A stretch of DNA of 64,000 nucleotides from Victivallales bacterium. Lineage in GTDB: Bacteria > Verrucomicrobiota > Lentisphaeria > Oligosphaerales > Oligosphaeraceae. The notes under the pieces were generated by a model, which was given only the letters and a program-made list of their open reading frames with translations, made no database searches and had not been told where the DNA came from. Of the stretch, positions 1 through 64,000 are shown in pieces. Each line of letters begins with the position of its first letter. Position 1 is the first letter of the stretch. The DNA lies in the NCBI GenBank assembly GCA_017535315.1, contig JAFXUD010000009.1:1-64000 (forward strand), read 5' to 3'. The position numbers and the translations under genes are program-made.

Positions 1-92
1 AGACACGCCTTTATGCAAAGCAAAACGATTTCACCACACGACAAAAGGTGATGGTCGATAACCTTGAAGCATTCTACAAGAGGAAACAATGA
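1..92 (+). CDS. 3' end of an unidentified upstream gene (partial)
   Basis: The frame that ends in TGA at 90-92 is open back to the window edge. It encodes about 29 residues, ending in LEAFYKRKQ. The stop overlaps the ATG of the next gene (ATGA, 89-92), the usual sign of translational coupling in an operon. Too little protein is present to assign a family. The coupling suggests it belongs to the same catabolic operon as the hydroxyacid dehydrogenase. It could be a chance open frame, because only 92 bases are visible. Confidence 0.5.
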   Translation, partial: TRLYAKQNDFTTRQKVMVDNLEAFYKRKQ

Positions 93-1087
93 AACCAAAG
101 ACGCTTTACATTCTCAACGAGGGTTCATTTGAGAAGATTTACGGTCCCGAGGAGCAGGCGGCCATCGCCGAGATGTGCGATGTCTATGCCCCTGTGCAGA
201 CGCGGCAGAGCATTGCGGAGAATCCCGCCATTCTGAAGGATGTGGAGTTCATCTTTTCTGGGTGGGGTGGCCCGCTCTTTGACAAGGCCTTTCTGGACAA
301 TGCGCCGAATCTGCGCGCTGTCTTCTATGGGGCTGGCTCGATTAGGGCAATGATGACGCCTGAATTCTGGGCGCGTGGAATCACCATCACGAGCAGTTGG
401 TGTGCCAATGCGGTACCCGTGTCGGAGGTGACGCTGGCGGAAATCCTGCTCTCCCTGAAGCTGGCCTGGCGCAGAATCTTCACCATCAAGCGTGAAAAGA
501 GTTATGCCAACGCGCGCTATGACTGCCCTGGCATCTACAAGAGCATGGTGGCGCTCATCTCCCTTGGGATGATAGGACGCAAGGTGGCGAAGCTCTTGCA
601 GCAGTTTGACTTGAAAGTAATCGCATACGACCCGTTTGCCAAGCAGGCTGATGCCGAAGAGCTCGGCGTGGAGCTGGTCTCTTTGGCGGATGCCTTCAAG
701 CGTGCCGACGTGGTTTCCCTCCACACGCCGTGGCTCAAGGAGACGGAGAAGATGATTACGGAGGCACATCTGCGGAGTATGAAGCAGAACGCTACCTTCA
801 TCAACACCTCCAGAGGTGCCATCGTCGATGAGCCCGCCCTCTATAAGGTGCTGGCGGAACGTCCTGATCTAACGGCTGTTCTGGATGTGACCTATCCCGA
901 ACCACCGCCTGCGGATTCCCCGCTCTACACGCTGGAGAACGTCGTGCTGACACCTCACATCGCAGGTTCGCTATCAGGCGAGTGCCGTCGCATGGGCCAG
1001 TACGCCATCGACGAGTGCAAACGCTACCTAAAGGGCGAAAAGCTGCTCTACAAGGTAACCCAGGAGATGGCAGAGAAGATGGCGTAA
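89..1087 (+). CDS. D-isomer-specific 2-hydroxyacid dehydrogenase
   Basis: A 332-residue NAD-dependent cytoplasmic oxidoreductase of the D-2-hydroxyacid dehydrogenase family. It should interconvert a 2-hydroxyacid and a 2-oxoacid. The nucleotide-binding loop is at residues 158-163 (S-L-G-M-I-G); the first glycine of the usual GxGxxG is replaced by serine. The catalytic set is visible: Arg242 in TSRGAIVDE, Glu271 in YPEPP, and His290 in TPHIAGS. Length is normal for the family. It is coupled to a gene off the left edge and followed after 42 nt by a CE15-like esterase, so a role in sugar or uronate catabolism is inferred. The exact substrate cannot be read from the sequence. Confidence 0.88.
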   Translation: MKPKTLYILNEGSFEKIYGPEEQAAIAEMCDVYAPVQTRQSIAENPAILKDVEFIFSGWGGPLFDKAFLDNAPNLRAVFYGAGSIRAMMTPEFWARGITITSSWCANAVPVSEVTLAEILLSLKLAWRRIFTIKREKSYANARYDCPGIYKSMVALISLGMIGRKVAKLLQQFDLKVIAYDPFAKQADAEELGVELVSLADAFKRADVVSLHTPWLKETEKMITEAHLRSMKQNATFINTSRGAIVDEPALYKVLAERPDLTAVLDVTYPEPPPADSPLYTLENVVLTPHIAGSLSGECRRMGQYAIDECKRYLKGEKLLYKVTQEMAEKMA

Positions 1088-1129
1088 AATTGGCGCATTT
1101 CGTGCGCCACAGTTAAAAAGGAGCATACA

Positions 1130-2326
1130 ATGACGATTGAGAAGAAAGGCAGTTGGCAGGCAAATCCTGCTGTAGTAGCGGCGCAGAGACCACGCCCCAA
1201 TATCAACTATGACGAAACGAAAGTTCCCACCTACACGGTGCCAGATGTGCTGTCGGACGGCAAGGGCGGCAAGATAACGTCCATCGAGGGGTGGCGAAAG
1301 CGTCGCGAGGAGTTATTGGATTTGTTCCGCCGCGAAGAGTATGGCTATTCACCTGCCGTGCCGCAGGATATGTGGTTTGAAACAGTGCAGTGTGACAAGA
1401 GTGCACTGGGTGGGGATGCCACCCTGAAGCTGGTCGATATCCACCTCGGCAGGAAGCCGAATGCACCGACCATCCATCTGCAGCTTTTTGTGCCGAACAA
1501 GCGGACTGCCCCTGCGCCCGCGTTCCTGTTGATGTGCAACCGTGCGAAGACCAACATCGACGTGACGCGTGCCGTGAAGAGCGAGTTCTGGCCTGTCGAG
1601 GAGATGATTGCCAAAGGCTATGCCATCGCCTCCTTCCATTACGAAGACGTGGCGTTGGACCGCAAGGAGAGCTTTGGCGAAGGCGTCTATCCCTATTTTC
1701 TGGGGGACGGGACGCGCAAACCCACCGACTGGGGGGCCCTATCCGCCTGGGCGTGGGCTTCCAGCCGATGCATGGACTACTTCGAGACGGATTCGGACAT
1801 AGACGCGACGCACTGCGTCATCACGGGGCACTCCCGTGGCGGCAAAACCGCCCTCTGGTGCGGTGCGCAGGATGAGCGTTGGGCGATGACCATCTCCAGC
1901 TGCTCGGGCTGCTCGGGAGCCGCGCTGGCGCGCCGCTGCTATGGTGAATCGCTGGCGGTCATTCAGAACGCCTTCCCCTACTGGTTCTGCGAGAACTACT
2001 TCAAGTATGCCAACCACGAAAACGAAATGCCCTTTGACCAGCACCAGCTCATCGCGCTTATCGCGCCGCGCGCGGTCTATATCCACAGCGCAGACGAAGA
2101 CCTCTGGGCTGACCCGAAGGGTGAGTGGACGAGTCTGCACCTGGCTGAGCCCGTCTGGAAGCTCTATGGACGCAAGGGGTTGCCCACGCAGGAGATGCCT
2201 GCATTGGACGAGCCCGCATGGGGCGACGGCATGGCCTACCACGTTCGCCCAGGCGAGCACAACAACAAGCTGGTTGACTGGATGCGCCACGCCGATTTCT
2301 TCAAGGAAGAGATGAAGAACCACTGA
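1130..2326 (+). CDS. CE15-like glucuronoyl esterase / alpha-beta hydrolase
   Basis: A 398-residue serine esterase. The nucleophile elbow GHSRGGK is at residues 233-239 (Ser235) and is followed by the SGCSGAALARR segment typical of carbohydrate esterase family 15. The catalytic His is probably His377 in RPGEHNN, and an acidic cluster (ADED, 321-324) is a candidate for the third member. Family knowledge: CE15 enzymes cleave esters of glucuronic acid, such as those linking xylan to lignin. No signal peptide is visible (the protein starts MTIEKKGSW), which is unusual because characterised CE15 enzymes are mostly secreted. A Shine-Dalgarno AAGGAG precedes the ATG. The neighbours (dehydrogenase, heparinase-like protein, isomerase) support a role in uronate-containing polysaccharide use. 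Confidence 0.8.
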   Translation: MTIEKKGSWQANPAVVAAQRPRPNINYDETKVPTYTVPDVLSDGKGGKITSIEGWRKRREELLDLFRREEYGYSPAVPQDMWFETVQCDKSALGGDATLKLVDIHLGRKPNAPTIHLQLFVPNKRTAPAPAFLLMCNRAKTNIDVTRAVKSEFWPVEEMIAKGYAIASFHYEDVALDRKESFGEGVYPYFLGDGTRKPTDWGALSAWAWASSRCMDYFETDSDIDATHCVITGHSRGGKTALWCGAQDERWAMTISSCSGCSGAALARRCYGESLAVIQNAFPYWFCENYFKYANHENEMPFDQHQLIALIAPRAVYIHSADEDLWADPKGEWTSLHLAEPVWKLYGRKGLPTQEMPALDEPAWGDGMAYHVRPGEHNNKLVDWMRHADFFKEEMKNH

Positions 2327-2551
2327 GGAGTTCGTAGTATTCAGAAGGGATTATTGTCCACCGAATACATAGATGCGTTCAGCCGTGGACAGCTGAACGC
2401 GGAAACTTTTTCAGAACGTTCGGCTCCCCATGGAAGTTTTGTGTAGGCTGCGAAACGGCCAACGCACGGAGTGCGAAGCATTGGGAGAATTCGCTCCCCG
2501 ACCTTCGCGCCTGGCGCGACTTTTGACCCTTGCATCATAAAGAAGGATGGA

Positions 2552-5500
2552 ATGCTGATGAACATGCTACGTAGAATCGCCTTGTTGATTTGCTTCGCGG
2601 GAATGGTCTTTGCTGGGGAGGAGGCCGATTTTCTGGCAAAGGGCAAAGATATGTGGAAAAGCAAAGGCAACACGAGCATCTCCTTCGCGGACGGCGTGCT
2701 TGCCCTGTCCGTGAGGACGCAGCAGTACGACTTCGGGTGGATGCAGCATACCATTCCAATTGCGCTCAAAGGGAAAATATGCGGCTTTGCTGGGCGTGTG
2801 CGGCTGAAGGAAGGAGGCGGTTCCTTTGGGGGAATCATCAATGTGGGGCGCGATGCATCGAGACGACAGTACAGGCAGTATATCACACACCTATTGGAGG
2901 GGGATTCACAATGGCACGAGTTCTATCTGCCTGTCGGGTTATTTTCTGGCGTAGGGGGGGCCACAGGCATCTTCTCCGACAAAATGCTTCAGGAGGACGA
3001 TTCGCTGGAACTGATGATTACAGGCCTGTTCAGCAACACCACCATTGAGTTTGATTCCCTTCGTGTAGTGACGAAGGATGAACCGACAGCCTCTCTGAGG
3101 CATCTGGAATCTCTGACCATCCAGCTGAAGCTGAGTGGTTTGGACACCATTCATCCGCGCCTCATCCTCTACGGCAAAAAACTGGAGGAGATTCGCGCCA
3201 AAGCGACGATGGGCGGAATGGAGCAGGCTGGCTATGAGGCACTTATAAGCTGGGCGGATAAATATCTATCGTGGCCCGATGGTCCGAATTGGACGGTTGG
3301 TCCCAGCGGCCCCTTTTGGTCGCCTTCCAATGCCTCTAAGGAAAAGGACAATCCTGCCACCATCAAAATCTGGCCCAATGCCAAGGGCGGCGTGGTTGAC
3401 GCATCTGCTTCTGCAGAGCAACCCAAAAGGCACTATGACCCTTGCCAGTACCTGCTGGAGTACCAGAACAGCAGCGGCCTGACAGCCCACCAGAACCGTG
3501 GACGCTATGAAGGCGTTCTTGTCTATGCCGTCACTCCGATTGAGCCGCTGGCGGCTGTGGGCGTCATCACAGGCGATGAGCGCTACTCGCGCAAAGCGGC
3601 AGAGCTCATGGTGAAACTGGCAGGCATCATCACGACGAACACGAAGGAGCTGAACTATGGCTTCTTCTACACGCGTACCTTCTATGTGCGTGCCTTGGCA
3701 CTTGGGTATGACTGGTGCTGGCACGTGATGACGCCAGAGGAGCGCAAGATCGTCAAAACCACGCTTCTAGGCTTTGTCCTGGACATCTATAACCGCGCCT
3801 GGAGCGACAGCTGGGGGATGCATCCCTTGGAACGCGTCTGGAACTGGGACCCTGGCATCGTTAGTTGCGCAGGACTGGGAATGCTGGCGTTGGAGGGTGA
3901 GACGAAAGTACAGGAGGAAGCCATCATCTTCGAGATGCGTAGGCACCTGAAAGACTACCTCACGCTGGGCATTGACTTCGACGGCAACTGCCACGAGGGA
4001 CCATCCTACATCAGCTATGGCATCGGAAGCGGTGTGATTTTCATGGAGGCGTTGCGGATGCAGGGCAGGGGGGACCTTTTCACCGAAACCAACGCGCACT
4101 TGGTTGCCCCGTGGATTGCCTACGAGATGCTGCCAGGTGGAAAACTTTGGAACAACCTTAGCGACTGCAACTTCGGTACACCAATCGGCGGGCAGTTCTA
4201 CCATTATGCAATGGGGCGCTACGCAGAACTTGCCAAAGAGGATCCTGCCAGGTCTGGCGAGCGTCTGCCCGTACCGCCCGTAATGACGGAGAAGCTGGAA
4301 TATCTAGCGCATTTCCGCGAGGCCCCAGGTCCAAGAGAGTTGAGTTATGGCACGCTGGGTCAGATCATGGCCTGGTCGTTCAACAAGGGCAACTTCAATC
4401 CAAATCCCGCGCTTTCAATTATCAACACCTTCTTCTTCAAGTCCATCAAGGAACTGGATGACCCAGCCACCGTCCTGCCGCAGGCGATGCATTTTCGTGG
4501 ACGCGGACTGGCCGTCAGCCGCGTTGGCTTCGGCAAGGATTCGCTGCATCTTGCCATTGAAGCGGGACCACATGCGGCTGGTCATGACCAGGCCGACAAG
4601 GGGGCGTTCACCTTCCGCGTGTATGGCATGGAGGCCTTCATCGACAGCGGCTACGGCAACGACAGCGACCCTAAGAAGAGTGGAAGCAGCTATGCCCACA
4701 ACATGGTGCTGATTGATGGTGTCGGCGAGCCCTTGAGCGGTCACAACAACAGCAACGGCTACATTTCAGGCTACCGCCACACCGACCGCTATGACTGGAT
4801 TCGAGTGGATGCGGATGAGGCTTGGAACAAGCGTTTCGGAAGAGGCCTGCTTCCACAGGACACAGGCATGAATGTAGAACGCTACCGCCGCGAGTGGGTG
4901 TTGGTGCGCCCGCAGGCAGGAAGCGATGTGCCACCCTATTTGGTGGTCTATGACGACATCTGCAAAAAGGACGGTCAGCCGCACGCCTACACTTGGCTAT
5001 GGCACTTCGACTCACGCTACACGGTTGATGTCTCACCTGAAAAGTGGATCTTGCGCACCAACGACTTGTGTCTCCCTATCCTTATCACGCATACACGCGA
5101 CAAGGATTGTGCTGCGCTTTTCGAGGCCATCATCCCCAAGGACGGCGACTACAAAATCGTCGGTCTGACCGCGGCTCTTGGTCCTGTATTGGACCAGTCC
5201 GACAGCTTTTTCATAAGCGTCAATGGCAGCGAAGGAGAGCGTTGGGACTTGCAGACCACACGCTCCTTCAGTTGGTCCGACTACAAGCACTTCGGCGATG
5301 CGCTGCCCGTCAAATACAGCTTCAAGGCAGGCGAGAAGGTTTCGATTGTCATTTCACGCCGCGAATGGCATACGGCTTTGGCGCGTCTTTTGGTGTTGCC
5401 ATACGATGCAATGCCGCCCATCAGCCCCAAGGGGAGCGTGACCGAGGGTATTTGCTTTGAGGCCACGCAGGCGAAGCAGGTCGGCAAGTATCCATTTGAC

Positions 5501-5800
5501 AGCGAAATCTACGGAAAGAGCGATGCCAGTGCCGCGACGGTGACGGTCTATCCCGTGAACACGCATGGGGGCGAGACCAGTTGCGACTGGTTTGTAACCA
5601 GCAGGATAGGCGTACACCCCTACCTGAAGCACACAGTCTCTGACACAATCAATCCGCACTTCCTCATGGTGATTGTCCCCAGGCGGGATGATAGCCAGCC
5701 CCTGCCGACCATCAAGCGCGTCTCAAACACCTCGGTTCAGGTGGTCTGGCCTGGAAGAACCGATACTGTGGCCTTTGGTTCAGATGAGCCGTTGAAATAG
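2552..5800 (+). CDS. secreted heparinase II/III-like protein
   Basis: About 1,080 residues. The frame is open from 2471, but the first 27 residues have no signal character. The start is placed at 2552 (ATG 2558 is equally possible) because AGAAGGA lies just upstream and a signal peptide begins there (LRRIALLICFAGMVFAG). A mid-protein alpha-helical region is followed by the heparinase II/III beta-sandwich hallmark around FRGRGLAVSR, AGPHAAGHDQADKGAF and YAHNMVLIDG. Family knowledge: such proteins are polysaccharide lyases acting on uronic-acid-containing glycans in the periplasm or outside the cell. The N-terminal 180 residues look like an accessory carbohydrate-binding region. It lies between CE15-like and isomerase genes. 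The substrate is not determinable. Confidence 0.85.
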   Translation: MLMNMLRRIALLICFAGMVFAGEEADFLAKGKDMWKSKGNTSISFADGVLALSVRTQQYDFGWMQHTIPIALKGKICGFAGRVRLKEGGGSFGGIINVGRDASRRQYRQYITHLLEGDSQWHEFYLPVGLFSGVGGATGIFSDKMLQEDDSLELMITGLFSNTTIEFDSLRVVTKDEPTASLRHLESLTIQLKLSGLDTIHPRLILYGKKLEEIRAKATMGGMEQAGYEALISWADKYLSWPDGPNWTVGPSGPFWSPSNASKEKDNPATIKIWPNAKGGVVDASASAEQPKRHYDPCQYLLEYQNSSGLTAHQNRGRYEGVLVYAVTPIEPLAAVGVITGDERYSRKAAELMVKLAGIITTNTKELNYGFFYTRTFYVRALALGYDWCWHVMTPEERKIVKTTLLGFVLDIYNRAWSDSWGMHPLERVWNWDPGIVSCAGLGMLALEGETKVQEEAIIFEMRRHLKDYLTLGIDFDGNCHEGPSYISYGIGSGVIFMEALRMQGRGDLFTETNAHLVAPWIAYEMLPGGKLWNNLSDCNFGTPIGGQFYHYAMGRYAELAKEDPARSGERLPVPPVMTEKLEYLAHFREAPGPRELSYGTLGQIMAWSFNKGNFNPNPALSIINTFFFKSIKELDDPATVLPQAMHFRGRGLAVSRVGFGKDSLHLAIEAGPHAAGHDQADKGAFTFRVYGMEAFIDSGYGNDSDPKKSGSSYAHNMVLIDGVGEPLSGHNNSNGYISGYRHTDRYDWIRVDADEAWNKRFGRGLLPQDTGMNVERYRREWVLVRPQAGSDVPPYLVVYDDICKKDGQPHAYTWLWHFDSRYTVDVSPEKWILRTNDLCLPILITHTRDKDCAALFEAIIPKDGDYKIVGLTAALGPVLDQSDSFFISVNGSEGERWDLQTTRSFSWSDYKHFGDALPVKYSFKAGEKVSIVISRREWHTALARLLVLPYDAMPPISPKGSVTEGICFEATQAKQVGKYPFDSEIYGKSDASAATVTVYPVNTHGGETSCDWFVTSRIGVHPYLKHTVSDTINPHFLMVIVPRRDDSQPLPTIKRVSNTSVQVVWPGRTDTVAFGSDEPLK

Positions 5801-5838
5801 GGATTAGGGATTAGGGGCTAGGGGGGTAAGGGTTAGAT
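5801..5838 (+). repeat. G-rich GGGATTA short tandem repeat
   Basis: Directly after the heparinase-like gene the sequence holds GGATTA/GGGCTA/GGGTTA-type words repeated about every 7 nt, with runs of three to six guanines. This could fold as a G-quadruplex in DNA or mRNA. No matching inverted arm was seen. Confidence 0.55.
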
Positions 5839-5859
5839 AATCACTTAGCGATTGATATG

Positions 5860-5996
5860 AGCCGCGTCAGCGGCGAAAAAGAATCTAGCCGTGGGTGGAG
5901 CGAGCGCCTCTGGCGCGAGCGAAACCCACGGGATAAGCAGTCTCTCCCAAATCCCTTTGCGCCGTGCCGCGAGGCGCAGCGGAGCGGCAAGGCGCA
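5860..5996 (+). repeat. dispersed three-hairpin GC-rich element, copy A
   Basis: Three hairpins in series: GCCGC/GCGGC-type at 5861-5874; CCGTGGGT (5889-5896) with ACCCACGG (5924-5931), enclosing an inner GCGCC-TCT-GGCGC stem; and TGCGCC-G-TGCCGC (5958-5970) with GCGGCA-A-GGCGCA (5984-5996). The reverse complement of 54613-54743 has the same three hairpins in the same order, with near-identical stems and different loops. It is therefore a dispersed family rather than a local terminator. No reading frame or transposase is inside. Confidence 0.75.
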
Positions 5997-6065
5997 GAAA
6001 ACAGCGAGCATTTTTAAACGGTGAGACATCACATAGTTAATGTAATATAACCCAAGGAGAAAACA

Positions 6066-6932
6066 ATGTACAAATTCGCACTTTCTATACCCGATGGCTG
6101 GATTGAGTCGCAGAATTGGCGGGAAGCCTCTGCGCAGGCGAAGCTGAAGCGGGTAGAGTTTTCATGCAATGCGGCGGTCATGGGGGCGCGTGCCGTGCGC
6201 CTTGCGAATATGGCGGCCAGATTGCAGGATGCAGGCGTGCTGGAGATTGGCAGCGTACACATCCCCTTTGGTGGGGGCTGGAGCTTTGCCTCGCCTGACG
6301 CGGAACTGCGCAAGGAGGCTGTCGATAACACACTTATGTTCCTGAATGCCTGCAAGTGCCTGAATTGCAAAAACTACACTCTGCATACCTGCCTGGAGCC
6401 CGTGCGTCCAGAAGAGCGTGCCGCCAGCATGGTTGGTATCCGCAAGACCATTGAGGAACTATTGCCGACGGTGCAGGAGATGGGCATCTCTCTAAATCTG
6501 GAGGATTTGCCACGTACCTGCTTGGGCAACACACCCGAGGAGCTTGCGGAAATCATCGACGGCTTCCCGAAGGAGAACGTCGGTGTCTGCTTCGATGTCA
6601 ATCACTTCTGCAATTGTGCAGAGCGCATCCCTAGTGCCATCGACATGTTTGCGGACCGCATCCGCACCTTCCACATTTCCGACTACGATGGGGAGGACGA
6701 GTGCCACTGGTACCCTGGCTATGGCGTCATTGACTGGGATGCGGTGATGAAGGCCGTGCGCCGTATCAAGCAGGATGTCCTGCTGATATTCGAGGTCTCG
6801 GGCTTCTTGAAGGTACAACCACGCCGCGAACTCCACTATGAGCATTTCTTCAAGGCGGCGGAACGCAATATCTTCTATCTGGAGAATGTCGCCGAGCTCA
6901 AGAAGCGCATCGACGAGGTTACGATTCTATAG
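6066..6932 (+). CDS. sugar phosphate isomerase/epimerase family TIM barrel
   Basis: A 288-residue cytoplasmic protein of the xylose isomerase-like / AP endonuclease 2 superfamily. Conserved metal-site segments are visible: LNLEDLP (Glu), VCFDVNHFCNC (Asp and His), TFHISDYDG (His), and a late Glu in LLIFEVSG. The length fits the family. The start is set by AAGGAG at 6054-6059. Members isomerise or epimerise sugars or inositols, so it fits as a catabolic step after glycan breakdown by the upstream genes. A 130-bp repeat element separates it from the heparinase-like gene, so it may have its own promoter. Its stop codon lies inside a perfect inverted repeat. Confidence 0.82.
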   Translation: MYKFALSIPDGWIESQNWREASAQAKLKRVEFSCNAAVMGARAVRLANMAARLQDAGVLEIGSVHIPFGGGWSFASPDAELRKEAVDNTLMFLNACKCLNCKNYTLHTCLEPVRPEERAASMVGIRKTIEELLPTVQEMGISLNLEDLPRTCLGNTPEELAEIIDGFPKENVGVCFDVNHFCNCAERIPSAIDMFADRIRTFHISDYDGEDECHWYPGYGVIDWDAVMKAVRRIKQDVLLIFEVSGFLKVQPRRELHYEHFFKAAERNIFYLENVAELKKRIDEVTIL

Positions 6933-6978
6933 CAAAACGCCTGGGGCGTCGAGACGCCCCAGGCGTTTTGCTATAGAA
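6925..6978. terminator. perfect 26-bp bidirectional terminator
   Basis: Arms 6925-6950 and 6953-6978 are exact reverse complements with a 2-nt spacer (GA). The stem is GC-rich at the tip (CTGGGGCGTC) and has AT-rich bases in the middle. It contains the stop codon of the isomerase (TAG 6930-6932) and lies between two convergent genes, so it can end transcription from both sides. Confidence 0.85.
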
Positions 6979-7002
6979 CATTAAACAACGAATGAATCGG
7001 TA

Positions 7003-7986
7003 TCATGGATCGGCCAAGTAGTTGTTTTTGCCAATATCGTGCAACCAGAGCCAATGTAGCGTGATGGGCCGTTCGAAACTGTTGGAATAGTATTTCCGGT
7101 CACCGCTATGGTCCCAATCAATAGAGCAGGCGTAATTTTCCAGAAACTCCGCGCCAGTTTCGGTGTCATGCAATTTGCATTTCCCGCGCCAAACCTCGTC
7201 ACTATCATCCGAGGAATGTGCACCAAGGTAAACAGTTTCCAGGGAGACCACTTTGAAAACGCTGCGAATCTCTCCCAGTCGCTGGCTGAAGACGCTTAAG
7301 AAGTTTTCTTGAATGTAGTGTAAATGGAGATTTTTATCTTCATGCATAGAAAGCTGTATTTCATATATTCGTTGGGATTCTTCAGGCTTAAACTCAGCTA
7401 GTTTCTTTTGATATAATTCTTCGCCTTTTTCTCCCCAAAGTTCACGGTCAAAGGAAATTACCTCGGAAGCCGTTTTCCCTTTCCAGCAATCATAGAGTGA
7501 TTTCCCTGGCTCAACTATGCCTTTTAAACTTATCATTCCTTTCTCAACCATTTCCACTAAGCAGTCAAAAGCGCATTTCCATTCGCGGTAACATGGACGT
7601 AGTGATTTAAAAAAAGCTAATCCCTCATCTGTATAAAAAAGATGATAATTATTCACATTCCCAGGATAAGTGGCTTTTGAATAATCCACCTTTTTAGAAG
7701 AACCGCCCTTTGCCACAGTGGTTCCATCTGTATTATTATCATTTCCACCGCAGAAGACCAAACACACCAGCAGGATGACCAGTACAGTTACGATGCCGCT
7801 CAAGGCTAGTTTGAATGAACGCTTCTTGACATCCACCTTGATGCCCTTTCCTGTAAGTTTTTCGTTAATGGCATCAAGCGGCAGTTTGTTGTAGAGCGCA
7901 TCGGCTTTGCTGAGAATCCTGGTGACAAGTCCCATGGCACGTTCTTTGGTTTCAGAGGGTGAGGAGGTTGTTTTTTCTTCTGGCAT
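7003..7986 (-). CDS. hypothetical single-pass membrane protein
   Basis: 327 residues, family not recognised. The N-terminal 47 residues are charged and cytoplasmic-looking. One membrane segment follows at about residues 48-72 (LALSGIVTVLVILLVCLVF), then a long soluble region rich in aromatic and charged residues that should be periplasmic. A Shine-Dalgarno AAGGAT precedes the ATG. Local composition is more AT-rich than the flanking catabolic genes (many AAA, ATT and TTT codons), which could reflect transfer. It shares a terminator with the convergent isomerase gene. A small coiled-coil protein gene lies 144 nt upstream on the same strand. No function is proposed. Confidence 0.7.
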   Translation of the reverse strand: MPEEKTTSSPSETKERAMGLVTRILSKADALYNKLPLDAINEKLTGKGIKVDVKKRSFKLALSGIVTVLVILLVCLVFCGGNDNNTDGTTVAKGGSSKKVDYSKATYPGNVNNYHLFYTDEGLAFFKSLRPCYREWKCAFDCLVEMVEKGMISLKGIVEPGKSLYDCWKGKTASEVISFDRELWGEKGEELYQKKLAEFKPEESQRIYEIQLSMHEDKNLHLHYIQENFLSVFSQRLGEIRSVFKVVSLETVYLGAHSSDDSDEVWRGKCKLHDTETGAEFLENYACSIDWDHSGDRKYYSNSFERPITLHWLWLHDIGKNNYLADP

Positions 7987-8130
7987 GGTTGGTATCCTTT
8001 TTATCCGAATAACAACGGGGTGAATAGGGGTAGCAAGGCCGTCGCGGCCTTGTCAACACAACATGGAAACACGTCTGGGTTTCATGTAAAAATCGAAAAC
8101 TTATGATTAACAACAAGTAAAGATGTAAAC

Positions 8131-8331
8131 TTACTTTTTGACTATAGTCTTTGAGGAACAGCAAGCATCAGCTTCATGCTTTGCAATAAGGGCTTTAATC
8201 TGCTTGTTCATCTCATCTATTGCTTTTTGTCCGTTTTCTATAATTTGCTTCAATTCAGCAATGAATTCGGGCGGGACTTTTGTTTTATTATTGACTATGC
8301 TTTTGACTATTTCCCCAGGTTTTGTTGCCAT
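8131..8331 (-). CDS. small hypothetical coiled-coil protein
   Basis: 66 residues, supported as real by a strong GGGAGAAG Shine-Dalgarno just upstream of its ATG. The sequence is charged and helical (ELKQIIENGQKAIDEMNKQI), suggesting a short amphipathic coiled coil. It ends with a double cysteine (DACCSS) and a lysine-rich tail. No family is recognised and no membrane segment is visible. It is AT-rich like the membrane protein downstream, and the two may form a small accessory unit. Confidence 0.6.
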   Translation of the reverse strand: MATKPGEIVKSIVNNKTKVPPEFIAELKQIIENGQKAIDEMNKQIKALIAKHEADACCSSKTIVKK

Positions 8332-8496
8332 GATAATCTTCTCCCAAAATGATTTAAACGGTGGTTGTGACTTTGATTGGATTTACTTCAATCAAACTTA
8401 ATAATGTTAAAATATCATAAGTTTTTTTTTTTCAAGTGGTTATGTGAAAATGCTCAATTTTCCAATAAGCTTTGTACCCCGAGAGGGTTGATAAAG

Positions 8497-8633
8497 GACC
8501 TAAACGACCTAAACGGCCTAAACGGCCTAAACGACGCAAGTGGCGTATGGGCTAACAGCCGTCTTGCTTTTTCACGTGTAGTACCTGTGCACCTTGCGTC
8601 CTTTAGGTCTCTTTCGTCCTTTATGTCCCTTGA
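8497..8633 (+). repeat. hairpin with 9-nt tandem-repeat arms
   Basis: Left arm: four 9-nt units, GACCTAAAC twice (8497-8514) then GGCCTAAAC twice (8515-8532). Right arm: four 9-nt units on the complementary pattern, GTCCTTTAG, GTCTCTTTC, GTCCTTTAT and GTCCCTTGA (8598-8633). The middle contains AAACGACGCAAGTGGCGTA (8529-8547), also found with one mismatch at 54446-54464. It sits in a gene-free stretch (8332-8827). No cas genes or spacers are present, so it is not a CRISPR array. Confidence 0.65.
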
Positions 8634-8712
8634 ACATATAATTAAGGATTTGGAGGAGACTTTGGCCACTTAAACTACGCGTTTCTTATATCATTCGTTG
8701 GATTACACAAGA

Positions 8713-8759
8713 CCCTGCATGGACGGCAGAAGGCGTTATTCTCTGCCGTCCATGCAGGG
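8713..8759 (-). terminator. strong hairpin 3' of the BPL_N-like lipoprotein gene
   Basis: Perfect 18-bp stem: CCCTGCATGGACGGCAGA (8713-8730) pairs with 8742-8759 across an 11-nt loop. It lies about 70 nt past the stop of the minus-strand gene ending at 8828. The trailing U-run is weak (TCTTGTGT), so termination is likely but not certain. Confidence 0.65.
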
Positions 8760-8827
8760 CTTGAAATACTAATGCCCAATAATATCGGGTTAGGTGTTTT
8801 GTCTAGCGCTGGATTCCACTCATTCGT

Positions 8828-10078
8828 TTATTTGCAGATCAAATCGCAAAGCTTCTCTCCCTCTATCTCATCTTGTATTACCCGAACGTTTTCATGTTTT
8901 GGCGCGAAAAGAAGGCCTGTCTTGGTGACGAGCAGTCTGCCGCCGTTTTCGACGAATTGTCTGAGCAAGGCGGCATTCTGCTCGTTGCCCAGGATGGCTT
9001 TGTAGGCATTAGAGGCTTTGTTGGGGCAGATGACGACGTCAACCTTCTCCAGAAGCTCCTTGTTGATGGCGGTGGCAAGCTGGAAGCTGATGTGCGCATC
9101 CGCGTCCAGGGCTAGGGCATTCTCCACCCAGAGCTTGGCTGGCAAGCCGTTTGAGAAGTAGGCGACGCGGATGGCGTCGGCGTCCTTTGGGGGAGTGATG
9201 GGGGTGAGTTTGCGCCCCGTGACGGCGTAGATGCTCCCGATGGCAATCGGATGGGTCTCTGGGAAGAATTCGGGATGGAAGCTGGTGGCGATGACCTTGC
9301 CCTTGCCGTATTCTCCGTAGAGCATGGCGGGTGCGCCGCCGAAGGTGATTGGTGTCTCTGGCATTTCATCGCGGTAGTAGCCGAGTTCCTCCGCCCAGCC
9401 CGTTCCAGGCTGTTCGCAGCGCTTGGAGATGGGGCCTCGGGAGTAGCGAACCTTGTAGCGTCCTGCGGGAACCTGTATCCGTTCTGCAGCCTTTTCGTTG
9501 AGCTCGACCATCAGGGTGGCGCGCAACCCGTTGCCGCCGAAGTACCATGTGTAAGGAAGCAATTTGATGCGCTCGTCGCGATTCAGTGCGCAGTGGAAGC
9601 CTGCGCACACACCGAAGTAGGAGCCGCCCGAGGCGACAAACTGCCGAACCGCCTCCGCTCCTTCCTCTTCCATGTCTTGGTATTGCAAGGCACTGGAACC
9701 GCCAGGAACCACGAGGAGCTCTTTGCCTGCCAGTTTTCCAGCCCGCAAGTCTGCACCGTCAAGAAGCGTTAGCTCCACCTGCGGAGAATGGGCAAGTATT
9801 TTCCCAAGAAGAAAGATGCCGCCTCCGCGGCTGCCGTTTCCGAGGAAATATCCCACCTTCATTGGGGCTTCTGTTTGTGGAAGTGTGCTGTCAGCTTCTG
9901 GTTGTTGGACAGTTGCTGATGATTTGCCCTGCAAGGGCATTTCTGTTTGGATTGGTTCCACGTGGCGGCAACCAGCAAACACCAGCAGGAAAAGCGCAAA
10001 CAGCACCTGCAACATTTTTATGTGATTCATTGATTTTTGTGCGTTTGACAACGGATTGACTTGAGTTTCACTTTTCAT
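8828..10078 (-). CDS. lipoprotein with two BPL_N / class I amidotransferase-like domains
   Basis: Up to 416 residues. The N terminus carries a lipobox (LLVFAGC, Cys37), so the mature protein is probably a lipoprotein. The start at 10078 has AGGG seven nt upstream; an internal ATG at 10030 gives a more usual signal length but has no Shine-Dalgarno. The first domain (about 70-270) resembles the biotin-protein-ligase N-terminal family, with VVPGGSSALQY and a nucleophile-like elbow GVCAGFH. A second, shorter Rossmann-like domain (about 300-410) contains VVICPNKAS and ENGGRLLVTKTG. Such proteins often occur with glycan-degradation genes, but their activity is not established. Whether the cysteine is catalytic cannot be told here. 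Confidence 0.65.
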   Translation of the reverse strand: MKSETQVNPLSNAQKSMNHIKMLQVLFALFLLVFAGCRHVEPIQTEMPLQGKSSATVQQPEADSTLPQTEAPMKVGYFLGNGSRGGGIFLLGKILAHSPQVELTLLDGADLRAGKLAGKELLVVPGGSSALQYQDMEEEGAEAVRQFVASGGSYFGVCAGFHCALNRDERIKLLPYTWYFGGNGLRATLMVELNEKAAERIQVPAGRYKVRYSRGPISKRCEQPGTGWAEELGYYRDEMPETPITFGGAPAMLYGEYGKGKVIATSFHPEFFPETHPIAIGSIYAVTGRKLTPITPPKDADAIRVAYFSNGLPAKLWVENALALDADAHISFQLATAINKELLEKVDVVICPNKASNAYKAILGNEQNAALLRQFVENGGRLLVTKTGLLFAPKHENVRVIQDEIEGEKLCDLICK

Positions 10079-10142
10079 TTTGTTGCCCTATATTAGAAAT
10101 ATAATAATGATTTTCCGATGACAGGCTGTATCACCAGCCCTA

Positions 10143-11282
10143 TTATGGTGTGATTTTAGCGACCCAGATGGAGTTGTCGCTACCGAAACTCATGCAGCGG
10201 CGGAAGTCGTACGGATTGGGTGCAGTGGTTTGCATCCATTCGGCGGCGATGACGAAGGCCTCGTCCTGGTTTCGCTGGCAGCAACAGAAGTTTCCCAGGC
10301 GGGCACCACGCTCAGGAACGGCAATCTGTTCTGTAGAACGGATGACGCGGAGCGCGTCCATATCGACTTCGGCGAAGAAAAGTGGGGCACGGTGGCGGAA
10401 TACGTGGTCGTTGTTTGCGCCTCTGCGCGTATAGACGAGATAGAGCCTGCCTTGCATGGTGAACCAGTGCTGCTGGGTGTTGTAGGTTCCCAACGGCGTG
10501 CCGTCATCGAAGAGCCATTCCCTGGGAGTGCCGTAGTGGAGCCCGTCGTCGGAGGTGGTGACGAAGGAGGTGGCGTCGTTGCGCAGGCACATAAAGTAGC
10601 GTCCATTGTGCGCGATGACGGATGGCTCGCCGAGGCCGCGCCCAGAAGCATATTCAAGGATGTTGCCGTATTCGAGAAGCTTCAGGCTGGCTCCATCAAA
10701 GGCGCAGTGCAGGACGAGTGAGCCAGAAAGGTCGGAACTCTGGACGGGGATGCCATCCTTGACGGCAGCGTAGGCGGGGATGAGCAGGGTGCCGTCAGGG
10801 AGTTCGATGGACTGGCCAGAGCCATTGCCGCACTTGAAGAAAGGCTCTGGCATTTTCAGAAAATCGAATGGCGTCCATTCGCCCGTTGCCTCGTCAAAGA
10901 CACTCCATGCGGTAAAGCGCGGATGCGGAGTGCTGATTCTATTGTCGTTGCGGTAGCAGACAGTGTGTCCAAGCAGGAGGAACTTGCCAGTGGCATGGTG
11001 GTATAGTGGCGTTGCATCGCACATCGCAATTTCCATATCTCCCTCAAATATGCGCCTGGCAAGGGCAGGGCAGGGGGTGATTGGCGACCAGGGGGCATCA
11101 ACGGAGGGGCGGGAGCACATTTCAAGTCCAGAGAAGATGTCGCTGCCTGACAGGCGCAGCTTCTGCGTCGTCATCAGCATGCGACCATCGGGCGCGATGC
11201 CTGCACGTGCGTGGACATAGCAGTAGCCTGTCGTACCGTCAAAACCAGTGGATATTCTTTCTTGTTTGATGTTCATGGTCAT
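10143..11282 (-). CDS. sialidase-fold (BNR-type) protein
   Basis: 379 residues with the look of a six-bladed sialidase/neuraminidase-type propeller. Blade-like motifs recur, for example LPDGTLLIPAY, GEPSVIAHNGRYFMCLRN and TTSDDGLHYGTPREW (an Asp-box-like SDDGLHY). No signal peptide is visible, so it would be cytoplasmic. That is odd for a true exo-sialidase and leaves open other glycosidases or glycan hydrolases that share the fold. It starts only 8 nt after the stop of cysA and is probably cotranscribed with the sulfate transporter. No clear Shine-Dalgarno was seen. The substrate is unknown. Confidence 0.65.
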   Translation of the reverse strand: MTMNIKQERISTGFDGTTGYCYVHARAGIAPDGRMLMTTQKLRLSGSDIFSGLEMCSRPSVDAPWSPITPCPALARRIFEGDMEIAMCDATPLYHHATGKFLLLGHTVCYRNDNRISTPHPRFTAWSVFDEATGEWTPFDFLKMPEPFFKCGNGSGQSIELPDGTLLIPAYAAVKDGIPVQSSDLSGSLVLHCAFDGASLKLLEYGNILEYASGRGLGEPSVIAHNGRYFMCLRNDATSFVTTSDDGLHYGTPREWLFDDGTPLGTYNTQQHWFTMQGRLYLVYTRRGANNDHVFRHRAPLFFAEVDMDALRVIRSTEQIAVPERGARLGNFCCCQRNQDEAFVIAAEWMQTTAPNPYDFRRCMSFGSDNSIWVAKITP

Positions 11283-11290
11283 GTGTCAGT

Positions 11291-12262
11291 TTACAGGGGG
11301 AACTCGCGTTGGACGGTAGGGGTTGCGTAGATGGTCTGGCCGTTCTTCAGGGCCAGCCTCTCATGGTCAGCATGGGAGATGGCGGCGGTGATAGGTGAAC
11401 CGTTGCAGACCAGGGCGACCTGTACCATCTGGCCAGCAGTGCGGATGGCGGTGACGGTCGCCTCAAGCCCGCCAGGTGTGGCGGAAAGTGTGATTTCGTG
11501 CGGGCGTACATAGAGTTTCTTACCATTAAACTCAAGGGTGTTCACAGTGCCGAGGAAGTCGCAGACGAAGAAGTTGGCAGGGTTGGCGTAGAGGTTGTCT
11601 GGCTCGCCCTCCTGCTCGATGTAGCCCTTGTTGATGATGACAATTCGGTCGGAGACGTCCATCGCCTCGTCCTGGTCATGGGTGACGAAGATGGTGGTGA
11701 CGCCCAAGTCCTTGTGGCGTTCGCGCAGCCAGTGGCGCAGTTCGACGCGAACCTTGGCGTCCAGGGCGCCGAAAGGCTCGTCGAGTAGCAGTACTTGAGG
11801 TGATACCGCCAGCACGCGCGCCAATGCGACGCGCTGGCGCTGTCCGCCCGAGAGCTGGTCGGGGTAGCGCTTGGAAATCCAGTCAAGCTGTATCAGTTCC
11901 AGCAGGGAGTTGACCTTTTCGCGTATCTGCTCCTCGGTGGGGCGGATGGATTTGGGGCGTGCACGGAGGCCAAAGGCGATGTTCTCGAAGACGGAGAGAT
12001 GGCGGAAAAGGGCGTAGTGCTGGAAGACAAAGCCGATTTTCCGTTCGCCAGGCCGCTGGGTGCGCAGGTCGATGCCGTCGCGCAGGACGGTGCCCGAATC
12101 GGGATGTTCCAGGCCTGCGATGATGCGCAGCAGAGTGGTCTTGCCACAACCAGATGGTCCCAGCAAGGCGACGAGCTGTCCAGTCTTGACCGAGAGACTT
12201 ATGCCGTTCAGCACTTTTGTCCCTGAATACTCCTTGTGGACATCTATGACGTCAATGCTCAT
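11291..12262 (-). CDS. cysA: sulfate/thiosulfate ABC transporter ATP-binding protein
   Basis: 323-residue ATPase that powers sulfate uptake at the inner membrane. The Walker A motif GPSGCGKT is at residues 35-42, followed by the ABC signature LSGGQRQR, Walker [13 protein letters not shown], and the switch His in [10 protein letters not shown]-terminal TOBE-like region (VRPHEITL onward) is typical of CysA and related importers. It overlaps the end of cysW by 11 nt. The preceding genes encode two permeases and a sulfate-binding protein in the canonical order. The sialidase-fold gene follows directly. Confidence 0.92.
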
Positions 12263-13100
12263 TGCTATCCCTCTTCTTCTTCAATTCTGCCACAATGCGG
12301 ACGGTAAGCGTGATGACTCCCAATAGGGCCAGTAGGGTTGCGGCGGCGTTTGCGGCGGTCAGCTCGTAGTCGTTGAAAAGTGCCTCGATGTGAAGCGGAA
12401 GCGTGTTGGTTTTGCCGCGGATGTTGCCTGAGACAACCGCAACTGCACCGTATTCGCCGAGGGCGCGCGCCAGGCTGAGGATGATGGAGAACAGCAGCCC
12501 CCACTTGATTTCAGGCAGGGTGATCTTCAGGAAGATGCGCCACCAGCCTGCGCCGAGCAGCCGCGCCGCTTCCTCTTCTTGGCGGTATTGCCCCTCCATC
12601 AGCGGGAGCAGCTCGCGTGCGACAAAGGGTAGGGTCACGAAAATCGTGGCCAGAAGCAACCCAGGGAAGGCGAAAATCACCTGCACCCCATGTTCTTCGA
12701 GCCAGCCGCCAAGCGGCGCGTTCTTGCCGAGAAGCATAATGAACAGGAGACCGACGACCACGGGCGAAACGGAGAAGGGAAGGTCGAGTAGTGCCATGAT
12801 GAATCGTCTGCAGGGGAGTTGCGTATGTGTCATGCCCCAGACAAGGAGGATGCCGAAAATGGCGTTCAGCGGTACGGCGATGGCAGCCAGCTTCAGCGAC
12901 AGCAGCACAGCGACCTGCATGTCCGAGGAACGCAACAGCGTGAGATAGATGCTAGGCCCTTCGGAAAAGGCCTGCACGATGACGCTGGCGAAGGGAAGCA
13001 CGACTATCACCAGCACCACGAGCACTGCAAAGGCAATCAGGCAGCTTTTGAGCCAAGGGGCATCGGCGGTGTTTGGGGAGAATGGCCTGACTTTCTTCAT
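12252..13100 (-). CDS. cysW: sulfate ABC transporter permease CysW
   Basis: 282-residue inner-membrane permease with about six hydrophobic segments and the binding-protein-dependent transport EAA loop region ([24 protein letters not shown]). The [20 protein letters not shown] segment is characteristic of the CysW/CysT family. It overlaps the cysT stop by 4 nt (ATGA) and runs 11 nt into cysA. It should pair with CysT to form the membrane channel for sulfate or thiosulfate. Confidence 0.9.
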
Positions 13101-13906
13101 TGTGCCATCCTCCTCTGTAGCATGTTGATGAGCAGAAGCATGACGAAGGAGGCGAGAAGCATCACGAGCGAGAGGGCACCCGCCCCCGTGAAATCATAAC
13201 TTTCCAGGCGGGAGACAATGAGCAGCGGGACGATTTCCGACACTTCAGGGATGTTGCCCGCGATGAAGACTACGGAGCCGTATTCGCCGACGCCGCGCGC
13301 GAACGCCATGGAGAAGCCTGTCAGCAGGGCAGGGCGCAGCGTCGGGAGGATGACGCGCCTGAATACATACCAGCGGGAAGCCCCTAGGCATGCGCCCGTC
13401 TCTTCTAGGCTGAAATCCATATTGGTGATGATGGGCTGCACGGTGCGCACGACAAATGGCAGTCCGACGAATAGCATGGCGACGAAGATGCCAGCTGGTG
13501 TATAGGCAATCTGCACGCCGATGCGTTCGAAGGCGGTTCCAAGCCACCCTTCGGGGCCGTAAAGTCCGCAGAGGGCGATGCCCGCGACAGCGGTTGGCAG
13601 GGAGAAGGGCATGTCGATAAGCGCATCAATCACCTTGCGTCCAGGGAAGGTGTATCTGGCGAGCACCCAGGCAAGCGGGAGACCGAGGAGAGTGTTGGCG
13701 AGGGCGGCGAGAAGCGATAGGCCAAAGCTAAGCTTGAAAGCGGAGATGACACGCACTGAATTAAGGGATTCCACGATGTCGTGGAATGGAACAGTCGCCA
13801 TGCGAATCGCCAGCGCTGCCATCGGTACAAGTACGATGAGGCAGACGTAGGTGAGCCCTATGCCAAGAGTCAGATGTGGTGTTAAGCTATTGTCAGGAGA
13901 TGACAT
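13097..13906 (-). CDS. cysT: sulfate ABC transporter permease CysT (CysU)
   Basis: 269-residue inner-membrane permease. It shows the family segments DMPFSLPTAVAGIALC, an EAA-type loop (LEETGACLGASRWYVFRRVI) and ARGVGEYGSVVFIAGN. Six membrane spans are expected. It starts 2 nt after the stop of the sulfate-binding protein gene and overlaps cysW by 4 nt, so the four transporter genes form one tightly packed operon. Confidence 0.9.
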   Translation of the reverse strand: MSSPDNSLTPHLTLGIGLTYVCLIVLVPMAALAIRMATVPFHDIVESLNSVRVISAFKLSFGLSLLAALANTLLGLPLAWVLARYTFPGRKVIDALIDMPFSLPTAVAGIALCGLYGPEGWLGTAFERIGVQIAYTPAGIFVAMLFVGLPFVVRTVQPIITNMDFSLEETGACLGASRWYVFRRVILPTLRPALLTGFSMAFARGVGEYGSVVFIAGNIPEVSEIVPLLIVSRLESYDFTGAGALSLVMLLASFVMLLLINMLQRRMAQ

Positions 13907-13908
13907 AA

Positions 13909-14880
13909 CTATTTTTTGGAGATTTGGTCGTAGAGTGCGCCTTCGGCAAAGTGGTCCTTGTAGGCCTTTTCCCAGCCGCCGAAGGTGCGGATGTCGATCA
14001 TCTCCATTTGCTTGAACTTCTCCAAATACTCGGCGGGGACGAGTTCAGGCCTGGATGGGCGGTAGAAGTTCTTGGCGGCGATGGTCTGCCCTGTCTGCGA
14101 ATAGAGGAAGTTCAGATACTCCTCCGCCGCTTTGCGGGTGCCTTTTTTATCGACGTTCTTATCGACGATGGAGACGGATGGTTCGGCAAGGATGCTGAGC
14201 GAAGGATAGACGATTTCAAAACCGCGTTTGGGATTTTCCTTCAGCGAGAGGAAGGCCTCGTTCTCCCACGCCAGTAGCACGTCGCCGATATTGCGTTTTG
14301 TGAAGGTGAGGGTGGCGCCCCTTGCGCCTGAATCCAGAACGGGGACGTGCTTGAAGAGCTGTCGAAGAAACTCCACTGCCGCCGTCTCGCCGCCGTGTCT
14401 TCGTCCCCATTCGTATGCGGCGAGGTAGTTCCAGCAGGCACCACCTGAGGTTTTCGGGTTGGGAGTGATGACTTTGACGTTGGGCTTCAGGAGGTCGTCC
14501 CAGTCTTTTATGCCCTTGGGGTTTCCCTGGCGGACCAGAAAAACGATGGTGGAGGTATAGGGGGAGTTGTGATTGGGGAGACGTCCCTCCCAGTCGGGCG
14601 GAATTAGCTTTGCATACTGCGCGATGGCATCGACATCGCGCCCCAGCGCGAGGGTGACCACGTCGGCGGCCAGCCCGTCGATGACGGCGCGTGCCTGCTT
14701 CCCAGAGCCGCCATGCGACTGGTCAACGTGAATCTTTCCATTGCCGATGGCGGCCCAATGCGCCTCGAATGCCTGGTTGAACTCCTTGTAGAGCTCGCGT
14801 GTCGGGTCATACGAGACGTTTAGAAGGTCACCTGCAAAAACGGCGACGCACAAAAGTAAAAACAAGGGAAATATGCGCAT
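13909..14880 (-). CDS. sbp: periplasmic sulfate-binding protein
   Basis: 323 residues with an N-terminal signal peptide (MRIFPLFLLLCVAVFAG). The frame stays open to 15156, but that extension has no signal and overlaps the upstream esterase gene, so the start is placed at 14880. The hallmark segment DQSHGGSGKQARAVIDGL, the sulfate-binding loop region (TLALGRDVDAI) and TPNPKTSGGACWNYLAA identify the Sbp/CysP family. The protein delivers sulfate or thiosulfate to the CysTWA importer encoded downstream. Confidence 0.92.
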   Translation of the reverse strand: MRIFPLFLLLCVAVFAGDLLNVSYDPTRELYKEFNQAFEAHWAAIGNGKIHVDQSHGGSGKQARAVIDGLAADVVTLALGRDVDAIAQYAKLIPPDWEGRLPNHNSPYTSTIVFLVRQGNPKGIKDWDDLLKPNVKVITPNPKTSGGACWNYLAAYEWGRRHGGETAAVEFLRQLFKHVPVLDSGARGATLTFTKRNIGDVLLAWENEAFLSLKENPKRGFEIVYPSLSILAEPSVSIVDKNVDKKGTRKAAEEYLNFLYSQTGQTIAAKNFYRPSRPELVPAEYLEKFKQMEMIDIRTFGGWEKAYKDHFAEGALYDQISKK

Positions 14881-14953
14881 GTTGAAATCTGTAGATAAAA
14901 GGTTGTGTTTTGGCGAAATTCTTACCTTCTCTTTGTCCACTGCTAAAACACCT

Positions 14954-15835
14954 TTATTGGGGCCATAGTCCGTTTTCTTCCAGGAATTTTCTGATTCGGG
15001 GGCGACTTTCCTCATAGTATTTTCCGCGATAGAAAGCTCCGTGCTTCGCGCCTTCGTATAGTTCCAGTTCGCATTTGCCACCCAGTTTATCAACATCGGC
15101 AACGTATTTTTTTGCCTGTTCAGCGGACAAAATATGGTCCAACGTCCCCAAGACAATCAACTGCGGCGGCATTCCTTCGCGCAAATGATGTGCGGGCGAA
15201 AACCTCACACCGTCCTCCTTCAAACGCCTGTAGGCGGGCTGATAACCTTTTTCACCCGTGTCAAGCACAGGGCAAAGCAATACACATGCAGCTGGTTTGC
15301 ATAATGGCTCCTGACCATCAAAACCAGGCAGTACAGCGATGCCAATGGAAAGATGGCCTCCAGCGGAACTGCCAAAGGTGATGATTTTAGCAGGATCGAT
15401 GCCTAATTCGCCAGCATGTTCCGAAACATAGCGGAAGGCCGCCTTGGCATCGGAAAGTGCACGGAACAACGTGGGTGTCGTCAAATCCTTGTCCGCCAGA
15501 CGGTAATTGACGGAAACCGCCGTGAACCCTGCATCCGCATAGTCCCTTCCCTGCAGGAAGTAGGCCTCGGCTGAGCCGCCACGCCAGCCGCCACCGTGAA
15601 TCAGCATCATCAGGGGGCGTCTGTCCGTTGCCTTCCACCCTTTCGGTAAAAAGAGGTAGAGCTCCCTTTTCTCGCCGTCATTCGTTGTGAAATAGAGCGT
15701 CTTGTCAGGCCTGGCGTCGTTTTTTGCCGCCTTCACAGCCTTTTCCTCGGCCTTCAATGCCTCCTTCTCCACCGCATTCTCTGCTGCCAGGCTGCATAAC
15801 GCTAGGCATAGAAACAAATGGTAAAATCTACTCAT
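14954..15835 (-). CDS. secreted alpha/beta hydrolase, acetyl-esterase type
   Basis: 293 residues. It has an N-terminal signal sequence (FYHLFLCLALCSLAAEN), a charged Ala/Glu/Lys-rich linker, then an esterase/lipase domain. The oxyanion loop LIHGGGW, nucleophile elbow GSSAGGH, and acid and base in LGTLDHIL and GAKHGAF complete the usual triad. AAGGAAAAGG lies upstream of the ATG. The family includes enzymes that deacetylate xylan and other polysaccharides, and a periplasmic carbohydrate-esterase role fits the other glycan genes here. It is 73 nt ahead of the sulfate transporter and 87 nt behind the GspE gene, so cotranscription with either is possible. Confidence 0.82.
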   Translation of the reverse strand: MSRFYHLFLCLALCSLAAENAVEKEALKAEEKAVKAAKNDARPDKTLYFTTNDGEKRELYLFLPKGWKATDRRPLMMLIHGGGWRGGSAEAYFLQGRDYADAGFTAVSVNYRLADKDLTTPTLFRALSDAKAAFRYVSEHAGELGIDPAKIITFGSSAGGHLSIGIAVLPGFDGQEPLCKPAACVLLCPVLDTGEKGYQPAYRRLKEDGVRFSPAHHLREGMPPQLIVLGTLDHILSAEQAKKYVADVDKLGGKCELELYEGAKHGAFYRGKYYEESRPRIRKFLEENGLWPQ

Positions 15836-15922
15836 TGCCTTTTCCTTTTGTACAAATAATACGTACTAGCAAACTTATCGGAGAGCATCCAGAAAACCAA
15901 AGAATACAATTTACGAGGAGGA

Positions 15923-17716
15923 TTACGCCTCGTCCTCATCAATGTCGTAGCTGATCTGGAAGGTGGAGGTGATGCGCTGCACCTCCTCGATGGTGGTGGC
16001 ACCCTGGTTGACTTTTGCCCATCCATCCTGCCGTAGCACCTTCATGCCGCGTTCCATTGCGGCTTTGCGAAGGTCGCTGGTGCCCGCATGTGCGGCAACC
16101 AAATCCTGCAGTTCTTCGTCAAGCAGGAAGAATTCGTAGATGGCGACACGTCCACGGTAGCCAGACTGGTCGCATTCAAGGCATCCCGCCCCTTTCCAGG
16201 CCTTCACATCCTCTGGTTCCTCGCCCAGGGTGTCGGCCATTTCGGCGCGTACCCTGCGAGGAATCTCATCGTCCTCTACCTTGCAGTGCTTGCAGATGCG
16301 GCGTACCAGTCGCTGTGCCAGCACTGCCACCAGGGAGGCTGCCACGAGATAGGGTTCAATGCCCATGTTCACCAAGCGGTTGACGGCACCGACGGAATCG
16401 TTGGTATGGAGAGTCGAGAGCACAAGGTGTCCCGTGAGGGCGGACTGGATGGCGATGTCGGCAGTTTCGTTGTCGCGGATTTCGCCGACGAGGATGATGT
16501 CGGGGTCGTGTCGGAGGATGGAGCGCAGAGCGGCTGCGAAAGTCAGACCGATTTCTGCGTGCATCTGAATCTGCGTAGTGCCTGGCAGTTCGATTTCAAC
16601 GGGGTTTTCAACGGTGATTATCTTGCGTTCTGGATTCCTGTCTCTCACGTATGCCAACGCGGCATAGAGGGTGGTGGTCTTACCAGAACCAGTGGGACCT
16701 GTGACCAAGACAATGCCATGTGGAAGGGATACCAGCTTAGTCAAAATGGCCATCTGGTATTTGCTGAGCCCCAGCTTTTCCATCTCCAGAAAGACGGAAC
16801 TGCTTGCGAGCACGCGCAAGCATATTGTCTCGCCGAAGCGGGTGGGCATGATGGAGACACGTAGGTCTGTTGGTTCGTTGTTCAGAATCAGTCGGATACG
16901 ACCATCATGAGGCAGGCGCTTTTCGGCGATGTTCAGGCGCGCCATGATTTTCAGTCGGGAGACGATGGCCTCGTGTAGATTGACCATTCCTGGTGGAACT
17001 GGGGTTTCGCGGAGCATGCCGTCGATACGGTAGCGAAGCCTGATTTTGTCGCGGAATGGCTCGATGTGGATATCGGTGGCGTGCTGTTTGATGGCCTCGG
17101 AGATGATTTCGTTGACCAATGGGATGATGGAGGCATCCTCTTCGCTTCCCGCAGGGATGTCCAGGTTTTGCTCTTCCTTGTCGTTGAAGGCATTGTCCTG
17201 GGTGTCCAACTGTGCATTCTTCCGTTCCTGGGTGATTTGGATGACCTTTCCCGCACCTAGGCCGTAGATTCTCTTCAAGGTATTGCTGACTTCATTCGGA
17301 GTGGCGATAACTGGGTCCAGGCGCAGGCCAAGAAGGAGGCGGAGGGTTTCCCTGTCGCGGATGGAGGGCGGAGTGGAAAAGGCCGCTTTCAAGGTGCCGC
17401 GTTCAAGCGAGATAGGAACGAATTGGTAGCGGAGTGCAACCTTTGGTGTGACCTTCTGAGTTGCCTCCTCGGCAATTTCTGTTTCACCAAGGATGACAAA
17501 GGGGATGCCCGTGGTCTGGCTCAAGGCACGATAGATGTGTTCCTGGGTGGAGTAACCCAGTTCCAGCAGGGCTTGGTGTGCGGGAATCTGCGAGCGGCGC
17601 ATACGGCTACGGGCCTGTGCTGCCTGCTCTTCCGTGAGTTCCTTTTCCTTGATGAGGATTTCAATGATGTCGCCGCCTAGGGCGAAGCCTGGCGCTGTTC
17701 TGCTGATATCGGTCAT
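15923..17716 (-). CDS. gspE: GspE/PilB-type assembly ATPase
   Basis: 597-residue cytoplasmic ATPase that should drive assembly of a type II secretion pseudopilus or type IV-like pilus. An MshEN-type N-terminal domain spans about residues 15-150. Walker A GPTGSGKTT is at 340-348, Walker B with the GEIRD box at about 404-415, and the His box in LSTLHTNDS. Two CxxC pairs (Cys475/478 and Cys512/515) form the zinc-binding subdomain of GspE/PilB. It is the last gene of the secretin-PilM-PilO-PilP series and overlaps the upstream gene by 4 nt. No GspF/PilC platform protein, pilin or prepilin peptidase is encoded next to it. Confidence 0.9.
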   Translation of the reverse strand: MTDISRTAPGFALGGDIIEILIKEKELTEEQAAQARSRMRRSQIPAHQALLELGYSTQEHIYRALSQTTGIPFVILGETEIAEEATQKVTPKVALRYQFVPISLERGTLKAAFSTPPSIRDRETLRLLLGLRLDPVIATPNEVSNTLKRIYGLGAGKVIQITQERKNAQLDTQDNAFNDKEEQNLDIPAGSEEDASIIPLVNEIISEAIKQHATDIHIEPFRDKIRLRYRIDGMLRETPVPPGMVNLHEAIVSRLKIMARLNIAEKRLPHDGRIRLILNNEPTDLRVSIMPTRFGETICLRVLASSSVFLEMEKLGLSKYQMAILTKLVSLPHGIVLVTGPTGSGKTTTLYAALAYVRDRNPERKIITVENPVEIELPGTTQIQMHAEIGLTFAAALRSILRHDPDIILVGEIRDNETADIAIQSALTGHLVLSTLHTNDSVGAVNRLVNMGIEPYLVAASLVAVLAQRLVRRICKHCKVEDDEIPRRVRAEMADTLGEEPEDVKAWKGAGCLECDQSGYRGRVAIYEFFLLDEELQDLVAAHAGTSDLRKAAMERGMKVLRQDGWAKVNQGATTIEEVQRITSTFQISYDIDEDEA

Positions 17717-18417
17717 TGTATGATAAATTCCTGTTTTTTTCCGCGTTTGACGACCACGTCCTTGTCTCCGAGAACGACGACCAGTTTGTCAGCGTCGAAG
17801 CTCTTGATTTGCAGGATGCCGTGAATCTTGGCACCTTCCTTGGCCGATTTTGCCTCTGTCTTTTTGCCTTGGCTGTCCAGTGCAGAGTAGAATGCTATCT
17901 GCTCTTCGGTTCCTTTGAGAAAGCCTCTGTACTGCACGGCGATTTTTCGTACATGCTTTGGCGGCTGCGGCTTTGCTGGCTGCTGTTTCTGGTCCTGCTT
18001 GGCATCTTGCTTGGGGGGCTTTTTATCCTCTTGTTTATTGTCCTTTGGCGGGTTCTTTGAAGGTTCTTGCTTTTGGGGTTGGGTGTTTTTATTCCCTTGT
18101 GGCTTCACATTCTGGTTGTTTTGAGGGGTCGGTTTGGGTGTCGGTTGGGGTGGTGTCGGAAGGGATATCTTGATATGGAAATTGAATGGATTGATGGAGG
18201 GGAGAAGATGAGCGGGTTCGATATAAGCCGTGTTGGTTGTATCGAAGAAACGATGTGGCGCCTTGGGTTTGACAGTATTCTGGGATGATCCCTCATCCTC
18301 TGTCAGCATGTTGTATGCGACGAAAGAGAGATAGGCGAGGAGGCCGATCATGACGACCGACATGAGGGTCCTTTCCCATTCCTCAGCAAGTCTTTTGAAA
18401 AGATGGTTGAAGTCCAT
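17713..18417 (-). CDS. PilP/GspC-like inner-membrane protein (pilus-like system)
   Basis: 234 residues with one membrane segment at about residues 19-37 (LMSVVMIGLLAYLSFVAY). A long low-complexity Pro/Lys/Gln linker follows (about 85-150). A compact C-terminal beta domain (about 150-234, containing VQYRGFLKGTEEQIAFYSAL and GILQIKSFDADKLVVVLGD) looks like the homology region of GspC/PilP that contacts the secretin. Position between PilO-like and GspE genes supports this. The family is assigned from architecture and context rather than clear motifs. In Akkermansia the protein in this slot is of the Amuc_1099 type. Confidence 0.6.
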   Translation of the reverse strand: MDFNHLFKRLAEEWERTLMSVVMIGLLAYLSFVAYNMLTEDEGSSQNTVKPKAPHRFFDTTNTAYIEPAHLLPSINPFNFHIKISLPTPPQPTPKPTPQNNQNVKPQGNKNTQPQKQEPSKNPPKDNKQEDKKPPKQDAKQDQKQQPAKPQPPKHVRKIAVQYRGFLKGTEEQIAFYSALDSQGKKTEAKSAKEGAKIHGILQIKSFDADKLVVVLGDKDVVVKRGKKQEFIIQ

Positions 18418-18432
18418 GTTCCCCTCCCTGCA

Positions 18433-19365
18433 TTAAATGCCTGCTGGTCGTTCGGAAACCGTCTTTTTCCCTGAGGTCGAATCCTTTTGAGGAGGCGCTT
18501 GAGGCAGGAAAAAAGATGAACAAACAACTTGGGCGACGATAGAATGGTAGTTGATGTTTCCTTCCTTGTCGGAGTTTGGCAGCTTGTTGCCATGGGGGGC
18601 TTGTGCAATAAGTTCCATATTGACCATTGGGAGGAAACGACCTTCTGTGAAAAGGGAATCGACAAAAGCGGAGAAATTGGGCATGCTTCCCGTCAATTCC
18701 AGCTGAATGGGGAACTCAAGCACGTATGCTGTGGAGTCATTGTCGTTGAGATAATAGGACTTCATAGGGAGGACCGTGATGGAGGAGGCTCTTCTGCCAC
18801 GGCTTCCAGGCAAGGGCTTTGAGGTCACCCTCAGCTTATTATTGATGGCGCAGTCGATGATGGCCTGAGTGGTCCAGAGTTTCAGGAGCATCTGGTATTT
18901 GAAGGGCTCCGATGTGAGTTCGTTCATGCCGAACACAGAGGTATCGAGGATAATGTTTTTTCCTTGAAGGTAGGTTTCCAGTCGGTCGTATTGGTCCTTA
19001 TACTCCGTTTGGGATGCTCGCTGGATGAAGTCGGGAATGGTTTCATATTCGTTCTCGATTTTCTCCTTGAACATGCTGGTGGCTTGGGCGATGATTTGGG
19101 CAGTTTCAACCTTGAGTCCCTTGTCCTTGTTGCCAAGCTGCTTGTTGAAGGCATTGAGGATGGCTTCCAGGCGTTCTGGGTCGTTGGGCCATTCGGATTT
19201 AATGAGCTTTGCCTCGATGCTTGCCTTTTCGTCTCTGGTTTCCGTGTATTCAATCCAACGAGGGCGCAGACGCAGGTAGGTGACGGCAATGGCTGCAATC
19301 GTCAAAAGAATGATGATTGCAAGGAGATTGCGGTGTCCTGCGGGCCATTTGGAGTTGTTCGACAT
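18433..19365 (-). CDS. PilO/GspM-like protein (Amuc_1100-type pilus component)
   Basis: 310 residues. A short cytoplasmic tail and one membrane segment (about 14-30, LLAIIILLTIAAIAVTYLR) are followed by a coiled-coil-prone stretch and an alpha/beta periplasmic domain. The latter contains YVLEFPIQLELTGSMPNFSA, which resembles the ferredoxin-like fold region of PilO. It is 3 nt from the PilM-like gene and 15 nt from the PilP-like gene. Amuc_1100, the Akkermansia protein with reported immune activity, occupies the equivalent slot; homology here is inferred from order and topology, not from alignment. Confidence 0.6.
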   Translation of the reverse strand: MSNNSKWPAGHRNLLAIIILLTIAAIAVTYLRLRPRWIEYTETRDEKASIEAKLIKSEWPNDPERLEAILNAFNKQLGNKDKGLKVETAQIIAQATSMFKEKIENEYETIPDFIQRASQTEYKDQYDRLETYLQGKNIILDTSVFGMNELTSEPFKYQMLLKLWTTQAIIDCAINNKLRVTSKPLPGSRGRRASSITVLPMKSYYLNDNDSTAYVLEFPIQLELTGSMPNFSAFVDSLFTEGRFLPMVNMELIAQAPHGNKLPNSDKEGNINYHSIVAQVVCSSFFLPQAPPQKDSTSGKKTVSERPAGI

Positions 19366-19368
19366 AGA

Positions 19369-21225
19369 CTATTTTTTGTTTTTCTTGTTGGGTTTGGGAG
19401 CAACCTTGGGGATGTCCACGAGTTTTCTGGACAAAGGAAGGATCAATTTGTATTCGGTGTATTCGCCGATGGCCGCCCGCTGTGGCTTGAGGAACTGGTT
19501 CCAGCCAAGTGAGGCATGGAGGCCGCGTCCCTGCCATTCTTCCACGATGGTATCCACCTTGTCTGAAATGAAGAGAGGATTCTCACGTAACTTGCTTTGG
19601 AGTCTGACGACGCCTGCGTAACGCTTATTGTTGGTGACGGGGGTGTAGCCGCCGATGATCATGCTTGACAGGAGCGGCATGGTCTGGATGTTGACTCGGT
19701 TTTTATCAACGACCTCGACTGGCTCTGTCTGAAGGGCGGCTGTGCCGAACATGTCGGTGGGTGCAGGACGCGTTTCTGGCTGGGGTTCCTCTTTGTTTTC
19801 TGATTTCACGTTGAGATAACTGAACTCATCAGCGAAGTAGAAGCACCATTCGCCTGGCTCCATCGCTTGTTGCACGATTTCGATGGTGTTTAGTAATACT
19901 TTGGAGCGTCCCCCCATCTCCACGAACGGGAGCAACATCCGTTGTTGATATTCAATCTGCTCTAGAGCACTGTCTAACTTTGGGACAAGCTGGTCGCATT
20001 TTCGGAGTTCATCCATGCCGTCGTTCAGCTCTTCCATTTGCTTGGTAAGCCAGTAGTCGGCGTAAATCATGGAAACGAAGAGTGTCAGGAAGAAGAAGCA
20101 CACCGCCGTCTTCAGGTATTTGAGGCGGTCGAGTTTTTTGTGTCGCCAGCGGATGAACGTGGGGGCCAGGGAGATGGAATAGGCTGCGTCGCCGCTGGTC
20201 TGGAGAGCCAGGCCATATGCAGTGACAAAGGCGGGGTCAATGGCGGGAGTGCTGTCAATGGATTTTATGTCGGTTACCTCTGGGCCATAGACATCGACAG
20301 GGCAACCGTATGTGCGGCTCAAGTGCTTGTCAAGGCCGATGGTCTTGGCACCGCCTCCAGAAAGCCAGATGTGGGAGACCATCTGGTTGGCGAGGGCCTC
20401 GATTTCCCCTGCTCGCCAGTTTTCAATGGCGGTGCGGAGTTCCTGCTCCAGTTGTCTGGCCGCTAGGAGAAATGGGCTATCCTCGTCGTCCCAGTCGGGG
20501 ACATAGCCTGGTTTTTTGGTTTCCGCATCCTCTTCCGAGCAGTTTTCCACCAGGGCAAGCACCTGTGTGAAACGCTTGGCTCCGAACATAAGACTGCCCG
20601 TATAGAGCACATTGCCATGGACCATAATGACAAGCGTGGAGTTTTCCGTTCCAATGTCAATGAGAAGCTGAAGCGTGTCATCAGTGCTTGCCTCTGGATG
20701 AAGATTGAGGAAGGCATTGGCCATCGCCAGGGCGTCCATCGTGAGTTCCTGTAACTCGAAGGGAACCTTTTCCGCCTTCTCAAGCATCTCGTTGGAAAGC
20801 ATCTCGCGGCAGAAGCCGATGATGACGGGATTGGCAATGTCATATGCGGGTGTCATCGACTGGTAGTCGGAGAGGAAGCTGTCTTCCGAGAGGCCTGCCA
20901 GTTGCGTAGTCTCGTAGTTGACCATCTGCTCCATCGCCTCCTGCTTGACATTGGGGGCGAAGTCATTGACGATACGTGTTGTGCAGAGGTACTGCGGAAG
21001 CCCGAGAGTCAGTTTAGCCTTCTCGAGTTTCTTCTCCTTGAGCCACTTTCCAAGTCCAGTTTCGCTGTAGAGCTCCTGTTCGTCCAGGATGCCCTCTGCT
21101 AAGATGTTGAATACTTCAGTGCGGGCAATGGCAAGCTTTTTCCCCTTGCGTTCAAGCACAAGCAGCCTGGCGCAGGACTGGCCCACGTCAAGACCGACTG
21201 TTTTGTTTTGGCTTTTGAACTTCAT
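19369..21225 (-). CDS. PilM-PilN-like fusion protein
   Basis: 618 residues. Residues 1-350 form an actin-like PilM domain, with phosphate-1 loop GLDVGQSCARLLV, a second loop LLIDIGTENSTLVIM and the adenosine motif HIWLSGGGAK. A membrane segment follows at about 371-392, then a coiled coil (395-440) and a periplasmic domain like PilN. In type IV pilus systems PilM and PilN are usually separate partners; here they are one chain, as in the Amuc_1101-type PilM-like proteins of PVC bacteria (recalled, not checked). It starts 12 nt after the secretin gene. Confidence 0.72.
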   Translation of the reverse strand: MKFKSQNKTVGLDVGQSCARLLVLERKGKKLAIARTEVFNILAEGILDEQELYSETGLGKWLKEKKLEKAKLTLGLPQYLCTTRIVNDFAPNVKQEAMEQMVNYETTQLAGLSEDSFLSDYQSMTPAYDIANPVIIGFCREMLSNEMLEKAEKVPFELQELTMDALAMANAFLNLHPEASTDDTLQLLIDIGTENSTLVIMVHGNVLYTGSLMFGAKRFTQVLALVENCSEEDAETKKPGYVPDWDDEDSPFLLAARQLEQELRTAIENWRAGEIEALANQMVSHIWLSGGGAKTIGLDKHLSRTYGCPVDVYGPEVTDIKSIDSTPAIDPAFVTAYGLALQTSGDAAYSISLAPTFIRWRHKKLDRLKYLKTAVCFFFLTLFVSMIYADYWLTKQMEELNDGMDELRKCDQLVPKLDSALEQIEYQQRMLLPFVEMGGRSKVLLNTIEIVQQAMEPGEWCFYFADEFSYLNVKSENKEEPQPETRPAPTDMFGTAALQTEPVEVVDKNRVNIQTMPLLSSMIIGGYTPVTNNKRYAGVVRLQSKLRENPLFISDKVDTIVEEWQGRGLHASLGWNQFLKPQRAAIGEYTEYKLILPLSRKLVDIPKVAPKPNKKNKK

Positions 21226-21237
21226 GGGGGAATTGGG

Positions 21238-23106
21238 CTATTTTTCCTCGATGTCAACGTATTCGCCACGGTCGTTGATAACGGTGGCGGTTACGAAGAT
21301 GAGGAGATTGGTGGGCATATAGGTGGTTTCCGAATGGCGGAAGAGCCAGCCGAGCAAGGGGATGTCCCCAAGGAAGGGAACCTGCTTGACGATTTTGGAT
21401 TTGCTGTTTTCCAGCATTCCACCGAGAACAACCGTCTGGCCACTGGAGACTCCGACGGTTGTGATAAGGGATTTCTCGTATGTGCGCGGTAGTTTTATCT
21501 GGGTAAGCTCAGCGTTACCACTGCTGCTATTACTGTTACTGTCATTGTCGTCATCATCGTCTCCCGTGGTCATATAGGTTTCCCAACCTTTGAATTCGAC
21601 GATTTCTGGTTTGAGGCCTAGGAGAATAGTTTTCCCATCGTTGCCGACATTGACATTGACATCGAAGGTGAGTCCGATGGGCAGTTCCGTTGGTGTGCCA
21701 GAAGGCACCAGAACTTGGCTGTCACCATTGTCGCCGCCATTTATGCTTTCGACATCGTATTCTTCAAAGTAGTAGAGTTTGTCACCTTTGCGGATACGCG
21801 CCTGTCTGTTGTTCATGACGGTGATTTTGGGGACGCTCAGCGTAACAGTCGAATTCTTTTTGTCCAAGGCCGAAACGAGGATGTCATAGACGCGGTTTTC
21901 GATGACACCGCTGAAGTTGACCAAACCAACACCACTTTCGGCACCTTGCGTAAGTGCACCGAGGGAAGTAAGAGACTTGATGGTCTTCAAGCCAGTATGA
22001 AGAGATGGCTCATGGTAGGGGATGGCGTTCATTTGGGAAAGTTCAATGCCGATGTCCTTGAGATCATCCTGTGCGACGGTGATGAATCGCGCCTCGATGG
22101 CGACCTGATAAGGGGGCTTGTCAAACTCCTTGATGATTTTTTCACAGAGACGGATATTCTCACGGGTGTCCTTGATGATGATAATGTTCCTGTCGCGGAA
22201 AATCTTGTAGGTGGAGCCTGCGGGGCTATCTGCAAGAACTGCAGCGAGTGCTTCGTCCAGCTCCGTGTCTTCTTTGTTTTCCACACCGCCTATGCCGCCG
22301 TTTTCCGCGCCTGGGGCGCCTGGGCCGCCAGTGGGGACCTTGGGTATGGCACCTTGGCGGAGGCGTATGATCTGGGTTTCAAGCAGTGGCCCGCTTTCTG
22401 CTGTGGATTTCGTCACCCAGATGAGGTTCTGGCCGAGGTGGAAGGCGACTCCCATGTTGCGGGAGATATAGGCGAAGATTTCGGTGAGGGGAACGTCTTC
22501 GACGGCGATGGAGAGGGTTTTCTCCTCCTGAAGGGCGTCGTCCGCGATGAGGTTGAGCTTGCAGGTTTCACGGAGGCCGACGACCAGTTCCGCGATCCCT
22601 GCGTTCTCGAAGGTGAGGGAGACGTTCTTGCGGAGAATCTCCTCCATGGGGCCTGCGGGTATCTCAGGGGGCGGGAGTTTTGCGTCAATGACGACGGTTT
22701 TCCCATAGGTTTCGGGGAGTGCGAGCTGGCTTTCCGTCTCATGCAGCATGGTAGCTTTGGTGGATGCCGTCTTCGCGGTGGTGTTGCCCAGTTTTCGCAT
22801 GTTCTCGATGGTGTTTTCGAGCATGGCGATTTCCGTGTTGAAGAACTCAAGGTCGTCCTTGGCGAAATCTGCGCTTTTGAGGGGGACTAGATAGGCATCT
22901 GCCTTGTCAAGTTCACCATCCTCAATGTAGGTATGAATCTTGTCGAGGCGCGAGCGGACAATGGATATTCTCTCCCTGCGTTTGGCGGCCTCCTCAGCAG
23001 CCTGCTTTTCCGCAGGGGACATCTTGCTGACGCTATTGCAGCTGGAAGCGGCGATCAGTGTGAGAAGGCAGAACAGTGAAAGCCAGAACTGTTTTGTGGT
23101 TGTCAT
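21238..23106 (-). CDS. lipoprotein secretin of a pilus-like / type II-like system
   Basis: 622 residues forming an outer-membrane multimeric channel. The lipobox (IAASSC, Cys23) marks it as a lipoprotein. A helical charged region (about 30-110) is followed by an N0/STN-like domain (about 155-240). The C-terminal secretin domain shows VAIEARFITVAQDDLKDIGI, TVVLGGMLENSKSKIVKQVP and the terminal LLGWLFRHSE plus NLLIFVTATVI. An acidic Asp/Ser/Asn loop (about residues 520-532) is an oddity, perhaps surface exposed. It is the first gene of the five-gene operon. Its architecture resembles Amuc_1098-type secretins. Confidence 0.85.
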   Translation of the reverse strand: MTTTKQFWLSLFCLLTLIAASSCNSVSKMSPAEKQAAEEAAKRRERISIVRSRLDKIHTYIEDGELDKADAYLVPLKSADFAKDDLEFFNTEIAMLENTIENMRKLGNTTAKTASTKATMLHETESQLALPETYGKTVVIDAKLPPPEIPAGPMEEILRKNVSLTFENAGIAELVVGLRETCKLNLIADDALQEEKTLSIAVEDVPLTEIFAYISRNMGVAFHLGQNLIWVTKSTAESGPLLETQIIRLRQGAIPKVPTGGPGAPGAENGGIGGVENKEDTELDEALAAVLADSPAGSTYKIFRDRNIIIIKDTRENIRLCEKIIKEFDKPPYQVAIEARFITVAQDDLKDIGIELSQMNAIPYHEPSLHTGLKTIKSLTSLGALTQGAESGVGLVNFSGVIENRVYDILVSALDKKNSTVTLSVPKITVMNNRQARIRKGDKLYYFEEYDVESINGGDNGDSQVLVPSGTPTELPIGLTFDVNVNVGNDGKTILLGLKPEIVEFKGWETYMTTGDDDDDNDSNSNSSSGNAELTQIKLPRTYEKSLITTVGVSSGQTVVLGGMLENSKSKIVKQVPFLGDIPLLGWLFRHSETTYMPTNLLIFVTATVINDRGEYVDIEEK

Positions 23107-23229
23107 ATCAATATCGGATGTGTTGTGAGTGTGCAGGACTGGTTTGTATTTACGAAAAACAATCTTATACTTTGTAACGTATGATTGATGCTGTTTATTG
23201 ATATTGCCTGAGACAATTCTTCAAAAAGG

Positions 23230-23298
23230 GACGGGAGCGACGGGAGGGACGGGAGGGACCATGCTCTCCACGTCGCTCCCGTCCCTCCCGTCTCTTGT
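23230..23298. repeat. hairpin with 9-nt tandem-repeat arms at the folB 3' end
   Basis: Left arm: GACGGGAGC, GACGGGAGG, GACGGGAGG then GACC (23230-23260). Right arm: GTCGCTCCC, GTCCCTCCC, GTCTCTTGT (23272-23298), ending right at the folB stop codon. The arms pair into a very GC-rich stem with a short loop and could terminate folB transcription. The 9-nt period and GAC/GTC phase match the element at 8497-8633, although the bases differ. Confidence 0.65.
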
Positions 23299-23658
23299 TC
23301 AGTTTGTTTGCCCCCTTGAAATGGTGACATACGCGCTATCCGACTGTGGGATGGCACCAGGTTTTTCGACGGTCACCTCCACCTGCTGGACACGGTTGTC
23401 TTCCAGGCAGATGGCTGCTATTTTTTCTGCGAGGGTTTCGATGAGGTGGAAATACCCGTCACAGGCAAGTTGCGTGAACCGCTTGGCCAGCTGGGCGTAG
23501 TTGATGGTATCCTCCAGGCGGTCGCTTTGGCCTGCGGTATGGCAGTCACAGCTGAGGCGTACGGTTACAATGACATCCTGTGGCTTAATGCGTTCTTCTG
23601 GATTGCAGCCGATGATGCACTTGATGCGTAGGCCGTTTATGGCTAAGATGTCGCTCAT
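23299..23658 (-). CDS. folB: dihydroneopterin aldolase family protein
   Basis: 119 residues. The frame is open upstream to 23763 but that part overlaps the acyltransferase gene; the start at 23658 gives the normal family length. Conserved features are LRIKCIIGCNPEER near the N terminus, SDRLEDTINYAQLAK in the middle, and a late VTVEKPGAIPQSDSAYVTI with the Lys-Pro pair of the pterin site. The enzyme makes 6-hydroxymethyl-dihydropterin in folate synthesis. It follows the acyltransferase by 8 nt, so it is probably the last gene of a three-gene operon. Confidence 0.88.
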   Translation of the reverse strand: MSDILAINGLRIKCIIGCNPEERIKPQDVIVTVRLSCDCHTAGQSDRLEDTINYAQLAKRFTQLACDGYFHLIETLAEKIAAICLEDNRVQQVEVTVEKPGAIPQSDSAYVTISRGQTN

Positions 23659-23666
23659 GGTGTTTG

Positions 23667-24617
23667 CTATTTGTCTGGATGTATTCTGTATTCTTTTGAG
23701 ACGGCATAGTATGGATATTTGTCGGCGAGTTCGGGCGGAATGTCCACTGGTTTTGATCGCCAACGCCTGTACAGCCAGGTGTATTGTTCTGGGTAATTGC
23801 GTATGAGTTCCTCGTTGGCGGAAAGAATCGCCTGGGTGAGGCGCTGCGGGTCATCCGTATCGGGTAGTTGCACCTCCTTGACCAGAAACTTGAAGCGTCC
23901 GTCCGCCTGACGGACGCAGGCGCCCGAAAAGACTTGGAGACGGCAGCGCCTTGCAATGACGGCAGGAAGGGGACTGGTGGGAACGGGAAGTTCGAAGAAA
24001 TCAACGAAGATACCGCCATGGCGTGGCGAGAGGTTCTGGTCTATCAGTATTCCCACGGACTCTTTTTCGCGTATGGCTCGCAGCATCCCCTTGGCGGCAC
24101 CTTCGCGTGGGATGATCTTCAGTCCATTGATGGTTCGCGAACGCTCCAAGATGGAGTTCAAGGCGTTATACGGGAAAATCTCCGCCACGGCTGCGCATTT
24201 GTTCACATAATGAGGCGCACATTGGGCGACAAGCTCCCAGTTACCGAGGTGAGGAATGCATAGGATAAACTGCTGTGGAAGCGGGGAGGGCAGGTCAAAC
24301 TCAGAAAGGAAGCGCTTTATGTTGACGGGATTCTTCAGGATACGGAGAAAATCAAGCCAGTTCCACACGGTGTGGAGCAGATTCTCGGAAACCATTCTCC
24401 CGATTTCCGTATCGTCCTTGTCGGGAAAGGCCGTATGGAGATTTGCTGCAATGAGTTTCTTTGAACGGAAGGCAAACCATCGCATCAGACAGGCAAGAAA
24501 GCCTGCCATACGGCGCGTCGCCTTGTCGCCAAGATTGCCGAGGAGAAAAAGCAAAATCGGCATTAGGATGGCCAAGACGGCGTTGGTGATGATATGCGAT
24601 GGTTTGCGATGGGACAT
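23667..24617 (-). CDS. LpxL/HtrB-like lipid A acyltransferase
   Basis: 316 residues. An N-terminal hydrophobic anchor (about 10-30) is followed by the lysophospholipid-acyltransferase core. The catalytic HxxxxE motif is His123/Glu128 in PHLGNWE; the Arg/Gly region EREGA-like (KIIPREGAAKGML) and VGILIDQNLSPRHGG are also typical. Family members transfer a secondary acyl chain to Kdo-lipid A at the inner membrane, which implies a lipopolysaccharide-type outer membrane. It starts 3 nt after the stop of the upstream pyrophosphorylase gene. Confidence 0.85.
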   Translation of the reverse strand: MSHRKPSHIITNAVLAILMPILLFLLGNLGDKATRRMAGFLACLMRWFAFRSKKLIAANLHTAFPDKDDTEIGRMVSENLLHTVWNWLDFLRILKNPVNIKRFLSEFDLPSPLPQQFILCIPHLGNWELVAQCAPHYVNKCAAVAEIFPYNALNSILERSRTINGLKIIPREGAAKGMLRAIREKESVGILIDQNLSPRHGGIFVDFFELPVPTSPLPAVIARRCRLQVFSGACVRQADGRFKFLVKEVQLPDTDDPQRLTQAILSANEELIRNYPEQYTWLYRRWRSKPVDIPPELADKYPYYAVSKEYRIHPDK

Positions 24618-24620
24618 GCT

Positions 24621-26042
24621 TTAGCCGATGTAAATGCTGTCTCCTGGTTTGATGGTTGGAATGAGCGACGTGTTTGCGCGTACATCCTCGGCAGAGCCGA
24701 AGATAGCTGGGGAGAGTTCCACGACAGCGTCCAGACTGCCATCCGCCTTGCGAGGGAAGGGGAGGCCAGCTTCTTCAATCCAGTGTGCGGCGCGCGCATT
24801 CATGGCGGCACGGCATGAGGCGGGAGAATCCTGCCCGTCAGGGTTCTTGACAGGTGCAAACTCCTCCTCGCGATTGCCCTCCAGGATCAGCGGGGCATTC
24901 GCTAACGGGAGTGCGTCAAAGAGGAAGAACTCCAGTTTCAGGGCATTGGGAGTTTCGGGTTTTACGCTCTTTCCTTCATGATCGACAAAAGGCACTTTCT
25001 TGATGGCGCGGTGAGGCTGCAAGTTCAGCCTGCCGTTGGTGATTCGTTCGATGAATTCTCTGCTCAGGATATGGATGGCGGGACTACCCGCGCGGAAGGA
25101 GAGCTGTCCGTCTGCGTCTGTCCTGTAGAGAAGTGAATCAGGCATATCGCTGTATTCAATGATAGTGAGTTTGCCGTCGAGCAAACAGAAGTGCCCTAAT
25201 TTTTCCTTTGCGTCGCGCTTGATAAGGGCGCGGCTGCTCATGTCGGAGCCTGTGATGGTATGCAGCCCCAGGAAAAGCGGATCGAACTGGCGGATAAGCG
25301 GGTTATCGACTTGCCAGTAGGAGAGGGTGGTGACGCCCTTTCTGCGCATGTCCTCCAGCGCACCCGAATCCCGCAGGGCTTGGAAGCTGCCCCCGTGTCC
25401 GTTTGGGCTGAGTGCCAGGGTGCTTTTCGTTTCAAGAAGCGCCTTGCCTGTCTTCAGGTCGAATGCGGGGAGCATGGCCTGAGAGAAGAAAACGACTTGC
25501 TCGGCGGAAAGGCCGAAGAAGTTGTTTTCCTGAAAAAAGGCTCGTGTGGCGTCGTCATTGATGACGCTTGTCATGATGTACCAGGTGATGGGGTGCCCGT
25601 ATGTTTTCTGCGTGCGCAGGATGCCTTCTGCGAAGAGCTGGAAGAGGGATTTGTTCTGAATGGGGGAGATGCGGTAGGTGCCTTTGGGACCGTCGTAGCC
25701 AAGGCGGGTACCCTGTCCACCTGCGACTGTGAAGGCGGAGACCTTTCCGTGCTTAAGCAGCTGAATACCAGCCTCGATGGCGCGTGCATAGAGTGCTTTA
25801 TTCGCCTCTTCAGGGCGCTCTGTCATATAGGGTGCGGGGATGACGGCGTTCTTTTCCTCGTCGGAGAGCTCCTTTCCTGCTTCCTTTGTCCATTGGCAGA
25901 CGTTTTTCCAGTCGATGGACTGGATTTGGGTGGCTAGTTTGGTCTGCTCTGATTCAGTCAAATTGTTCCAGAATCGGAGCAATTGTTCCTGCCCGACGGG
26001 AACAAGAAGCTCCAATAGCCCGTTTTTATCAATTTTCGACAT
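24621..26042 (-). CDS. UDP-sugar pyrophosphorylase, UAP1-like
   Basis: 473-residue cytoplasmic nucleotidyltransferase of the UDPGP family. The UTP-binding loop is VAGGQGTRLGYDGPKG (about 106-120). Further motifs are PNGHGGSFQAL (uridine site) and YWQVDNPLIRQFDP. Size and motif spelling fit the eukaryotic-type UDP-N-acetylhexosamine pyrophosphorylases found in PVC bacteria better than GlmU or GalU. The product would be UDP-GlcNAc or a similar precursor for cell envelope glycans. It heads an operon with the lipid A acyltransferase and folB. Confidence 0.82.
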   Translation of the reverse strand: MSKIDKNGLLELLVPVGQEQLLRFWNNLTESEQTKLATQIQSIDWKNVCQWTKEAGKELSDEEKNAVIPAPYMTERPEEANKALYARAIEAGIQLLKHGKVSAFTVAGGQGTRLGYDGPKGTYRISPIQNKSLFQLFAEGILRTQKTYGHPITWYIMTSVINDDATRAFFQENNFFGLSAEQVVFFSQAMLPAFDLKTGKALLETKSTLALSPNGHGGSFQALRDSGALEDMRRKGVTTLSYWQVDNPLIRQFDPLFLGLHTITGSDMSSRALIKRDAKEKLGHFCLLDGKLTIIEYSDMPDSLLYRTDADGQLSFRAGSPAIHILSREFIERITNGRLNLQPHRAIKKVPFVDHEGKSVKPETPNALKLEFFLFDALPLANAPLILEGNREEEFAPVKNPDGQDSPASCRAAMNARAAHWIEEAGLPFPRKADGSLDAVVELSPAIFGSAEDVRANTSLIPTIKPGDSIYIG

Positions 26043-26079
26043 GGCTCTGCTTCTTTTTGTGGGTTGATGGTTTATATTA

Positions 26080-26232
26080 GAGGCAATTTCAAAACTATCA
26101 TCGCAATGCGCGTCAACATGAACACATTGGCGTTGGCAACGCCTCTCCCCGCACGAAAGTGCGGCTTCGAACCGTTGCCTTAGCCACTGCGCCCATCTTT
26201 TAGCGCAGACGCGCTAGTTTTGAAATTACCTC
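26080..26232. repeat. MITE-like inverted-repeat element, long copy
   Basis: Terminal arms GAGGCAATTTCAAAACTA (26080-26097) and TAGTTTTGAAATTACCTC (26215-26232) match at 17 of 18 positions. The 117-bp interior has its own hairpins, including GGCGTT/AACGCC (26129-26143) and CCGCAC-GAAA-GTGCGG (26149-26164). The same arms frame a 52-bp copy at 57652-57703. No coding capacity and no clear target-site duplication were seen. Confidence 0.75.
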
Positions 26233-26317
26233 ATTGAACAAAATATACCTTAACATAGCAAATGTTTTTGAAAAATAAAGTGGAAAAGCAAGTTTTTTTG
26301 AGCAAAGGAATGAAAAA

Positions 26318-27394
26318 ATGAGAGAGGAAGAGTACAAGGCGGAATTGAACAGCATTGCGGAGGCGGTCTATGACCGCATCAAGAGAGCGTTGCAGTCGGA
26401 TGGATTTGTGACGGAACCGCATCTGCGCGAAGTCGGCGGTTCCTATCTGGAGCATCGCGGAAAGTGTCTGAGACCCGCCTTGCTGACCTTCTGTAGCAGG
26501 GCCGTCGCCGAATCCGAATGTGATTCTCTTCCAGCGGCTGCCGCCGTGGAGATGTTCCACACGGGGACACTTATGCATGACGACGTCATTGACCATGATG
26601 ATTTCAGGCGGGGGCGTCCGACGGCACACGTTAGGGGCAGGCTTTTGGCGGAAAAGGAGTTGCCTGCGGAGGTTGATGCGGCGGAATATGGTTCTGTTTT
26701 GGCCATTTTGGGCGGGGACTATGTTTTCGGTGCTGCCCTGGATATGCTTCTTCGGACACAATGTGCGCCAGAGGTCTTGCGATCCATCTCCCGCCGCATG
26801 GCGGGTAAGTTGAATGCCGAGCTTTTGTCGGGCGAACAATTGGATGTTCGCTTGAGCCTGACGCCGTGGAGTGCCGTCACGGAGGAGACGATTATGCAGA
26901 TGATGCGCGGCAAAACAGGTGCGCTGCTTGCTTATTGCGCAGAGACTGGCGTTGCCATTGGCGAAGGGAGGCCACCAGAGGAGAGTTCGATTGCAGGAAA
27001 AATGTCGGATTTTGCCCATCTGTGCGGGCTGGCCTTCCAGATGAAGGACGACCTTCTGGGGATATTTGGTGACGAGAGCAAGTTCGGCAAGCCCATTGGT
27101 TCAGATATTCGCGAGGGAAAGCGGACGGTTTTGATGTTGCGTGCCCTTCAGAACGCCTCTAATGCAGATACCAAGAGCCTGTTGGCGGTGCTCGGCAAAA
27201 AAGAGGCCAATCAGGAGGAGATTGAGAATGCACGCGCGATTGTCACCAGGACTGGCGCCGAAAAGGCTGTTGCCGACCTTTCCGAAGCATACGTGAACCA
27301 GGCACTTGCGATTCTGGAGAAGAACCTTCCCGCAGGCAACCCGAAGGCTTACCTGCGCCAGTGGGCACTCTCCATGGTAGCCAGAAGTGTTTGA
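26318..27394 (+). CDS. polyprenyl diphosphate synthase
   Basis: 358-residue cytoplasmic trans-isoprenyl synthase. GKCLRPAL near residue 50 is the conserved GKxxRP motif. The first aspartate-rich motif is DDVID (residues 88-92, in LMHDDVIDHDDFRRGRPTAH), and the second lies in FQMKDDLLGIFGD. KTGALL and EGKRTVL are also family hallmarks. It condenses isopentenyl diphosphate units; product length (for example quinone side chain) is not predictable here. AAGGA stands upstream of the ATG. It is transcribed away from the uridylyltransferase operon, with the MITE-like repeat in the divergent intergenic region. Confidence 0.88.
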   Translation: MREEEYKAELNSIAEAVYDRIKRALQSDGFVTEPHLREVGGSYLEHRGKCLRPALLTFCSRAVAESECDSLPAAAAVEMFHTGTLMHDDVIDHDDFRRGRPTAHVRGRLLAEKELPAEVDAAEYGSVLAILGGDYVFGAALDMLLRTQCAPEVLRSISRRMAGKLNAELLSGEQLDVRLSLTPWSAVTEETIMQMMRGKTGALLAYCAETGVAIGEGRPPEESSIAGKMSDFAHLCGLAFQMKDDLLGIFGDESKFGKPIGSDIREGKRTVLMLRALQNASNADTKSLLAVLGKKEANQEEIENARAIVTRTGAEKAVADLSEAYVNQALAILEKNLPAGNPKAYLRQWALSMVARSV

Positions 27395-27605
27395 CGCATG
27401 GTGCAGTGTCGCGTAAAAGCTCGTCAGATATACGATACCAGATACACGATTCCACACAATAACAATAGCAAAAACACTTTTATCCATAGAAAAAAACTAA
27501 AAAAGCACTAACTGTATTTGTATTCTAGTTAAAAGCGTTTACATTGTTGGACATTGACTTTTTGTGATTTCAAAATCAACCTTTTACAAAAAAAGAGGAT
27601 TTCCG

Positions 27606-28745
27606 ATGAAGTCGAAACGTGTGTTTAGCTTCCTGACGGCGGTTTCTTTGCTGGTCGGCGGGGCTTTGTTTGCCCAGAATGATGAGTTGTATCCATTGGA
27701 GGATGAGTCATGGGCGTTTTTATTGTTGCATAATGATCCTGGACAAGGTCAAGGCTCAAGTCCAGACGAAGACCTTGGCATGAAGGGAGCTGTCGCATTC
27801 CAGGGTACCCTGTCAGCCACGGCCATGAGTTCCATCAACGCTGGACAGAAGGCCCTGCTGAGGAAGTTGGATGACAGGGCTGAAGAACGTGCCGCCTCAG
27901 ATGGCGCAGCTGCTTCGACGAACGGCATAAGCACTTGGATTTCCCCGTACTACCGCCACACTCACCGCAGCGGTATGGAAGAAAAAGGCGGCGTTTCCAA
28001 GGAGGATTCCGGCGGCTCGGGGTTCGGTCTTGATCTCCCCTTCCGCAACCTTGTGATCGGCGGCGCCTTTGATGCAGGTTACACCCGCTCGACATATACC
28101 TATGGCGAAGCCACCACTAAGAACGACAGCGAATACTTCGGCCTCACGATGTATGCGGACTGGGCTGAGGACAAGCTCCGCGTCTATGGCGGTCTCGGTT
28201 TCTCATTGGATTCGCACGACTTCACATTTGAACAAAAAAACCACGATTTCGGGTTCAGGTACAAGAAGAGCACCGACAGCAATACCTACGCCCTGACCTG
28301 GGCCGTCATCGGTGAGTACAAAGTCTATGACAAGGCCGTTTACGTGACTCCCTACGCGGGTGTCCGCCATGCGTTTATCGACACCGAGGCCTACAAGATT
28401 GGCATGGTTAGCTTTGATTCCGATCCGCAGTATATCTTCCGCTTCCCGATCGGCGTGAAGGTTGGTCACCTCTTCAATTGCTCTGGCTTTACACTGCGCC
28501 CTCAGGCTAACCTCAGCATTGAGCCTGTTCTTGGCGACACCAAGGTTAGCACGAAGATCCATTCGCGTGCAATCGGCACGAGCGAGACCTCCAAGGCCCG
28601 CATGACTGATGGTTTCTACTATGACGCCTCCGTCGGCGTTACGGCTGGCTTCTACGGCATTGCCCTTACGCTTGCCTACGACTTCCACGGGTCGGAGCAC
28701 GAGACCGAGCACGGTGTTTCTCTCACCTATAACTGGCGCTTCTAA
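27606..28745 (+). CDS. outer-membrane beta-barrel protein, autotransporter-barrel-like
   Basis: 379 residues starting at 27606, chosen because AGAGGA lies just upstream and a signal peptide begins there (RVFSFLTAVSLLVGGALFAQ). From about residue 105 to the end there are alternating amphipathic strands rich in Tyr, Gly and Asp (for example ISTWISPYYRHTHR and LRVYGGLGFSLDSHDF). The chain ends in YNWRF, a terminal phenylalanine typical of barrels inserted by BAM. The strand pattern is like autotransporter C-terminal domains. No long passenger is present, so it is more likely a small barrel or adhesin. The 27395-27605 gap upstream shows nothing firm. Confidence 0.72.
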   Translation: MKSKRVFSFLTAVSLLVGGALFAQNDELYPLEDESWAFLLLHNDPGQGQGSSPDEDLGMKGAVAFQGTLSATAMSSINAGQKALLRKLDDRAEERAASDGAAASTNGISTWISPYYRHTHRSGMEEKGGVSKEDSGGSGFGLDLPFRNLVIGGAFDAGYTRSTYTYGEATTKNDSEYFGLTMYADWAEDKLRVYGGLGFSLDSHDFTFEQKNHDFGFRYKKSTDSNTYALTWAVIGEYKVYDKAVYVTPYAGVRHAFIDTEAYKIGMVSFDSDPQYIFRFPIGVKVGHLFNCSGFTLRPQANLSIEPVLGDTKVSTKIHSRAIGTSETSKARMTDGFYYDASVGVTAGFYGIALTLAYDFHGSEHETEHGVSLTYNWRF

Positions 28746-28862
28746 ATGATATGGCAAATGAGGGCTGCATCAAAGGCAGTTTCCTAGGCTTGAAACAGGA
28801 TCCACGTCTTCTCATATACAACAAGTCATTGCCTTAATAGATAATTCAAGGAGGTTGGAAAA

Positions 28863-29732
28863 ATGAAAAGAATCGCCAGTTTTCTGAGTTGTTTTCTCTT
28901 GTGTGGTGGCCTATATGCGCAGGTTGGCACCACGACTACCACGACGACGAAGACGGTCGTGACGGAGACGACTGTGACGACGAAGGTCAACAAGCCCTTT
29001 ATGAAGGTAGCTGTACTGGACTTCGGGACAGCCGACACCATCGGCCTGAAGCTTTTGGCACATCTTCCCACCGCGAAGACGGACAACAATGAGGCTTTGA
29101 CCACCGAGGATAGAAGTTCCGTTAACAGCGTCATGCAGGGCTTTGTCAAGTTGATGGAGGTTGCCACCAACAACAAGGTCAGGGACGAGAAGTGGAGTGA
29201 GGAGCACAGCCTTTTCAATGAGACGTTGAAGGGGAAGGCTCGCCCTTCCATCTTGGGAGCGGACTACCTCTCCGCCTACTTAGGGCGTCACAACGATGTC
29301 TTTGGAGTCCTTGACACGATGATTGTCAAGAAGGCCATGCTGAAGCTTCAGCAGGATTCCGATTTTCCAAAAGATTTTATGAAGAAGCTGGCGGCGGAGA
29401 CGGGTGCGACACACTTGATTTTCGGCACGGTTTCCGATATACGCTCTAAGGAAAACTCCTTCAAAGGCTATGGAATTGAGACGAAAACAACGCTTTGCCA
29501 GTTGGATGTCATCATCAAAGTTGTTGACCTGAACGCGCAATATTCTGTCTTCAGCAACGTCTATACGGGAAGCTACAAGGAGCAGCGTCCCATCAGTGTC
29601 GAGCAGTTTGACAACAACATCTACCAGAACCTGATGACAGGAGCTTTAGAGCAGGCGGCTGAGGAGCTATATGAGCTTTGCAGGCCCGACAATCCAGATG
29701 GTCTCTTCAAGCAGAAGACCATCGCCGAGTAA
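28863..29732 (+). CDS. secreted CsgG-like protein with Thr-rich N terminus
   Basis: 289 residues with a signal peptide (ending near LLCGGLYAQ) and AAGGAGG upstream of the ATG. After the cleavage site comes a remarkable tract of about 20 residues that are mostly threonine and valine (about 23-43). The body has a CsgG/TolB-N-like pattern: KVAVLDFGTAD at the start, GATHLIFGTVSDI in the middle, and VYTGSYKEQRP near the end. CsgG-like proteins sit at the outer membrane and help envelope assembly or export. No lipobox is visible. It is followed by a second CsgG-like gene after 25 nt. Confidence 0.6.
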   Translation: MKRIASFLSCFLLCGGLYAQVGTTTTTTTKTVVTETTVTTKVNKPFMKVAVLDFGTADTIGLKLLAHLPTAKTDNNEALTTEDRSSVNSVMQGFVKLMEVATNNKVRDEKWSEEHSLFNETLKGKARPSILGADYLSAYLGRHNDVFGVLDTMIVKKAMLKLQQDSDFPKDFMKKLAAETGATHLIFGTVSDIRSKENSFKGYGIETKTTLCQLDVIIKVVDLNAQYSVFSNVYTGSYKEQRPISVEQFDNNIYQNLMTGALEQAAEELYELCRPDNPDGLFKQKTIAE

Positions 29733-29757
29733 GTGAATCGAACATAGAAGGAGAATA

Positions 29758-30786
29758 ATGGCTATGAAGAAGAAAATGGTTGTTTTGCTGTTTGTCGGCC
29801 TTCTGATGGCGGGAATCTGCTCGGCGGCGGACAAGCTGGCCATCGCCGAGCCCGTTGTCCGCGCTGGCATGGAGAAGGATGAAGGGCTGATGCTCTGGGG
29901 CATTTTGGAGGACGAAGTTGCCGCCAAGGCCCAGGGCAAGTATGAGCTTATCAGCCGTGCAGCCTTGCAGCAGATGATGACGGAAATCGGTCTTACCACG
30001 AGTTCTGATCTGGTGAACCTCAACTCTACGCAGAAGGCCAAGCTCGGCCATTTGGAGACGGTCAAATACCTGCTGATTTCGGAAATCGGCAAGTTCGGTA
30101 CAAAGGTCAACTGCACGATGCGCATCATGGATGCCTCAACGGGCGTGATTGACCCTGCCCGTACTGTGAATCTCCGTTGCAAGGATCTGGATGAGCTGGG
30201 TGACCAGATTGAGTGGGCAGTTGGCAAACTGCTCTCTGATCAGAAGGCTCTGGAACGCTCCGCCTTGCTGAAGCCCATGGTGACCGCCTCGAATCCGCCA
30301 GCCTATCTTTCGACGGAGTTTGCGACTATTTTTGAGAGTTGCCTGCTTTCCAGCGGAATTCCTCTGCAGAATTTGAGTTCCGTTGATAAGATTCTTGCGC
30401 AGAATGGCCTGAATGCACTGAACGAAGTTGAACCGAAGCAGTATGTCCAGATAGGCCGTCTGTTGGAGGTCAAGAATCTCCTGCGTGCCACGATAGATCG
30501 TTTTGAAATCATTGCGACTCCGTTCTTCATTGAGGAGACTGGTGCGAAGGGCACCATCTACACGGGGGCAATGTCTGGTAATCTCCGTGTCATCAATACG
30601 GCAGATGGCGAGACACTGGTAGTCCAGCCTTTTGATGCAAGGATTGACTTCCGTCAGCTTCCATTTGCCATGACCCAGACCTGGATGCCTGAAGACTATG
30701 GCAAATACATGATTCGTGCCTCGCTTTCGGAGCAGATTCTTCCAGAACTCTTCCAGAAGCTGGCGGAAAAACAGAAAAAACAGTAG
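29758..30786 (+). CDS. secreted CsgG-like protein
   Basis: 342 residues. Signal peptide: KKKMVVLLFVGLLMAGICSAAD. AAGGAG stands upstream of the first ATG. The N-terminal domain has the CsgG pattern: YELISRAALQQMMTEIGL (the conserved variable-start helix), LGHLETVKYLLISEIGKFG, then TMRIMDASTGVI. The C-terminal half (about 180-342) repeats a similar alpha/beta arrangement (LSSVDKILAQNGL, IGRLLEVKNLLRATI), suggesting two tandem CsgG-like domains. It has no lipobox, unlike CsgG itself. It probably acts with the neighbouring lipoproteins at the outer membrane. Confidence 0.62.
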   Translation: MAMKKKMVVLLFVGLLMAGICSAADKLAIAEPVVRAGMEKDEGLMLWGILEDEVAAKAQGKYELISRAALQQMMTEIGLTTSSDLVNLNSTQKAKLGHLETVKYLLISEIGKFGTKVNCTMRIMDASTGVIDPARTVNLRCKDLDELGDQIEWAVGKLLSDQKALERSALLKPMVTASNPPAYLSTEFATIFESCLLSSGIPLQNLSSVDKILAQNGLNALNEVEPKQYVQIGRLLEVKNLLRATIDRFEIIATPFFIEETGAKGTIYTGAMSGNLRVINTADGETLVVQPFDARIDFRQLPFAMTQTWMPEDYGKYMIRASLSEQILPELFQKLAEKQKKQ

Positions 30787-30875
30787 AAAATCCAGGAAGG
30801 CGCGAAAAGGCCTGTGTCGCAGTTTCCCGATTGTGATGGAGGTCCTAAGCCCGCATCTTTTTTGTTGCTGTGACT

Positions 30876-32336
30876 ATGCGTTTAGCAGTCATTCAAGTAT
30901 TTTTGTCAATCCTGTTGCTATTTTTGGCGGGATGTTCTTCTATAGTGACCTCTTCGGCGCAAAAGCGTCCAATGATTGAACAGTTTTTGGCGGGCAATGC
31001 AGGAGGGGCCTTGGAGTTTGCCGAGAAGAAACATGTCAGCACTTCGGGCACAGGCGATGAATTGGTCTGGCTGTTGGAATGTGGCAGTCTTCAATTCTAT
31101 CTGGGAGATTATGGGGCGGCATTGGATTCATTCCGCTTATGTGAATCACTTATAGAAGAATATGACGAGCGTGCCCTGATAAGTCTGACAGACACGGGCA
31201 CTGAGACGCTGGCGGTCTTCTCCAATGAGAATGCCCTTCCATATCGGGGCTGGTGCCGTGATCGCGTCGCACTGGGCATTTTCAAGTCTCTGGCTTACCT
31301 GGGTGTCGGTAAGGAGGAGGCGTTCCGTGCCCAGGTCAAAAGGTTGCGCCAAGAGCATCAGAAAATCCAGGAGGATTACCAGAAATTCTTTGACAAGGAG
31401 CAGGAACGCCTTGAGGAGGAGAAGAAGAAAAACCGCGAGGCTGCAAACAAGGCCGCGGGTACGGAGTACCTGAACGACCCAAGAAATGCGGCGTATGCCT
31501 CCAGTATTTCCGAGACGCAGGAAGTCGCCCATCGTGGCTATGGAAACTTCCTGAATCCCGTTTCTATTTTTCTGTCGGGGCTGGCATTGATTCGTGATGG
31601 TGCCTGGGACAATGCCAGAATCGAATTTGAACGGCTATATAAGGCGCTGCCTAATAACCAGTATGCCAAACAGTACTATGCGACGGCCCTGCGTCGTGCA
31701 GGACGTCCTTTCCCTGCTGCCCTTTTGGACGTGCAACCTTTCACGTTTCCTTTGGAAAGGGACTGTGTCTTTGTCCTTTTTGCGCATGACATGTCCGCAT
31801 CCTTTGACGAAGTGGCCGTTTATTTCCCACTGATGATCGCGTGGCCGATTTGCGTCTATCATCCCGCTACGATGCCGAGCCTGATTGTTCAAGCGGGTGG
31901 TGGAAGCTACCCAGCCTTGCCGTTAGCGGACATGGATGGCATTTTAGCTCAGGAATTCAACATGCGTATGCCGGCGCGTATCGTCCGAACCTTAACCTAT
32001 GCTCTCATCAAGGAGGCTGCCTATATTGCAACGATGGAATCCATGAACCGCTCAATGAATGATTCGGGCTCCAAAGGGGCAACGATGCTTGCGACGGCTC
32101 TTGCATACAAGACCTACCAAGCGATGTTCAACACCGCCGACACGCGTGGCTGGTTCATTCTTCCGAAGGAGTTTTGCGTGGCACAGTTGCCAATGCCTCA
32201 AGACCGTTCCCTTACCTTCTCTGGCCTTCCAGCATCTGCCACGATTCAGATTCCTGAAGGATGCGGCTCTGCGATTGTCTATGTCAATGCCATGACTCCC
32301 GCAAACATCCAATACCACGTTTTTCCATTGAAATAG
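30876..32336 (+). CDS. COG3014-like outer-membrane lipoprotein
   Basis: 486 residues. A lipobox is clear (LLLFLAGC, Cys20 with the ATG at 30876; a GTG at 30870 is also possible, and neither has a good Shine-Dalgarno). Tetratricopeptide-like helices cover about 30-290, with a charged coiled coil in the middle (KIQEDYQKFFDKEQERLEEE). The C-terminal part carries PFTFPLERDCVFVLFAHDM and a tail of strands. This layout matches the COG3014 family, which in other bacteria is encoded beside LpoB-like lipoproteins and CsgG-like proteins. The same grouping occurs here. Function is not established. Confidence 0.62.
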   Translation: MRLAVIQVFLSILLLFLAGCSSIVTSSAQKRPMIEQFLAGNAGGALEFAEKKHVSTSGTGDELVWLLECGSLQFYLGDYGAALDSFRLCESLIEEYDERALISLTDTGTETLAVFSNENALPYRGWCRDRVALGIFKSLAYLGVGKEEAFRAQVKRLRQEHQKIQEDYQKFFDKEQERLEEEKKKNREAANKAAGTEYLNDPRNAAYASSISETQEVAHRGYGNFLNPVSIFLSGLALIRDGAWDNARIEFERLYKALPNNQYAKQYYATALRRAGRPFPAALLDVQPFTFPLERDCVFVLFAHDMSASFDEVAVYFPLMIAWPICVYHPATMPSLIVQAGGGSYPALPLADMDGILAQEFNMRMPARIVRTLTYALIKEAAYIATMESMNRSMNDSGSKGATMLATALAYKTYQAMFNTADTRGWFILPKEFCVAQLPMPQDRSLTFSGLPASATIQIPEGCGSAIVYVNAMTPANIQYHVFPLK

Positions 32337-32392
32337 CGAATTGATTAACCATAACGGGGCAGTCCCTGCCTCAAACCAAAAGGAACATGACC

Positions 32393-33028
32393 ATGAAGAA
32401 AAATCTGCTTAATTGTCTTCTAGCTTCGGTCTTTCTGCTTGCTGGATGTGCCACGACGACTCTCTACGACCCAGAGGTCTCCAACACGGGGATTCGAAAC
32501 ACCCACACCGTCTCCGCTGAGGAACTGAAGAATATCGCCTACGAGGCGATTGACAATGCGATGACGAGTCCGCGCTTCCAGGAGTTCCTGGCCAAGTACA
32601 AGGCCGAGATGCAGAACGAGGCGGCGCGTCCCGTTTTGAAGCTCACGCAGGCCATCAACGAGACCGACGACCCCGATTTGAACCTCGGGCAGTTGACGGA
32701 TCTTTTGAATGACGCCCTGCTCAACAGGGGCATCGTTGATGTGACAATGGCGGAAGGCACTGAGTTGGCTGCCTCCATTGGCGGATCCAGAAACGTTGCA
32801 TATGACCCGAATTTCAATCAGGCAACCGTCGCGAAGCAGGGCACGCTGATTGCAGCGCGTCTGGTGATGCGTCCAAAAGTCATCTCCAACATCACACGCG
32901 ATGGCTCCACGAAAAATGTCGTCCGCACCTTCAAGGTCGAGATGGCGGACATCAACACAGGCATGGTCATCTGGAGTTTCACAAGGCAGATGGGGTTCGT
33001 AAAGTCCCGTGGCGTTTTTGGAAAATAG
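32393..33028 (+). CDS. LpoB-like lipoprotein (penicillin-binding protein activator family)
   Basis: 211 residues from the ATG at 32393, preferred over 32387 because AAAGGA (32379-32384) is then 8 nt away. The lipobox is VFLLAGC (Cys19). The mature protein shows the LpoB/COG3417 pattern: NTHTVSAEELKNIAYEAID, LGQLTDLLNDALLNRGIVDV, TLIAARLVMRPKVISNI, and MADINTGMVIWSF at the end. LpoB in enterobacteria reaches from the outer membrane to activate PBP1b. Family members next to COG3014 and CsgG-like genes probably form a different outer-membrane assembly. cpaB follows after 93 nt. Confidence 0.72.
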   Translation: MKKNLLNCLLASVFLLAGCATTTLYDPEVSNTGIRNTHTVSAEELKNIAYEAIDNAMTSPRFQEFLAKYKAEMQNEAARPVLKLTQAINETDDPDLNLGQLTDLLNDALLNRGIVDVTMAEGTELAASIGGSRNVAYDPNFNQATVAKQGTLIAARLVMRPKVISNITRDGSTKNVVRTFKVEMADINTGMVIWSFTRQMGFVKSRGVFGK

Positions 33029-33121
33029 AGGTGTTCAGGCTGCTCGGCCTGGTTATCACAAACACAAAACCTGGTTGTGATTCATATGAGTAATCCATAG
33101 GAGTTTAAAGGGAAAGCAAGC

Positions 33122-33877
33122 ATGAAAAACATTATTCCTTTGATAGTAGCCGTTGTTTTGGGGCTCGTGGCAGTCTTTGCCGTGAGCCGCACCATTGCAG
33201 GAAAGGATGACACTAGGGAACAGAAGGTTGAGGTCGTCATGGCCTCCCGTATGCTGGATGAGGGCGATACCGTCTCCGAAGGTGTTATCTATTCAGTCTC
33301 CGTTGCTGTTTCATCGCTCCCCAAGCAGCATGTCAAATGGAACAACCGCAACATGATCATCGGTCAGAAGCTGGTTCATTCCGTGGCTAAGGGCGACTAC
33401 ATCCTGCTTTCCGACGTGGGTGGCGTCACCCTGAGCAAGGGCAACATCATTGGTGACGGCGAGTGGGGTGTCCCCGTGCATTTCTCGGACAGCACTCTCG
33501 TGAAGATGCTCCAGCCTGGAGACGAGATTGCCATTATCGGCACCTACAAGTTGCAGGAGGCCGTCAAGAAAGGCAAGGACGTCGATGCAGGCACAGATGT
33601 CATCCAACGCACTGTCACCACTGTGATTTTCCCACGGGTGCGCATTCTTGAACTAACAAGTGGCGGTGTTCTTCTGTCGCTTCCTCCTCAGCAGGCGTTG
33701 GCCCTGACGGCCATCCAGCAGCAGGCTGAACTTTTCCCGCTACTGCGAAAGACAAACGACACCAAGGCGATGAACCGCAAGGACGGCGGCATCTACGAGA
33801 GCCGCACCTTGACCGAGCTTGCAGAAGGGCTTAACCACATTGAGATTCCAGCAGTTCCATCAGAAATAAAAGAATAG
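33122..33877 (+). CDS. cpaB: Flp pilus assembly protein CpaB (RcpC)
   Basis: 251 residues. One N-terminal membrane anchor (IIPLIVAVVLGLVAVFAVSRT) is followed by an SAF domain (about 38-100, VVMASRMLDEGDTVSEGVI and IIGQKLVHSVAKGDYIL). A second beta-rich region contains DEIAIIGTYKLQ and FPRVRILELT. CpaB proteins sit in the periplasm, support the secretin and are required for Tad pili. The gene opens the Tad part of the locus and is 30 nt ahead of cpaC. Confidence 0.82.
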   Translation: MKNIIPLIVAVVLGLVAVFAVSRTIAGKDDTREQKVEVVMASRMLDEGDTVSEGVIYSVSVAVSSLPKQHVKWNNRNMIIGQKLVHSVAKGDYILLSDVGGVTLSKGNIIGDGEWGVPVHFSDSTLVKMLQPGDEIAIIGTYKLQEAVKKGKDVDAGTDVIQRTVTTVIFPRVRILELTSGGVLLSLPPQQALALTAIQQQAELFPLLRKTNDTKAMNRKDGGIYESRTLTELAEGLNHIEIPAVPSEIKE

Positions 33878-33907
33878 TCAAACACAAAAAGGAAAAGGGG
33901 TTCAAAG

Positions 33908-35422
33908 ATGAAAACTAGAAACGTCTTTATTTGCCTTCTGTTGAGTGTCCTGGCCGTTTTTGCGGCTGAAACGGAGAAGTTCAGTCTGACGGTTGGCGCC
34001 GTCAAGGTTATTGATTTGCCGTTTGCATTGGAATCCTATAGGCTCAGCTCCAAGGACAAGGTCACTGTCGAAGAGGTCAACAAGCAGCAGCTGCGCGTCA
34101 TCGGCGTCAAGCTGGGCGAATGCAATCTGACTGTGTCAGGGGCTGGCGTCAGCATTGACTACAGTATTTCCGTCAAGGGCAACATCAACAACATTTTGAA
34201 GCGACTTCGCACGGACTTGGAGACGCTCCCTGAGCTGGACATCTCCGTGAACCAGGACTACATCGTCATCAAGGGCACGGTGAGCAACCCGACCAACTGG
34301 AATCTCCTGAAGAAGGTGCTTCCTCTTTACGGCGAGACCGTCCACAGCTTCGCTGTCTTCCGCCCGACCCCCGAGACGATGCTCAACCTCAAGAAGATGC
34401 TTGTCGAGCAGGGCGGCTTCGAGTTTGTCCAAGAGGGGCAGCAGCCCCAGCTTGGCCAGCTTGACATGAAGATCACCCCCGATGCGGTCATCATCAGCGG
34501 CGAGCTTTGCAGCCAGGAATCCATCGCCAGGGTCAAGCAGATCCTTAGCACTCAGACCTGGCTGGACTTGAGCGACACCAATCCCACCCCCGACAGCGGC
34601 AAGATTCGCGGTATCGTCAACCTGAGCGTTGTTCAGACCCTGCTGGACGTCGAAGTCGTCTATGTGGCCGTGAACGAATCCGACGCCGACTCCTTCGGTG
34701 CTGGTGCCCCTGATTTCTCCCTGAACATCCGCTATCTCTATGACGCCGTGATGGGCAAGGCCGCCACGAACAACCTGACCTTCGGCGCAGGCATGGCCCC
34801 CACGGTCAAGTTCCTCGCCAGCAACGGCATCACCCGCGCCTACAGCGCTGGTCACATTACCTTTGCCAACCACGACGAAAAGGGCGGCTCGCTCCACACA
34901 GGTGGAACAGTCTCCATCAAGGTCTCTGGCTCCGACAACGGCAGCCTGCAGGACATCAACTATGGTCTGACCATGAAAGTCAAGGGCGGCCTGATTTCCC
35001 CCAACAGGGTCAAGCTGGACCTCGACCTGAGCAACACGGGTGCCATCAATGCGGGCGGTGACATGTTTGACCGCACCACCGATTCAACCCAGCAGGTTGT
35101 GTACTGCGACCTGGACAAGACCTTGGTCCTGGCTGGCAGCAAGAAGATCTCCCAGGGCATCAGCAACTCTGGTCTTCCCATTCTTCGCAACACGCCAGTT
35201 CTGAAGTGGTTTGTCTCGACGGACGCTGGTTCCAAAAATGACTCCCGCCTCGTGGTTCTCGTCTGCCCGCGTATTGCAGGACAGAGCACTGACGTTGAGA
35301 TTGAAGTTCCGTTGGAAGCCGAAAGCAAGGATGTTTACAAGACTGGCACTGGTGATCTCAAGGAGAAGAAAGAGAAAGAAGACGCTGACAAGCCGTGGTA
35401 TAAGCGCTGGTTTGGCAAATAA
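33908..35422 (+). CDS. cpaC: Tad pilus secretin CpaC (RcpA)
   Basis: 504 residues. A signal peptide (KTRNVFICLLLSVLAVFAAE) is followed by the N-terminal pilus domain of CpaC-type secretins (LTVGAVKVIDLPFALESYRL) and a BON-like region (LPELDISVNQDYIVIKGTV). The secretin core lies at about 235-460, with VVQTLLDVEVVYVAVNES, TVSIKVSGSDNG and a final LVVLVCPRI. It forms the outer-membrane pore through which the Flp fibre exits. Codon use is strongly biased to C-ending codons compared with neighbours, suggesting high expression. A charged C-terminal tail ends in KPWYKRWFGK. Confidence 0.86.
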   Translation: MKTRNVFICLLLSVLAVFAAETEKFSLTVGAVKVIDLPFALESYRLSSKDKVTVEEVNKQQLRVIGVKLGECNLTVSGAGVSIDYSISVKGNINNILKRLRTDLETLPELDISVNQDYIVIKGTVSNPTNWNLLKKVLPLYGETVHSFAVFRPTPETMLNLKKMLVEQGGFEFVQEGQQPQLGQLDMKITPDAVIISGELCSQESIARVKQILSTQTWLDLSDTNPTPDSGKIRGIVNLSVVQTLLDVEVVYVAVNESDADSFGAGAPDFSLNIRYLYDAVMGKAATNNLTFGAGMAPTVKFLASNGITRAYSAGHITFANHDEKGGSLHTGGTVSIKVSGSDNGSLQDINYGLTMKVKGGLISPNRVKLDLDLSNTGAINAGGDMFDRTTDSTQQVVYCDLDKTLVLAGSKKISQGISNSGLPILRNTPVLKWFVSTDAGSKNDSRLVVLVCPRIAGQSTDVEIEVPLEAESKDVYKTGTGDLKEKKEKEDADKPWYKRWFGK

Positions 35423-35495
35423 GTCTGTCCAGTGACGCAACCCCTAGCTTGCGTCTATGGTAATTTCCAACGGATAAATTCAGGGAGAAACACAG

Positions 35496-37205
35496 GTGTT
35501 GAATATCGTCATTGAGGATGAAAATGGTGGCCAGGTAGGAGTTCAGGAGATTCCTGACGGCGATGTTTCGTTGTCCATAGGCCGCCATTCGGATTGTGAC
35601 GTCCAATTGGCTGGCGGTGGCGTCTCCCGCCACCATGCTCGTCTTCACGTGATGGGCGGTACGGTGTTTGTGGAGGACACGCAGAGCTCCGCAGGCACCT
35701 TCCTGAATGACACGCAGGTGATGGAGATAACGGAGGTTCCAATTGGCTCCGTCATCACCGTCGGCACTTATCGTCTGCTCATAACCGACGGCGATGCGCC
35801 TGCGCCAGCTCCCACACCTGCCGCGCAGGCTGCTCCCGAACCTGCACCAGCTCCCGTCGTGGAGGCGGCTCCGCCGCCCGAAGTGAACAATTTCCTGGAC
35901 GAGTTCAAAAACGCCTCCGTCCTCTGCGAGCCTGAAATCATGGCCTTGAAGCGTTCCATTCACGAGGATGTACTGGACAAGCTGAACCTTTCCGAGGACG
36001 CCTTGAAGGATACTAAGAACGATGAGATGCTGGACAAGGTTGGGCGCGCCCTCGACCAGGTGCTCCGTGAACGCCGCCACGAGCTTCCCCATGCCATCCC
36101 GCTGGACCTCTTCCGACAGGCACTCATGGACGAGCTTGTTGGTTTCGGCCCCATCTCCCCGCTCTTGCGCTCGCCGAGAATCTCTGAAATCATGATTAAC
36201 GGACCTGATGTGGTCTTTGTGGAAAGCAAGGGCAAGCTCTTTGAGAGCGGCGTCCGCTTCTTCAATGAGCAGCATCTCATGTCCATCATCCAGAGGATTG
36301 TGGAGCCTTTGGGACGCCACGTCGATGACGCATCCCCTATGGTCGATGCCCGTTTGCCCGACGGTTCCCGTGTGAATGCCATCATTCCGCCCCTGGCTTT
36401 GAGAGGTGCCTCCGTCACCATCCGTAAGTTCGCGGACAAGAAGCTGACCACGGACGATCTCATCAAATTCGGAAGCATGACCCAGGACATGGCACTCTTT
36501 CTGGAGGAGGCCGTAAAGTCCCGCCAGAACATCCTGGTCTCTGGAGGAACAGGCTCTGGTAAGACCACTCTTTTGAACGTCCTATCGCAGTTCATCCCGC
36601 AGGGCGAGCGAGTGGTGACCGTGGAGGATTCGGCGGAATTGAAGCTCTCCCACCGCAACCTGGTTGCCCTGGAAGCGCGCCCCGCCAACATCGAAGGCAA
36701 GGGCCGCATCACCATCCGCGACCTGGTGGTGAACACCCTGCGTATGCGCCCTGACCGCATCATCGTCGGTGAGTGCCGTGGCGCGGAGGCGCTGGACATG
36801 CTCCAGGCCATGAACACGGGCCATGACGGTTCCCTCACGACCGCACACGCCAACAACCCGCGCGACGCCATCACTCGTCTGGAGAACATGGTGATGATGG
36901 CGGGCTTCGAGTTGCCTTCCAAGGCCATCCGCGAGCAGATAGCCTCCGCGTTGGATTTGATTGTCCAGCAGACTCGTCTGCCCGACGGCTCCAGAAAGAT
37001 TGTCCAGATTTCTGAAGTGACGGGCCGCGAAGGCGACGTGGTGCTTCTGCAGGACATCTTCGTTTTCGAGCAGGAAGGGATGGACAAGGACGGCAAGGTG
37101 GTCGGTCACCACACCGCGACAGGCAACATCCCGTACTTCGTGGATGAGTTGCGTAAGACGGGCCGCCTGAAGCTGGATATGTCCGTATTTGTCCCCAAAA
37201 ACTAG
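35496..37205 (+). CDS. cpaF: FHA-CpaF fusion: Tad assembly ATPase with N-terminal FHA domain
   Basis: 569 residues from a GTG start with AGGGAG 8 nt upstream. Residues 1-98 are a forkhead-associated domain with intact phosphothreonine-site motifs (IGRHSD at 28-33, SRHHARL at 44-50, TFLND at 68-72). A Pro/Ala linker (100-130) leads to a complete CpaF/TadA ATPase: N-terminal helical part, Walker A GGTGSGKTT (350-358), Walker B with RIIVGECRGAEAL (421-433), and His box TGHDGSLTTAHANN (441-454). TadA ATPases power Flp pilus assembly at the inner membrane. The FHA domain suggests control by Thr phosphorylation, with the kinase and phosphatase encoded in the same gene series. Confidence 0.9.
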   Translation: MLNIVIEDENGGQVGVQEIPDGDVSLSIGRHSDCDVQLAGGGVSRHHARLHVMGGTVFVEDTQSSAGTFLNDTQVMEITEVPIGSVITVGTYRLLITDGDAPAPAPTPAAQAAPEPAPAPVVEAAPPPEVNNFLDEFKNASVLCEPEIMALKRSIHEDVLDKLNLSEDALKDTKNDEMLDKVGRALDQVLRERRHELPHAIPLDLFRQALMDELVGFGPISPLLRSPRISEIMINGPDVVFVESKGKLFESGVRFFNEQHLMSIIQRIVEPLGRHVDDASPMVDARLPDGSRVNAIIPPLALRGASVTIRKFADKKLTTDDLIKFGSMTQDMALFLEEAVKSRQNILVSGGTGSGKTTLLNVLSQFIPQGERVVTVEDSAELKLSHRNLVALEARPANIEGKGRITIRDLVVNTLRMRPDRIIVGECRGAEALDMLQAMNTGHDGSLTTAHANNPRDAITRLENMVMMAGFELPSKAIREQIASALDLIVQQTRLPDGSRKIVQISEVTGREGDVVLLQDIFVFEQEGMDKDGKVVGHHTATGNIPYFVDELRKTGRLKLDMSVFVPKN

Positions 37206-37206
37206 T

Positions 37207-37211
37207 GGAGG
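37207..37211 (+). promoter_or_regulatory. Shine-Dalgarno that selects a TTG start for tadB
   Basis: GGAGG at 37207-37211 directly abuts the first possible TTG (37212), which is too close to be used. The second TTG, at 37218, is 6 nt away and is the likely start. No ATG is available nearby. Confidence 0.65.
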
Positions 37212-37217
37212 TTGATT

Positions 37218-38099
37218 TTGATTAAGGACTTGCTATCAAATGCATGGTTCGACTACATCGTCGTCTTTGCGGCGGTGGCGTTGAGCATCTATCTGCTTGT
37301 CTCCACGATATACAAGATTTCTTTGGAGCGGTTGGAGAACAAACGCGGCCAGTACGAGGAATTGAAGTACTTCGTGACGTTGCCGCGCCTGCTGTCGTAC
37401 CGTTTTTCTGGCTTTTTCATCATGGGCATTTCGCTTGTGGTCATCCTGCTGGTTTGCGGCGTGGTGAACCCCTTCATCTACATCCCCGTGGGCATCGCCG
37501 CCGCCGTGCTGGGCTGGATGGCTCCGTTGGTTTACTACCGCTGGAAACAGACGCAGAGGAAGGAGCTCTTCGAGGCAAAGCTGCTTGATTTCACCATGGG
37601 GTTGGCCAGCGGCATGCGTTCTGGTCTGGCTCTTCCGCAGGCTTTGGAGGCCACCTCCAAGCGTATCGGAGACCCGATGCAGGAAGAGCTCCAGACAGTC
37701 CTCCGCGAATACCGTTTCGGCATGGAGCTGGCGGACGCATTGCAGAGGCTGAACGAGCGCATGCCCAGCGAGGACATGAACCTGCTGGTCACCACCATCA
37801 AACTGACCACCAAGACGGGCGGCAGTCTCGTCGAGGTCATGGACAAGATGGTCGAGATGATCCGCGGACGCCGCGAATTCCAGGAGCGCTTGAAGAACAT
37901 GACCGCCCAGGGCAAGTTCGAGGCCATTGCGATGTCACTGGCCCCCGTCGCGGCTTTCATCCTGCTCTACATCGTCGATCCTGAACTCATGCGTCCGATG
38001 GTGACGACGGGCATGGGCTGGTGCGGCATCGGCATCGTCGCCGTGATGGTTTCCTGCGGCTACTATGTCATCAAGAAGATTGTTACGATTGAGGTGTAA
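37218..38099 (+). CDS. tadB: Tad inner-membrane platform protein TadB
   Basis: 293 residues, starting with TTG. Membrane segments lie near the N terminus, at about 60-110 (paired helices) and at the C terminus (about 240-285). The central cytoplasmic GspF-type domain has LDFTMGLASGMRSGLALPQALE and ELADALQRLNERMPSEDMNLLV plus TTKTGGSLVEVMDKM. TadB and TadC together form the platform through which the ATPase acts on Flp pilin. It lies 12 nt after FHA-cpaF and 2 nt before tadC. Confidence 0.86.
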   Translation: MIKDLLSNAWFDYIVVFAAVALSIYLLVSTIYKISLERLENKRGQYEELKYFVTLPRLLSYRFSGFFIMGISLVVILLVCGVVNPFIYIPVGIAAAVLGWMAPLVYYRWKQTQRKELFEAKLLDFTMGLASGMRSGLALPQALEATSKRIGDPMQEELQTVLREYRFGMELADALQRLNERMPSEDMNLLVTTIKLTTKTGGSLVEVMDKMVEMIRGRREFQERLKNMTAQGKFEAIAMSLAPVAAFILLYIVDPELMRPMVTTGMGWCGIGIVAVMVSCGYYVIKKIVTIEV

Positions 38100-38101
38100 T
38101 C

Positions 38102-39010
38102 ATGAACAGTTCTGATTTGCTCACTTACGTCATTGTCTTCCTCGTGGTCTTTGTCCCCTACCTGTTTCTGCAATTCTGTCTGGACAACAAGACGCGCAAG
38201 CGAGACGACATCAACATGGACAGCATCCCGTCAGCGTTCCGCATGTGCTTCGGCCTTCTTGGAATGCTTGCCGAGAACGGTGGCAAACAGTTGGCCGCCA
38301 TGCAGGAGAACCGCGCCAAGGATATCAAGAACAAGCTCATCATCGCAGCCATTCCCATGGAGAAGGAGTATGTCTTCGCGGCGGAGGCTCTCTTCGGCAT
38401 TGCGGGCATGGTGTTGCCGCTCCTCTTCTTCATGGTGGTTACCAAGCGCATGGACTTCGCCATCTGCTCGGCACTTCTCTTTGGTCTGATTGGTTTCATT
38501 TATCCCTCCATGACCGTCTCCAGCCTGGCGGAAAAGCGTCAGGAGCTCATTATGAAGAACCTTCCGTTCGCCATCGACCTCATCGGCTCCGCCATGCGCG
38601 CAGGTCTTGACTTCTCCGCCGCCGTCCGCTACTACGTTGGCACCGAGAAGAAAACGAATCCGCTGGCCGTGGAGTTCGGCATCATGCTCCGCCAGATGGA
38701 GCTGGGGAAGACCCGCGTTGAAGCTTTGGAGGATGTGGCAAATCGCGTCCAGACCGATGAGTTCAAGTCCTTCTCGGGCGCTGTCGCACATGGTACCGAA
38801 ATAGGTGCATCCATCGTGGAGACGATGCGTGTACAGGGCGAGGAGATGCGCCGCGCACGCTTCAACCGCGCTGAGCGCAAGGCGGCCCGTGCGCCATCCA
38901 TTATGATTCTTCCCATAGCCGTCTTCATCATGCCTGCAATCTTCGTCGTGATTGGGACGCCTGTTCTCATCAAGATACAGTCCAGTGGCTTAGGAGCATT
39001 AATGCAATGA
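38102..39010 (+). CDS. tadC: Tad inner-membrane platform protein TadC
   Basis: 302 residues. There is one N-terminal membrane span, a hydrophobic pair at about 95-140, a GspF domain (about 160-265; LPFAIDLIGSAMRAGLDFSAAV and RRARFNRAERKAARAPSIMI) and a last span at about 265-285. It is the usual partner of TadB. The GAGG Shine-Dalgarno lies in the end of tadB. Its stop overlaps the start of the next FHA gene (ATGA), so translation is coupled. Confidence 0.86.
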   Translation: MNSSDLLTYVIVFLVVFVPYLFLQFCLDNKTRKRDDINMDSIPSAFRMCFGLLGMLAENGGKQLAAMQENRAKDIKNKLIIAAIPMEKEYVFAAEALFGIAGMVLPLLFFMVVTKRMDFAICSALLFGLIGFIYPSMTVSSLAEKRQELIMKNLPFAIDLIGSAMRAGLDFSAAVRYYVGTEKKTNPLAVEFGIMLRQMELGKTRVEALEDVANRVQTDEFKSFSGAVAHGTEIGASIVETMRVQGEEMRRARFNRAERKAARAPSIMILPIAVFIMPAIFVVIGTPVLIKIQSSGLGALMQ

Positions 39011-40746
39011 AATACCAAATCCGATTTATCGAAGGCGAACTGCTTGGGCAGACCTTCCCGATTGGGGCGAACGCGCTTTCCGTCGGACGTTCCCACTCCA
39101 ATGAAATCAAGCTGACGACCCCAGATGTCTCGTCGCGGCACGTCAACCTTTCGCTTGGCAGTGGTGGTGTCATCATCGAGAACCTGAGCTCGCGGGTGAC
39201 GAAAATTGATGACGTTGCGTTAGCGATGGGCGACCGCAAGCCCCTCATTGCGGGGCAAGTTGTCTCCCTCGGCGGCCTCGTCAAGTTCACGCTTGAGGCT
39301 TTACCCGATGCGCCTGCCGCGAAACCTGCACCGAGACCCACGCCCGCGGCAGTGGCCCCGTCGAACGATGATGATGCGACGAATCCACCACCCCAAAAGA
39401 GCACACCAGCGCCGAAGCCTGCACCCGCGCCGCTAGACAACGATGCGACGGTGCCGCCATCGGCGCCGAAGCCAGCCGCTGGACTCGCCGCACAGCAAGA
39501 CGGCGATGCAACTGTGCCCCCTTCTGCGGCTCCAAAACCCGTGCCCAGGCCAGCTCCAAAGCCCGCGCCAGCACCTGCGAAGCCCGTGCCAGCACCTGCG
39601 AAGCCTGCTCCAAAGCCGATGCCGACTCCAATGCCCACGCCTACACCGACTCCCGTGCCAGCGGGCGGCGATTCCTCCAACGAAACCATCGCGATGCAGA
39701 CGCGCATGGCCTCCGCCGAGGAATTGGAGTACATGAAGAGCAGCCACGAGAAGAAGAAAATACGCAAGACTGGGCTTTTGCTCTTCCTTTTCATCGTTTT
39801 TGTCGGTGCGTTGATTGGCGCATACTATGGTTTTCTTTACAAGGTTCCCGAGAAAAAACTGTCATGGCCGAAGGACGAGAATGGCGTCGAACTGTCGGAA
39901 TACGCCAAGATGGACGGTTGTCCATATATCAACGACTTGCAGGTGAAGTATCCGAACATCCCAGGTGTCGATGTGGCCAGTTCCGCAGCTAAGATTGTCA
40001 TCAAGTCCGCGCTGGGCAAGTATCGTGACGTGCCTCTTCGTCTGACGCTGGAGTATTTCCAGGACAAATCATCTATCACGGTCGAGCGGACGGCCACGTT
40101 GGAGAAGTGGATGGCCAGCAAGACGACGGGAAGCGAGAACTGGAACTTCGACCTTATCCAGCCCATCGCCTTCTACCAAAGCAAGCATGGCATCCCCTAC
40201 CTCAGCGTTCCCTATAGCCGAACAGAAGACAACGAGTCCTACGTCGGCTATGCCGTGCAGATCCGCATGGCGGACTGGGTTTTCATCCTGATGAAGGAGA
40301 TTCCCACGCGAGACCGCTGGCGCGCCGAGTGGTATATTCAGCAGAGTTCCTTCCTGGCATTTTCGGATAAGTTCCTGATGAACCACTGGGAGGGTACCAG
40401 TGATTTCCAAAAGGGTAATCCTGCGGCCATCGTGGCGGAGGCGAAGTCGCTACTGCGTAGCCGCACGCCAACCGTCTGGCCCAAGGCGCAGTATCTGCTT
40501 CGCAGTGCGCTGTGCCAGGCGCAGGCCGCTGGGAATGCGCAGGTCGTCGCCGACGCGGTTGAGCTGGTTCGCGAGCTGCGTGACAGCCAGATTGAGTATT
40601 TCAACCAGCAAAAGATCACCTATCTGCTGGCAAAGAACCAGAAGAACGACAAGGAGATGAAGAGAATCAGTGCGGATTTGCGCGCGGTTTTCTCCTCTGA
40701 AGAAGATTACAGATTTCATAAAATCAGGCAAGACAAATGGGATTGA
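39007..40746 (+). CDS. membrane FHA-domain protein with Pro-rich linker
   Basis: 579 residues. An FHA domain occupies about 5-98 (VGRSHSNEIKL at 26-36, SSRHVNL at 42-48). A Pro/Ala/Lys-rich linker (about 100-222) contains three repeats of D-x-D/N-D-A-T (Thr125, Thr148, Thr169), and just after it NETIAMQT (225-232). A membrane segment is at about 256-278. The remaining 300 residues are an unrecognised domain, presumably periplasmic. The linker threonines resemble those in the kinase encoded downstream and are candidate phosphosites. It is coupled to tadC and overlaps the next gene by 10 nt. No Tad family known to me has this architecture. Confidence 0.75.
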   Translation: MKYQIRFIEGELLGQTFPIGANALSVGRSHSNEIKLTTPDVSSRHVNLSLGSGGVIIENLSSRVTKIDDVALAMGDRKPLIAGQVVSLGGLVKFTLEALPDAPAAKPAPRPTPAAVAPSNDDDATNPPPQKSTPAPKPAPAPLDNDATVPPSAPKPAAGLAAQQDGDATVPPSAAPKPVPRPAPKPAPAPAKPVPAPAKPAPKPMPTPMPTPTPTPVPAGGDSSNETIAMQTRMASAEELEYMKSSHEKKKIRKTGLLLFLFIVFVGALIGAYYGFLYKVPEKKLSWPKDENGVELSEYAKMDGCPYINDLQVKYPNIPGVDVASSAAKIVIKSALGKYRDVPLRLTLEYFQDKSSITVERTATLEKWMASKTTGSENWNFDLIQPIAFYQSKHGIPYLSVPYSRTEDNESYVGYAVQIRMADWVFILMKEIPTRDRWRAEWYIQQSSFLAFSDKFLMNHWEGTSDFQKGNPAAIVAEAKSLLRSRTPTVWPKAQYLLRSALCQAQAAGNAQVVADAVELVRELRDSQIEYFNQQKITYLLAKNQKNDKEMKRISADLRAVFSSEEDYRFHKIRQDKWD

Positions 40747-43085
40747 AGTCCAAAAAAGAGCTTAAGCTAAGACTTGAGCATGAAGGCAGGGTGCTGTACG
40801 AAATCTCCGCTTCGGAGATAACGTCTGAGATTACCATTGGGCGTGCCCAGGACAGTACCTGGTGCATCCCCGCGACAGACCGTGCGGCCAGCAACAAGCA
40901 TGCCGCCATTGTGAAGAAGCACGGCAGCCTGGTGGTTGTGGACCGTGGCAGCCGAAACGGCATCTACTTCCAGGGGGCGAAGGTGCCTGAGCACAAGCTG
41001 GCTGCTGGGGACCAGGTGGGCATTGGCGACTGCCGCCTCTATGCGGAGATGCCAGAGGCCACCGCAGGCAAGGGCCCCGAGCGCGAGTTCAATCAGCTGG
41101 AGCAGCTCAACGGCGAAAAGAAGGGCACCATCTACAAGCTGGACAAGCCCAATGTCCGCCTCGGCTCCGCCTCCGACTGCGAAATCATCCTGAACGATTC
41201 CGTTGTCTCACATTTCCATGCCGCCATTGAGCAGAAGAGCGATGGCAGCAGTTGGATACGCGACCTTGGGAGCCGCAACGGCACCCAGGTCAATGGCACC
41301 CCCTTGTCGGGTTCCGCCAATGACAGCGGACGCCTCCTCAAGGACGGCGACATCATCACCATCTCCTATATTGAGCTGAAGTATTGGGACAAATACGCGG
41401 TCCACGTCCGCTCCCACTGGATACTGAAGACGATTACGGTGGTTTTGACCATCGCGATCATGCTGATGGGGTACAACGCATGGCAGTCTGCCCGTCCGTC
41501 CGCGAAGAAGGAGATTGACAATGCACGCGAAGCGGCGCGAGTTTGCGACTTCGACAAGGCGCGCGTCCACTTGGAGAATGCCAAGACGGCGCGCCAGGCG
41601 GAGCGCTACCGCTCGGAGCGCAAGGAGCTTTCCGCCCAGGTTGACCAGTGGGAGGAGACAGTGAAGAATTGGGCGGAGGTCAAGGACCTCCTCAAGAACA
41701 AGAAGTGGATTTCCGCCAACAAGCTTCTTAGCCCCATGCTTAGCCAGAACATGGAGATGTGGCGCTGGAACGACACGGATGCCAATGTGGCGAAAAACGA
41801 GGCTCTTGCCGCAAAGCAGGTAGTCGATGCCTATCTGGAGGGGCGCAGTGTTCTGGAAGACGAGGAGTCCAGCCTGGAGCGTCTGCAGAACTCCACGGAT
41901 ACTCTTGTCTCCCAGATTGCCGCTTTGCAGAGCAAATCGCTTGACTTCTGTGGCGAGCTGCTGGCCTACTCCTCCGATGTCGAGACGGAGTTGAAGCTGA
42001 CGACCACTTCCCTGCGCGAAATAGAAAAGCGTCTTCAGGAGCTGGATGCCCTGGAAAAATTAGACGATGTCGTGCGCGGTCTTGAAAAGATTCGTGATGA
42101 TGCGAAGGCGCATGGGGATGAACGCGCCAAGGCCAAACAGCGCTATTCGACGAAGCCCCTGCGCATGGCGAAGGATGTTCTGGAGCCCCTTTACAAGCTC
42201 CAGAAGGCGAAGGTTGTCCTGGACGGCAATATCGCCGCCGTCGCCGCCTTGCAGTTTGACAAGAAGAGCAAGACCCTGCCTCTGCCCACCGTCGAGGAGT
42301 GTGCCGTCTATCCCGTCATGGCGGACAAGCGGATGCTCATCGAGAAGCTCTTCAAGCAACTGGATACGGACGCCCTCCAGTTGGAGCGTATCGTGAAGTC
42401 CTTGAAGAACGCAGGTCTGGAGCTGGGCAAGACCCCGCCGTGCGTGGCCGCCCTGGCGGATACTGCCGCCATCAATGCCGTGTTGGATTGCGACTGCTTC
42501 AATCTGCCCATTCCGAAATACAGCCGCACGGAAGGGACGAGCCAGTATGACAGGATTCTAGGCGTCGAAACCTTCGTCGATTTTCTTTCGCAGTTGCCTG
42601 GCGAATTCGACTCCAGTATCTTGGAGGAGCGTCCCTTTCAGCCTGAAATCTTCAAGGCGCGCAACCTCTACGGCTATCTGGAGACGCTGCTGGCTTTCCT
42701 GGAGAAGGATACCCTGAAGATGCTCAAGGAGTTGAAGACGAACAACAAGGTGATGGAGCTGGCGGTTGGCGTGGATGACATCCTCATGCAGCGGGACGCG
42801 CTGGTGGAGCAGCTTTTACAGCGCTACCAGGCCTCCGAGAAGCGTGACGGCGTCATCGCTGGTGGCATGGCGCTTCTGCTGGCGAAGAACAAGGTACTGC
42901 CTTCCGACATGGGCGAAGAGGTTCAGGCCAAGTACCGCCGCATCCGCCAGAAGATTCTGGCACTGGACGAGGGTGAAAAGACTCCCGAGCAGATCATCGA
43001 AAACCGCAAGAAGGTACTTGAAATTGGCATTCCAGGCGATTCCATGGTCAAACCCGCCTGGGTGCTGGAACGACCTGCGAACTGA
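40737..43085 (+). CDS. membrane protein with two FHA domains and long helical region
   Basis: 782 residues. FHA domain 1 spans about 10-105, with IGRAQDS (34-40), SNKHAAI (52-58) and RGSRNGIYF. FHA domain 2 spans about 118-215 with SHFHAAI and LGSRNGTQVNG; its canonical GR is GS (Gly143-Ser144), so phosphothreonine binding by domain 2 is doubtful. A membrane segment is at about 230-247 (LKTITVVLTIAIMLMGY). From 258 on the chain is almost wholly helical with coiled-coil potential, probably periplasmic. It lies between the first FHA protein and the pilin genes. Function is not known; a scaffold linking phospho-signals to the pilus machine is an inference. Confidence 0.75.
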   Translation: MGLKSKKELKLRLEHEGRVLYEISASEITSEITIGRAQDSTWCIPATDRAASNKHAAIVKKHGSLVVVDRGSRNGIYFQGAKVPEHKLAAGDQVGIGDCRLYAEMPEATAGKGPEREFNQLEQLNGEKKGTIYKLDKPNVRLGSASDCEIILNDSVVSHFHAAIEQKSDGSSWIRDLGSRNGTQVNGTPLSGSANDSGRLLKDGDIITISYIELKYWDKYAVHVRSHWILKTITVVLTIAIMLMGYNAWQSARPSAKKEIDNAREAARVCDFDKARVHLENAKTARQAERYRSERKELSAQVDQWEETVKNWAEVKDLLKNKKWISANKLLSPMLSQNMEMWRWNDTDANVAKNEALAAKQVVDAYLEGRSVLEDEESSLERLQNSTDTLVSQIAALQSKSLDFCGELLAYSSDVETELKLTTTSLREIEKRLQELDALEKLDDVVRGLEKIRDDAKAHGDERAKAKQRYSTKPLRMAKDVLEPLYKLQKAKVVLDGNIAAVAALQFDKKSKTLPLPTVEECAVYPVMADKRMLIEKLFKQLDTDALQLERIVKSLKNAGLELGKTPPCVAALADTAAINAVLDCDCFNLPIPKYSRTEGTSQYDRILGVETFVDFLSQLPGEFDSSILEERPFQPEIFKARNLYGYLETLLAFLEKDTLKMLKELKTNNKVMELAVGVDDILMQRDALVEQLLQRYQASEKRDGVIAGGMALLLAKNKVLPSDMGEEVQAKYRRIRQKILALDEGEKTPEQIIENRKKVLEIGIPGDSMVKPAWVLERPAN

Positions 43086-43099
43086 CAGAGAGGACCACC

Positions 43100-43363
43100 A
43101 TGAAAAACACCGCAACAAAAGACCACTCTGGCGACCGCGGCTCCATCCTGATGGAGTATGCGTTGCTGGTGTTTCTGGCGGCCATTCCCGTCTATCTGGT
43201 TTGGAACGGCGCCTCGCTCCCACTGGACTGGGCTGGTACTGGCAAGAAGGTGGAGTACAAGGGTATCTATGACTTTGGCAAAGGCCAGTACAAGGGCTAT
43301 GGCCTGGAGATGAAGAAGTTTTTTGAAATGGTGCAGGACGGGATTGCCCTGCCTATACCTTAA
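43100..43363 (+). CDS. Flp-like small prepilin (minor pilin candidate)
   Basis: 87 residues. A polar, charged leader of about 14 residues is followed by G/SILMEYALLVFLAAIPVY, which fits the class III prepilin signal (Gly before the cut, Glu at +5, Tyr at +6) and hydrophobic segment. The rest is a short basic tail with Gly/Tyr repeats (YKGIYDFGKGQYKGYG). It is longer than usual Flp pilin tails, so it may be a minor pilin. It lies 14 nt after the double-FHA gene and 50 nt before the main Flp-like gene. Confidence 0.72.
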   Translation: MKNTATKDHSGDRGSILMEYALLVFLAAIPVYLVWNGASLPLDWAGTGKKVEYKGIYDFGKGQYKGYGLEMKKFFEMVQDGIALPIP

Positions 43364-43413
43364 CTGGAGGCACTGCCTCCATAAACAAAAAAACAAAACA
43401 AGGAGAAAGAATC

Positions 43414-43755
43414 ATGACAAGCATGAAACTCAAACTTCAGCGTGCAAAACGCACAAAACTCGGACGCTTCCTGTGCGCCCTGCTGGGTGACCAGTGCGGT
43501 GCCGTGGCCATGGAGTACGTTGTGATTGCCCTGCTCGTTGCAGCCGCCGTCGTCGGCATCGTGATGGTCTTCGGCAGCCGTATTGCCAACATGTTCACGC
43601 AATCCACCAAGGCTCTCGCCACCGAAGAGACCAAGATGGCTGACCTGGCCAAAGAGGTGTCTGACTCCCGTGCTAACGATATCAAGCGTGTCGAAGAGCA
43701 GAAGAAGCAGGGGGACACTATCCGCGGCTCAGACGGCAATACTACTGAGGAGTAA
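43414..43755 (+). CDS. Flp-type pilin
   Basis: 113 residues. A basic leader of about 30 residues (KLKLQRAKRTKLGRFLC) precedes CG/AVAMEYVVIALLVAAAVVGIV, the class III prepilin cleavage site (Gly, then Glu +5 and Tyr +6) and the hydrophobic helix. A helical charged tail of about 50 residues follows (LATEETKMADLAKEVSDSR). Strong C-ending codon bias and an AAGGAG Shine-Dalgarno suggest high expression, as expected for the major subunit. Mature Flp pilins are usually 50-60 residues, so this one (about 80) is large. Confidence 0.82.
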   Translation: MTSMKLKLQRAKRTKLGRFLCALLGDQCGAVAMEYVVIALLVAAAVVGIVMVFGSRIANMFTQSTKALATEETKMADLAKEVSDSRANDIKRVEEQKKQGDTIRGSDGNTTEE

Positions 43756-43798
43756 TAGGATGTAGCAAGGGCGTCTTGTTTTTGACGCACCTAATTCC

Positions 43799-43951
43799 AA
43801 TTCTGAATCAAATTGACATAATTCGAGCTCCATGCTGGATGCCTTTTGCCGTGTCACCCCTGTCGTTATTTATGTCAATGGCGACTGCGGGTAACGCGAC
43901 AAAAATCATCTCACCCTGAAACTAGACTTATTATCAATTTGATTTAGAATT
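43799..43951 (+). promoter_or_regulatory. alternative inverted repeats between the pilin gene and cpaA
   Basis: This 213-bp gap (43756-43968) is AT-richer than the rest of the operon. AATTCTGAATCAAATTGA (43799-43816) pairs with TCAATTTGATTTAGAATT (43934-43951), 17 of 18 positions. ATTGACATAA (43812-43821) pairs exactly with TTATGTCAAT (43870-43879). The two helices share bases 43812-43816, so they exclude each other, as in attenuators. A short hairpin GCGTC/GACGC (43771-43787) follows the pilin stop. A regulatory role is inference; differential expression of pilin and later genes would be a reason for it. Confidence 0.45.
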
Positions 43952-43968
43952 AGAATAACTGCACTGCA

Positions 43969-44511
43969 ATGAGCCCCACGTTGTTCATGCTGATACTGGC
44001 AACCCCCTGGTTGGGGGCGTTGTGCTGGTATGATTGCAAGACCCGCCGCCTGCCCAACTACTTGACACTGGGCATGGCGGTGGCCGCGCTTGTCTGGCGC
44101 CTGGGATATGGACGTCTGCCGATGTTCCTGAACGGCGTCTATGGTGGCGTGGCCGCGGGGCTTTTCCTGCTCATTCCGTTTCTGCTTCGCGGAGCGGGCG
44201 GCGGCGACTTGAAAATGCTCTTTGCAACAGGGTGTCTATGCGGTTTGCACCGCATGGCAATCCTGCTTTTTTGCACGTCGGCTGCTGGTTTCGTGATGGC
44301 GGTTGCGATGCTGATTGCTGGAAAAGTGGATGGCAGCCGCCTGAAGCACTGGGCGCGCTGCATCTTTGACTGGCGCTATGATAGAAAGGCGGGACGCGAA
44401 GCGCTGCCGCCGAAAACGGACGAACGAGTCCGTTTGCCTTTTGGCGTGGCCATCGCCATCGGCGTGTGGCTCACATTGTTAATCGAGATTTTTGCACAAA
44501 ATGCGGCATGA
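43969..44511 (+). CDS. cpaA: prepilin peptidase CpaA/TadV
   Basis: 180-residue A24-family aspartic peptidase in the inner membrane. The catalytic aspartates are in WYDCKTRRLPNYLTL near residue 24 and in GAGGGDLKML near residue 81. About five hydrophobic segments are visible. It should cleave the class III signals of the Flp and TadE-like proteins encoded around it. A cytoplasmic insertion at about 120-155 is rich in Lys/Arg. The stop overlaps the tadE start (ATGA). Confidence 0.86.
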   Translation: MSPTLFMLILATPWLGALCWYDCKTRRLPNYLTLGMAVAALVWRLGYGRLPMFLNGVYGGVAAGLFLLIPFLLRGAGGGDLKMLFATGCLCGLHRMAILLFCTSAAGFVMAVAMLIAGKVDGSRLKHWARCIFDWRYDRKAGREALPPKTDERVRLPFGVAIAIGVWLTLLIEIFAQNAA

Positions 44512-45173
44512 GATTCTTTAATCGCGACATTCTTGACGACAGAGGTACGGCTCTGATGGAGTTTGTGCTGATCATGCCGATTTTCTGCTTTATGATTTTC
44601 TGCATCATCCAGCTGTCGCTGGTTTGCATGGCGAAGCAGCTGACGCATTATGCCGCCTATTCGGCGGCGCGTGCGGCCATCGTCTATAACCCAGCCGAAT
44701 ACAGCGATGGCGGTACGTTCTATTCGAACCAGGGCGTTGTCCACCGTGCAGCCTGCACGGCGCTTTCCTGGCTGGGGCAGATGCCTGGCGGACCCGACCC
44801 GCTGAACGTGCCAGGCTGGGGCGCAGTTCCTGGTTCTGGCTACATCAGCCAGCAGGTCTTCATCGACCCCAATCGCAGCGAGATTTTCACGGATGTGCCT
44901 GCCGTCAAGGTGACGGTGGTGTTCCGCTATCCGCTCCACATACCCTTTGCAGGGACCATCATCAGCTATTTCAACGCAGGCGGCAAGGCAGATGGCGCCT
45001 GGGATTTAGTTGGAATGCTCCCGACGGACATGTCCGAGAAGCTGAAGAACAACAAGCTGGGGAGTACCCCCTCCTTCCTGATGTCGGAATCCTGCATTAT
45101 GCCGTTGCCGTGGGACAACAACATGTTCCCACGCGCGGAAAAAACACCCTACCTTGGTACGGAAGGACTGTAA
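44508..45173 (+). CDS. tadE: TadE-like pseudopilin
   Basis: 221 residues from the ATG at 44508, which overlaps the cpaA stop. The frame is open further upstream but only inside cpaA. Leader RFFNRDILDDRG precedes the cleavage site G/TALMEFVLIMPIF, with Glu at +5 and Phe at +6, then a hydrophobic helix. The rest is a periplasmic domain with HYAAYSAARAAIVY, typical of TadE. It is a minor pseudopilin of the Tad machine. It is followed without a gap by the TadG-like gene. Confidence 0.83.
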   Translation: MRFFNRDILDDRGTALMEFVLIMPIFCFMIFCIIQLSLVCMAKQLTHYAAYSAARAAIVYNPAEYSDGGTFYSNQGVVHRAACTALSWLGQMPGGPDPLNVPGWGAVPGSGYISQQVFIDPNRSEIFTDVPAVKVTVVFRYPLHIPFAGTIISYFNAGGKADGAWDLVGMLPTDMSEKLKNNKLGSTPSFLMSESCIMPLPWDNNMFPRAEKTPYLGTEGL

Positions 45174-48062
45174 ATGAGAAATCGCGTTTTAACCATCGCC
45201 ATCAAGAAGTTATCCTCTATCGGCTCCGATGATAACGGGGCGGTGTTGGTGATTACGCTGGCGATGTTCTTCTTTCTCTTCATGCTTGTCTCGGGCGTCT
45301 ATACGATCGGCGAGTCCGTTCATCGGCGTATAGAGTTGCAGAACGCCTGCGATGCCGCTTCTTACTCTGCTGCCGTTGTGCAGGCGGACGGGCTTTCGCG
45401 CATGGCGACTGTCAACCGCGCCATGGCGTGGACATACGTCCAGATGGTTCGTCGCCAACTGGACTACATCACCTACCGTTGGCTGAAGCTCACCTACAAG
45501 CAGTTCAAGGAAGACCGCGACGAAGCAGAAGACTGGCATTTCTACCTTCTGCCATGTGACAAGAAGCACTACAAGAAGGGCGTTGGCTGGTGGTGTGGCC
45601 AAGGACCCAACGACGGTATGGACAAGATACGCCTTAATCAACGCTTCAATGTCGAGCTGAAGGATCTCAAGAAGGTACTGGACGACTTGGAGTCCAGCAT
45701 GGAAGGGGGCAGTGGCGGTAGCAACAGCACCAATTCCTTCGGCCATCCAAGCAGCTCTGGCGGTTATGGGGGCAACTCATACTTTACTGGCGCCGACAAT
45801 ATGTTCACCGTGAACAACCCCGCTTTCCCCGCCAAGAAAGAGGCGTACGAGAAAATACAGGCGATGACTGCGGCTGGCAATCCGCCGACCAATGCACAGA
45901 TTGAGCAAATCTACAAGGAGATTTTTGTCCGTAACGACCCCGAGCCTGACCCAAATGAGATGCTCGGGAATCAAAACATCGGGCAGGCGAAGTGGAACGC
46001 TTGGTATCAACGTTTCAAACAATTCACGGAAATGAACAAGATTACTCAGGGTGACTACGTCTGCACGCGCTGTGGCAAGCCGATGCTGGCTGCCAACCAT
46101 AGTCAGTGCATGCAGAACATGATGAACGATTTCAACTCCATGGCAGAGCAGCAAAAGCAACAGCAACAACAAAATCCACAGCCTGCCAAATCCAAGTACA
46201 ACTGGGGCGGCAAGCTGGCCGAGCAGATTCAGAACGACAAGCAGACCATCGAGATGATGAACCTCTCTCTGGACGCCATTGCCATGAACATGACTCTGGG
46301 CATGAAGGAGGCAGCCAGGCACGTCTTGGAGTACAACCTCCCGAAGGACAAGGACGGCGGGATTTCCAGTGATTTCCTCTATGCCATCCACGTGCCGACG
46401 GGTGCCAACCCATACGGGGCTGCCGAGAACGACGACGCTTCCCTGGCGGGCATCTTCTCGCCTGTCTATAACACCGAGGAGTACGAGACCCTCTTCCTGA
46501 ACATGATGGACGGCGAGGTGCATGACTCCCTTGTCAAGTACTTCACTGAGGACAGCAGCTCTGGGGGACTTGGTGGCATGCTTGGCGGGCTTTTGGGCGG
46601 AATTCTTGGCGGCGGCGACAAGGGTGGCGGCGTCGAACAGTGGTTCATCCGCACCTATCCTGAAGAGACGCTGAATGCCAATGAGAAGAACATCAAGCCT
46701 ACTGCGCAGTCCTATTATGCGGAGGGCATCAGTCGTTCCTACAAGAACGCGAACCGCGAGGAGGGCAAGTGCCTTCTCGGCCAGAGCCGTTCGAACCACA
46801 TCATGTCCGTCGGCGACAACCTTGGCATTGGTGGCGGTAGCGACATGTTCGGCCTCGGCAGTATCTTCAGCTCGTTCTTCCAGTCAATCATGGATCAGAT
46901 CGACCTCTCTCCCACCTGTCTCAATCGCCGTTCGCGTTTCCCCGAGACATGCCGCAAGGTCAGCGATTCTGTGGGGCTTGTCTCGCAGTACCGCTGGTGC
47001 AGCGCCAAGTGGTTCTGCTTCTTCACCATTTACCTTTTCGGTATCGAGTGGCACCATCCGTTCTTCCCATTGTTCTACTGCTCCGACCACGGCTACGGTT
47101 TCATCTGGGTTGGGGACGAGATTGATGCAGCCCTCCATGGCATGACGCGCAGCGACTATCGCAACTGTTTCATGGGATTCGACGACACCTTCATCCTCAA
47201 GGGACACGCCCGAATATACGGCGACGACAAGGATTTGGTGGATGAGAACTACACGGGTACTCCCGCGCGTCCTTGGCTACTCAACGAGAAGTTCTTCGGG
47301 GGCGACGGCACCATCTCAGTTGGTCTTGCCCGCCGCCAGCGGAATCCCTGGCAGCGCGTCATGAGCTGGTTCAACAACTACGACGCCAAGAACCCCAACG
47401 TCAGCAACGGCATCATGTCCCTCTTCAACATCAACCCCAATAACTTCATCTGGACGGCCAGCACCGCACGCGCCGCATACCGCCGTTACAAGAATGCCGA
47501 TGCCAATGGGGGCAGTTCTAGCTGGTTCAATCTGGATAACGTTAATGTGATTGGAGCTATGCCACCATCACTTTTTGGCCAAAATGGCTGGAATGGCAGC
47601 GGGCAGTCAAACGCACCGCAAGGGCAGGGCGAGCGGAGTTATGACATGAAGTACGATGTCTCCGCCTGGCCCGATGCCCTCGAAATCGACTACGACTCGG
47701 GGGCTACGAGCGCCATGAAAAAACTGCGTGTCGGCTGCGTCTGCGACAAGGGCAACAATATGGAGCGCCTCCAGTACGCCTGGAACCTCGGCACGCCCGA
47801 CTGGGATGCCACCCTCCTGCCCGTGCGCTACAGCAAGGGTTACATCGCCAAGTATGAAGCCTGGAACGGCAGCGGCAGCAGCTGGGCTGGCGGTGCCGCC
47901 GCTGGCGAGAGTGTCTTTGAGATTCTCGCGGGTCTCAAGTGGAACGGCCTTGGTGACAACTCCGACAATGAGGTGCGCGGCGCCGATATCATGGAAACCA
48001 CCAACCAGGCGGGCAAGGGCCTCAGCAGCCTAAGCGAACTCCAGAAACTTAAGATATACTAA
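45174..48062 (+). CDS. very large TadG-like protein
   Basis: 962 residues. The N terminus has the TadG pattern: DDNGAVLVITLAMFFFLFML, then RIELQNACDAASYSAAVVQADG. There is no Glu at +5, so cleavage as a pseudopilin is uncertain. The remaining 880 residues are far larger than usual TadG. Features include a zinc-finger-like CTRCG...C segment (about 292-310), Gly/Ser/Asn-rich stretches (about 182-210 and 460-485), a Gln run (about 327-335), a Cys/Trp-rich block (about 580-640), and many Trp/Tyr residues. It is probably a large periplasmic or surface component, perhaps a tip adhesin. It overlaps the next gene by 1 nt. Confidence 0.75.
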   Translation: MRNRVLTIAIKKLSSIGSDDNGAVLVITLAMFFFLFMLVSGVYTIGESVHRRIELQNACDAASYSAAVVQADGLSRMATVNRAMAWTYVQMVRRQLDYITYRWLKLTYKQFKEDRDEAEDWHFYLLPCDKKHYKKGVGWWCGQGPNDGMDKIRLNQRFNVELKDLKKVLDDLESSMEGGSGGSNSTNSFGHPSSSGGYGGNSYFTGADNMFTVNNPAFPAKKEAYEKIQAMTAAGNPPTNAQIEQIYKEIFVRNDPEPDPNEMLGNQNIGQAKWNAWYQRFKQFTEMNKITQGDYVCTRCGKPMLAANHSQCMQNMMNDFNSMAEQQKQQQQQNPQPAKSKYNWGGKLAEQIQNDKQTIEMMNLSLDAIAMNMTLGMKEAARHVLEYNLPKDKDGGISSDFLYAIHVPTGANPYGAAENDDASLAGIFSPVYNTEEYETLFLNMMDGEVHDSLVKYFTEDSSSGGLGGMLGGLLGGILGGGDKGGGVEQWFIRTYPEETLNANEKNIKPTAQSYYAEGISRSYKNANREEGKCLLGQSRSNHIMSVGDNLGIGGGSDMFGLGSIFSSFFQSIMDQIDLSPTCLNRRSRFPETCRKVSDSVGLVSQYRWCSAKWFCFFTIYLFGIEWHHPFFPLFYCSDHGYGFIWVGDEIDAALHGMTRSDYRNCFMGFDDTFILKGHARIYGDDKDLVDENYTGTPARPWLLNEKFFGGDGTISVGLARRQRNPWQRVMSWFNNYDAKNPNVSNGIMSLFNINPNNFIWTASTARAAYRRYKNADANGGSSSWFNLDNVNVIGAMPPSLFGQNGWNGSGQSNAPQGQGERSYDMKYDVSAWPDALEIDYDSGATSAMKKLRVGCVCDKGNNMERLQYAWNLGTPDWDATLLPVRYSKGYIAKYEAWNGSGSSWAGGAAAGESVFEILAGLKWNGLGDNSDNEVRGADIMETTNQAGKGLSSLSELQKLKIY

Positions 48063-48874
48063 TGAGCATGAATATACCAAAGCACCAGTCTTGTGCGTTG
48101 CACTTTAGCGCTGCGAAAAGCGTGGCGGAAGAGCAGGGCCAGCTACAGCTGGCGGCACAGAACAAGCACCTGTCCTGTGCGCCGCGCATAAACGCGGCGG
48201 AAAGTGGTTCTGTCCTGACGGAGTTCCTGATTGTGGCTCCCCTCTACCTCGTGCTTTTCGGAGCCCTGCTGATGAGCCATGACATGCTTCGCGTGAAGAA
48301 CAAGATTCTCATGCTGGACGACTTTGTCACAATCGCGGGCACGCACCGCCTTATGAGCGGCAACGACGAGGCGATTACATCGAAGGTCAAGAGCACCTGG
48401 GGGGATTTCATGCCCAGTTCCGTTCGCACGCCCCTGATGATAGCCAACCAGTATGAAAGCAGCGAGGGAAAGAGCCTTGCGAACAATTGGAACGCGGTCT
48501 ATGCGGGGCGCGTTGATGTGGAGTACACGCTGCCGACGCATGTCTATTCCCTGCTTTCCATGCAGCGCGTTCTCTTTGGCAGCGAGAAAGACCCGTGGCC
48601 TCCCAAGAGCTTCCGCTTCTACGCAGACCCGAAGACGAACGAGTTCCCGTCGGAGCGTGAATGCCGTTTCCACGTCATCCAGCGTCACTGGACTTCAAAA
48701 AGCAGCAAGAAGGGATATGACCGTGCGGCGGAGTCCTACAAGCTGATTGGCGATCAGATCATGAGCAACGTGTTGAAGGACTCCTGGCTTTTTGCTCAGG
48801 ATGTGCAGAGTGCCTCCGAGGTTGAGGGCAACGACTCCACCTACAAGCAGCAGCTGGCGAAATATGCGGAGTAG
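48062..48874 (+). CDS. TadE/TadF-like pseudopilin with a long duplicated leader
   Basis: 270 residues. The cleavage-type signal G/SVLTEFLIVAPLYLVLFGAL is at residues 49-68, with Glu +5 and Phe +6. The 49-residue leader is long and seems to contain a degenerate duplication (HQSCALHFSAAKS and HLSCAPRINAAES). The hydrophobic helix is followed by a periplasmic domain. It is a second TadE-like minor pseudopilin. The next gene starts within its last 11 bases. Confidence 0.75.
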   Translation: MSMNIPKHQSCALHFSAAKSVAEEQGQLQLAAQNKHLSCAPRINAAESGSVLTEFLIVAPLYLVLFGALLMSHDMLRVKNKILMLDDFVTIAGTHRLMSGNDEAITSKVKSTWGDFMPSSVRTPLMIANQYESSEGKSLANNWNAVYAGRVDVEYTLPTHVYSLLSMQRVLFGSEKDPWPPKSFRFYADPKTNEFPSERECRFHVIQRHWTSKSSKKGYDRAAESYKLIGDQIMSNVLKDSWLFAQDVQSASEVEGNDSTYKQQLAKYAE

Positions 48875-49208
48875 GGCAGGTATCATAGTTTTGGGGGTGT
48901 TCCTGTTTCTGTCGTCGTTGGTTGCGCAGCAAAACGCGCCCATGGCGAATTCTCAGCATAACCTGAAAGGCGGCTGGGAGGAGCAGGGAAAGTTGGATAT
49001 GTCCCTGTCAGCCGCGCGGGTGCGTATGAAGACCCGTTTCGAGTTGCGCCAGTTCCAGCTCAAGCATGAGATTGAGATGGGGAAGCACAACGAGCGATGC
49101 CTCATGCTCTGGGAGAAGGAGGGAAGGCAGTTTATCGTGATGCTTTGGCGAATGGATGTCAACCTGACTGGTTTCTCCATTGGAGAGGTTAAGAATGACA
49201 GAAACTAA
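48864..49208 (+). CDS. small secreted protein, unknown
   Basis: 114 residues starting at 48864, inside the end of the TadE-like gene. It has a signal peptide (RAGIIVLGVFLFLSSLVAQ). The mature protein is about 90 residues, charged, with a basic middle helix (AARVRMKTRFELRQFQLKHEI) and a beta-like end (QFIVMLWRMDVNLTGFSIG). No family is recognised. Its end overlaps the phosphatase gene by 14 nt, so it belongs to the same transcript and may be an envelope factor of the Tad machine. Confidence 0.65.
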   Translation: MRSRAGIIVLGVFLFLSSLVAQQNAPMANSQHNLKGGWEEQGKLDMSLSAARVRMKTRFELRQFQLKHEIEMGKHNERCLMLWEKEGRQFIVMLWRMDVNLTGFSIGEVKNDRN

Positions 49209-50034
49209 TGCATATTCATACGTGGAGGCCGCGGCCATCTCGGACATGGGGAAGGTGCGTGGCAACAACGAGGACTCCTATCTTTGCGCCCCCGAGGCAG
49301 GCTGCTATGCGGTAGCCGATGGCATGGGCGGCGGAGACGCAGGCGAGGTCGCCTCTGCGACGGTCGTGGAATGCCTGAAGAAAGCGGTTGAAAGCACGGC
49401 GTTGGATTCGCCAGGCTGCCGCAAGTACGCCATCCAGCAGAGCCTCCACAAGGCAAACGGCACCATCGTCAGGTACCGCGATTCCCACGATTTCAAGTCC
49501 ATGGGCTCCACGGTCGTGATGCTGGTGCTAAATCCCTGGAACGCGGACGAGCCGTTTGTGTGCCATGTGGGCGACAGCCGTCTGTACTGTTTCCGTGATG
49601 GCGAGATGTTCTGCATCACTCGCGACCACAGCATGGGCAACGAGATGAAGAGCAAAGGCATCAAGGACGCGATATCTGACAAGGTGGCGAAGGCTCTGAC
49701 CCGCGTGATTGGCGGCAGTGGTCTCTTGGTTCCTGAGTGGCAGAAGATTGCGATGTGCCCCAATGATCTTTTCCTAATCTGCTCGGATGGCATCTTGGTG
49801 CTGCCCGATGAAGAAATCGAACAGGTGATAAAGGAGAAGAAGGAGCCCCAGACGATTGTCGAGGAGCTCAAGACGAGGGTGCTTGCCGCAGGCGCGCCCG
49901 ACAACTTGACCGCCATCTGCATCCGTGCCGCCAATGAGCTTCCCTTGCCAGAAGAAGTTGACAAATATGATCGTGAAGAAAGCGATCTCCTGCTGAAGGT
50001 CGCTGAAGAGAGAAAGGACTATGGAGCAAACTAA
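49195..50034 (+). CDS. PP2C-type Ser/Thr protein phosphatase
   Basis: 279-residue cytoplasmic phosphatase. The start at 49195 is set by GGAGAGG (49182-49188). Metal-site motifs are in order: SDMGKVRGNNEDSYL, YAVADGMGGGDAGE, FVCHVGDSRLYCFRDGEM, RDHSMGNEM, LFLICSDGIL, and GAPDNLTAICI. This is a complete PP2C of the bacterial signalling type (PstP/PppA-like). It would dephosphorylate Thr/Ser on targets of the kinase encoded two genes downstream, so reversing FHA docking. It overlaps the second cpaF by 14 nt. Confidence 0.9.
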   Translation: MTETNAYSYVEAAAISDMGKVRGNNEDSYLCAPEAGCYAVADGMGGGDAGEVASATVVECLKKAVESTALDSPGCRKYAIQQSLHKANGTIVRYRDSHDFKSMGSTVVMLVLNPWNADEPFVCHVGDSRLYCFRDGEMFCITRDHSMGNEMKSKGIKDAISDKVAKALTRVIGGSGLLVPEWQKIAMCPNDLFLICSDGILVLPDEEIEQVIKEKKEPQTIVEELKTRVLAAGAPDNLTAICIRAANELPLPEEVDKYDREESDLLLKVAEERKDYGAN

Positions 50035-51100
50035 TTCGTTTTTGATTCTGTTTCTTGCGCCCGTCAGGCAGTTCCTGGAGGATGATGACGTCTCGGAAAT
50101 CCTCATCAATGGGCCAAACCAGATCTACATTGAACGTAAGGGAAAGCTGGAGAAGACCGACGCGAAGTTCGTGAGCGAGCCATCCCTGCGGGCTGCGGCC
50201 TCCAACATCGCCAAGTCTGTGCAGCGTATGCTGAACGATGACAATCCGCGGCTGGACGCGCGCCTCCCCGACGGCAGCCGTGTCCACGCCGTCATTCCGC
50301 CCTTGAGCCGTTGTGGCACGGTCATCGCCATCCGTAAATTCAAGAAGGACACGCTGACCATTGACAAGATGCTGTCGTACGGTAGCTTGTCACCCGACGC
50401 CCAAAAGCTCATGCGTGCGGCGGTTCTGCTACACAAGAACGTGATTGTCTCAGGCGGTACCTCCTCTGGTAAGACCTCGGTGCTGAACGCCCTGAGCAGT
50501 TTTATCCCTGCCAACGAGCGTGTGCTGGTCATTGAAGACGCAAGCGAACTCCAGCTCCAGCAGGAGCACGTGGTCTGCTTCGAGACGCGCAAGCCCGACA
50601 AGAACGGCAATGGCGAGGTCACCATCCGCGATTTGATTGTGTCGTCGCTGCGTCTTCGCCCCGACCGTCTGGTCATTGGTGAAATCCGTGGCGGCGAAGC
50701 TCTGGACCTACTCCAGGCGTTGAACACTGGTCACGCGGGGTCTATGTCCACCATCCACGCGAACACGCCTCTGGACTGCTTGTTCCGTATGGAAACCTGT
50801 GCGCTGCTGAGCGGTGTCGAAATACCGCTGATGGCTCTTCGTTCGCAGGTCGCCTCCGCCATTGATGTCGTGGTCCACACTGCACGTCTGTCGGATGGTT
50901 CCCGCAAGACCATGGCCATCTCCGAGGTGCTGCCTCTCAAGAACGGCGAATACCAGACACGCGATCTGATTGCCTGGCGTACCGAGGGGATGACTCCCGA
51001 AGGGAAAGTGAAGGGCTCGTTTGTCCTAAAGGAGAAGCCCACCTTCGCTGAGCAGGCCTCCCTCATGGGCATCGACCTCCCCGTTTATCCAGGCGAATGA
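50021..51100 (+). CDS. second CpaF/TadA-type ATPase without FHA domain
   Basis: 359 residues, shorter than the first CpaF because the FHA domain, linker and N-terminal helical bundle are missing. It begins directly at the pilus-ATPase core (FLEDDDVSEILINGPNQIYI). Walker A is GGTSSGKTS (145-153). RLVIGEIRGGEALDLLQAL and the His box TGHAGSMSTIHANT are intact. All catalytic motifs are present, so it should be active. Resemblance to the first CpaF is clear through the core. Having two TadA-type ATPases in one Tad locus is unusual and suggests division of labour, for example extension and retraction, or two substrates. Confidence 0.86.
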   Translation: MEQTNSFLILFLAPVRQFLEDDDVSEILINGPNQIYIERKGKLEKTDAKFVSEPSLRAAASNIAKSVQRMLNDDNPRLDARLPDGSRVHAVIPPLSRCGTVIAIRKFKKDTLTIDKMLSYGSLSPDAQKLMRAAVLLHKNVIVSGGTSSGKTSVLNALSSFIPANERVLVIEDASELQLQQEHVVCFETRKPDKNGNGEVTIRDLIVSSLRLRPDRLVIGEIRGGEALDLLQALNTGHAGSMSTIHANTPLDCLFRMETCALLSGVEIPLMALRSQVASAIDVVVHTARLSDGSRKTMAISEVLPLKNGEYQTRDLIAWRTEGMTPEGKVKGSFVLKEKPTFAEQASLMGIDLPVYPGE

Positions 51101-51116
51101 GTGACGGAGTTTCATC

Positions 51117-53474
51117 ATGAGTAACTCAATGATTCTGTCCCCAGGGGACAAGTTTGAAAAATACATCATTGAAAAAGAGCTGGGACATGGCGGGATGGGT
51201 GCGGTCTATCTGGTCCGCCACAGCATCCTTGATACTGTATTTGCTCTGAAAGTGCTCTACCCCGAAGTCGCGGGGCGGGACAAGCAGTTTGTTGAGCGCT
51301 TCATCCGTGAGGGTCGCCTCGCTGGGCAGATCCGCCACGAGAACTTGATTGCCGTCTATGATGCTGGACAGAACGAGAAGAACGGGATGTATTACCTGGT
51401 GATGGACTTTGTGTCAGGCGGCAGCGTACGGGACAGAATCAAGAAGAGCGGTTATGTGGATATGTTGGAGGCTATCTCCATCGTCCGACAGGTGGCGTGC
51501 GCTCTGCAGGCTGCCCAGAACCACAATATGGTTCATCGGGATATCAAGCCCGACAATATCATGTTTGATGACAAGGGTGTGGTTCGCCTAGCCGACCTTG
51601 GTATTGCAAAGGCCACCGACGACCGTGACACAGGTTTGACGATGGAATCATCCGTATTTGGTACTCCCGCCTATATGTCCCCTGAGCAGGCGCGCGATTC
51701 CAGCAAGGTCGATACCCGTGCCGATATCTACAGCCTCGGCGTCGTCTTCTATGAAATGCTGACGGGACGCCGCCCATTCAGCGGCGATACCACCATCGAA
51801 ATTTTGACGAAGGTCATCGACAACACACCCGCGCCCGATGTGCGCACCTTCTCGAAAGACCTTCCCGCCGACGTGGCGAAGCTCGTTGCAGATATGCTGG
51901 AGAAGGATCGCGAGAAGCGCGTGAAATCCCCCACCGAACTTATTAAGCGTATTGATGCACTGGATCTGTCTGCATACCAGCCTGGTGCTCAAAATAGGGC
52001 GGACGAGGTCGAAGTGACGATGCCCACAATGGCTTCGCCTGTATCTGTCCAAGCACCCGATGTGACAATGCCGACGATGGCTACCCCTGTGGGGGCGCAA
52101 AACGCGCCCTCTGGTTCGGCTGAGCCGCCTCGCACGGATGTGACGATGCCGACAATGGCCTCGCCTGTGGCGACTTCTGTCAAAGAGAATGCGATGGTTT
52201 CTTCTGCAGCTCCAGTTCCCAAACTGGAGTTGAAGAAAAAAACATCTGGCACATCGCCCCAAGCGGTTTCCTCTGCACCAGAAGCTCCACAGGAGACGAT
52301 GGCGATGCCGACTCCTCAGAGCGGGGGCGCAACAGGCAAGCCTGTCAAGAGCGGTTTTGTGTTGATATTGGCTTTGGTCGGAGTGTTTGCTTTCCTTTTC
52401 ATAGGTGGTGTTGGAACGCTTCTTTTCCTTAAGAGAAATGCCATTATGGCCAAGTTCGGCAAGACGCAGCTTACTCAGACAAATGAACCAGAACCCATCA
52501 CTGTTTCAGGTATGCTTCAATCACCAGAGATAAATCCAGACACAACGAATCCTGGCAGTGTCTCTCCGCAGACAAAAGAGGTTACAGAGCCAGAAGTGAA
52601 AACTGTCGATACATCGAAAACTTCGACTGAGACGGTGTCAGTGGAGCACGGCTCTGTGTCGCCGAAGCCAGCCGAGGTGAAGCCAGCTACATCTGCCAAG
52701 CAAGAAACGGTGGAGTTTGGATTGACAGAACAGACTGAGCAGACAAACATATCAAACACTGCCAATGCAGAGGCATCAGCTGCCAACCCTCAAAACGTAT
52801 CGGTCTGGCGGCGTTTCACGAATGGCGCACAGCAGTTTGGGAAGCAAGTTGCGAAGGACACACGGGAATTTGGCCAGCAGGTTGCACATCAAGTCACGGG
52901 AATCAATCAGCAAATGCAGTCCTCTCAGCCAGATGCCCAGCAGCACACGCAGCAAAATGAACAAAAAACAACTCAGCCAAATGAGCCTCCTGTTCAGCCG
53001 CCTGTTGTTCAGGAACAGGGAAATGCTGGCGGGACGCAGAATGGTCTTCAGAAGTTAGGCAGTTTTGAGGAAGGAGGCGTTGTGCTTTTTGGCGCAAATG
53101 ATGTGCGAAACACCTCCTTCTTCAGGGAGTTGTCGAAGACTGATGCCTTTAAAGCTGTCGGTTTCCAGGAGGCTAGCAAAGATGTGAAGAAATGGAATAG
53201 CCAGCTAAGTGAAATCCAGAGCTATGGCCCTGCGTTTGTAATTGTAGTCCTGTCAGAGGAAAAGAACGACTACAACTTCAAGAAAATGCTGCAAGGGCTT
53301 GTGAAGGTTTTGCCTAGCAGCAATGGGATGGTACTGGTGGCATCAGGTAATCCTGCTGTCTTTGATGAAGTGAAGGACACCTGTAATACCGTCGGCATGT
53401 ATTTCCGAAAATGGGCACCAAACAAGGAATTGGCAAACTATGTTCTGGAACTGAAAAGGGAGCTTGGCTGGTAA
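51117..53474 (+). CDS. transmembrane Ser/Thr protein kinase with motif-rich linker and C-terminal alpha/beta domain
   Basis: 785 residues. The PknB-type kinase domain (about 12-275) has Gly loop GHGGMG (23-28), Lys45, HRDIKPDN (140-147), DLG (160-162), GTPAYMSPE (182-190) and DIYSLGVVFYEMLTG. The juxtamembrane linker (290-412) has three V-T-M-P-T-M repeats at 300-305, 316-321 and 342-347, plus ETMAMPT (393-399). A membrane segment is at about 414-438. After a Thr/Gln/Pro-rich stalk (440-645) comes a compact alpha/beta domain (about 650-785; VVLFGANDVRN, FVIVVLSEEKN, MVLVASGNP) outside the membrane, possibly a sensor. It is the last gene of the locus. The linker threonines are likely autophosphorylation sites, by inference. 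Confidence 0.86.
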   Translation: MSNSMILSPGDKFEKYIIEKELGHGGMGAVYLVRHSILDTVFALKVLYPEVAGRDKQFVERFIREGRLAGQIRHENLIAVYDAGQNEKNGMYYLVMDFVSGGSVRDRIKKSGYVDMLEAISIVRQVACALQAAQNHNMVHRDIKPDNIMFDDKGVVRLADLGIAKATDDRDTGLTMESSVFGTPAYMSPEQARDSSKVDTRADIYSLGVVFYEMLTGRRPFSGDTTIEILTKVIDNTPAPDVRTFSKDLPADVAKLVADMLEKDREKRVKSPTELIKRIDALDLSAYQPGAQNRADEVEVTMPTMASPVSVQAPDVTMPTMATPVGAQNAPSGSAEPPRTDVTMPTMASPVATSVKENAMVSSAAPVPKLELKKKTSGTSPQAVSSAPEAPQETMAMPTPQSGGATGKPVKSGFVLILALVGVFAFLFIGGVGTLLFLKRNAIMAKFGKTQLTQTNEPEPITVSGMLQSPEINPDTTNPGSVSPQTKEVTEPEVKTVDTSKTSTETVSVEHGSVSPKPAEVKPATSAKQETVEFGLTEQTEQTNISNTANAEASAANPQNVSVWRRFTNGAQQFGKQVAKDTREFGQQVAHQVTGINQQMQSSQPDAQQHTQQNEQKTTQPNEPPVQPPVVQEQGNAGGTQNGLQKLGSFEEGGVVLFGANDVRNTSFFRELSKTDAFKAVGFQEASKDVKKWNSQLSEIQSYGPAFVIVVLSEEKNDYNFKKMLQGLVKVLPSSNGMVLVASGNPAVFDEVKDTCNTVGMYFRKWAPNKELANYVLELKRELGW

Positions 53475-53490
53475 TTGGCAAAGCATTGCC

Positions 53491-53529
53491 AACAAAAAAG
53501 GGGCACCGTAATGGCGCCCCTTTTTTGTT
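53491..53529. terminator. bidirectional terminator after the kinase gene
   Basis: AACAAAAAAGGGGC (53491-53504) pairs exactly with GCCCCTTTTTTGTT (53516-53529). The stem ends in a U-run on either strand. It lies between the kinase gene (+) and the convergent HTH-EIIA gene (-), and closes the Tad transcription unit. Confidence 0.9.
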
Positions 53530-53552
53530 GATAGTGTTGAGAAAGTCGAAGA

Positions 53553-54299
53553 TTAACCTTCGCTCTCGTCCTTGTTAAGGATTTCATTGCGCTCGATTGC
53601 CATGATGGCACGGATAATCTCCTTTGGATCTTCAGTGGTCTTGCAGAGCTTGATGAAATCCTTGTTTCTGGCAAGGATGGCTATTTTCCCCATCATGTGC
53701 AGGTGCAGTTGGATATTCTGCGCAATGATAAGGAAGAACAGGTGAATCGGCTTCTTATCTACAGGAGTACTTTCAATGGTTTTGCCATCTTCTTCCTCGA
53801 ATGTCTTTGTGTATTTAATGCCCGCTTTAGAACGGCCAATAACCACGCATCCTGAAGAGGACAATGTGGGAATGGTATCACGGGTATGGGGAATGGCTAT
53901 GCCATTACCGACACCCGTGTTCAGAAGCTTTTCACGATCCAGACATTTTTGGCGCAAACCATCAATATCCAGAACAAGACTGTTGAATACTTGGGAAGGC
54001 GTGAGTTCCGTAATGGCACTTTCCATGTCTGTAGCCTTCATGTCCAGAATGATGCGCTCTTCATTGATGAGACGGCTAATCGGAATCTTCAACGTCGATT
54101 GAGTCAATGCGGAGAATTCGACGGCCTCATCACTAGGGATTGGTTTTTCTGGGAAGAAAAGACGATCGATTTGGCTACCACTAAAACGCCATTGTCCACC
54201 GATTTTCTTGCCTTCAATTTGACCTGTCTTGATCATGCGCTGGATGGAGCGCTCGTTCAATTTCAAATACTCTGCCAATTCTTTCAATGTGTAAATCAT
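53553..54299 (-). CDS. PTS EIIA domain protein with N-terminal excisionase-type HTH
   Basis: 248 residues from the ATG at 54299, set by a perfect AGGAGG. Residues 1-50 are a MerR/excisionase-like helix-turn-helix (MIYTLKELAEYLKLNERSI and GQIEGKKIGGQWRF). Residues about 72-235 form a fructose/mannitol-type EIIA (PtsN-like) domain with the phospho-accepting His138 in GNGIAIPHTRD. An extra loop (about 162-184) interrupts the usual fold. Proteins with this pairing are probably regulators that read PTS phosphorylation state. No PTS permease genes are nearby, so a purely regulatory role is likely. Targets are unknown. Confidence 0.82.
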   Translation of the reverse strand: MIYTLKELAEYLKLNERSIQRMIKTGQIEGKKIGGQWRFSGSQIDRLFFPEKPIPSDEAVEFSALTQSTLKIPISRLINEERIILDMKATDMESAITELTPSQVFNSLVLDIDGLRQKCLDREKLLNTGVGNGIAIPHTRDTIPTLSSSGCVVIGRSKAGIKYTKTFEEEDGKTIESTPVDKKPIHLFFLIIAQNIQLHLHMMGKIAILARNKDFIKLCKTTEDPKEIIRAIMAIERNEILNKDESEG

Positions 54300-54427
54300 C
54301 GATAATCCTCCTTTAAAGATGACAAAACATGACAATAATAACACAATATATGCTTTTTCCCATTTGTCAAGTGGATTATGCTATTTTTTTCAATTTAATA
54401 ACTCCTTTAGAGAATTGATAAACGACA

Positions 54428-54536
54428 AAAAAGACCTCAGAATTTAAACGATGCAAGTGGCGTAAAACTTGCCTGTTTCATAGAGTTCTTTGTTTCTCTT
54501 GTGTGCCTTGTGTCTTTTTGTTTCGGTTCTTAAGGT
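54428..54536. repeat. degenerate 9-nt-periodic hairpin element
   Basis: It resembles the element at 8497-8633: AAACGATGCAAGTGGCGTA (54446-54464) differs by one base from 8529-8547. The right side holds 9-nt-spaced words (GTTCTTTGT, TTCTCTTGT, GTGCCTTGT, GTCTTTTTG) and ends TTAAGGTCC. The left arm (GACAAAAAAGACC) is eroded. It is part of the gene-free stretch 54300-54808. Confidence 0.45.
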
Positions 54537-54612
54537 CCATTTGCTATTATTTGGGGGAATTATATTCTTGAGTTTTCTGATGAAATTATCCCTCACTGGT
54601 CGATGACCAGGA

Positions 54613-54743
54613 TGCGTCTTGCCGCTTCGTTACGCGGCAAGGCGCACGGGGACTGGGGGGGCATCTGACCGTGGGGTTCGCGCTTCGCCGCTGTCGCGGC
54701 TTCGCTCCACCCACGGCTATCCTCTTGCCGCCGCTTACGCGGC
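54613..54743 (-). repeat. dispersed three-hairpin GC-rich element, copy B
   Basis: It is read on the minus strand relative to copy A. Hairpins are: TGCGTCTTGCCGC (54613-54625) with GCGGCAAGGCGCA (54634-54646); CCGTGGG (54669-54675) with CCCACGG (54710-54716); and GCCGC-TTAC-GCGGC (54730-54743). AGCCGTGGGTGGAGCGA is shared exactly with copy A. It lies between the HTH-EIIA gene and the MFS gene. Confidence 0.75.
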
Positions 54744-54808
54744 TCTTCTCTGTTGGTAAAGTCCAATCGGCAACTAAAGTATATAATTCCCTTATTTTTT
54801 TGATTTGC

Positions 54809-56095
54809 TTAGCGGCCCGTGCCTCCTGCTAGTGAGGGCTTCTGAAGGCGTGTGAAGGCTTTGATGCCAAATGCAAGAATGAGCAGTATGATAGTGAAAA
54901 AGAGTTTGTATCTGTTGATGGGAAGCATGTCTGGCAGATGTTTGGCCAGGGAATCCAGTGTGAAGCCAGCGATAATGGAGGCGGAAAGTCCACCAAGGAA
55001 GCCAGAGAACGTTGAGATGAGGATAGTGGCATTGACTTGTTCGCGGACGGGGATTGTCTGGAGAAAGTAATTGGTGATGGCGTTGTTTTGTGCCATGTTG
55101 GAGGCGCCAATCAGGAAGAAGATGGGGGCGATGAAGTAAAAATGTGGTTTCAGCGGGGCAAATAGCCAAAGAAGTGCGAGAAAGAGGACAAGGCAGTAGA
55201 TGCTGATAAGCGTTTTCCTTGCACCGAGACATTTGGTGATGGTGACGGAGGTTTTGGCGGCCAGCACGGAGCCGACCAATTGGACAATGGAGTAGAGCAG
55301 GGCGCTTTTGTCCGAAAGGCCATATCCGCGTTTGACAGTGAGCATGGAGATGGGGAATATCATGCTAATGCACAGGTTCATGGTCATGCCTGAAAGAATC
55401 TGCTGGCGAACGTTGCGGTTTTTGATGGCGTTGCAGATACCTGACAGGAAGGGGCCTGATGCAGCCTTCTTCAATTCGTCCGTCTCGCAGATGTTTTTGA
55501 TGAAGTAGCTTGATGTAAAGCCCAGAATGGAGCCAGCGATGATGATGATGACGAGCGGTTCGATGCCATCATAGAAATGCAGGAGAAAGCTGATGGCAAG
55601 CAAGGCAAGTAGGCTGGTCGCATAGAAAAAGGCTGAGTTGATGGCCAGGAAGACGGGACGCTCGCTTGGTGTCGTTATATTGCCGACTAATGGTTGTGTC
55701 AAAACGATTCCCGCTGCGCGGAAACCATAGAAAATGAAGGCGCCTGACAAGAGGACGACCATGGCAATTGTCGGGTGTCCATAGTGATGCCATAGGGCGG
55801 AGGAGGCGACAAACAGAGCGGCGAAGTTACGGGCAACCCAGAAGACGGCTTGGCTGCTGGCGGCACCGACTCGTGCCGCCAGAACTTTTCCAAAAGGAAG
55901 AATAGCATAGCCATAGTACATCATGGCGCCCAACGTTGATACAACGCTGTCGCGGCAATTCAACTTCAATGCCAAGAGGATGATGACCGTCTCCCCCAGG
56001 CACATATAGGAGGCGCCGTTCAGAAGATTGTACAGGTAATAATACTTCTTTGAACGGCGACGGAGCTTTTCGGTAAAGGAACCTTGAATAATCAT
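54809..56095 (-). CDS. major facilitator superfamily transporter
   Basis: 428 residues with about twelve hydrophobic segments. The N terminus is cytoplasmic and basic (KLRRRSKKYYYLYNLLNG), and the chain has short charged loops and a cytoplasmic central loop (about 210-230, ETDELKKAASGPFL). It has the general MFS layout but no substrate-specific motif was recognised. It follows the GH10-like xylanase gene by 36 nt and is probably cotranscribed, so import of xylo-oligosaccharides or a related sugar is an inference. A Shine-Dalgarno AAGGTTCC-like patch does not help the start. Confidence 0.75.
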   Translation of the reverse strand: MIIQGSFTEKLRRRSKKYYYLYNLLNGASYMCLGETVIILLALKLNCRDSVVSTLGAMMYYGYAILPFGKVLAARVGAASSQAVFWVARNFAALFVASSALWHHYGHPTIAMVVLLSGAFIFYGFRAAGIVLTQPLVGNITTPSERPVFLAINSAFFYATSLLALLAISFLLHFYDGIEPLVIIIIAGSILGFTSSYFIKNICETDELKKAASGPFLSGICNAIKNRNVRQQILSGMTMNLCISMIFPISMLTVKRGYGLSDKSALLYSIVQLVGSVLAAKTSVTITKCLGARKTLISIYCLVLFLALLWLFAPLKPHFYFIAPIFFLIGASNMAQNNAITNYFLQTIPVREQVNATILISTFSGFLGGLSASIIAGFTLDSLAKHLPDMLPINRYKLFFTIILLILAFGIKAFTRLQKPSLAGGTGR

Positions 56096-56131
56096 CGTAC
56101 AAATACTAACCCAACCTGGATTACAGCATCT

Positions 56132-57598
56132 TCAGGCGAGGGTGACGATCTGGCTATGTTCTTTGTCTTGTGCGTCAAGCCAGGTCAATTTGTAGTTTCC
56201 CCTGAAGCCGCGGAAGGAGACGCGGCCTTCTTCATCCGCCTGGGTGCAAAGGTTGGTTCTCCATTCATGGTTGATAAGATTCTCCAATGCGAAATAGGCT
56301 GGCTTGGGAGCCATGTCTCGTGAGAAAAGCCCAGATACGGAGGGTTCGCCTGGAGCTCCGCAGTCATCGACCACATTCCACCAGGTGATGCCCATCATCG
56401 GCTCAAGGCTGAACCAGAGGCGGTAGAGGTTGTGGGCGATGACGGCCTGGATGGCCTGTCCGCGTTCGTCGTTATTGGGGGCGGTGATGGTGATTTCGCT
56501 GAGATGGATGGGGAGGTTGGCCTTTGCAAGCCTGGTGAACTTCTCATAGACCATTTCTGGGGATTCGCGGTCTGTCTTGCCGTCCGCGATGTCCAGGCAG
56601 ATTTGCGGGTCGAAAAGATGCATTTGGGCGCCCATGATGTCGATTTTGCAGCCACGCGCCAGAAGGTCCTGGACCTGATGCAGATAATCGTCGCTCATGT
56701 TGTATTCATTGATGTTGAGCTTGGCCTTGTTGGGAAAGACGCTTTCGGCGATTTTAAAGGCGCGATAGGTGTAGTCGCCAGGCATGGGGCCGTACCAGCT
56801 CTTGCAGATGCGGGAACCAGGCACCATCCGTCCATAGCCATAGTCCGAGGCGCTTTCATTGACCACGTCCCAACTGTCGATTCTGTCGCCGTAGCGCATG
56901 GCGATGTCGATGATGCGCTTCGCAATAACGGTGTTGAGGCGTGATGTGAACTCGGGGTAACGGTCTGCAAACTCATCGGCGGTCATCTCTTCAATGCATG
57001 GAGCGAGGGCATTGTTGAGCAATTGTCCGTTTTTGGGATTGCGGTCGAGCTTGGCGTGCTTGAGGACATCAAGTGGAAAGCTCCCGATGAGCCAGTCTGG
57101 GTACTGCCAGGTGTTGCTGCCCCAGACGAGGGTGTGGCCGTGAAGGCGTATGCCTTTCGAAAGGCAGAAATCGACAACAGGGTCCACGGCAGGGCGGCGC
57201 CAATGCGGCTGCTCCTTTGGATTTGGGCAGCTGTTCCAGAAGGTTGGCGTGTCACGATAGGATGGCTCGAAGCGTGGCTGCCCCTCGATAGGTTCAAGCG
57301 TCTTCCAGTAGAAGGCGATGGTAGCTGAATTGAAAAGGGTACCGTAGAGGGCACGGTATTTGGCGTTTCGTTCATCAGTGCCGAGCTGGTCGAAATTGAA
57401 GATATGAGCTCCAAAAATGAAGGAGGAAGAAATCTGCTCGACCTTGATGTCAGCCCCTTTGGGGGCATCTGTGCGGAAGATTCCGTCTGCTTTGCGGTGA
57501 TGTTCGATGTCCTGATCGATTTTTGCCTGTACGCTGTCATTCCAACGCTCCCAGTAGCCTGCAGACATCGCTTGTTTCCAATCAGTCATTGATGACAT
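56132..57598 (-). CDS. GH10-family endo-beta-1,4-xylanase, apparently cytoplasmic
   Basis: 488 residues from the ATG at 57598, chosen for its AAGGAG 8 nt upstream; the open frame upstream runs through the MITE-like repeat and is not coding. The GH10 barrel shows RLHGHTLVWGSNTWQ (151-165), acid/base Glu248 in SWDVVNES, NINEYN (295-300) and nucleophile Glu368 in HLSEITITAP. Family knowledge: these enzymes cut xylan or xylo-oligosaccharides internally. No signal peptide is present, so it is likely cytoplasmic and may act on imported oligosaccharides with the adjacent MFS transporter. The C-terminal 70 residues look like a small beta-sandwich. Confidence 0.86.
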   Translation of the reverse strand: MSSMTDWKQAMSAGYWERWNDSVQAKIDQDIEHHRKADGIFRTDAPKGADIKVEQISSSFIFGAHIFNFDQLGTDERNAKYRALYGTLFNSATIAFYWKTLEPIEGQPRFEPSYRDTPTFWNSCPNPKEQPHWRRPAVDPVVDFCLSKGIRLHGHTLVWGSNTWQYPDWLIGSFPLDVLKHAKLDRNPKNGQLLNNALAPCIEEMTADEFADRYPEFTSRLNTVIAKRIIDIAMRYGDRIDSWDVVNESASDYGYGRMVPGSRICKSWYGPMPGDYTYRAFKIAESVFPNKAKLNINEYNMSDDYLHQVQDLLARGCKIDIMGAQMHLFDPQICLDIADGKTDRESPEMVYEKFTRLAKANLPIHLSEITITAPNNDERGQAIQAVIAHNLYRLWFSLEPMMGITWWNVVDDCGAPGEPSVSGLFSRDMAPKPAYFALENLINHEWRTNLCTQADEEGRVSFRGFRGNYKLTWLDAQDKEHSQIVTLA

Positions 57599-57651
57599 AA
57601 AACGTGCTCCTTTACAAAAGAAAGCTATGTCTTCCAAGATGGGAGATTGCG

Positions 57652-57703
57652 GAGGTAATTTCAAAACTATCATCGAAATGCGCGCTAGTTTTGAAATTAC
57701 CTC
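57652..57703. repeat. MITE-like inverted-repeat element, short copy
   Basis: GAGGTAATTTCAAAACTA (57652-57669) and TAGTTTTGAAATTACCTC (57686-57703) are perfect 18-bp inverted arms around a 16-nt loop (57670-57685). Loop bases TCATCG-AATGCGCG also flank the left arm of the long copy at 26.1 kb, so the short copy looks like a deletion derivative. It lies 54 nt upstream of the xylanase start. Confidence 0.8.
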
Positions 57704-57841
57704 TACGGCAACGTTTTTTGTTGTGCACTTGCGGGCGCTAAGTTCAGGAATCATCCCTCTCCCACGCTTGACACTTACGTACGTTGCCGCTTCACGGCTT
57801 CAGTAAGCTATTCTCTTGGAAAACAGAGCGCAAAAGAAAAA

Positions 57842-57870
57842 CAGACGCTGTTTGATTGAAACAGCGTCTG
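57842..57870 (-). terminator. intrinsic terminator of the YegP-like gene
   Basis: CAGACGCTGTTT (57842-57853) and AAACAGCGTCTG (57859-57870) form a perfect 12-bp stem with a 5-nt loop. On the minus strand it is followed by TTTTTCTTTT. It lies 27 nt past the stop codon of the YegP-like gene. Confidence 0.9.
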
Positions 57871-57896
57871 ATAAATGGAGAAAAACCTCTGAATAA

Positions 57897-58226
57897 TTAT
57901 GCTTCGACGACAGCTGCGTCGGGGCCATTCTTCTTCACAGAGGCGATGCCCTTCTGGAGAGCCTGCTTGGTGGGATAGGTCTCGCTCTTGCCGATGACCT
58001 GTGAGTTGCCAGCCTTCAGAACAAAGAACTGCTCGCCGTTGGCCGCTTCTTTGATTTCATAACGTGCGTCGTCAGCGGCGTTCTTTTTGACGGAGGCAAT
58101 GCCGCGCAGGGCATAGGGTTTTGCCTTATACATCTGGCTGGAAAGAATCACTTCGCCATTACCCGCTTTCAGGTTGAAAAAGAACTTTCCGTTTGCAGCG
58201 ACTTTCAATTCAAATTTGGCGGCCAT
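57897..58226 (-). CDS. YegP-like protein with two DUF1508 repeats
   Basis: 109 residues from the ATG at 58226, set by AAGGAG 8 nt upstream. Two tandem repeats of about 48 residues are visible: FELKVAANGKFFFNLKAGNG ending GIASVKKNAAD, and YEIKEAANGEQFFVLKAGNS ending GIASVKKNGPD. This is the DUF1508/YegP arrangement, a small beta-rich dimeric protein of unproven function. It stands as a single gene with its own terminator. Clean C-ending codons and strong signals suggest good expression. Confidence 0.88.
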   Translation of the reverse strand: MAAKFELKVAANGKFFFNLKAGNGEVILSSQMYKAKPYALRGIASVKKNAADDARYEIKEAANGEQFFVLKAGNSQVIGKSETYPTKQALQKGIASVKKNGPDAAVVEA

Positions 58227-58395
58227 TTTTTTTACTCCTTGGCTTCTCAGTTGTTTTGAAAACGACTTTTTTAGAGATTTCATAGTTATCCATGAAACCC
58301 CAAGAACATACTATGCCCTATCTTATGGAGATTGCAAGTGAGATATGCGTTTTTTTGCCTGATAGCAAAAAAATATATTGTACTGCGAGTGAAGC

Positions 58396-59214
58396 CTAGC
58401 AGGTGAACAATGCTTGGAATTCTTCTGGCGTGACCTTTGCGCCATACGGGGAATACTCGTAGATTTCGGCGTGTGTGATAGTTTTGCCAGCCTCGCCGAA
58501 AACCTTGATGAGTTGCTCACGGCCTGCATTGGCGCTATTGATAGAGCGCTGTCCCCAGTTTTTCATAAGCCAGGCGTGTTTTTCCTCCCAGGTCATCTTG
58601 TCGGCATCCATTTTGCCGACACCTCTTTCATAGGCCAGCCACTCAAAGAACTGGGAGGTGTGGCAGGAGAGCATTTTCATCTTTTGCTCGATGACATCGT
58701 CGATTGGGACGACTGCATCGGCGCGGATGGGGTGCGGGTCCTTGAAGGTGTCATAGTTGTATGCAAAAACGGGATTCTTCGGAGGACAGGGGGTGTCGTC
58801 GCAGAACATCGGCACCATTACAAGATAGGCGGAGTCCAGGACGGCCTGCGCGACGTTGCGGTGGTCGGCATGGTAGTCGCAGAGGCGGTGCGAGATGACC
58901 ACATCTGGCTGGAAACGACGGATGATGCGGATGAGTTCCTTACGGAGTTCCAGCGTTGCTTGTGCTTCGCAGTCGTGATACTTCAACACCTGGTATTCGA
59001 CAAGTCCCGCCACCTCCTTGGCGGCCTGTGCTTCGCCGTAGCGGCGCGCTGCCAGAGCTTCATGGGTCATGTCAAAGTGCCCGCAATCGCCGTTGCAAAC
59101 GGAGACAAACTTGACGAGATGCCCTGCAGCCGCCATCTTGATGGCTGTGCCGCCAGAGCGGATGTCCCCATCATCGGGGTGTGCGGAAATCATAAGAAAA
59201 CGTTTTTGTGCCAT
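58396..59214 (-). CDS. PIG-L/LmbE-family deacetylase
   Basis: 272-residue zinc-dependent hydrolase. The metal and catalytic motif is ISAHPDDGD (His12, Asp14, Asp15), followed by VCNGDCGHFDMTHEALAARR, and DYHADHRNVAQAVLDSAYL with the second metal-binding His. Members remove acetyl groups from GlcNAc-type sugars or similar amides. No signal peptide is visible, so it acts in the cytoplasm. It lies 57 nt downstream of the heparinase II/III-like gene and may share its transcript, pointing to amino-sugar glycan breakdown (inference). AAGGAG precedes the ATG. Confidence 0.87.
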   Translation of the reverse strand: MAQKRFLMISAHPDDGDIRSGGTAIKMAAAGHLVKFVSVCNGDCGHFDMTHEALAARRYGEAQAAKEVAGLVEYQVLKYHDCEAQATLELRKELIRIIRRFQPDVVISHRLCDYHADHRNVAQAVLDSAYLVMVPMFCDDTPCPPKNPVFAYNYDTFKDPHPIRADAVVPIDDVIEQKMKMLSCHTSQFFEWLAYERGVGKMDADKMTWEEKHAWLMKNWGQRSINSANAGREQLIKVFGEAGKTITHAEIYEYSPYGAKVTPEEFQALFTC

Positions 59215-59235
59215 AATTGGAACTCCTTGGTTAAT

Positions 59236-59271
59236 GAGGTAAAAACAGAACAGTCAGTTTTGAAATTACCT
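59236..59271. repeat. half-copy of the MITE-like repeat
   Basis: AGTTTTGAAATTACCT (59256-59271) is the right arm of the repeats at 26.1 and 57.7 kb. It ends next to the stop codon of the heparinase-like gene. A GAGGTAA at 59236-59242 may be the remnant of the left arm. A weaker arm-like AGGTAATTGCAAAAC lies at 62698-62712 near the start of the same gene. Confidence 0.55.
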
Positions 59272-62200
59272 TTAGTGAATGGATGCGACGGTTTGGAGCA
59301 GCCAGGTCTCCGCAGGCCGTGCAATGATTCCTATGTAATTGTACTTTGTATAGATGCGTGTCTTGCCTTGGACGTTTTCGACGTGGCGAATGGGGTAGGC
59401 GCGCTGCAAGCCTGAATCATCGCATACGAGGATGGTTTGTCCATCCCATGCCCCTTCGGGAATAGCGGTATCCAGCTCGAACCATGAGCTGCCCTTTTCA
59501 TCTGCCGTGGTGACTATTTTGCCGCTGTAGGAGGGAGCATTCAGGGAGAGTTTCATGCGGCCTGCAATCAGTTTTGTGCCTTCCAGCATGAAGGCGGTTT
59601 TGGGCCTGTCGCCGTTGGAGGTCAGAACTGCCAGGCGTGCATCTGTCTGGAGTTCAGGGAGTGTCACGTCATTGCACTCGCCAAAGAGAATCACATCGGT
59701 TCCGCAGACGGTCTCGACATAGGCGACGCATGCTCCGTTCTTCAGTTCTTCTGTACGAATGGACTTGACGAGTTCCTTGTCGGCATTGTATCCGCAGAAG
59801 GCGGTGATGAAGGTGTCGAGCTGATGTCCGACGCGGTGCCTGCGGACGTATGGGAGCAGTGTACCTCTGTCCTTGTTGCGGCTGTCACGCTGTCCCCAAT
59901 CTTGACTGATTCTCACGGTTTCGCCTTCATGGCCTGGGGAGAAAACGGTGAAGCGGTAGTTCTCATCCATTTTCCAGGTCATGGACCATGGGGCCTTTCC
60001 ATCGGCGATCTCCTGTGGCGGGAGAATGCTTTGGTTGTCCATTTCCAGAATCATGGTGACCTCTTCCCAGGAGCCATCCAGCTTGGGGGGATTGAGGACG
60101 CGAAGAGCTCGCGACTGGCGCGCATCTTCCGAGCGGTCGTCATCATACCAGAGAACGGCGGAAGCAAAGAATGCTGGTGCCTTAGAGCGCATCTTAAGCG
60201 TGATTCGGTAGCTGTTCGTGTTTTGGCCGATGAAGGCGTCATGCCCCACATAGCCATTACTGTCTCCGATGACAAAGCCAGTGTTAAAGGTGCCTTTTCC
60301 ATCGGGTGCGGTGACTGTGTAGCGCAGGAATGGCTCCTCCTCGTTGGTGATGGCTTCAAGTGTCGCCTTGCCATTGCCGATGTAGAGGTCATAGCCGTTC
60401 TTTTCGCCTTTTTTGAGGACGATTGGGATGGGTTTTGCCATGTTCCTTCCGCCTTTTTCTCCATTGTCCTTAACAATGCGCACATCTTTGAAGTCCATGA
60501 CCGCCAAAGCCCTGGAGGAGATTTTCAGGACGAAGGGGACGTTCAGCGGCTTCTGGAGCTTTGGCTTGCCGAAGGTGAGGTTTTCAACGGTGTATTCGTT
60601 GTTGGGGCCATGGAAGAGATAGTCGCGGAAGGAGCCGCCTTTCGCCTTGAACATGTCGAGCCAATAGGCGCCATGCTTGCCATGCGAGACCTGGACGAGG
60701 CTGCGTTCATAGATGCTTTTTTTTGTGTATGCATTGGAACTGGCGCGCATCGCCTTCACATGCGGCGATACAGCGAAGTAATGGAAACTACCGCCGCGAT
60801 CCCTGCTTATCTGTTCCTTGTCGTCAATGGTGACGAGGTTGTGCGCGAGGGTACGCATGGTCATCTTTTTGTCTGGATGATCCCAGAGATAACCGAGGTC
60901 GCCCAGCAATTCATGGCCGTCTTTCCAGAGATAGAGGTTTAGGCTGTCATAGTGGTGGTGGTTTCCCCAGTTGGATGCATCAATGAGGGCGAGTCCATCC
61001 CGCCCGTAGGTACCCAGGCGGAACATGCCCTGGGCGAGGAAGGGAAAGACGATGTCATGGCAGACGAAAGGCTTGGCTTTTTCATCTTCATTGCGGTTAA
61101 AGATTGGTTTAGTGACGGTATTATCGTTGTCCATCATGCCGATGTTCTTTGCATCCTGGAGCGTGCCACGGTTGAATATGGCGGCGCGTTGGGTGCCATT
61201 AGGCTTCTTTCCAGCGATGGCATGCAGGAGGGAGATGTTTTCATCGGTGGGGTAGGCCAGGGCGATAAGCTCGGTATAGGTTCCGCCGAGGGAGGTGGTC
61301 TTCCTGGAATCGGCCAGGGGAGGATAGAAGAGGTTGCCTTGAAGCGTCCATGCAAAGGATTGCCAGCAAGTCCCGTAGTTGGTGTCACGGCAGGCGTCGA
61401 AGTGCTGGAGGCGTGCGGAGCCTTGCGGGGGTATGTAGTCCTCGGGTTCCGTATAGTCTCGGAATATGTAGGGGAAGGAGTGGATGCCACCCATTGTCAT
61501 CAAGCCATAGCCAGCCGATTCGGAAGTGGTGCCGTCGGGGAGGAACCAGTCCTCCACGGTTTTGACGAAGCCGTCCAGACCGAAGCGGATCAGGTCGGGC
61601 ATTCCAAGGGCCATGCCGACGGCTGCTGCGCCCGCGCGGTTCCCGACGGACTTGTTGTTGATTTTGGTGTCGCCGCAGGCCAGCAGGGCGGATTCAAGGA
61701 GGACGTCCTTTTCAATGATGAGGCGTTCCTCTTCAGTGTATAGGGGGCGTCCGTCTGGATAGGTGGCGTTGTAGGTGATGTCGTATGCATTGGCGAAGGT
61801 GACGGCGGTGCCGCCGTCCATCCCTTGCGTGTGGAAACGGGATGCTGACCAATAACCTGTCCAGAGGCTGCGGTCGGGTTTATTGGGCGGGGCGACGATT
61901 TCGTCGGTGGGAAGGTCGTTGATTTTCATACAGGCGATATGAGGGTCGCAGTCCGCATATTCATTGTAAGTGTATCCGACGCGGACCAGGTAGTGAGGGA
62001 GGACCTCGGCGATTTTTAGCAGGATGCGTTTGATGGCTTCAGCGTGTTCGATTTTGCCGTTGAGGGCATAGGAGGTGGAGAGGGTGTCAAGTTGTTTGAA
62101 AACGTATCCCACTTTGCTGGCACGGATGATGCCCGAGGGGTTGGACATGCTCTGCTTGTAGCCGAAGCAGGGGAATGGTTCCACGTCGATGAAAGTGAAG

Positions 62201-62679
62201 ACCTGGCGCGGGTCCCATTTACTTTGAACCTTGATGGTTTCGGGATATTTGTCGTTTGGATAGACGGTTCCGCAGTGTGGGCATCGAATCTGGTTCGGGG
62301 TCGAGACGCTCCATTGCCAGTTGTTGTTGGGAAGCCAGCGGAGCCCCTTGTCGCGGCAGGCTGGGCATGGGGTCGTGCCACCCGCAGTGGTGATTTCCAC
62401 CATCATATCCAGGAACTCCTTGGTCATCTGTTCCGCTATTTTATCAGCGTTTTTGGAAAGATTGTTTGCGTAGTTTCGTGCCCAATCATGGTTTTCGATG
62501 TTCTTTTTAGCGCGGATCAGGTCTTCCGTCTTGAATGAGACGCAGGGGTGGATGACCGTTTTGCGATAGGTTTTCCATTGTTCGACATTGGTCGGATCCC
62601 CGTACGGGATGCGCATTTCATCGGAAAGAAGAGTGCTCATGGTGAGTGAAAAGATGATGGTGGAAAGTATGTGTTTCAT
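59272..62679 (-). CDS. secreted heparinase II/III-like polysaccharide lyase
   Basis: 1,135 residues from the ATG at 62679. That start gives a signal peptide (KHILSTIIFSLTMSTLLS); the 17-residue extension upstream has none. An N-terminal zinc-ribbon-like pair is present: CPACRD and CPHCG. The alpha-barrel region follows, then the beta-sandwich with the catalytic-site stretch SNWGNHHHYDSLNLYLWKDG and AHNLVTIDD. The C-terminal 350 residues are beta-rich and of unknown role. It is a second gene of this family in the window, differing from that at 2.5 kb in its zinc-ribbon. The PIG-L gene follows. Substrate is unknown. Confidence 0.86.
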   Translation of the reverse strand: MKHILSTIIFSLTMSTLLSDEMRIPYGDPTNVEQWKTYRKTVIHPCVSFKTEDLIRAKKNIENHDWARNYANNLSKNADKIAEQMTKEFLDMMVEITTAGGTTPCPACRDKGLRWLPNNNWQWSVSTPNQIRCPHCGTVYPNDKYPETIKVQSKWDPRQVFTFIDVEPFPCFGYKQSMSNPSGIIRASKVGYVFKQLDTLSTSYALNGKIEHAEAIKRILLKIAEVLPHYLVRVGYTYNEYADCDPHIACMKINDLPTDEIVAPPNKPDRSLWTGYWSASRFHTQGMDGGTAVTFANAYDITYNATYPDGRPLYTEEERLIIEKDVLLESALLACGDTKINNKSVGNRAGAAAVGMALGMPDLIRFGLDGFVKTVEDWFLPDGTTSESAGYGLMTMGGIHSFPYIFRDYTEPEDYIPPQGSARLQHFDACRDTNYGTCWQSFAWTLQGNLFYPPLADSRKTTSLGGTYTELIALAYPTDENISLLHAIAGKKPNGTQRAAIFNRGTLQDAKNIGMMDNDNTVTKPIFNRNEDEKAKPFVCHDIVFPFLAQGMFRLGTYGRDGLALIDASNWGNHHHYDSLNLYLWKDGHELLGDLGYLWDHPDKKMTMRTLAHNLVTIDDKEQISRDRGGSFHYFAVSPHVKAMRASSNAYTKKSIYERSLVQVSHGKHGAYWLDMFKAKGGSFRDYLFHGPNNEYTVENLTFGKPKLQKPLNVPFVLKISSRALAVMDFKDVRIVKDNGEKGGRNMAKPIPIVLKKGEKNGYDLYIGNGKATLEAITNEEEPFLRYTVTAPDGKGTFNTGFVIGDSNGYVGHDAFIGQNTNSYRITLKMRSKAPAFFASAVLWYDDDRSEDARQSRALRVLNPPKLDGSWEEVTMILEMDNQSILPPQEIADGKAPWSMTWKMDENYRFTVFSPGHEGETVRISQDWGQRDSRNKDRGTLLPYVRRHRVGHQLDTFITAFCGYNADKELVKSIRTEELKNGACVAYVETVCGTDVILFGECNDVTLPELQTDARLAVLTSNGDRPKTAFMLEGTKLIAGRMKLSLNAPSYSGKIVTTADEKGSSWFELDTAIPEGAWDGQTILVCDDSGLQRAYPIRHVENVQGKTRIYTKYNYIGIIARPAETWLLQTVASIH

Positions 62680-62716
62680 GATTTTGATAATCTCAAAAGG
62701 TAATTGCAAAACAAAA

Positions 62717-62743
62717 GTAACCATGGACAAAGACTATGGTTAC
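62717..62743. terminator. hairpin between the Ig-like protein gene and the lyase gene
   Basis: GTAACCAT (62717-62724) and ATGGTTAC (62736-62743) are exact inverted repeats with an 11-nt loop, overlapping the stop of the upstream minus-strand gene. On the minus strand it is followed by TTTTGTTTTG, so weak termination is plausible. Confidence 0.55.
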
Positions 62744-64000
62744 ATGTTGTTTAGTTTGCAAAAATACCAGACAGCCCAGTTTTCCAGCGGGGAGACGTTG
62801 GGCGGTGAGGAGAGTTTAATGTAGTTGTTGTTTAGAAGCATGTAAAACTTGTTTGTCTGATCGGGGGCGGCACAGGAGCCGATGAGATTCCAGCCAGAAT
62901 GGATGGATATGGGATCGGTACGTTGTCCAGTGAGGGTGGTATCGGGGCGCAGGGTACCGATTTTCACTGCGAAGCCCTGTCCAGGAGCCAATGTTTCAGG
63001 GGCAGGCTGGTAGTTGTCATTCTGCCAGATCCAAAGGGTGTCACTTCCAAGGGCTGAAGCCAATGCGGATGACGAGGTGGCGTAGGGGGTGGCTAGCATC
63101 AGCCAGCTCTCCGAGTTGGAACGAGACTCTTGTTCTCCAAGAATGAAGATTATTCCCACCCCCAAGCTAGGCCAAAGATCGGAAATGCGGAACTCCACCT
63201 TGTCCAGTAAAATGGTGAAATTGAAGGTGTCAGAAGTGGCATTTCCCCCATCGATGGCGTATGCACTAGCTGAAATGGTGTTGACGACTGTTCCGTCGGA
63301 TTGGAATGTCACGGGAAAATCATTTGGAGCACGTGGGAAGGTGGCCTTCTTACCTTTTGCCGTAAGCCAACTTCCATTGGATGCTTTGAGGGTGATGCGC
63401 AGTTTGTCCTGATCCTCTGGGTCGTCGTCTTCCAGTGTGAAGGTGGTTGCCTGCAACGGAGTTCCTTCCCGTAGGTTTTGTGGAAAAGTGGTGATTCGAG
63501 GTGGACGGTTGGTGTTTGTGACTGTCACGCTGACTGGCAGCGAGGCTTTTTCCCCTTTTTTATCCTTGACGACGATGCTGAACGTCACGGCGGCTTCTTG
63601 ACCGCGTATAGTCACATCGTAGTCTGGCGCAAGATGAAGGGTTGAGCCCTTCAGGGTGGCCCATCGGGGGGCATTGTAGAGCGAGTAGGTCAGCTTTTCC
63701 GTGTTGTATGGAGCTTGGTTTGCCATGTCTGGGTCAATTGCGTAGAGACTGTATGTGGTCCCGATTGTCTCACTTCCTTCGCTGACGGTGTAGTTACATG
63801 CGTTGTCGGGAATGGAATCAGACCAGACTGGAGGGTTGTTCACATTGTTGACGGTTAGACTGAAGGTCTGTGGGGAGGAAAGCATCTTACCGTCCCAGAG
63901 GCGAATAGATAGTGTGGTGTTTCCGCAGAAATATGGGTTGGTAGGGCATATCTTGACGGCATACCACTTTTCGTAGGGGATGAGTTCGGCAGGTAAGTCT
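62740..64000 (-). CDS. cadherin/Ig-like repeat protein (partial, 5' end off the window)
   Basis: The frame is open from the stop at 62740 to the window edge, so the gene starts beyond 64000; the first internal ATG (63885) is not the start because the residues before it (LWDGK, CGNTTLSIRL) belong to the same fold. At least 419 residues are visible. Two cadherin/dystroglycan-like repeats are suggested by LTVNNVNNPPVWS and VTVTNTNRPPRIT junctions, each about 100 residues. The last 150 residues contain a GWNLIGSC module and a hydrophobic segment (LGVGIIFILG). It is probably a secreted or surface protein, perhaps involved in glycan binding. A heparinase-like gene follows. Confidence 0.7.
   Translation of the reverse strand, partial: DLPAELIPYEKWYAVKICPTNPYFCGNTTLSIRLWDGKMLSSPQTFSLTVNNVNNPPVWSDSIPDNACNYTVSEGSETIGTTYSLYAIDPDMANQAPYNTEKLTYSLYNAPRWATLKGSTLHLAPDYDVTIRGQEAAVTFSIVVKDKKGEKASLPVSVTVTNTNRPPRITTFPQNLREGTPLQATTFTLEDDDPEDQDKLRITLKASNGSWLTAKGKKATFPRAPNDFPVTFQSDGTVVNTISASAYAIDGGNATSDTFNFTILLDKVEFRISDLWPSLGVGIIFILGEQESRSNSESWLMLATPYATSSSALASALGSDTLWIWQNDNYQPAPETLAPGQGFAVKIGTLRPDTTLTGQRTDPISIHSGWNLIGSCAAPDQTNKFYMLLNNNYIKLSSPPNVSPLENWAVWYFCKLNNM

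Follow-up and report, generated by a model that had tools for sequence, protein, structure and literature searches.

A Tad/Flp pilus operon of Victivallales (Lentisphaeria) also encodes a Hanks-type kinase, a PP2C phosphatase, and three FHA proteins, among them a CpaF ATPase. The analysis concerned the Thr-rich repeats in the linkers of the kinase and of the FHA protein designated as FHA1. The window, meaning the whole stretch of DNA analyzed, is 64,000 nucleotides long. The gene order is secretin, FHA-CpaF, TadB, TadC, FHA1, FHA2, Flp pilin, prepilin peptidase, TadE, TadG-like, PP2C, second CpaF, and kinase, all on the + strand. A search within one literature library revealed no paper connecting Lentisphaerae, FHA, and Tad.

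The secretin gene (33908-35422; Pfam Secretin, 1.1e-12) is followed by a CpaF/TadA ATPase with an N-terminal FHA domain (35496-37205; T2SSE 1.2e-67, FHA 6.5e-17) and the platform proteins TadB and TadC (37212-38099 and 38102-39010; T2SSF). FHA1 (39007-40746; Pfam FHA 8.7e-6) consists of an N-terminal FHA domain, a disordered Pro/Ala/Thr linker, a transmembrane helix (TM), and a C-terminal domain predicted to be non-cytoplasmic, based on the model and the alignment. FHA2 (40737-43085) has two FHA domains and a TM. The Flp pilin (43414-43755) was recognized with a Pfam score of 30.1 bits, slightly below the gathering score of 32.2, and the prepilin peptidase (43969-44511), TadE (44466-45173), and the TadG-like protein (45174-48062) were all assigned by Pfam. 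The components expected of a Tad/Flp locus (CpaF, TadB/C, secretin, Flp pilin, prepilin peptidase, and TadE/G) are thus present. The PP2C-type phosphatase (49180-50034; PP2C_2 7.5e-11; Stp1-like 6e-49, below the cut-off) is likely the counter-enzyme to the kinase. A second CpaF/TadA ATPase without an FHA domain (50021-51100; T2SSE 7.8e-52; TadA family) lies immediately upstream of the membrane Hanks-type Ser/Thr kinase (51117-53474; 785 aa; Pfam Pkinase 1.3e-52 at residues 16-270).

One Tad locus thus carries two distinct CpaF/TadA ATPases (35496-37205 and 50021-51100), with an FHA domain on one only; the motors may have different tasks, or extension and retraction may be divided between them. 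Just upstream of the Tad genes (27564-33028), proteins with an autotransporter beta-domain and CsgG-like and LpoB-like proteins are encoded. Convergent with the kinase gene, an HTH_17 domain fused to a PTS EIIA-type domain is encoded on the - strand (53553-54344). The locus order is kept in named Victivallales/Lentisphaeria metagenome contigs, several of them from goat, horse, and buffalo gut samples, and a sample of 338 genomes from across the phylum has FHA1 relatives in 36. Judged from gene content, one conserved gene order joins the membrane kinase, PP2C, and the FHA proteins, the FHA-CpaF motor among them.

AlphaFold predicts for the kinase a catalytic domain, a disordered linker, a TM, a second disordered region, and a folded C-terminal domain. 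The residues characteristic of Hanks-type kinases, K45, H140-R-D142 (the HRD motif), and D160-L-G, are invariant in 10 orthologues. The kinase has no PASTA match in Pfam and scores 287.5 bits against NCBIfam PknB_PASTA, whose cut-off is 450, and it is therefore not assigned to the PknB/StkP PASTA family. Residues 645-785 (53049-53471) form a confidently folded alpha/beta domain past the membrane helix without any Pfam match; in the model, it is a candidate sensor domain. The AlphaFold models of FHA1 and the kinase have a mean pLDDT of 59 and 61, respectively, and are suited to domain limits and disorder only. Low confidence was seen at FHA1 residues 102-235 and at the juxtamembrane linker of the kinase, residues 291-412 (51987-52352, + strand; pLDDT < 50). 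Both Thr-rich stretches are therefore predicted to be disordered cytoplasmic linkers leading from the folded domain to the membrane helix.

Three copies of [D/E]VTMPTM are found in the kinase linker: EVTMPTM at residues 299-305 (52011-52031), and DVTMPTM at residues 315-321 (52059-52079) and 341-347 (52137-52157). A membrane-proximal ETMAMPT at residues 393-399 (52293-52313) is similar to ETIAMQT of FHA1; all four are on the + strand. The sequence-only reading had reported these repeats, and the sequence bears out each of them. The repeats are above the level of linker shuffles (p 0.001). As a degenerate DNA pattern, [D/E]VTMPTM matches the 4.9 Mb genome at 3 positions, each within the kinase linker, and the reversed pattern at 0.

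The activation loop of the kinase, DTGLTMESSVFGTP (51609-51668, + strand), includes T175, which is invariant in the kinase alignment. Its T172 and T175 show a T-x-x-T-hydrophobic spacing identical to that of the linker modules. The activation loops in most orthologues fit [DE]T-x-[LMV]-T-[MVI], again with the spacing of the linker modules.

The proposal that Thr positions should be conserved inside otherwise variable linkers largely holds. The kinase linkers are unalignable between genera, and Thr positions persist in them. Modules of the form T-x-x-T-[hydrophobic] are found in 12 of 12 genus-level kinases, each enriched over shuffles (p <= 0.044), with 1-5 modules per linker. When the reference kinase is excluded, 33 modules are observed against 2.5 expected by shuffling, a count for the generalized form T..T[MLIVF], which was settled after sequence inspection; only TM.T and [DE].T.P were preset from the reference alone. 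For the preset motif TM.T, the 11 other kinases together have 15 occurrences, where 0.33 are expected, and the maximum in 5000 shuffles is 5. Among Thr-Thr spacings of 1-8, spacing 3 alone is strongly enriched (45 vs. 13.3 +/- 3.4).

The modules vary from genome to genome: VTMPTM in the reference species and G006, VTLPTM in G017, five copies of [VE]TLQT[LM] in G027, LTMET[IV] and KTMATI in G025, T[LI]PT[VI] and TQMTV in G020, three copies of TALTID in G021, TA[LP]TLD in G013, TLPTM in G049, TMVTM in G050, and four copies of [D/E/A]VTMPT[VM] in G171. The last kinase belongs to another family; its catalytic domain is 58% identical and its FHA1 only 29%. Within the modules, Thr is the best conserved residue, and the neighbours vary (M/L/I/V and P/A/E/Q). 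The modules persist across at least nine genera, with the rest of the linker replaced. Compared in this way, the tandem T-x-x-T-hydrophobic modules are a feature in which the Thr pairs are retained through the turnover of the remaining linker.

Several controls were negative. FHA1 linkers lack the kinase module (0 TM.T). The Pro/Ala linker of FHA-CpaF, which served as an internal control, likewise carries no Thr array. A scan of 15 other kinases in the reference genome gave 3 scattered matches and no array. Two paralogues encoded away from FHA1/FHA2, with catalytic domains approximately 53-55% identical, have short linkers in which the module is absent. The acidic context of the kinase-linker Thr is weak beyond a few genomes, with 11 matches of a loose regular expression against 11.4 expected. 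A diverged kinase from a sister species (L052, on contig C512 of G019, 3527-6367) has a quite different array, four copies of KTQATVVYPEEE. An FHA1-like paralogue on another contig of the G019 genome (L070) is without acidic-Thr repeats; these two may represent a separate system that uses a code of its own.

The FHA1 linker includes three acidic-Thr repeats on the + strand, identified in the alignment: DDDATNPPPQ with T125 (39367-39396), DNDATVPPSA with T148 (39436-39465), and DGDATVPPSA with T169 (39499-39528). The DATxPP repeats around these three residues and NETIAMQT at residues 225-232 agree exactly with the sequence-only reading. All 8 orthologues retain T148, T169, and the flanking Asp unchanged, and other linker positions vary. 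FHA1 linkers contain three to seven acidic-x-Thr units, such as D-A-T-V-P-P, D-K-T-V-P-P, G-K-T-V-I-P, and D-E-D-R-T-A-I-D. The motif [D/E]-x-T-x-P is also over-represented elsewhere (13 vs. 4.6 expected in 20 other FHA1 linkers), with the matches mostly in the nearest relatives; the distant FHA1 linkers have acidic-x-Thr with no Pro at +2. Acidic upstream residues and Pro at +2 are enriched at PknA-dependent phosphosites of M. tuberculosis (PMC7164672). One FHA1 relative (L082, 6022-8001) has about six [GD]KT[VM][IL]P / GRT units, among the longest single-unit arrays in the more distant FHA1 relatives.

Directly before the TM-containing helix of FHA1, the alignment and the model revealed a juxtamembrane element, NETIAMQTRMASAEELE (39679-39729, + strand). 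Its consensus, T-x-x-[MLIV]-[QRK]-T-R-x-A-[ST]-x-[DE]-E, is nearly invariant; among genus-level FHA1 relatives, T227 is conserved in 19 of 20 and T232 in 20 of 20. In the model, the S/T-x-E-E end could act as a helix cap, and thus only the two preceding Thr residues are proposed as phosphosites.

The sequence-only reading had regarded the motifs of the two linkers as echoes of each other. This does not stand: the kinase T-x-x-T-hydrophobic module and the FHA1 acidic-x-T unit differ. The likeness between ETMAMPT and ETIAMQT in the reference kinase exceeds shuffling (p 0.0015), and the genome has three occurrences of ETxAMxT: one in FHA1, one in the kinase, and one in a stop-to-stop frame of 68 codons, which probably does not represent a gene. 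As a conserved echo, it was rejected, for among orthologous kinases ETMAMPT is found in the reference species only. Thr windows of the kinase and FHA1 are no more alike in the same genome than in different genomes (p 0.30), and a shared or co-evolving motif was dropped on this result. What the two linkers have in common is their design, a Thr array within a disordered juxtamembrane stretch, and not a sequence. The interpretation of the repeats as phosphoacceptor and docking sites is partly supported, by the Thr conservation and the predicted disorder, and loses the single shared motif.

FHA domains contact phosphopeptides through Arg, Ser, and Asn (PMC4037201), and the four FHA domains of FHA1, FHA2, and FHA-CpaF were examined for Gly-Arg, Ser-x-x-His, and Asn contacts. 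The first domain of FHA2 keeps all canonical contact residues (R, S, and N) in 13 of 14 sequences and is the sole complete one, and it is thus the first candidate reader. FHA1 and CpaF-FHA keep GR and SxxH, and the Asn is lost in 13 of 13. In the second domain of FHA2 (residues ~136-215), the phosphate-binding Arg is lost in all 14 (Ser in 13 and Ala in 1), and conservation is good elsewhere in the domain; it is probably structural and non-phospho-binding.

The linkers were also compared with the activation loop of their own kinase. The similarity exceeds that of shuffled linkers with a combined p of 3e-6, and the control with FHA1 linkers gave p 0.61. The likeness is significant in 6 of 12 kinases (G020, G050, G171, G025, G021, and G017) and absent in the remaining 6, the reference included (p 0.20); in these alignments, it is a tendency rather than a rule. 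In G020, the linker has SETQMTVDS and the loop NETQMTMASS, and in G050, the linker has RTMVTMATE and the loop DTLVTMASA. A test pairing linkers with their own versus other loops (p 0.003) was set aside because it is confounded by relatedness, and the shuffle-based version was used. The resemblance makes autophosphorylation of the modules plausible.

It is probable, by analogy with known systems, that the linker repeats are the phosphoacceptor arrays of a threonine-phosphorylation circuit in the Tad locus, which would recruit the FHA proteins and switch the pilus machine. The analogies from which we infer phosphorylation, FHA binding, and pilus control are PknB-FhaA, PpkA-PppA-Fha, and Rv1747. 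Kinase clustering, or a signal via the C-terminal domain, would trigger autophosphorylation of the loop and the linker modules. Given their likeness to its activation loop, the modules would be phosphorylated by the kinase, probably in trans. Once phosphorylated, the array would offer FHA domains a multivalent ligand, possibly a di-phosphothreonine one, with FHA2 domain 1 as the best candidate reader, followed by CpaF-FHA and FHA1. The kinase may also phosphorylate FHA1 at the acidic-Thr repeats and the juxtamembrane Thr pair. FHA1, FHA2, and the FHA-CpaF motor would gather round the active kinase, so that Tad machine assembly or activity starts, and PP2C would reverse the recruitment and the switching.

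A more specific version is put forward tentatively: the linker could be a tunable multivalent di-phosphothreonine scaffold, built of tandem activation-loop copies that are autophosphorylated on paired Thr residues, read by FHA domains, and condense the Tad motor and platform at the active kinase. If true, bacteria would have an equivalent of the Rad53-Dun1 di-phosphothreonine code, here in control of pilus assembly. The recruitment of FHA proteins by Thr arrays in general would offer a mechanism for the FHA proteins of Tad-like systems such as Kil and for the FHA domain fused to class III CpaF motors, so far unexplained.

The same loop likeness permits another interpretation, in which the modules imitate a substrate: as pseudo-activation-loop segments, they would regulate the kinase in cis or in trans by competing for the active site, their phosphorylation would relieve this competition, and an FHA partner would be unnecessary. 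The combined p value, with cases such as G020 and G050, speaks for it. By itself, however, it explains neither the several tandem copies nor the three FHA proteins in the locus, and the linkers of PknB, PrkC, and StkP are phosphorylated yet dispensable for catalysis (PMC12077195). This interpretation is unlikely, though it survives better than the other rivals.

Ranked second and likewise unlikely, the modules could be docking motifs for a partner independent of phosphorylation, such as the second CpaF, the phosphatase, or the platform, with a structural role for Thr. Short, repeated, and conserved modules within a disordered linker would suit docking, as would the position of TRxA[S/T]xEE of FHA1 at the start of the juxtamembrane helix, given the possible helix cap. 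The constancy of Thr amid varying neighbours and the co-location of kinase, phosphatase, and FHA genes argue against it.

Neutral low-complexity expansion of a spacer by slippage is quite improbable. The linkers are Pro/Ala-rich and length-variable, and a relative in G156 has a TVG micro-repeat, as slippage would predict. Nevertheless, the three module copies of the reference linker are identical in protein (VTMPTMA) with 3-4 synonymous differences pairwise, which indicates that they are not a recent DNA duplication and argues for selection on the peptide. The recurrence of the module in at least nine genera also disagrees with slippage, as does the equally Pro/Ala-rich CpaF linker, which is without a Thr array in 13 orthologues, and this reading is already largely refuted. 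O-glycosylation of the Thr sites instead of phosphorylation is extremely unlikely and was rejected on topology: Thr/Pro-rich repeats can bear O-glycans, and the repeat sequences themselves are the only point in favour, but the linkers are cytoplasmic, placed between the catalytic or FHA domain and the TM, and Bacteroidota-type O-glycosylation requires Asp immediately before Ser/Thr, whereas the acid here is usually at -2.

The preferred reading, phosphoacceptor arrays recruiting FHA proteins, has parallels in several characterized systems. In Mycobacterium tuberculosis, the phosphorylated PknB linker binds FhaA (Rv0020c), according to the account of Roumestand 2011 given in PMC12077195. The locus resembles that account in combining the juxtamembrane linker of a membrane Hanks kinase with an FHA protein, between which we infer phosphorylation and binding here. 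In contrast to PknB-FhaA, there are 1-5 conserved di-Thr modules, no PASTA domain was found, and the kinase gene lies in a Tad pilus locus. Juxtamembrane linkers of kinases are generally considered to vary too much for conserved phosphosites, a conclusion that the StkP paper draws from the lack of similarity between bacterial linkers (PMC12077195). The Thr-pair module, conserved over at least nine genera, allows the peptide, the kinase, and the FHA partners to be named and directly tested.

PpkA, PppA, and Fha control the T6SS (PMC3953482), and PpkA and Fha form condensates that recruit components (PMC12607579). As in that pathway, a kinase, a PP2C, and FHA proteins are encoded with a secretion machine, but the machine here is Tad/Flp, no T6SS gene is found among the annotated neighbours, and FHA1 scores 47.7 bits against the T6SS Fha/TagH family (TIGR03354), below the cut-off of 120.25. 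Rv1747, controlled by PknF/PstP, has FHA domain(s) and a disordered linker as FHA1 does, and its phosphorylation drives reversible clustering; Rv1747 is an ABC transporter, whereas FHA1, with its single FHA domain, is a membrane protein of the Tad locus. The ligand of Dun1-FHA in yeast Rad53 SCD1 is the di-phosphothreonine peptide NI(pT)QP(pT)QQST (PMC4037201, Table 1); its T-x-P-T spacing of 3 equals that of VTMPT, a likeness of spacing only with unrelated eukaryotic proteins.

Among Tad systems, the class III FHA-CpaF motors (PMC12019362) are Tad ATPases with an N-terminal FHA domain, as is the one encoded here. The Tad-like Kil system of Myxococcus (PMC8460266) also has several FHA proteins in its locus. 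The difference from Kil is that here the kinase, the phosphatase, and the Thr arrays are encoded in one operon; the word "kinase" is absent from the text of the Kil paper (PMC8460266). The theme of a kinase linker with an FHA partner is already known, and what is new is its Tad pilus setting and its unusually clear conservation.
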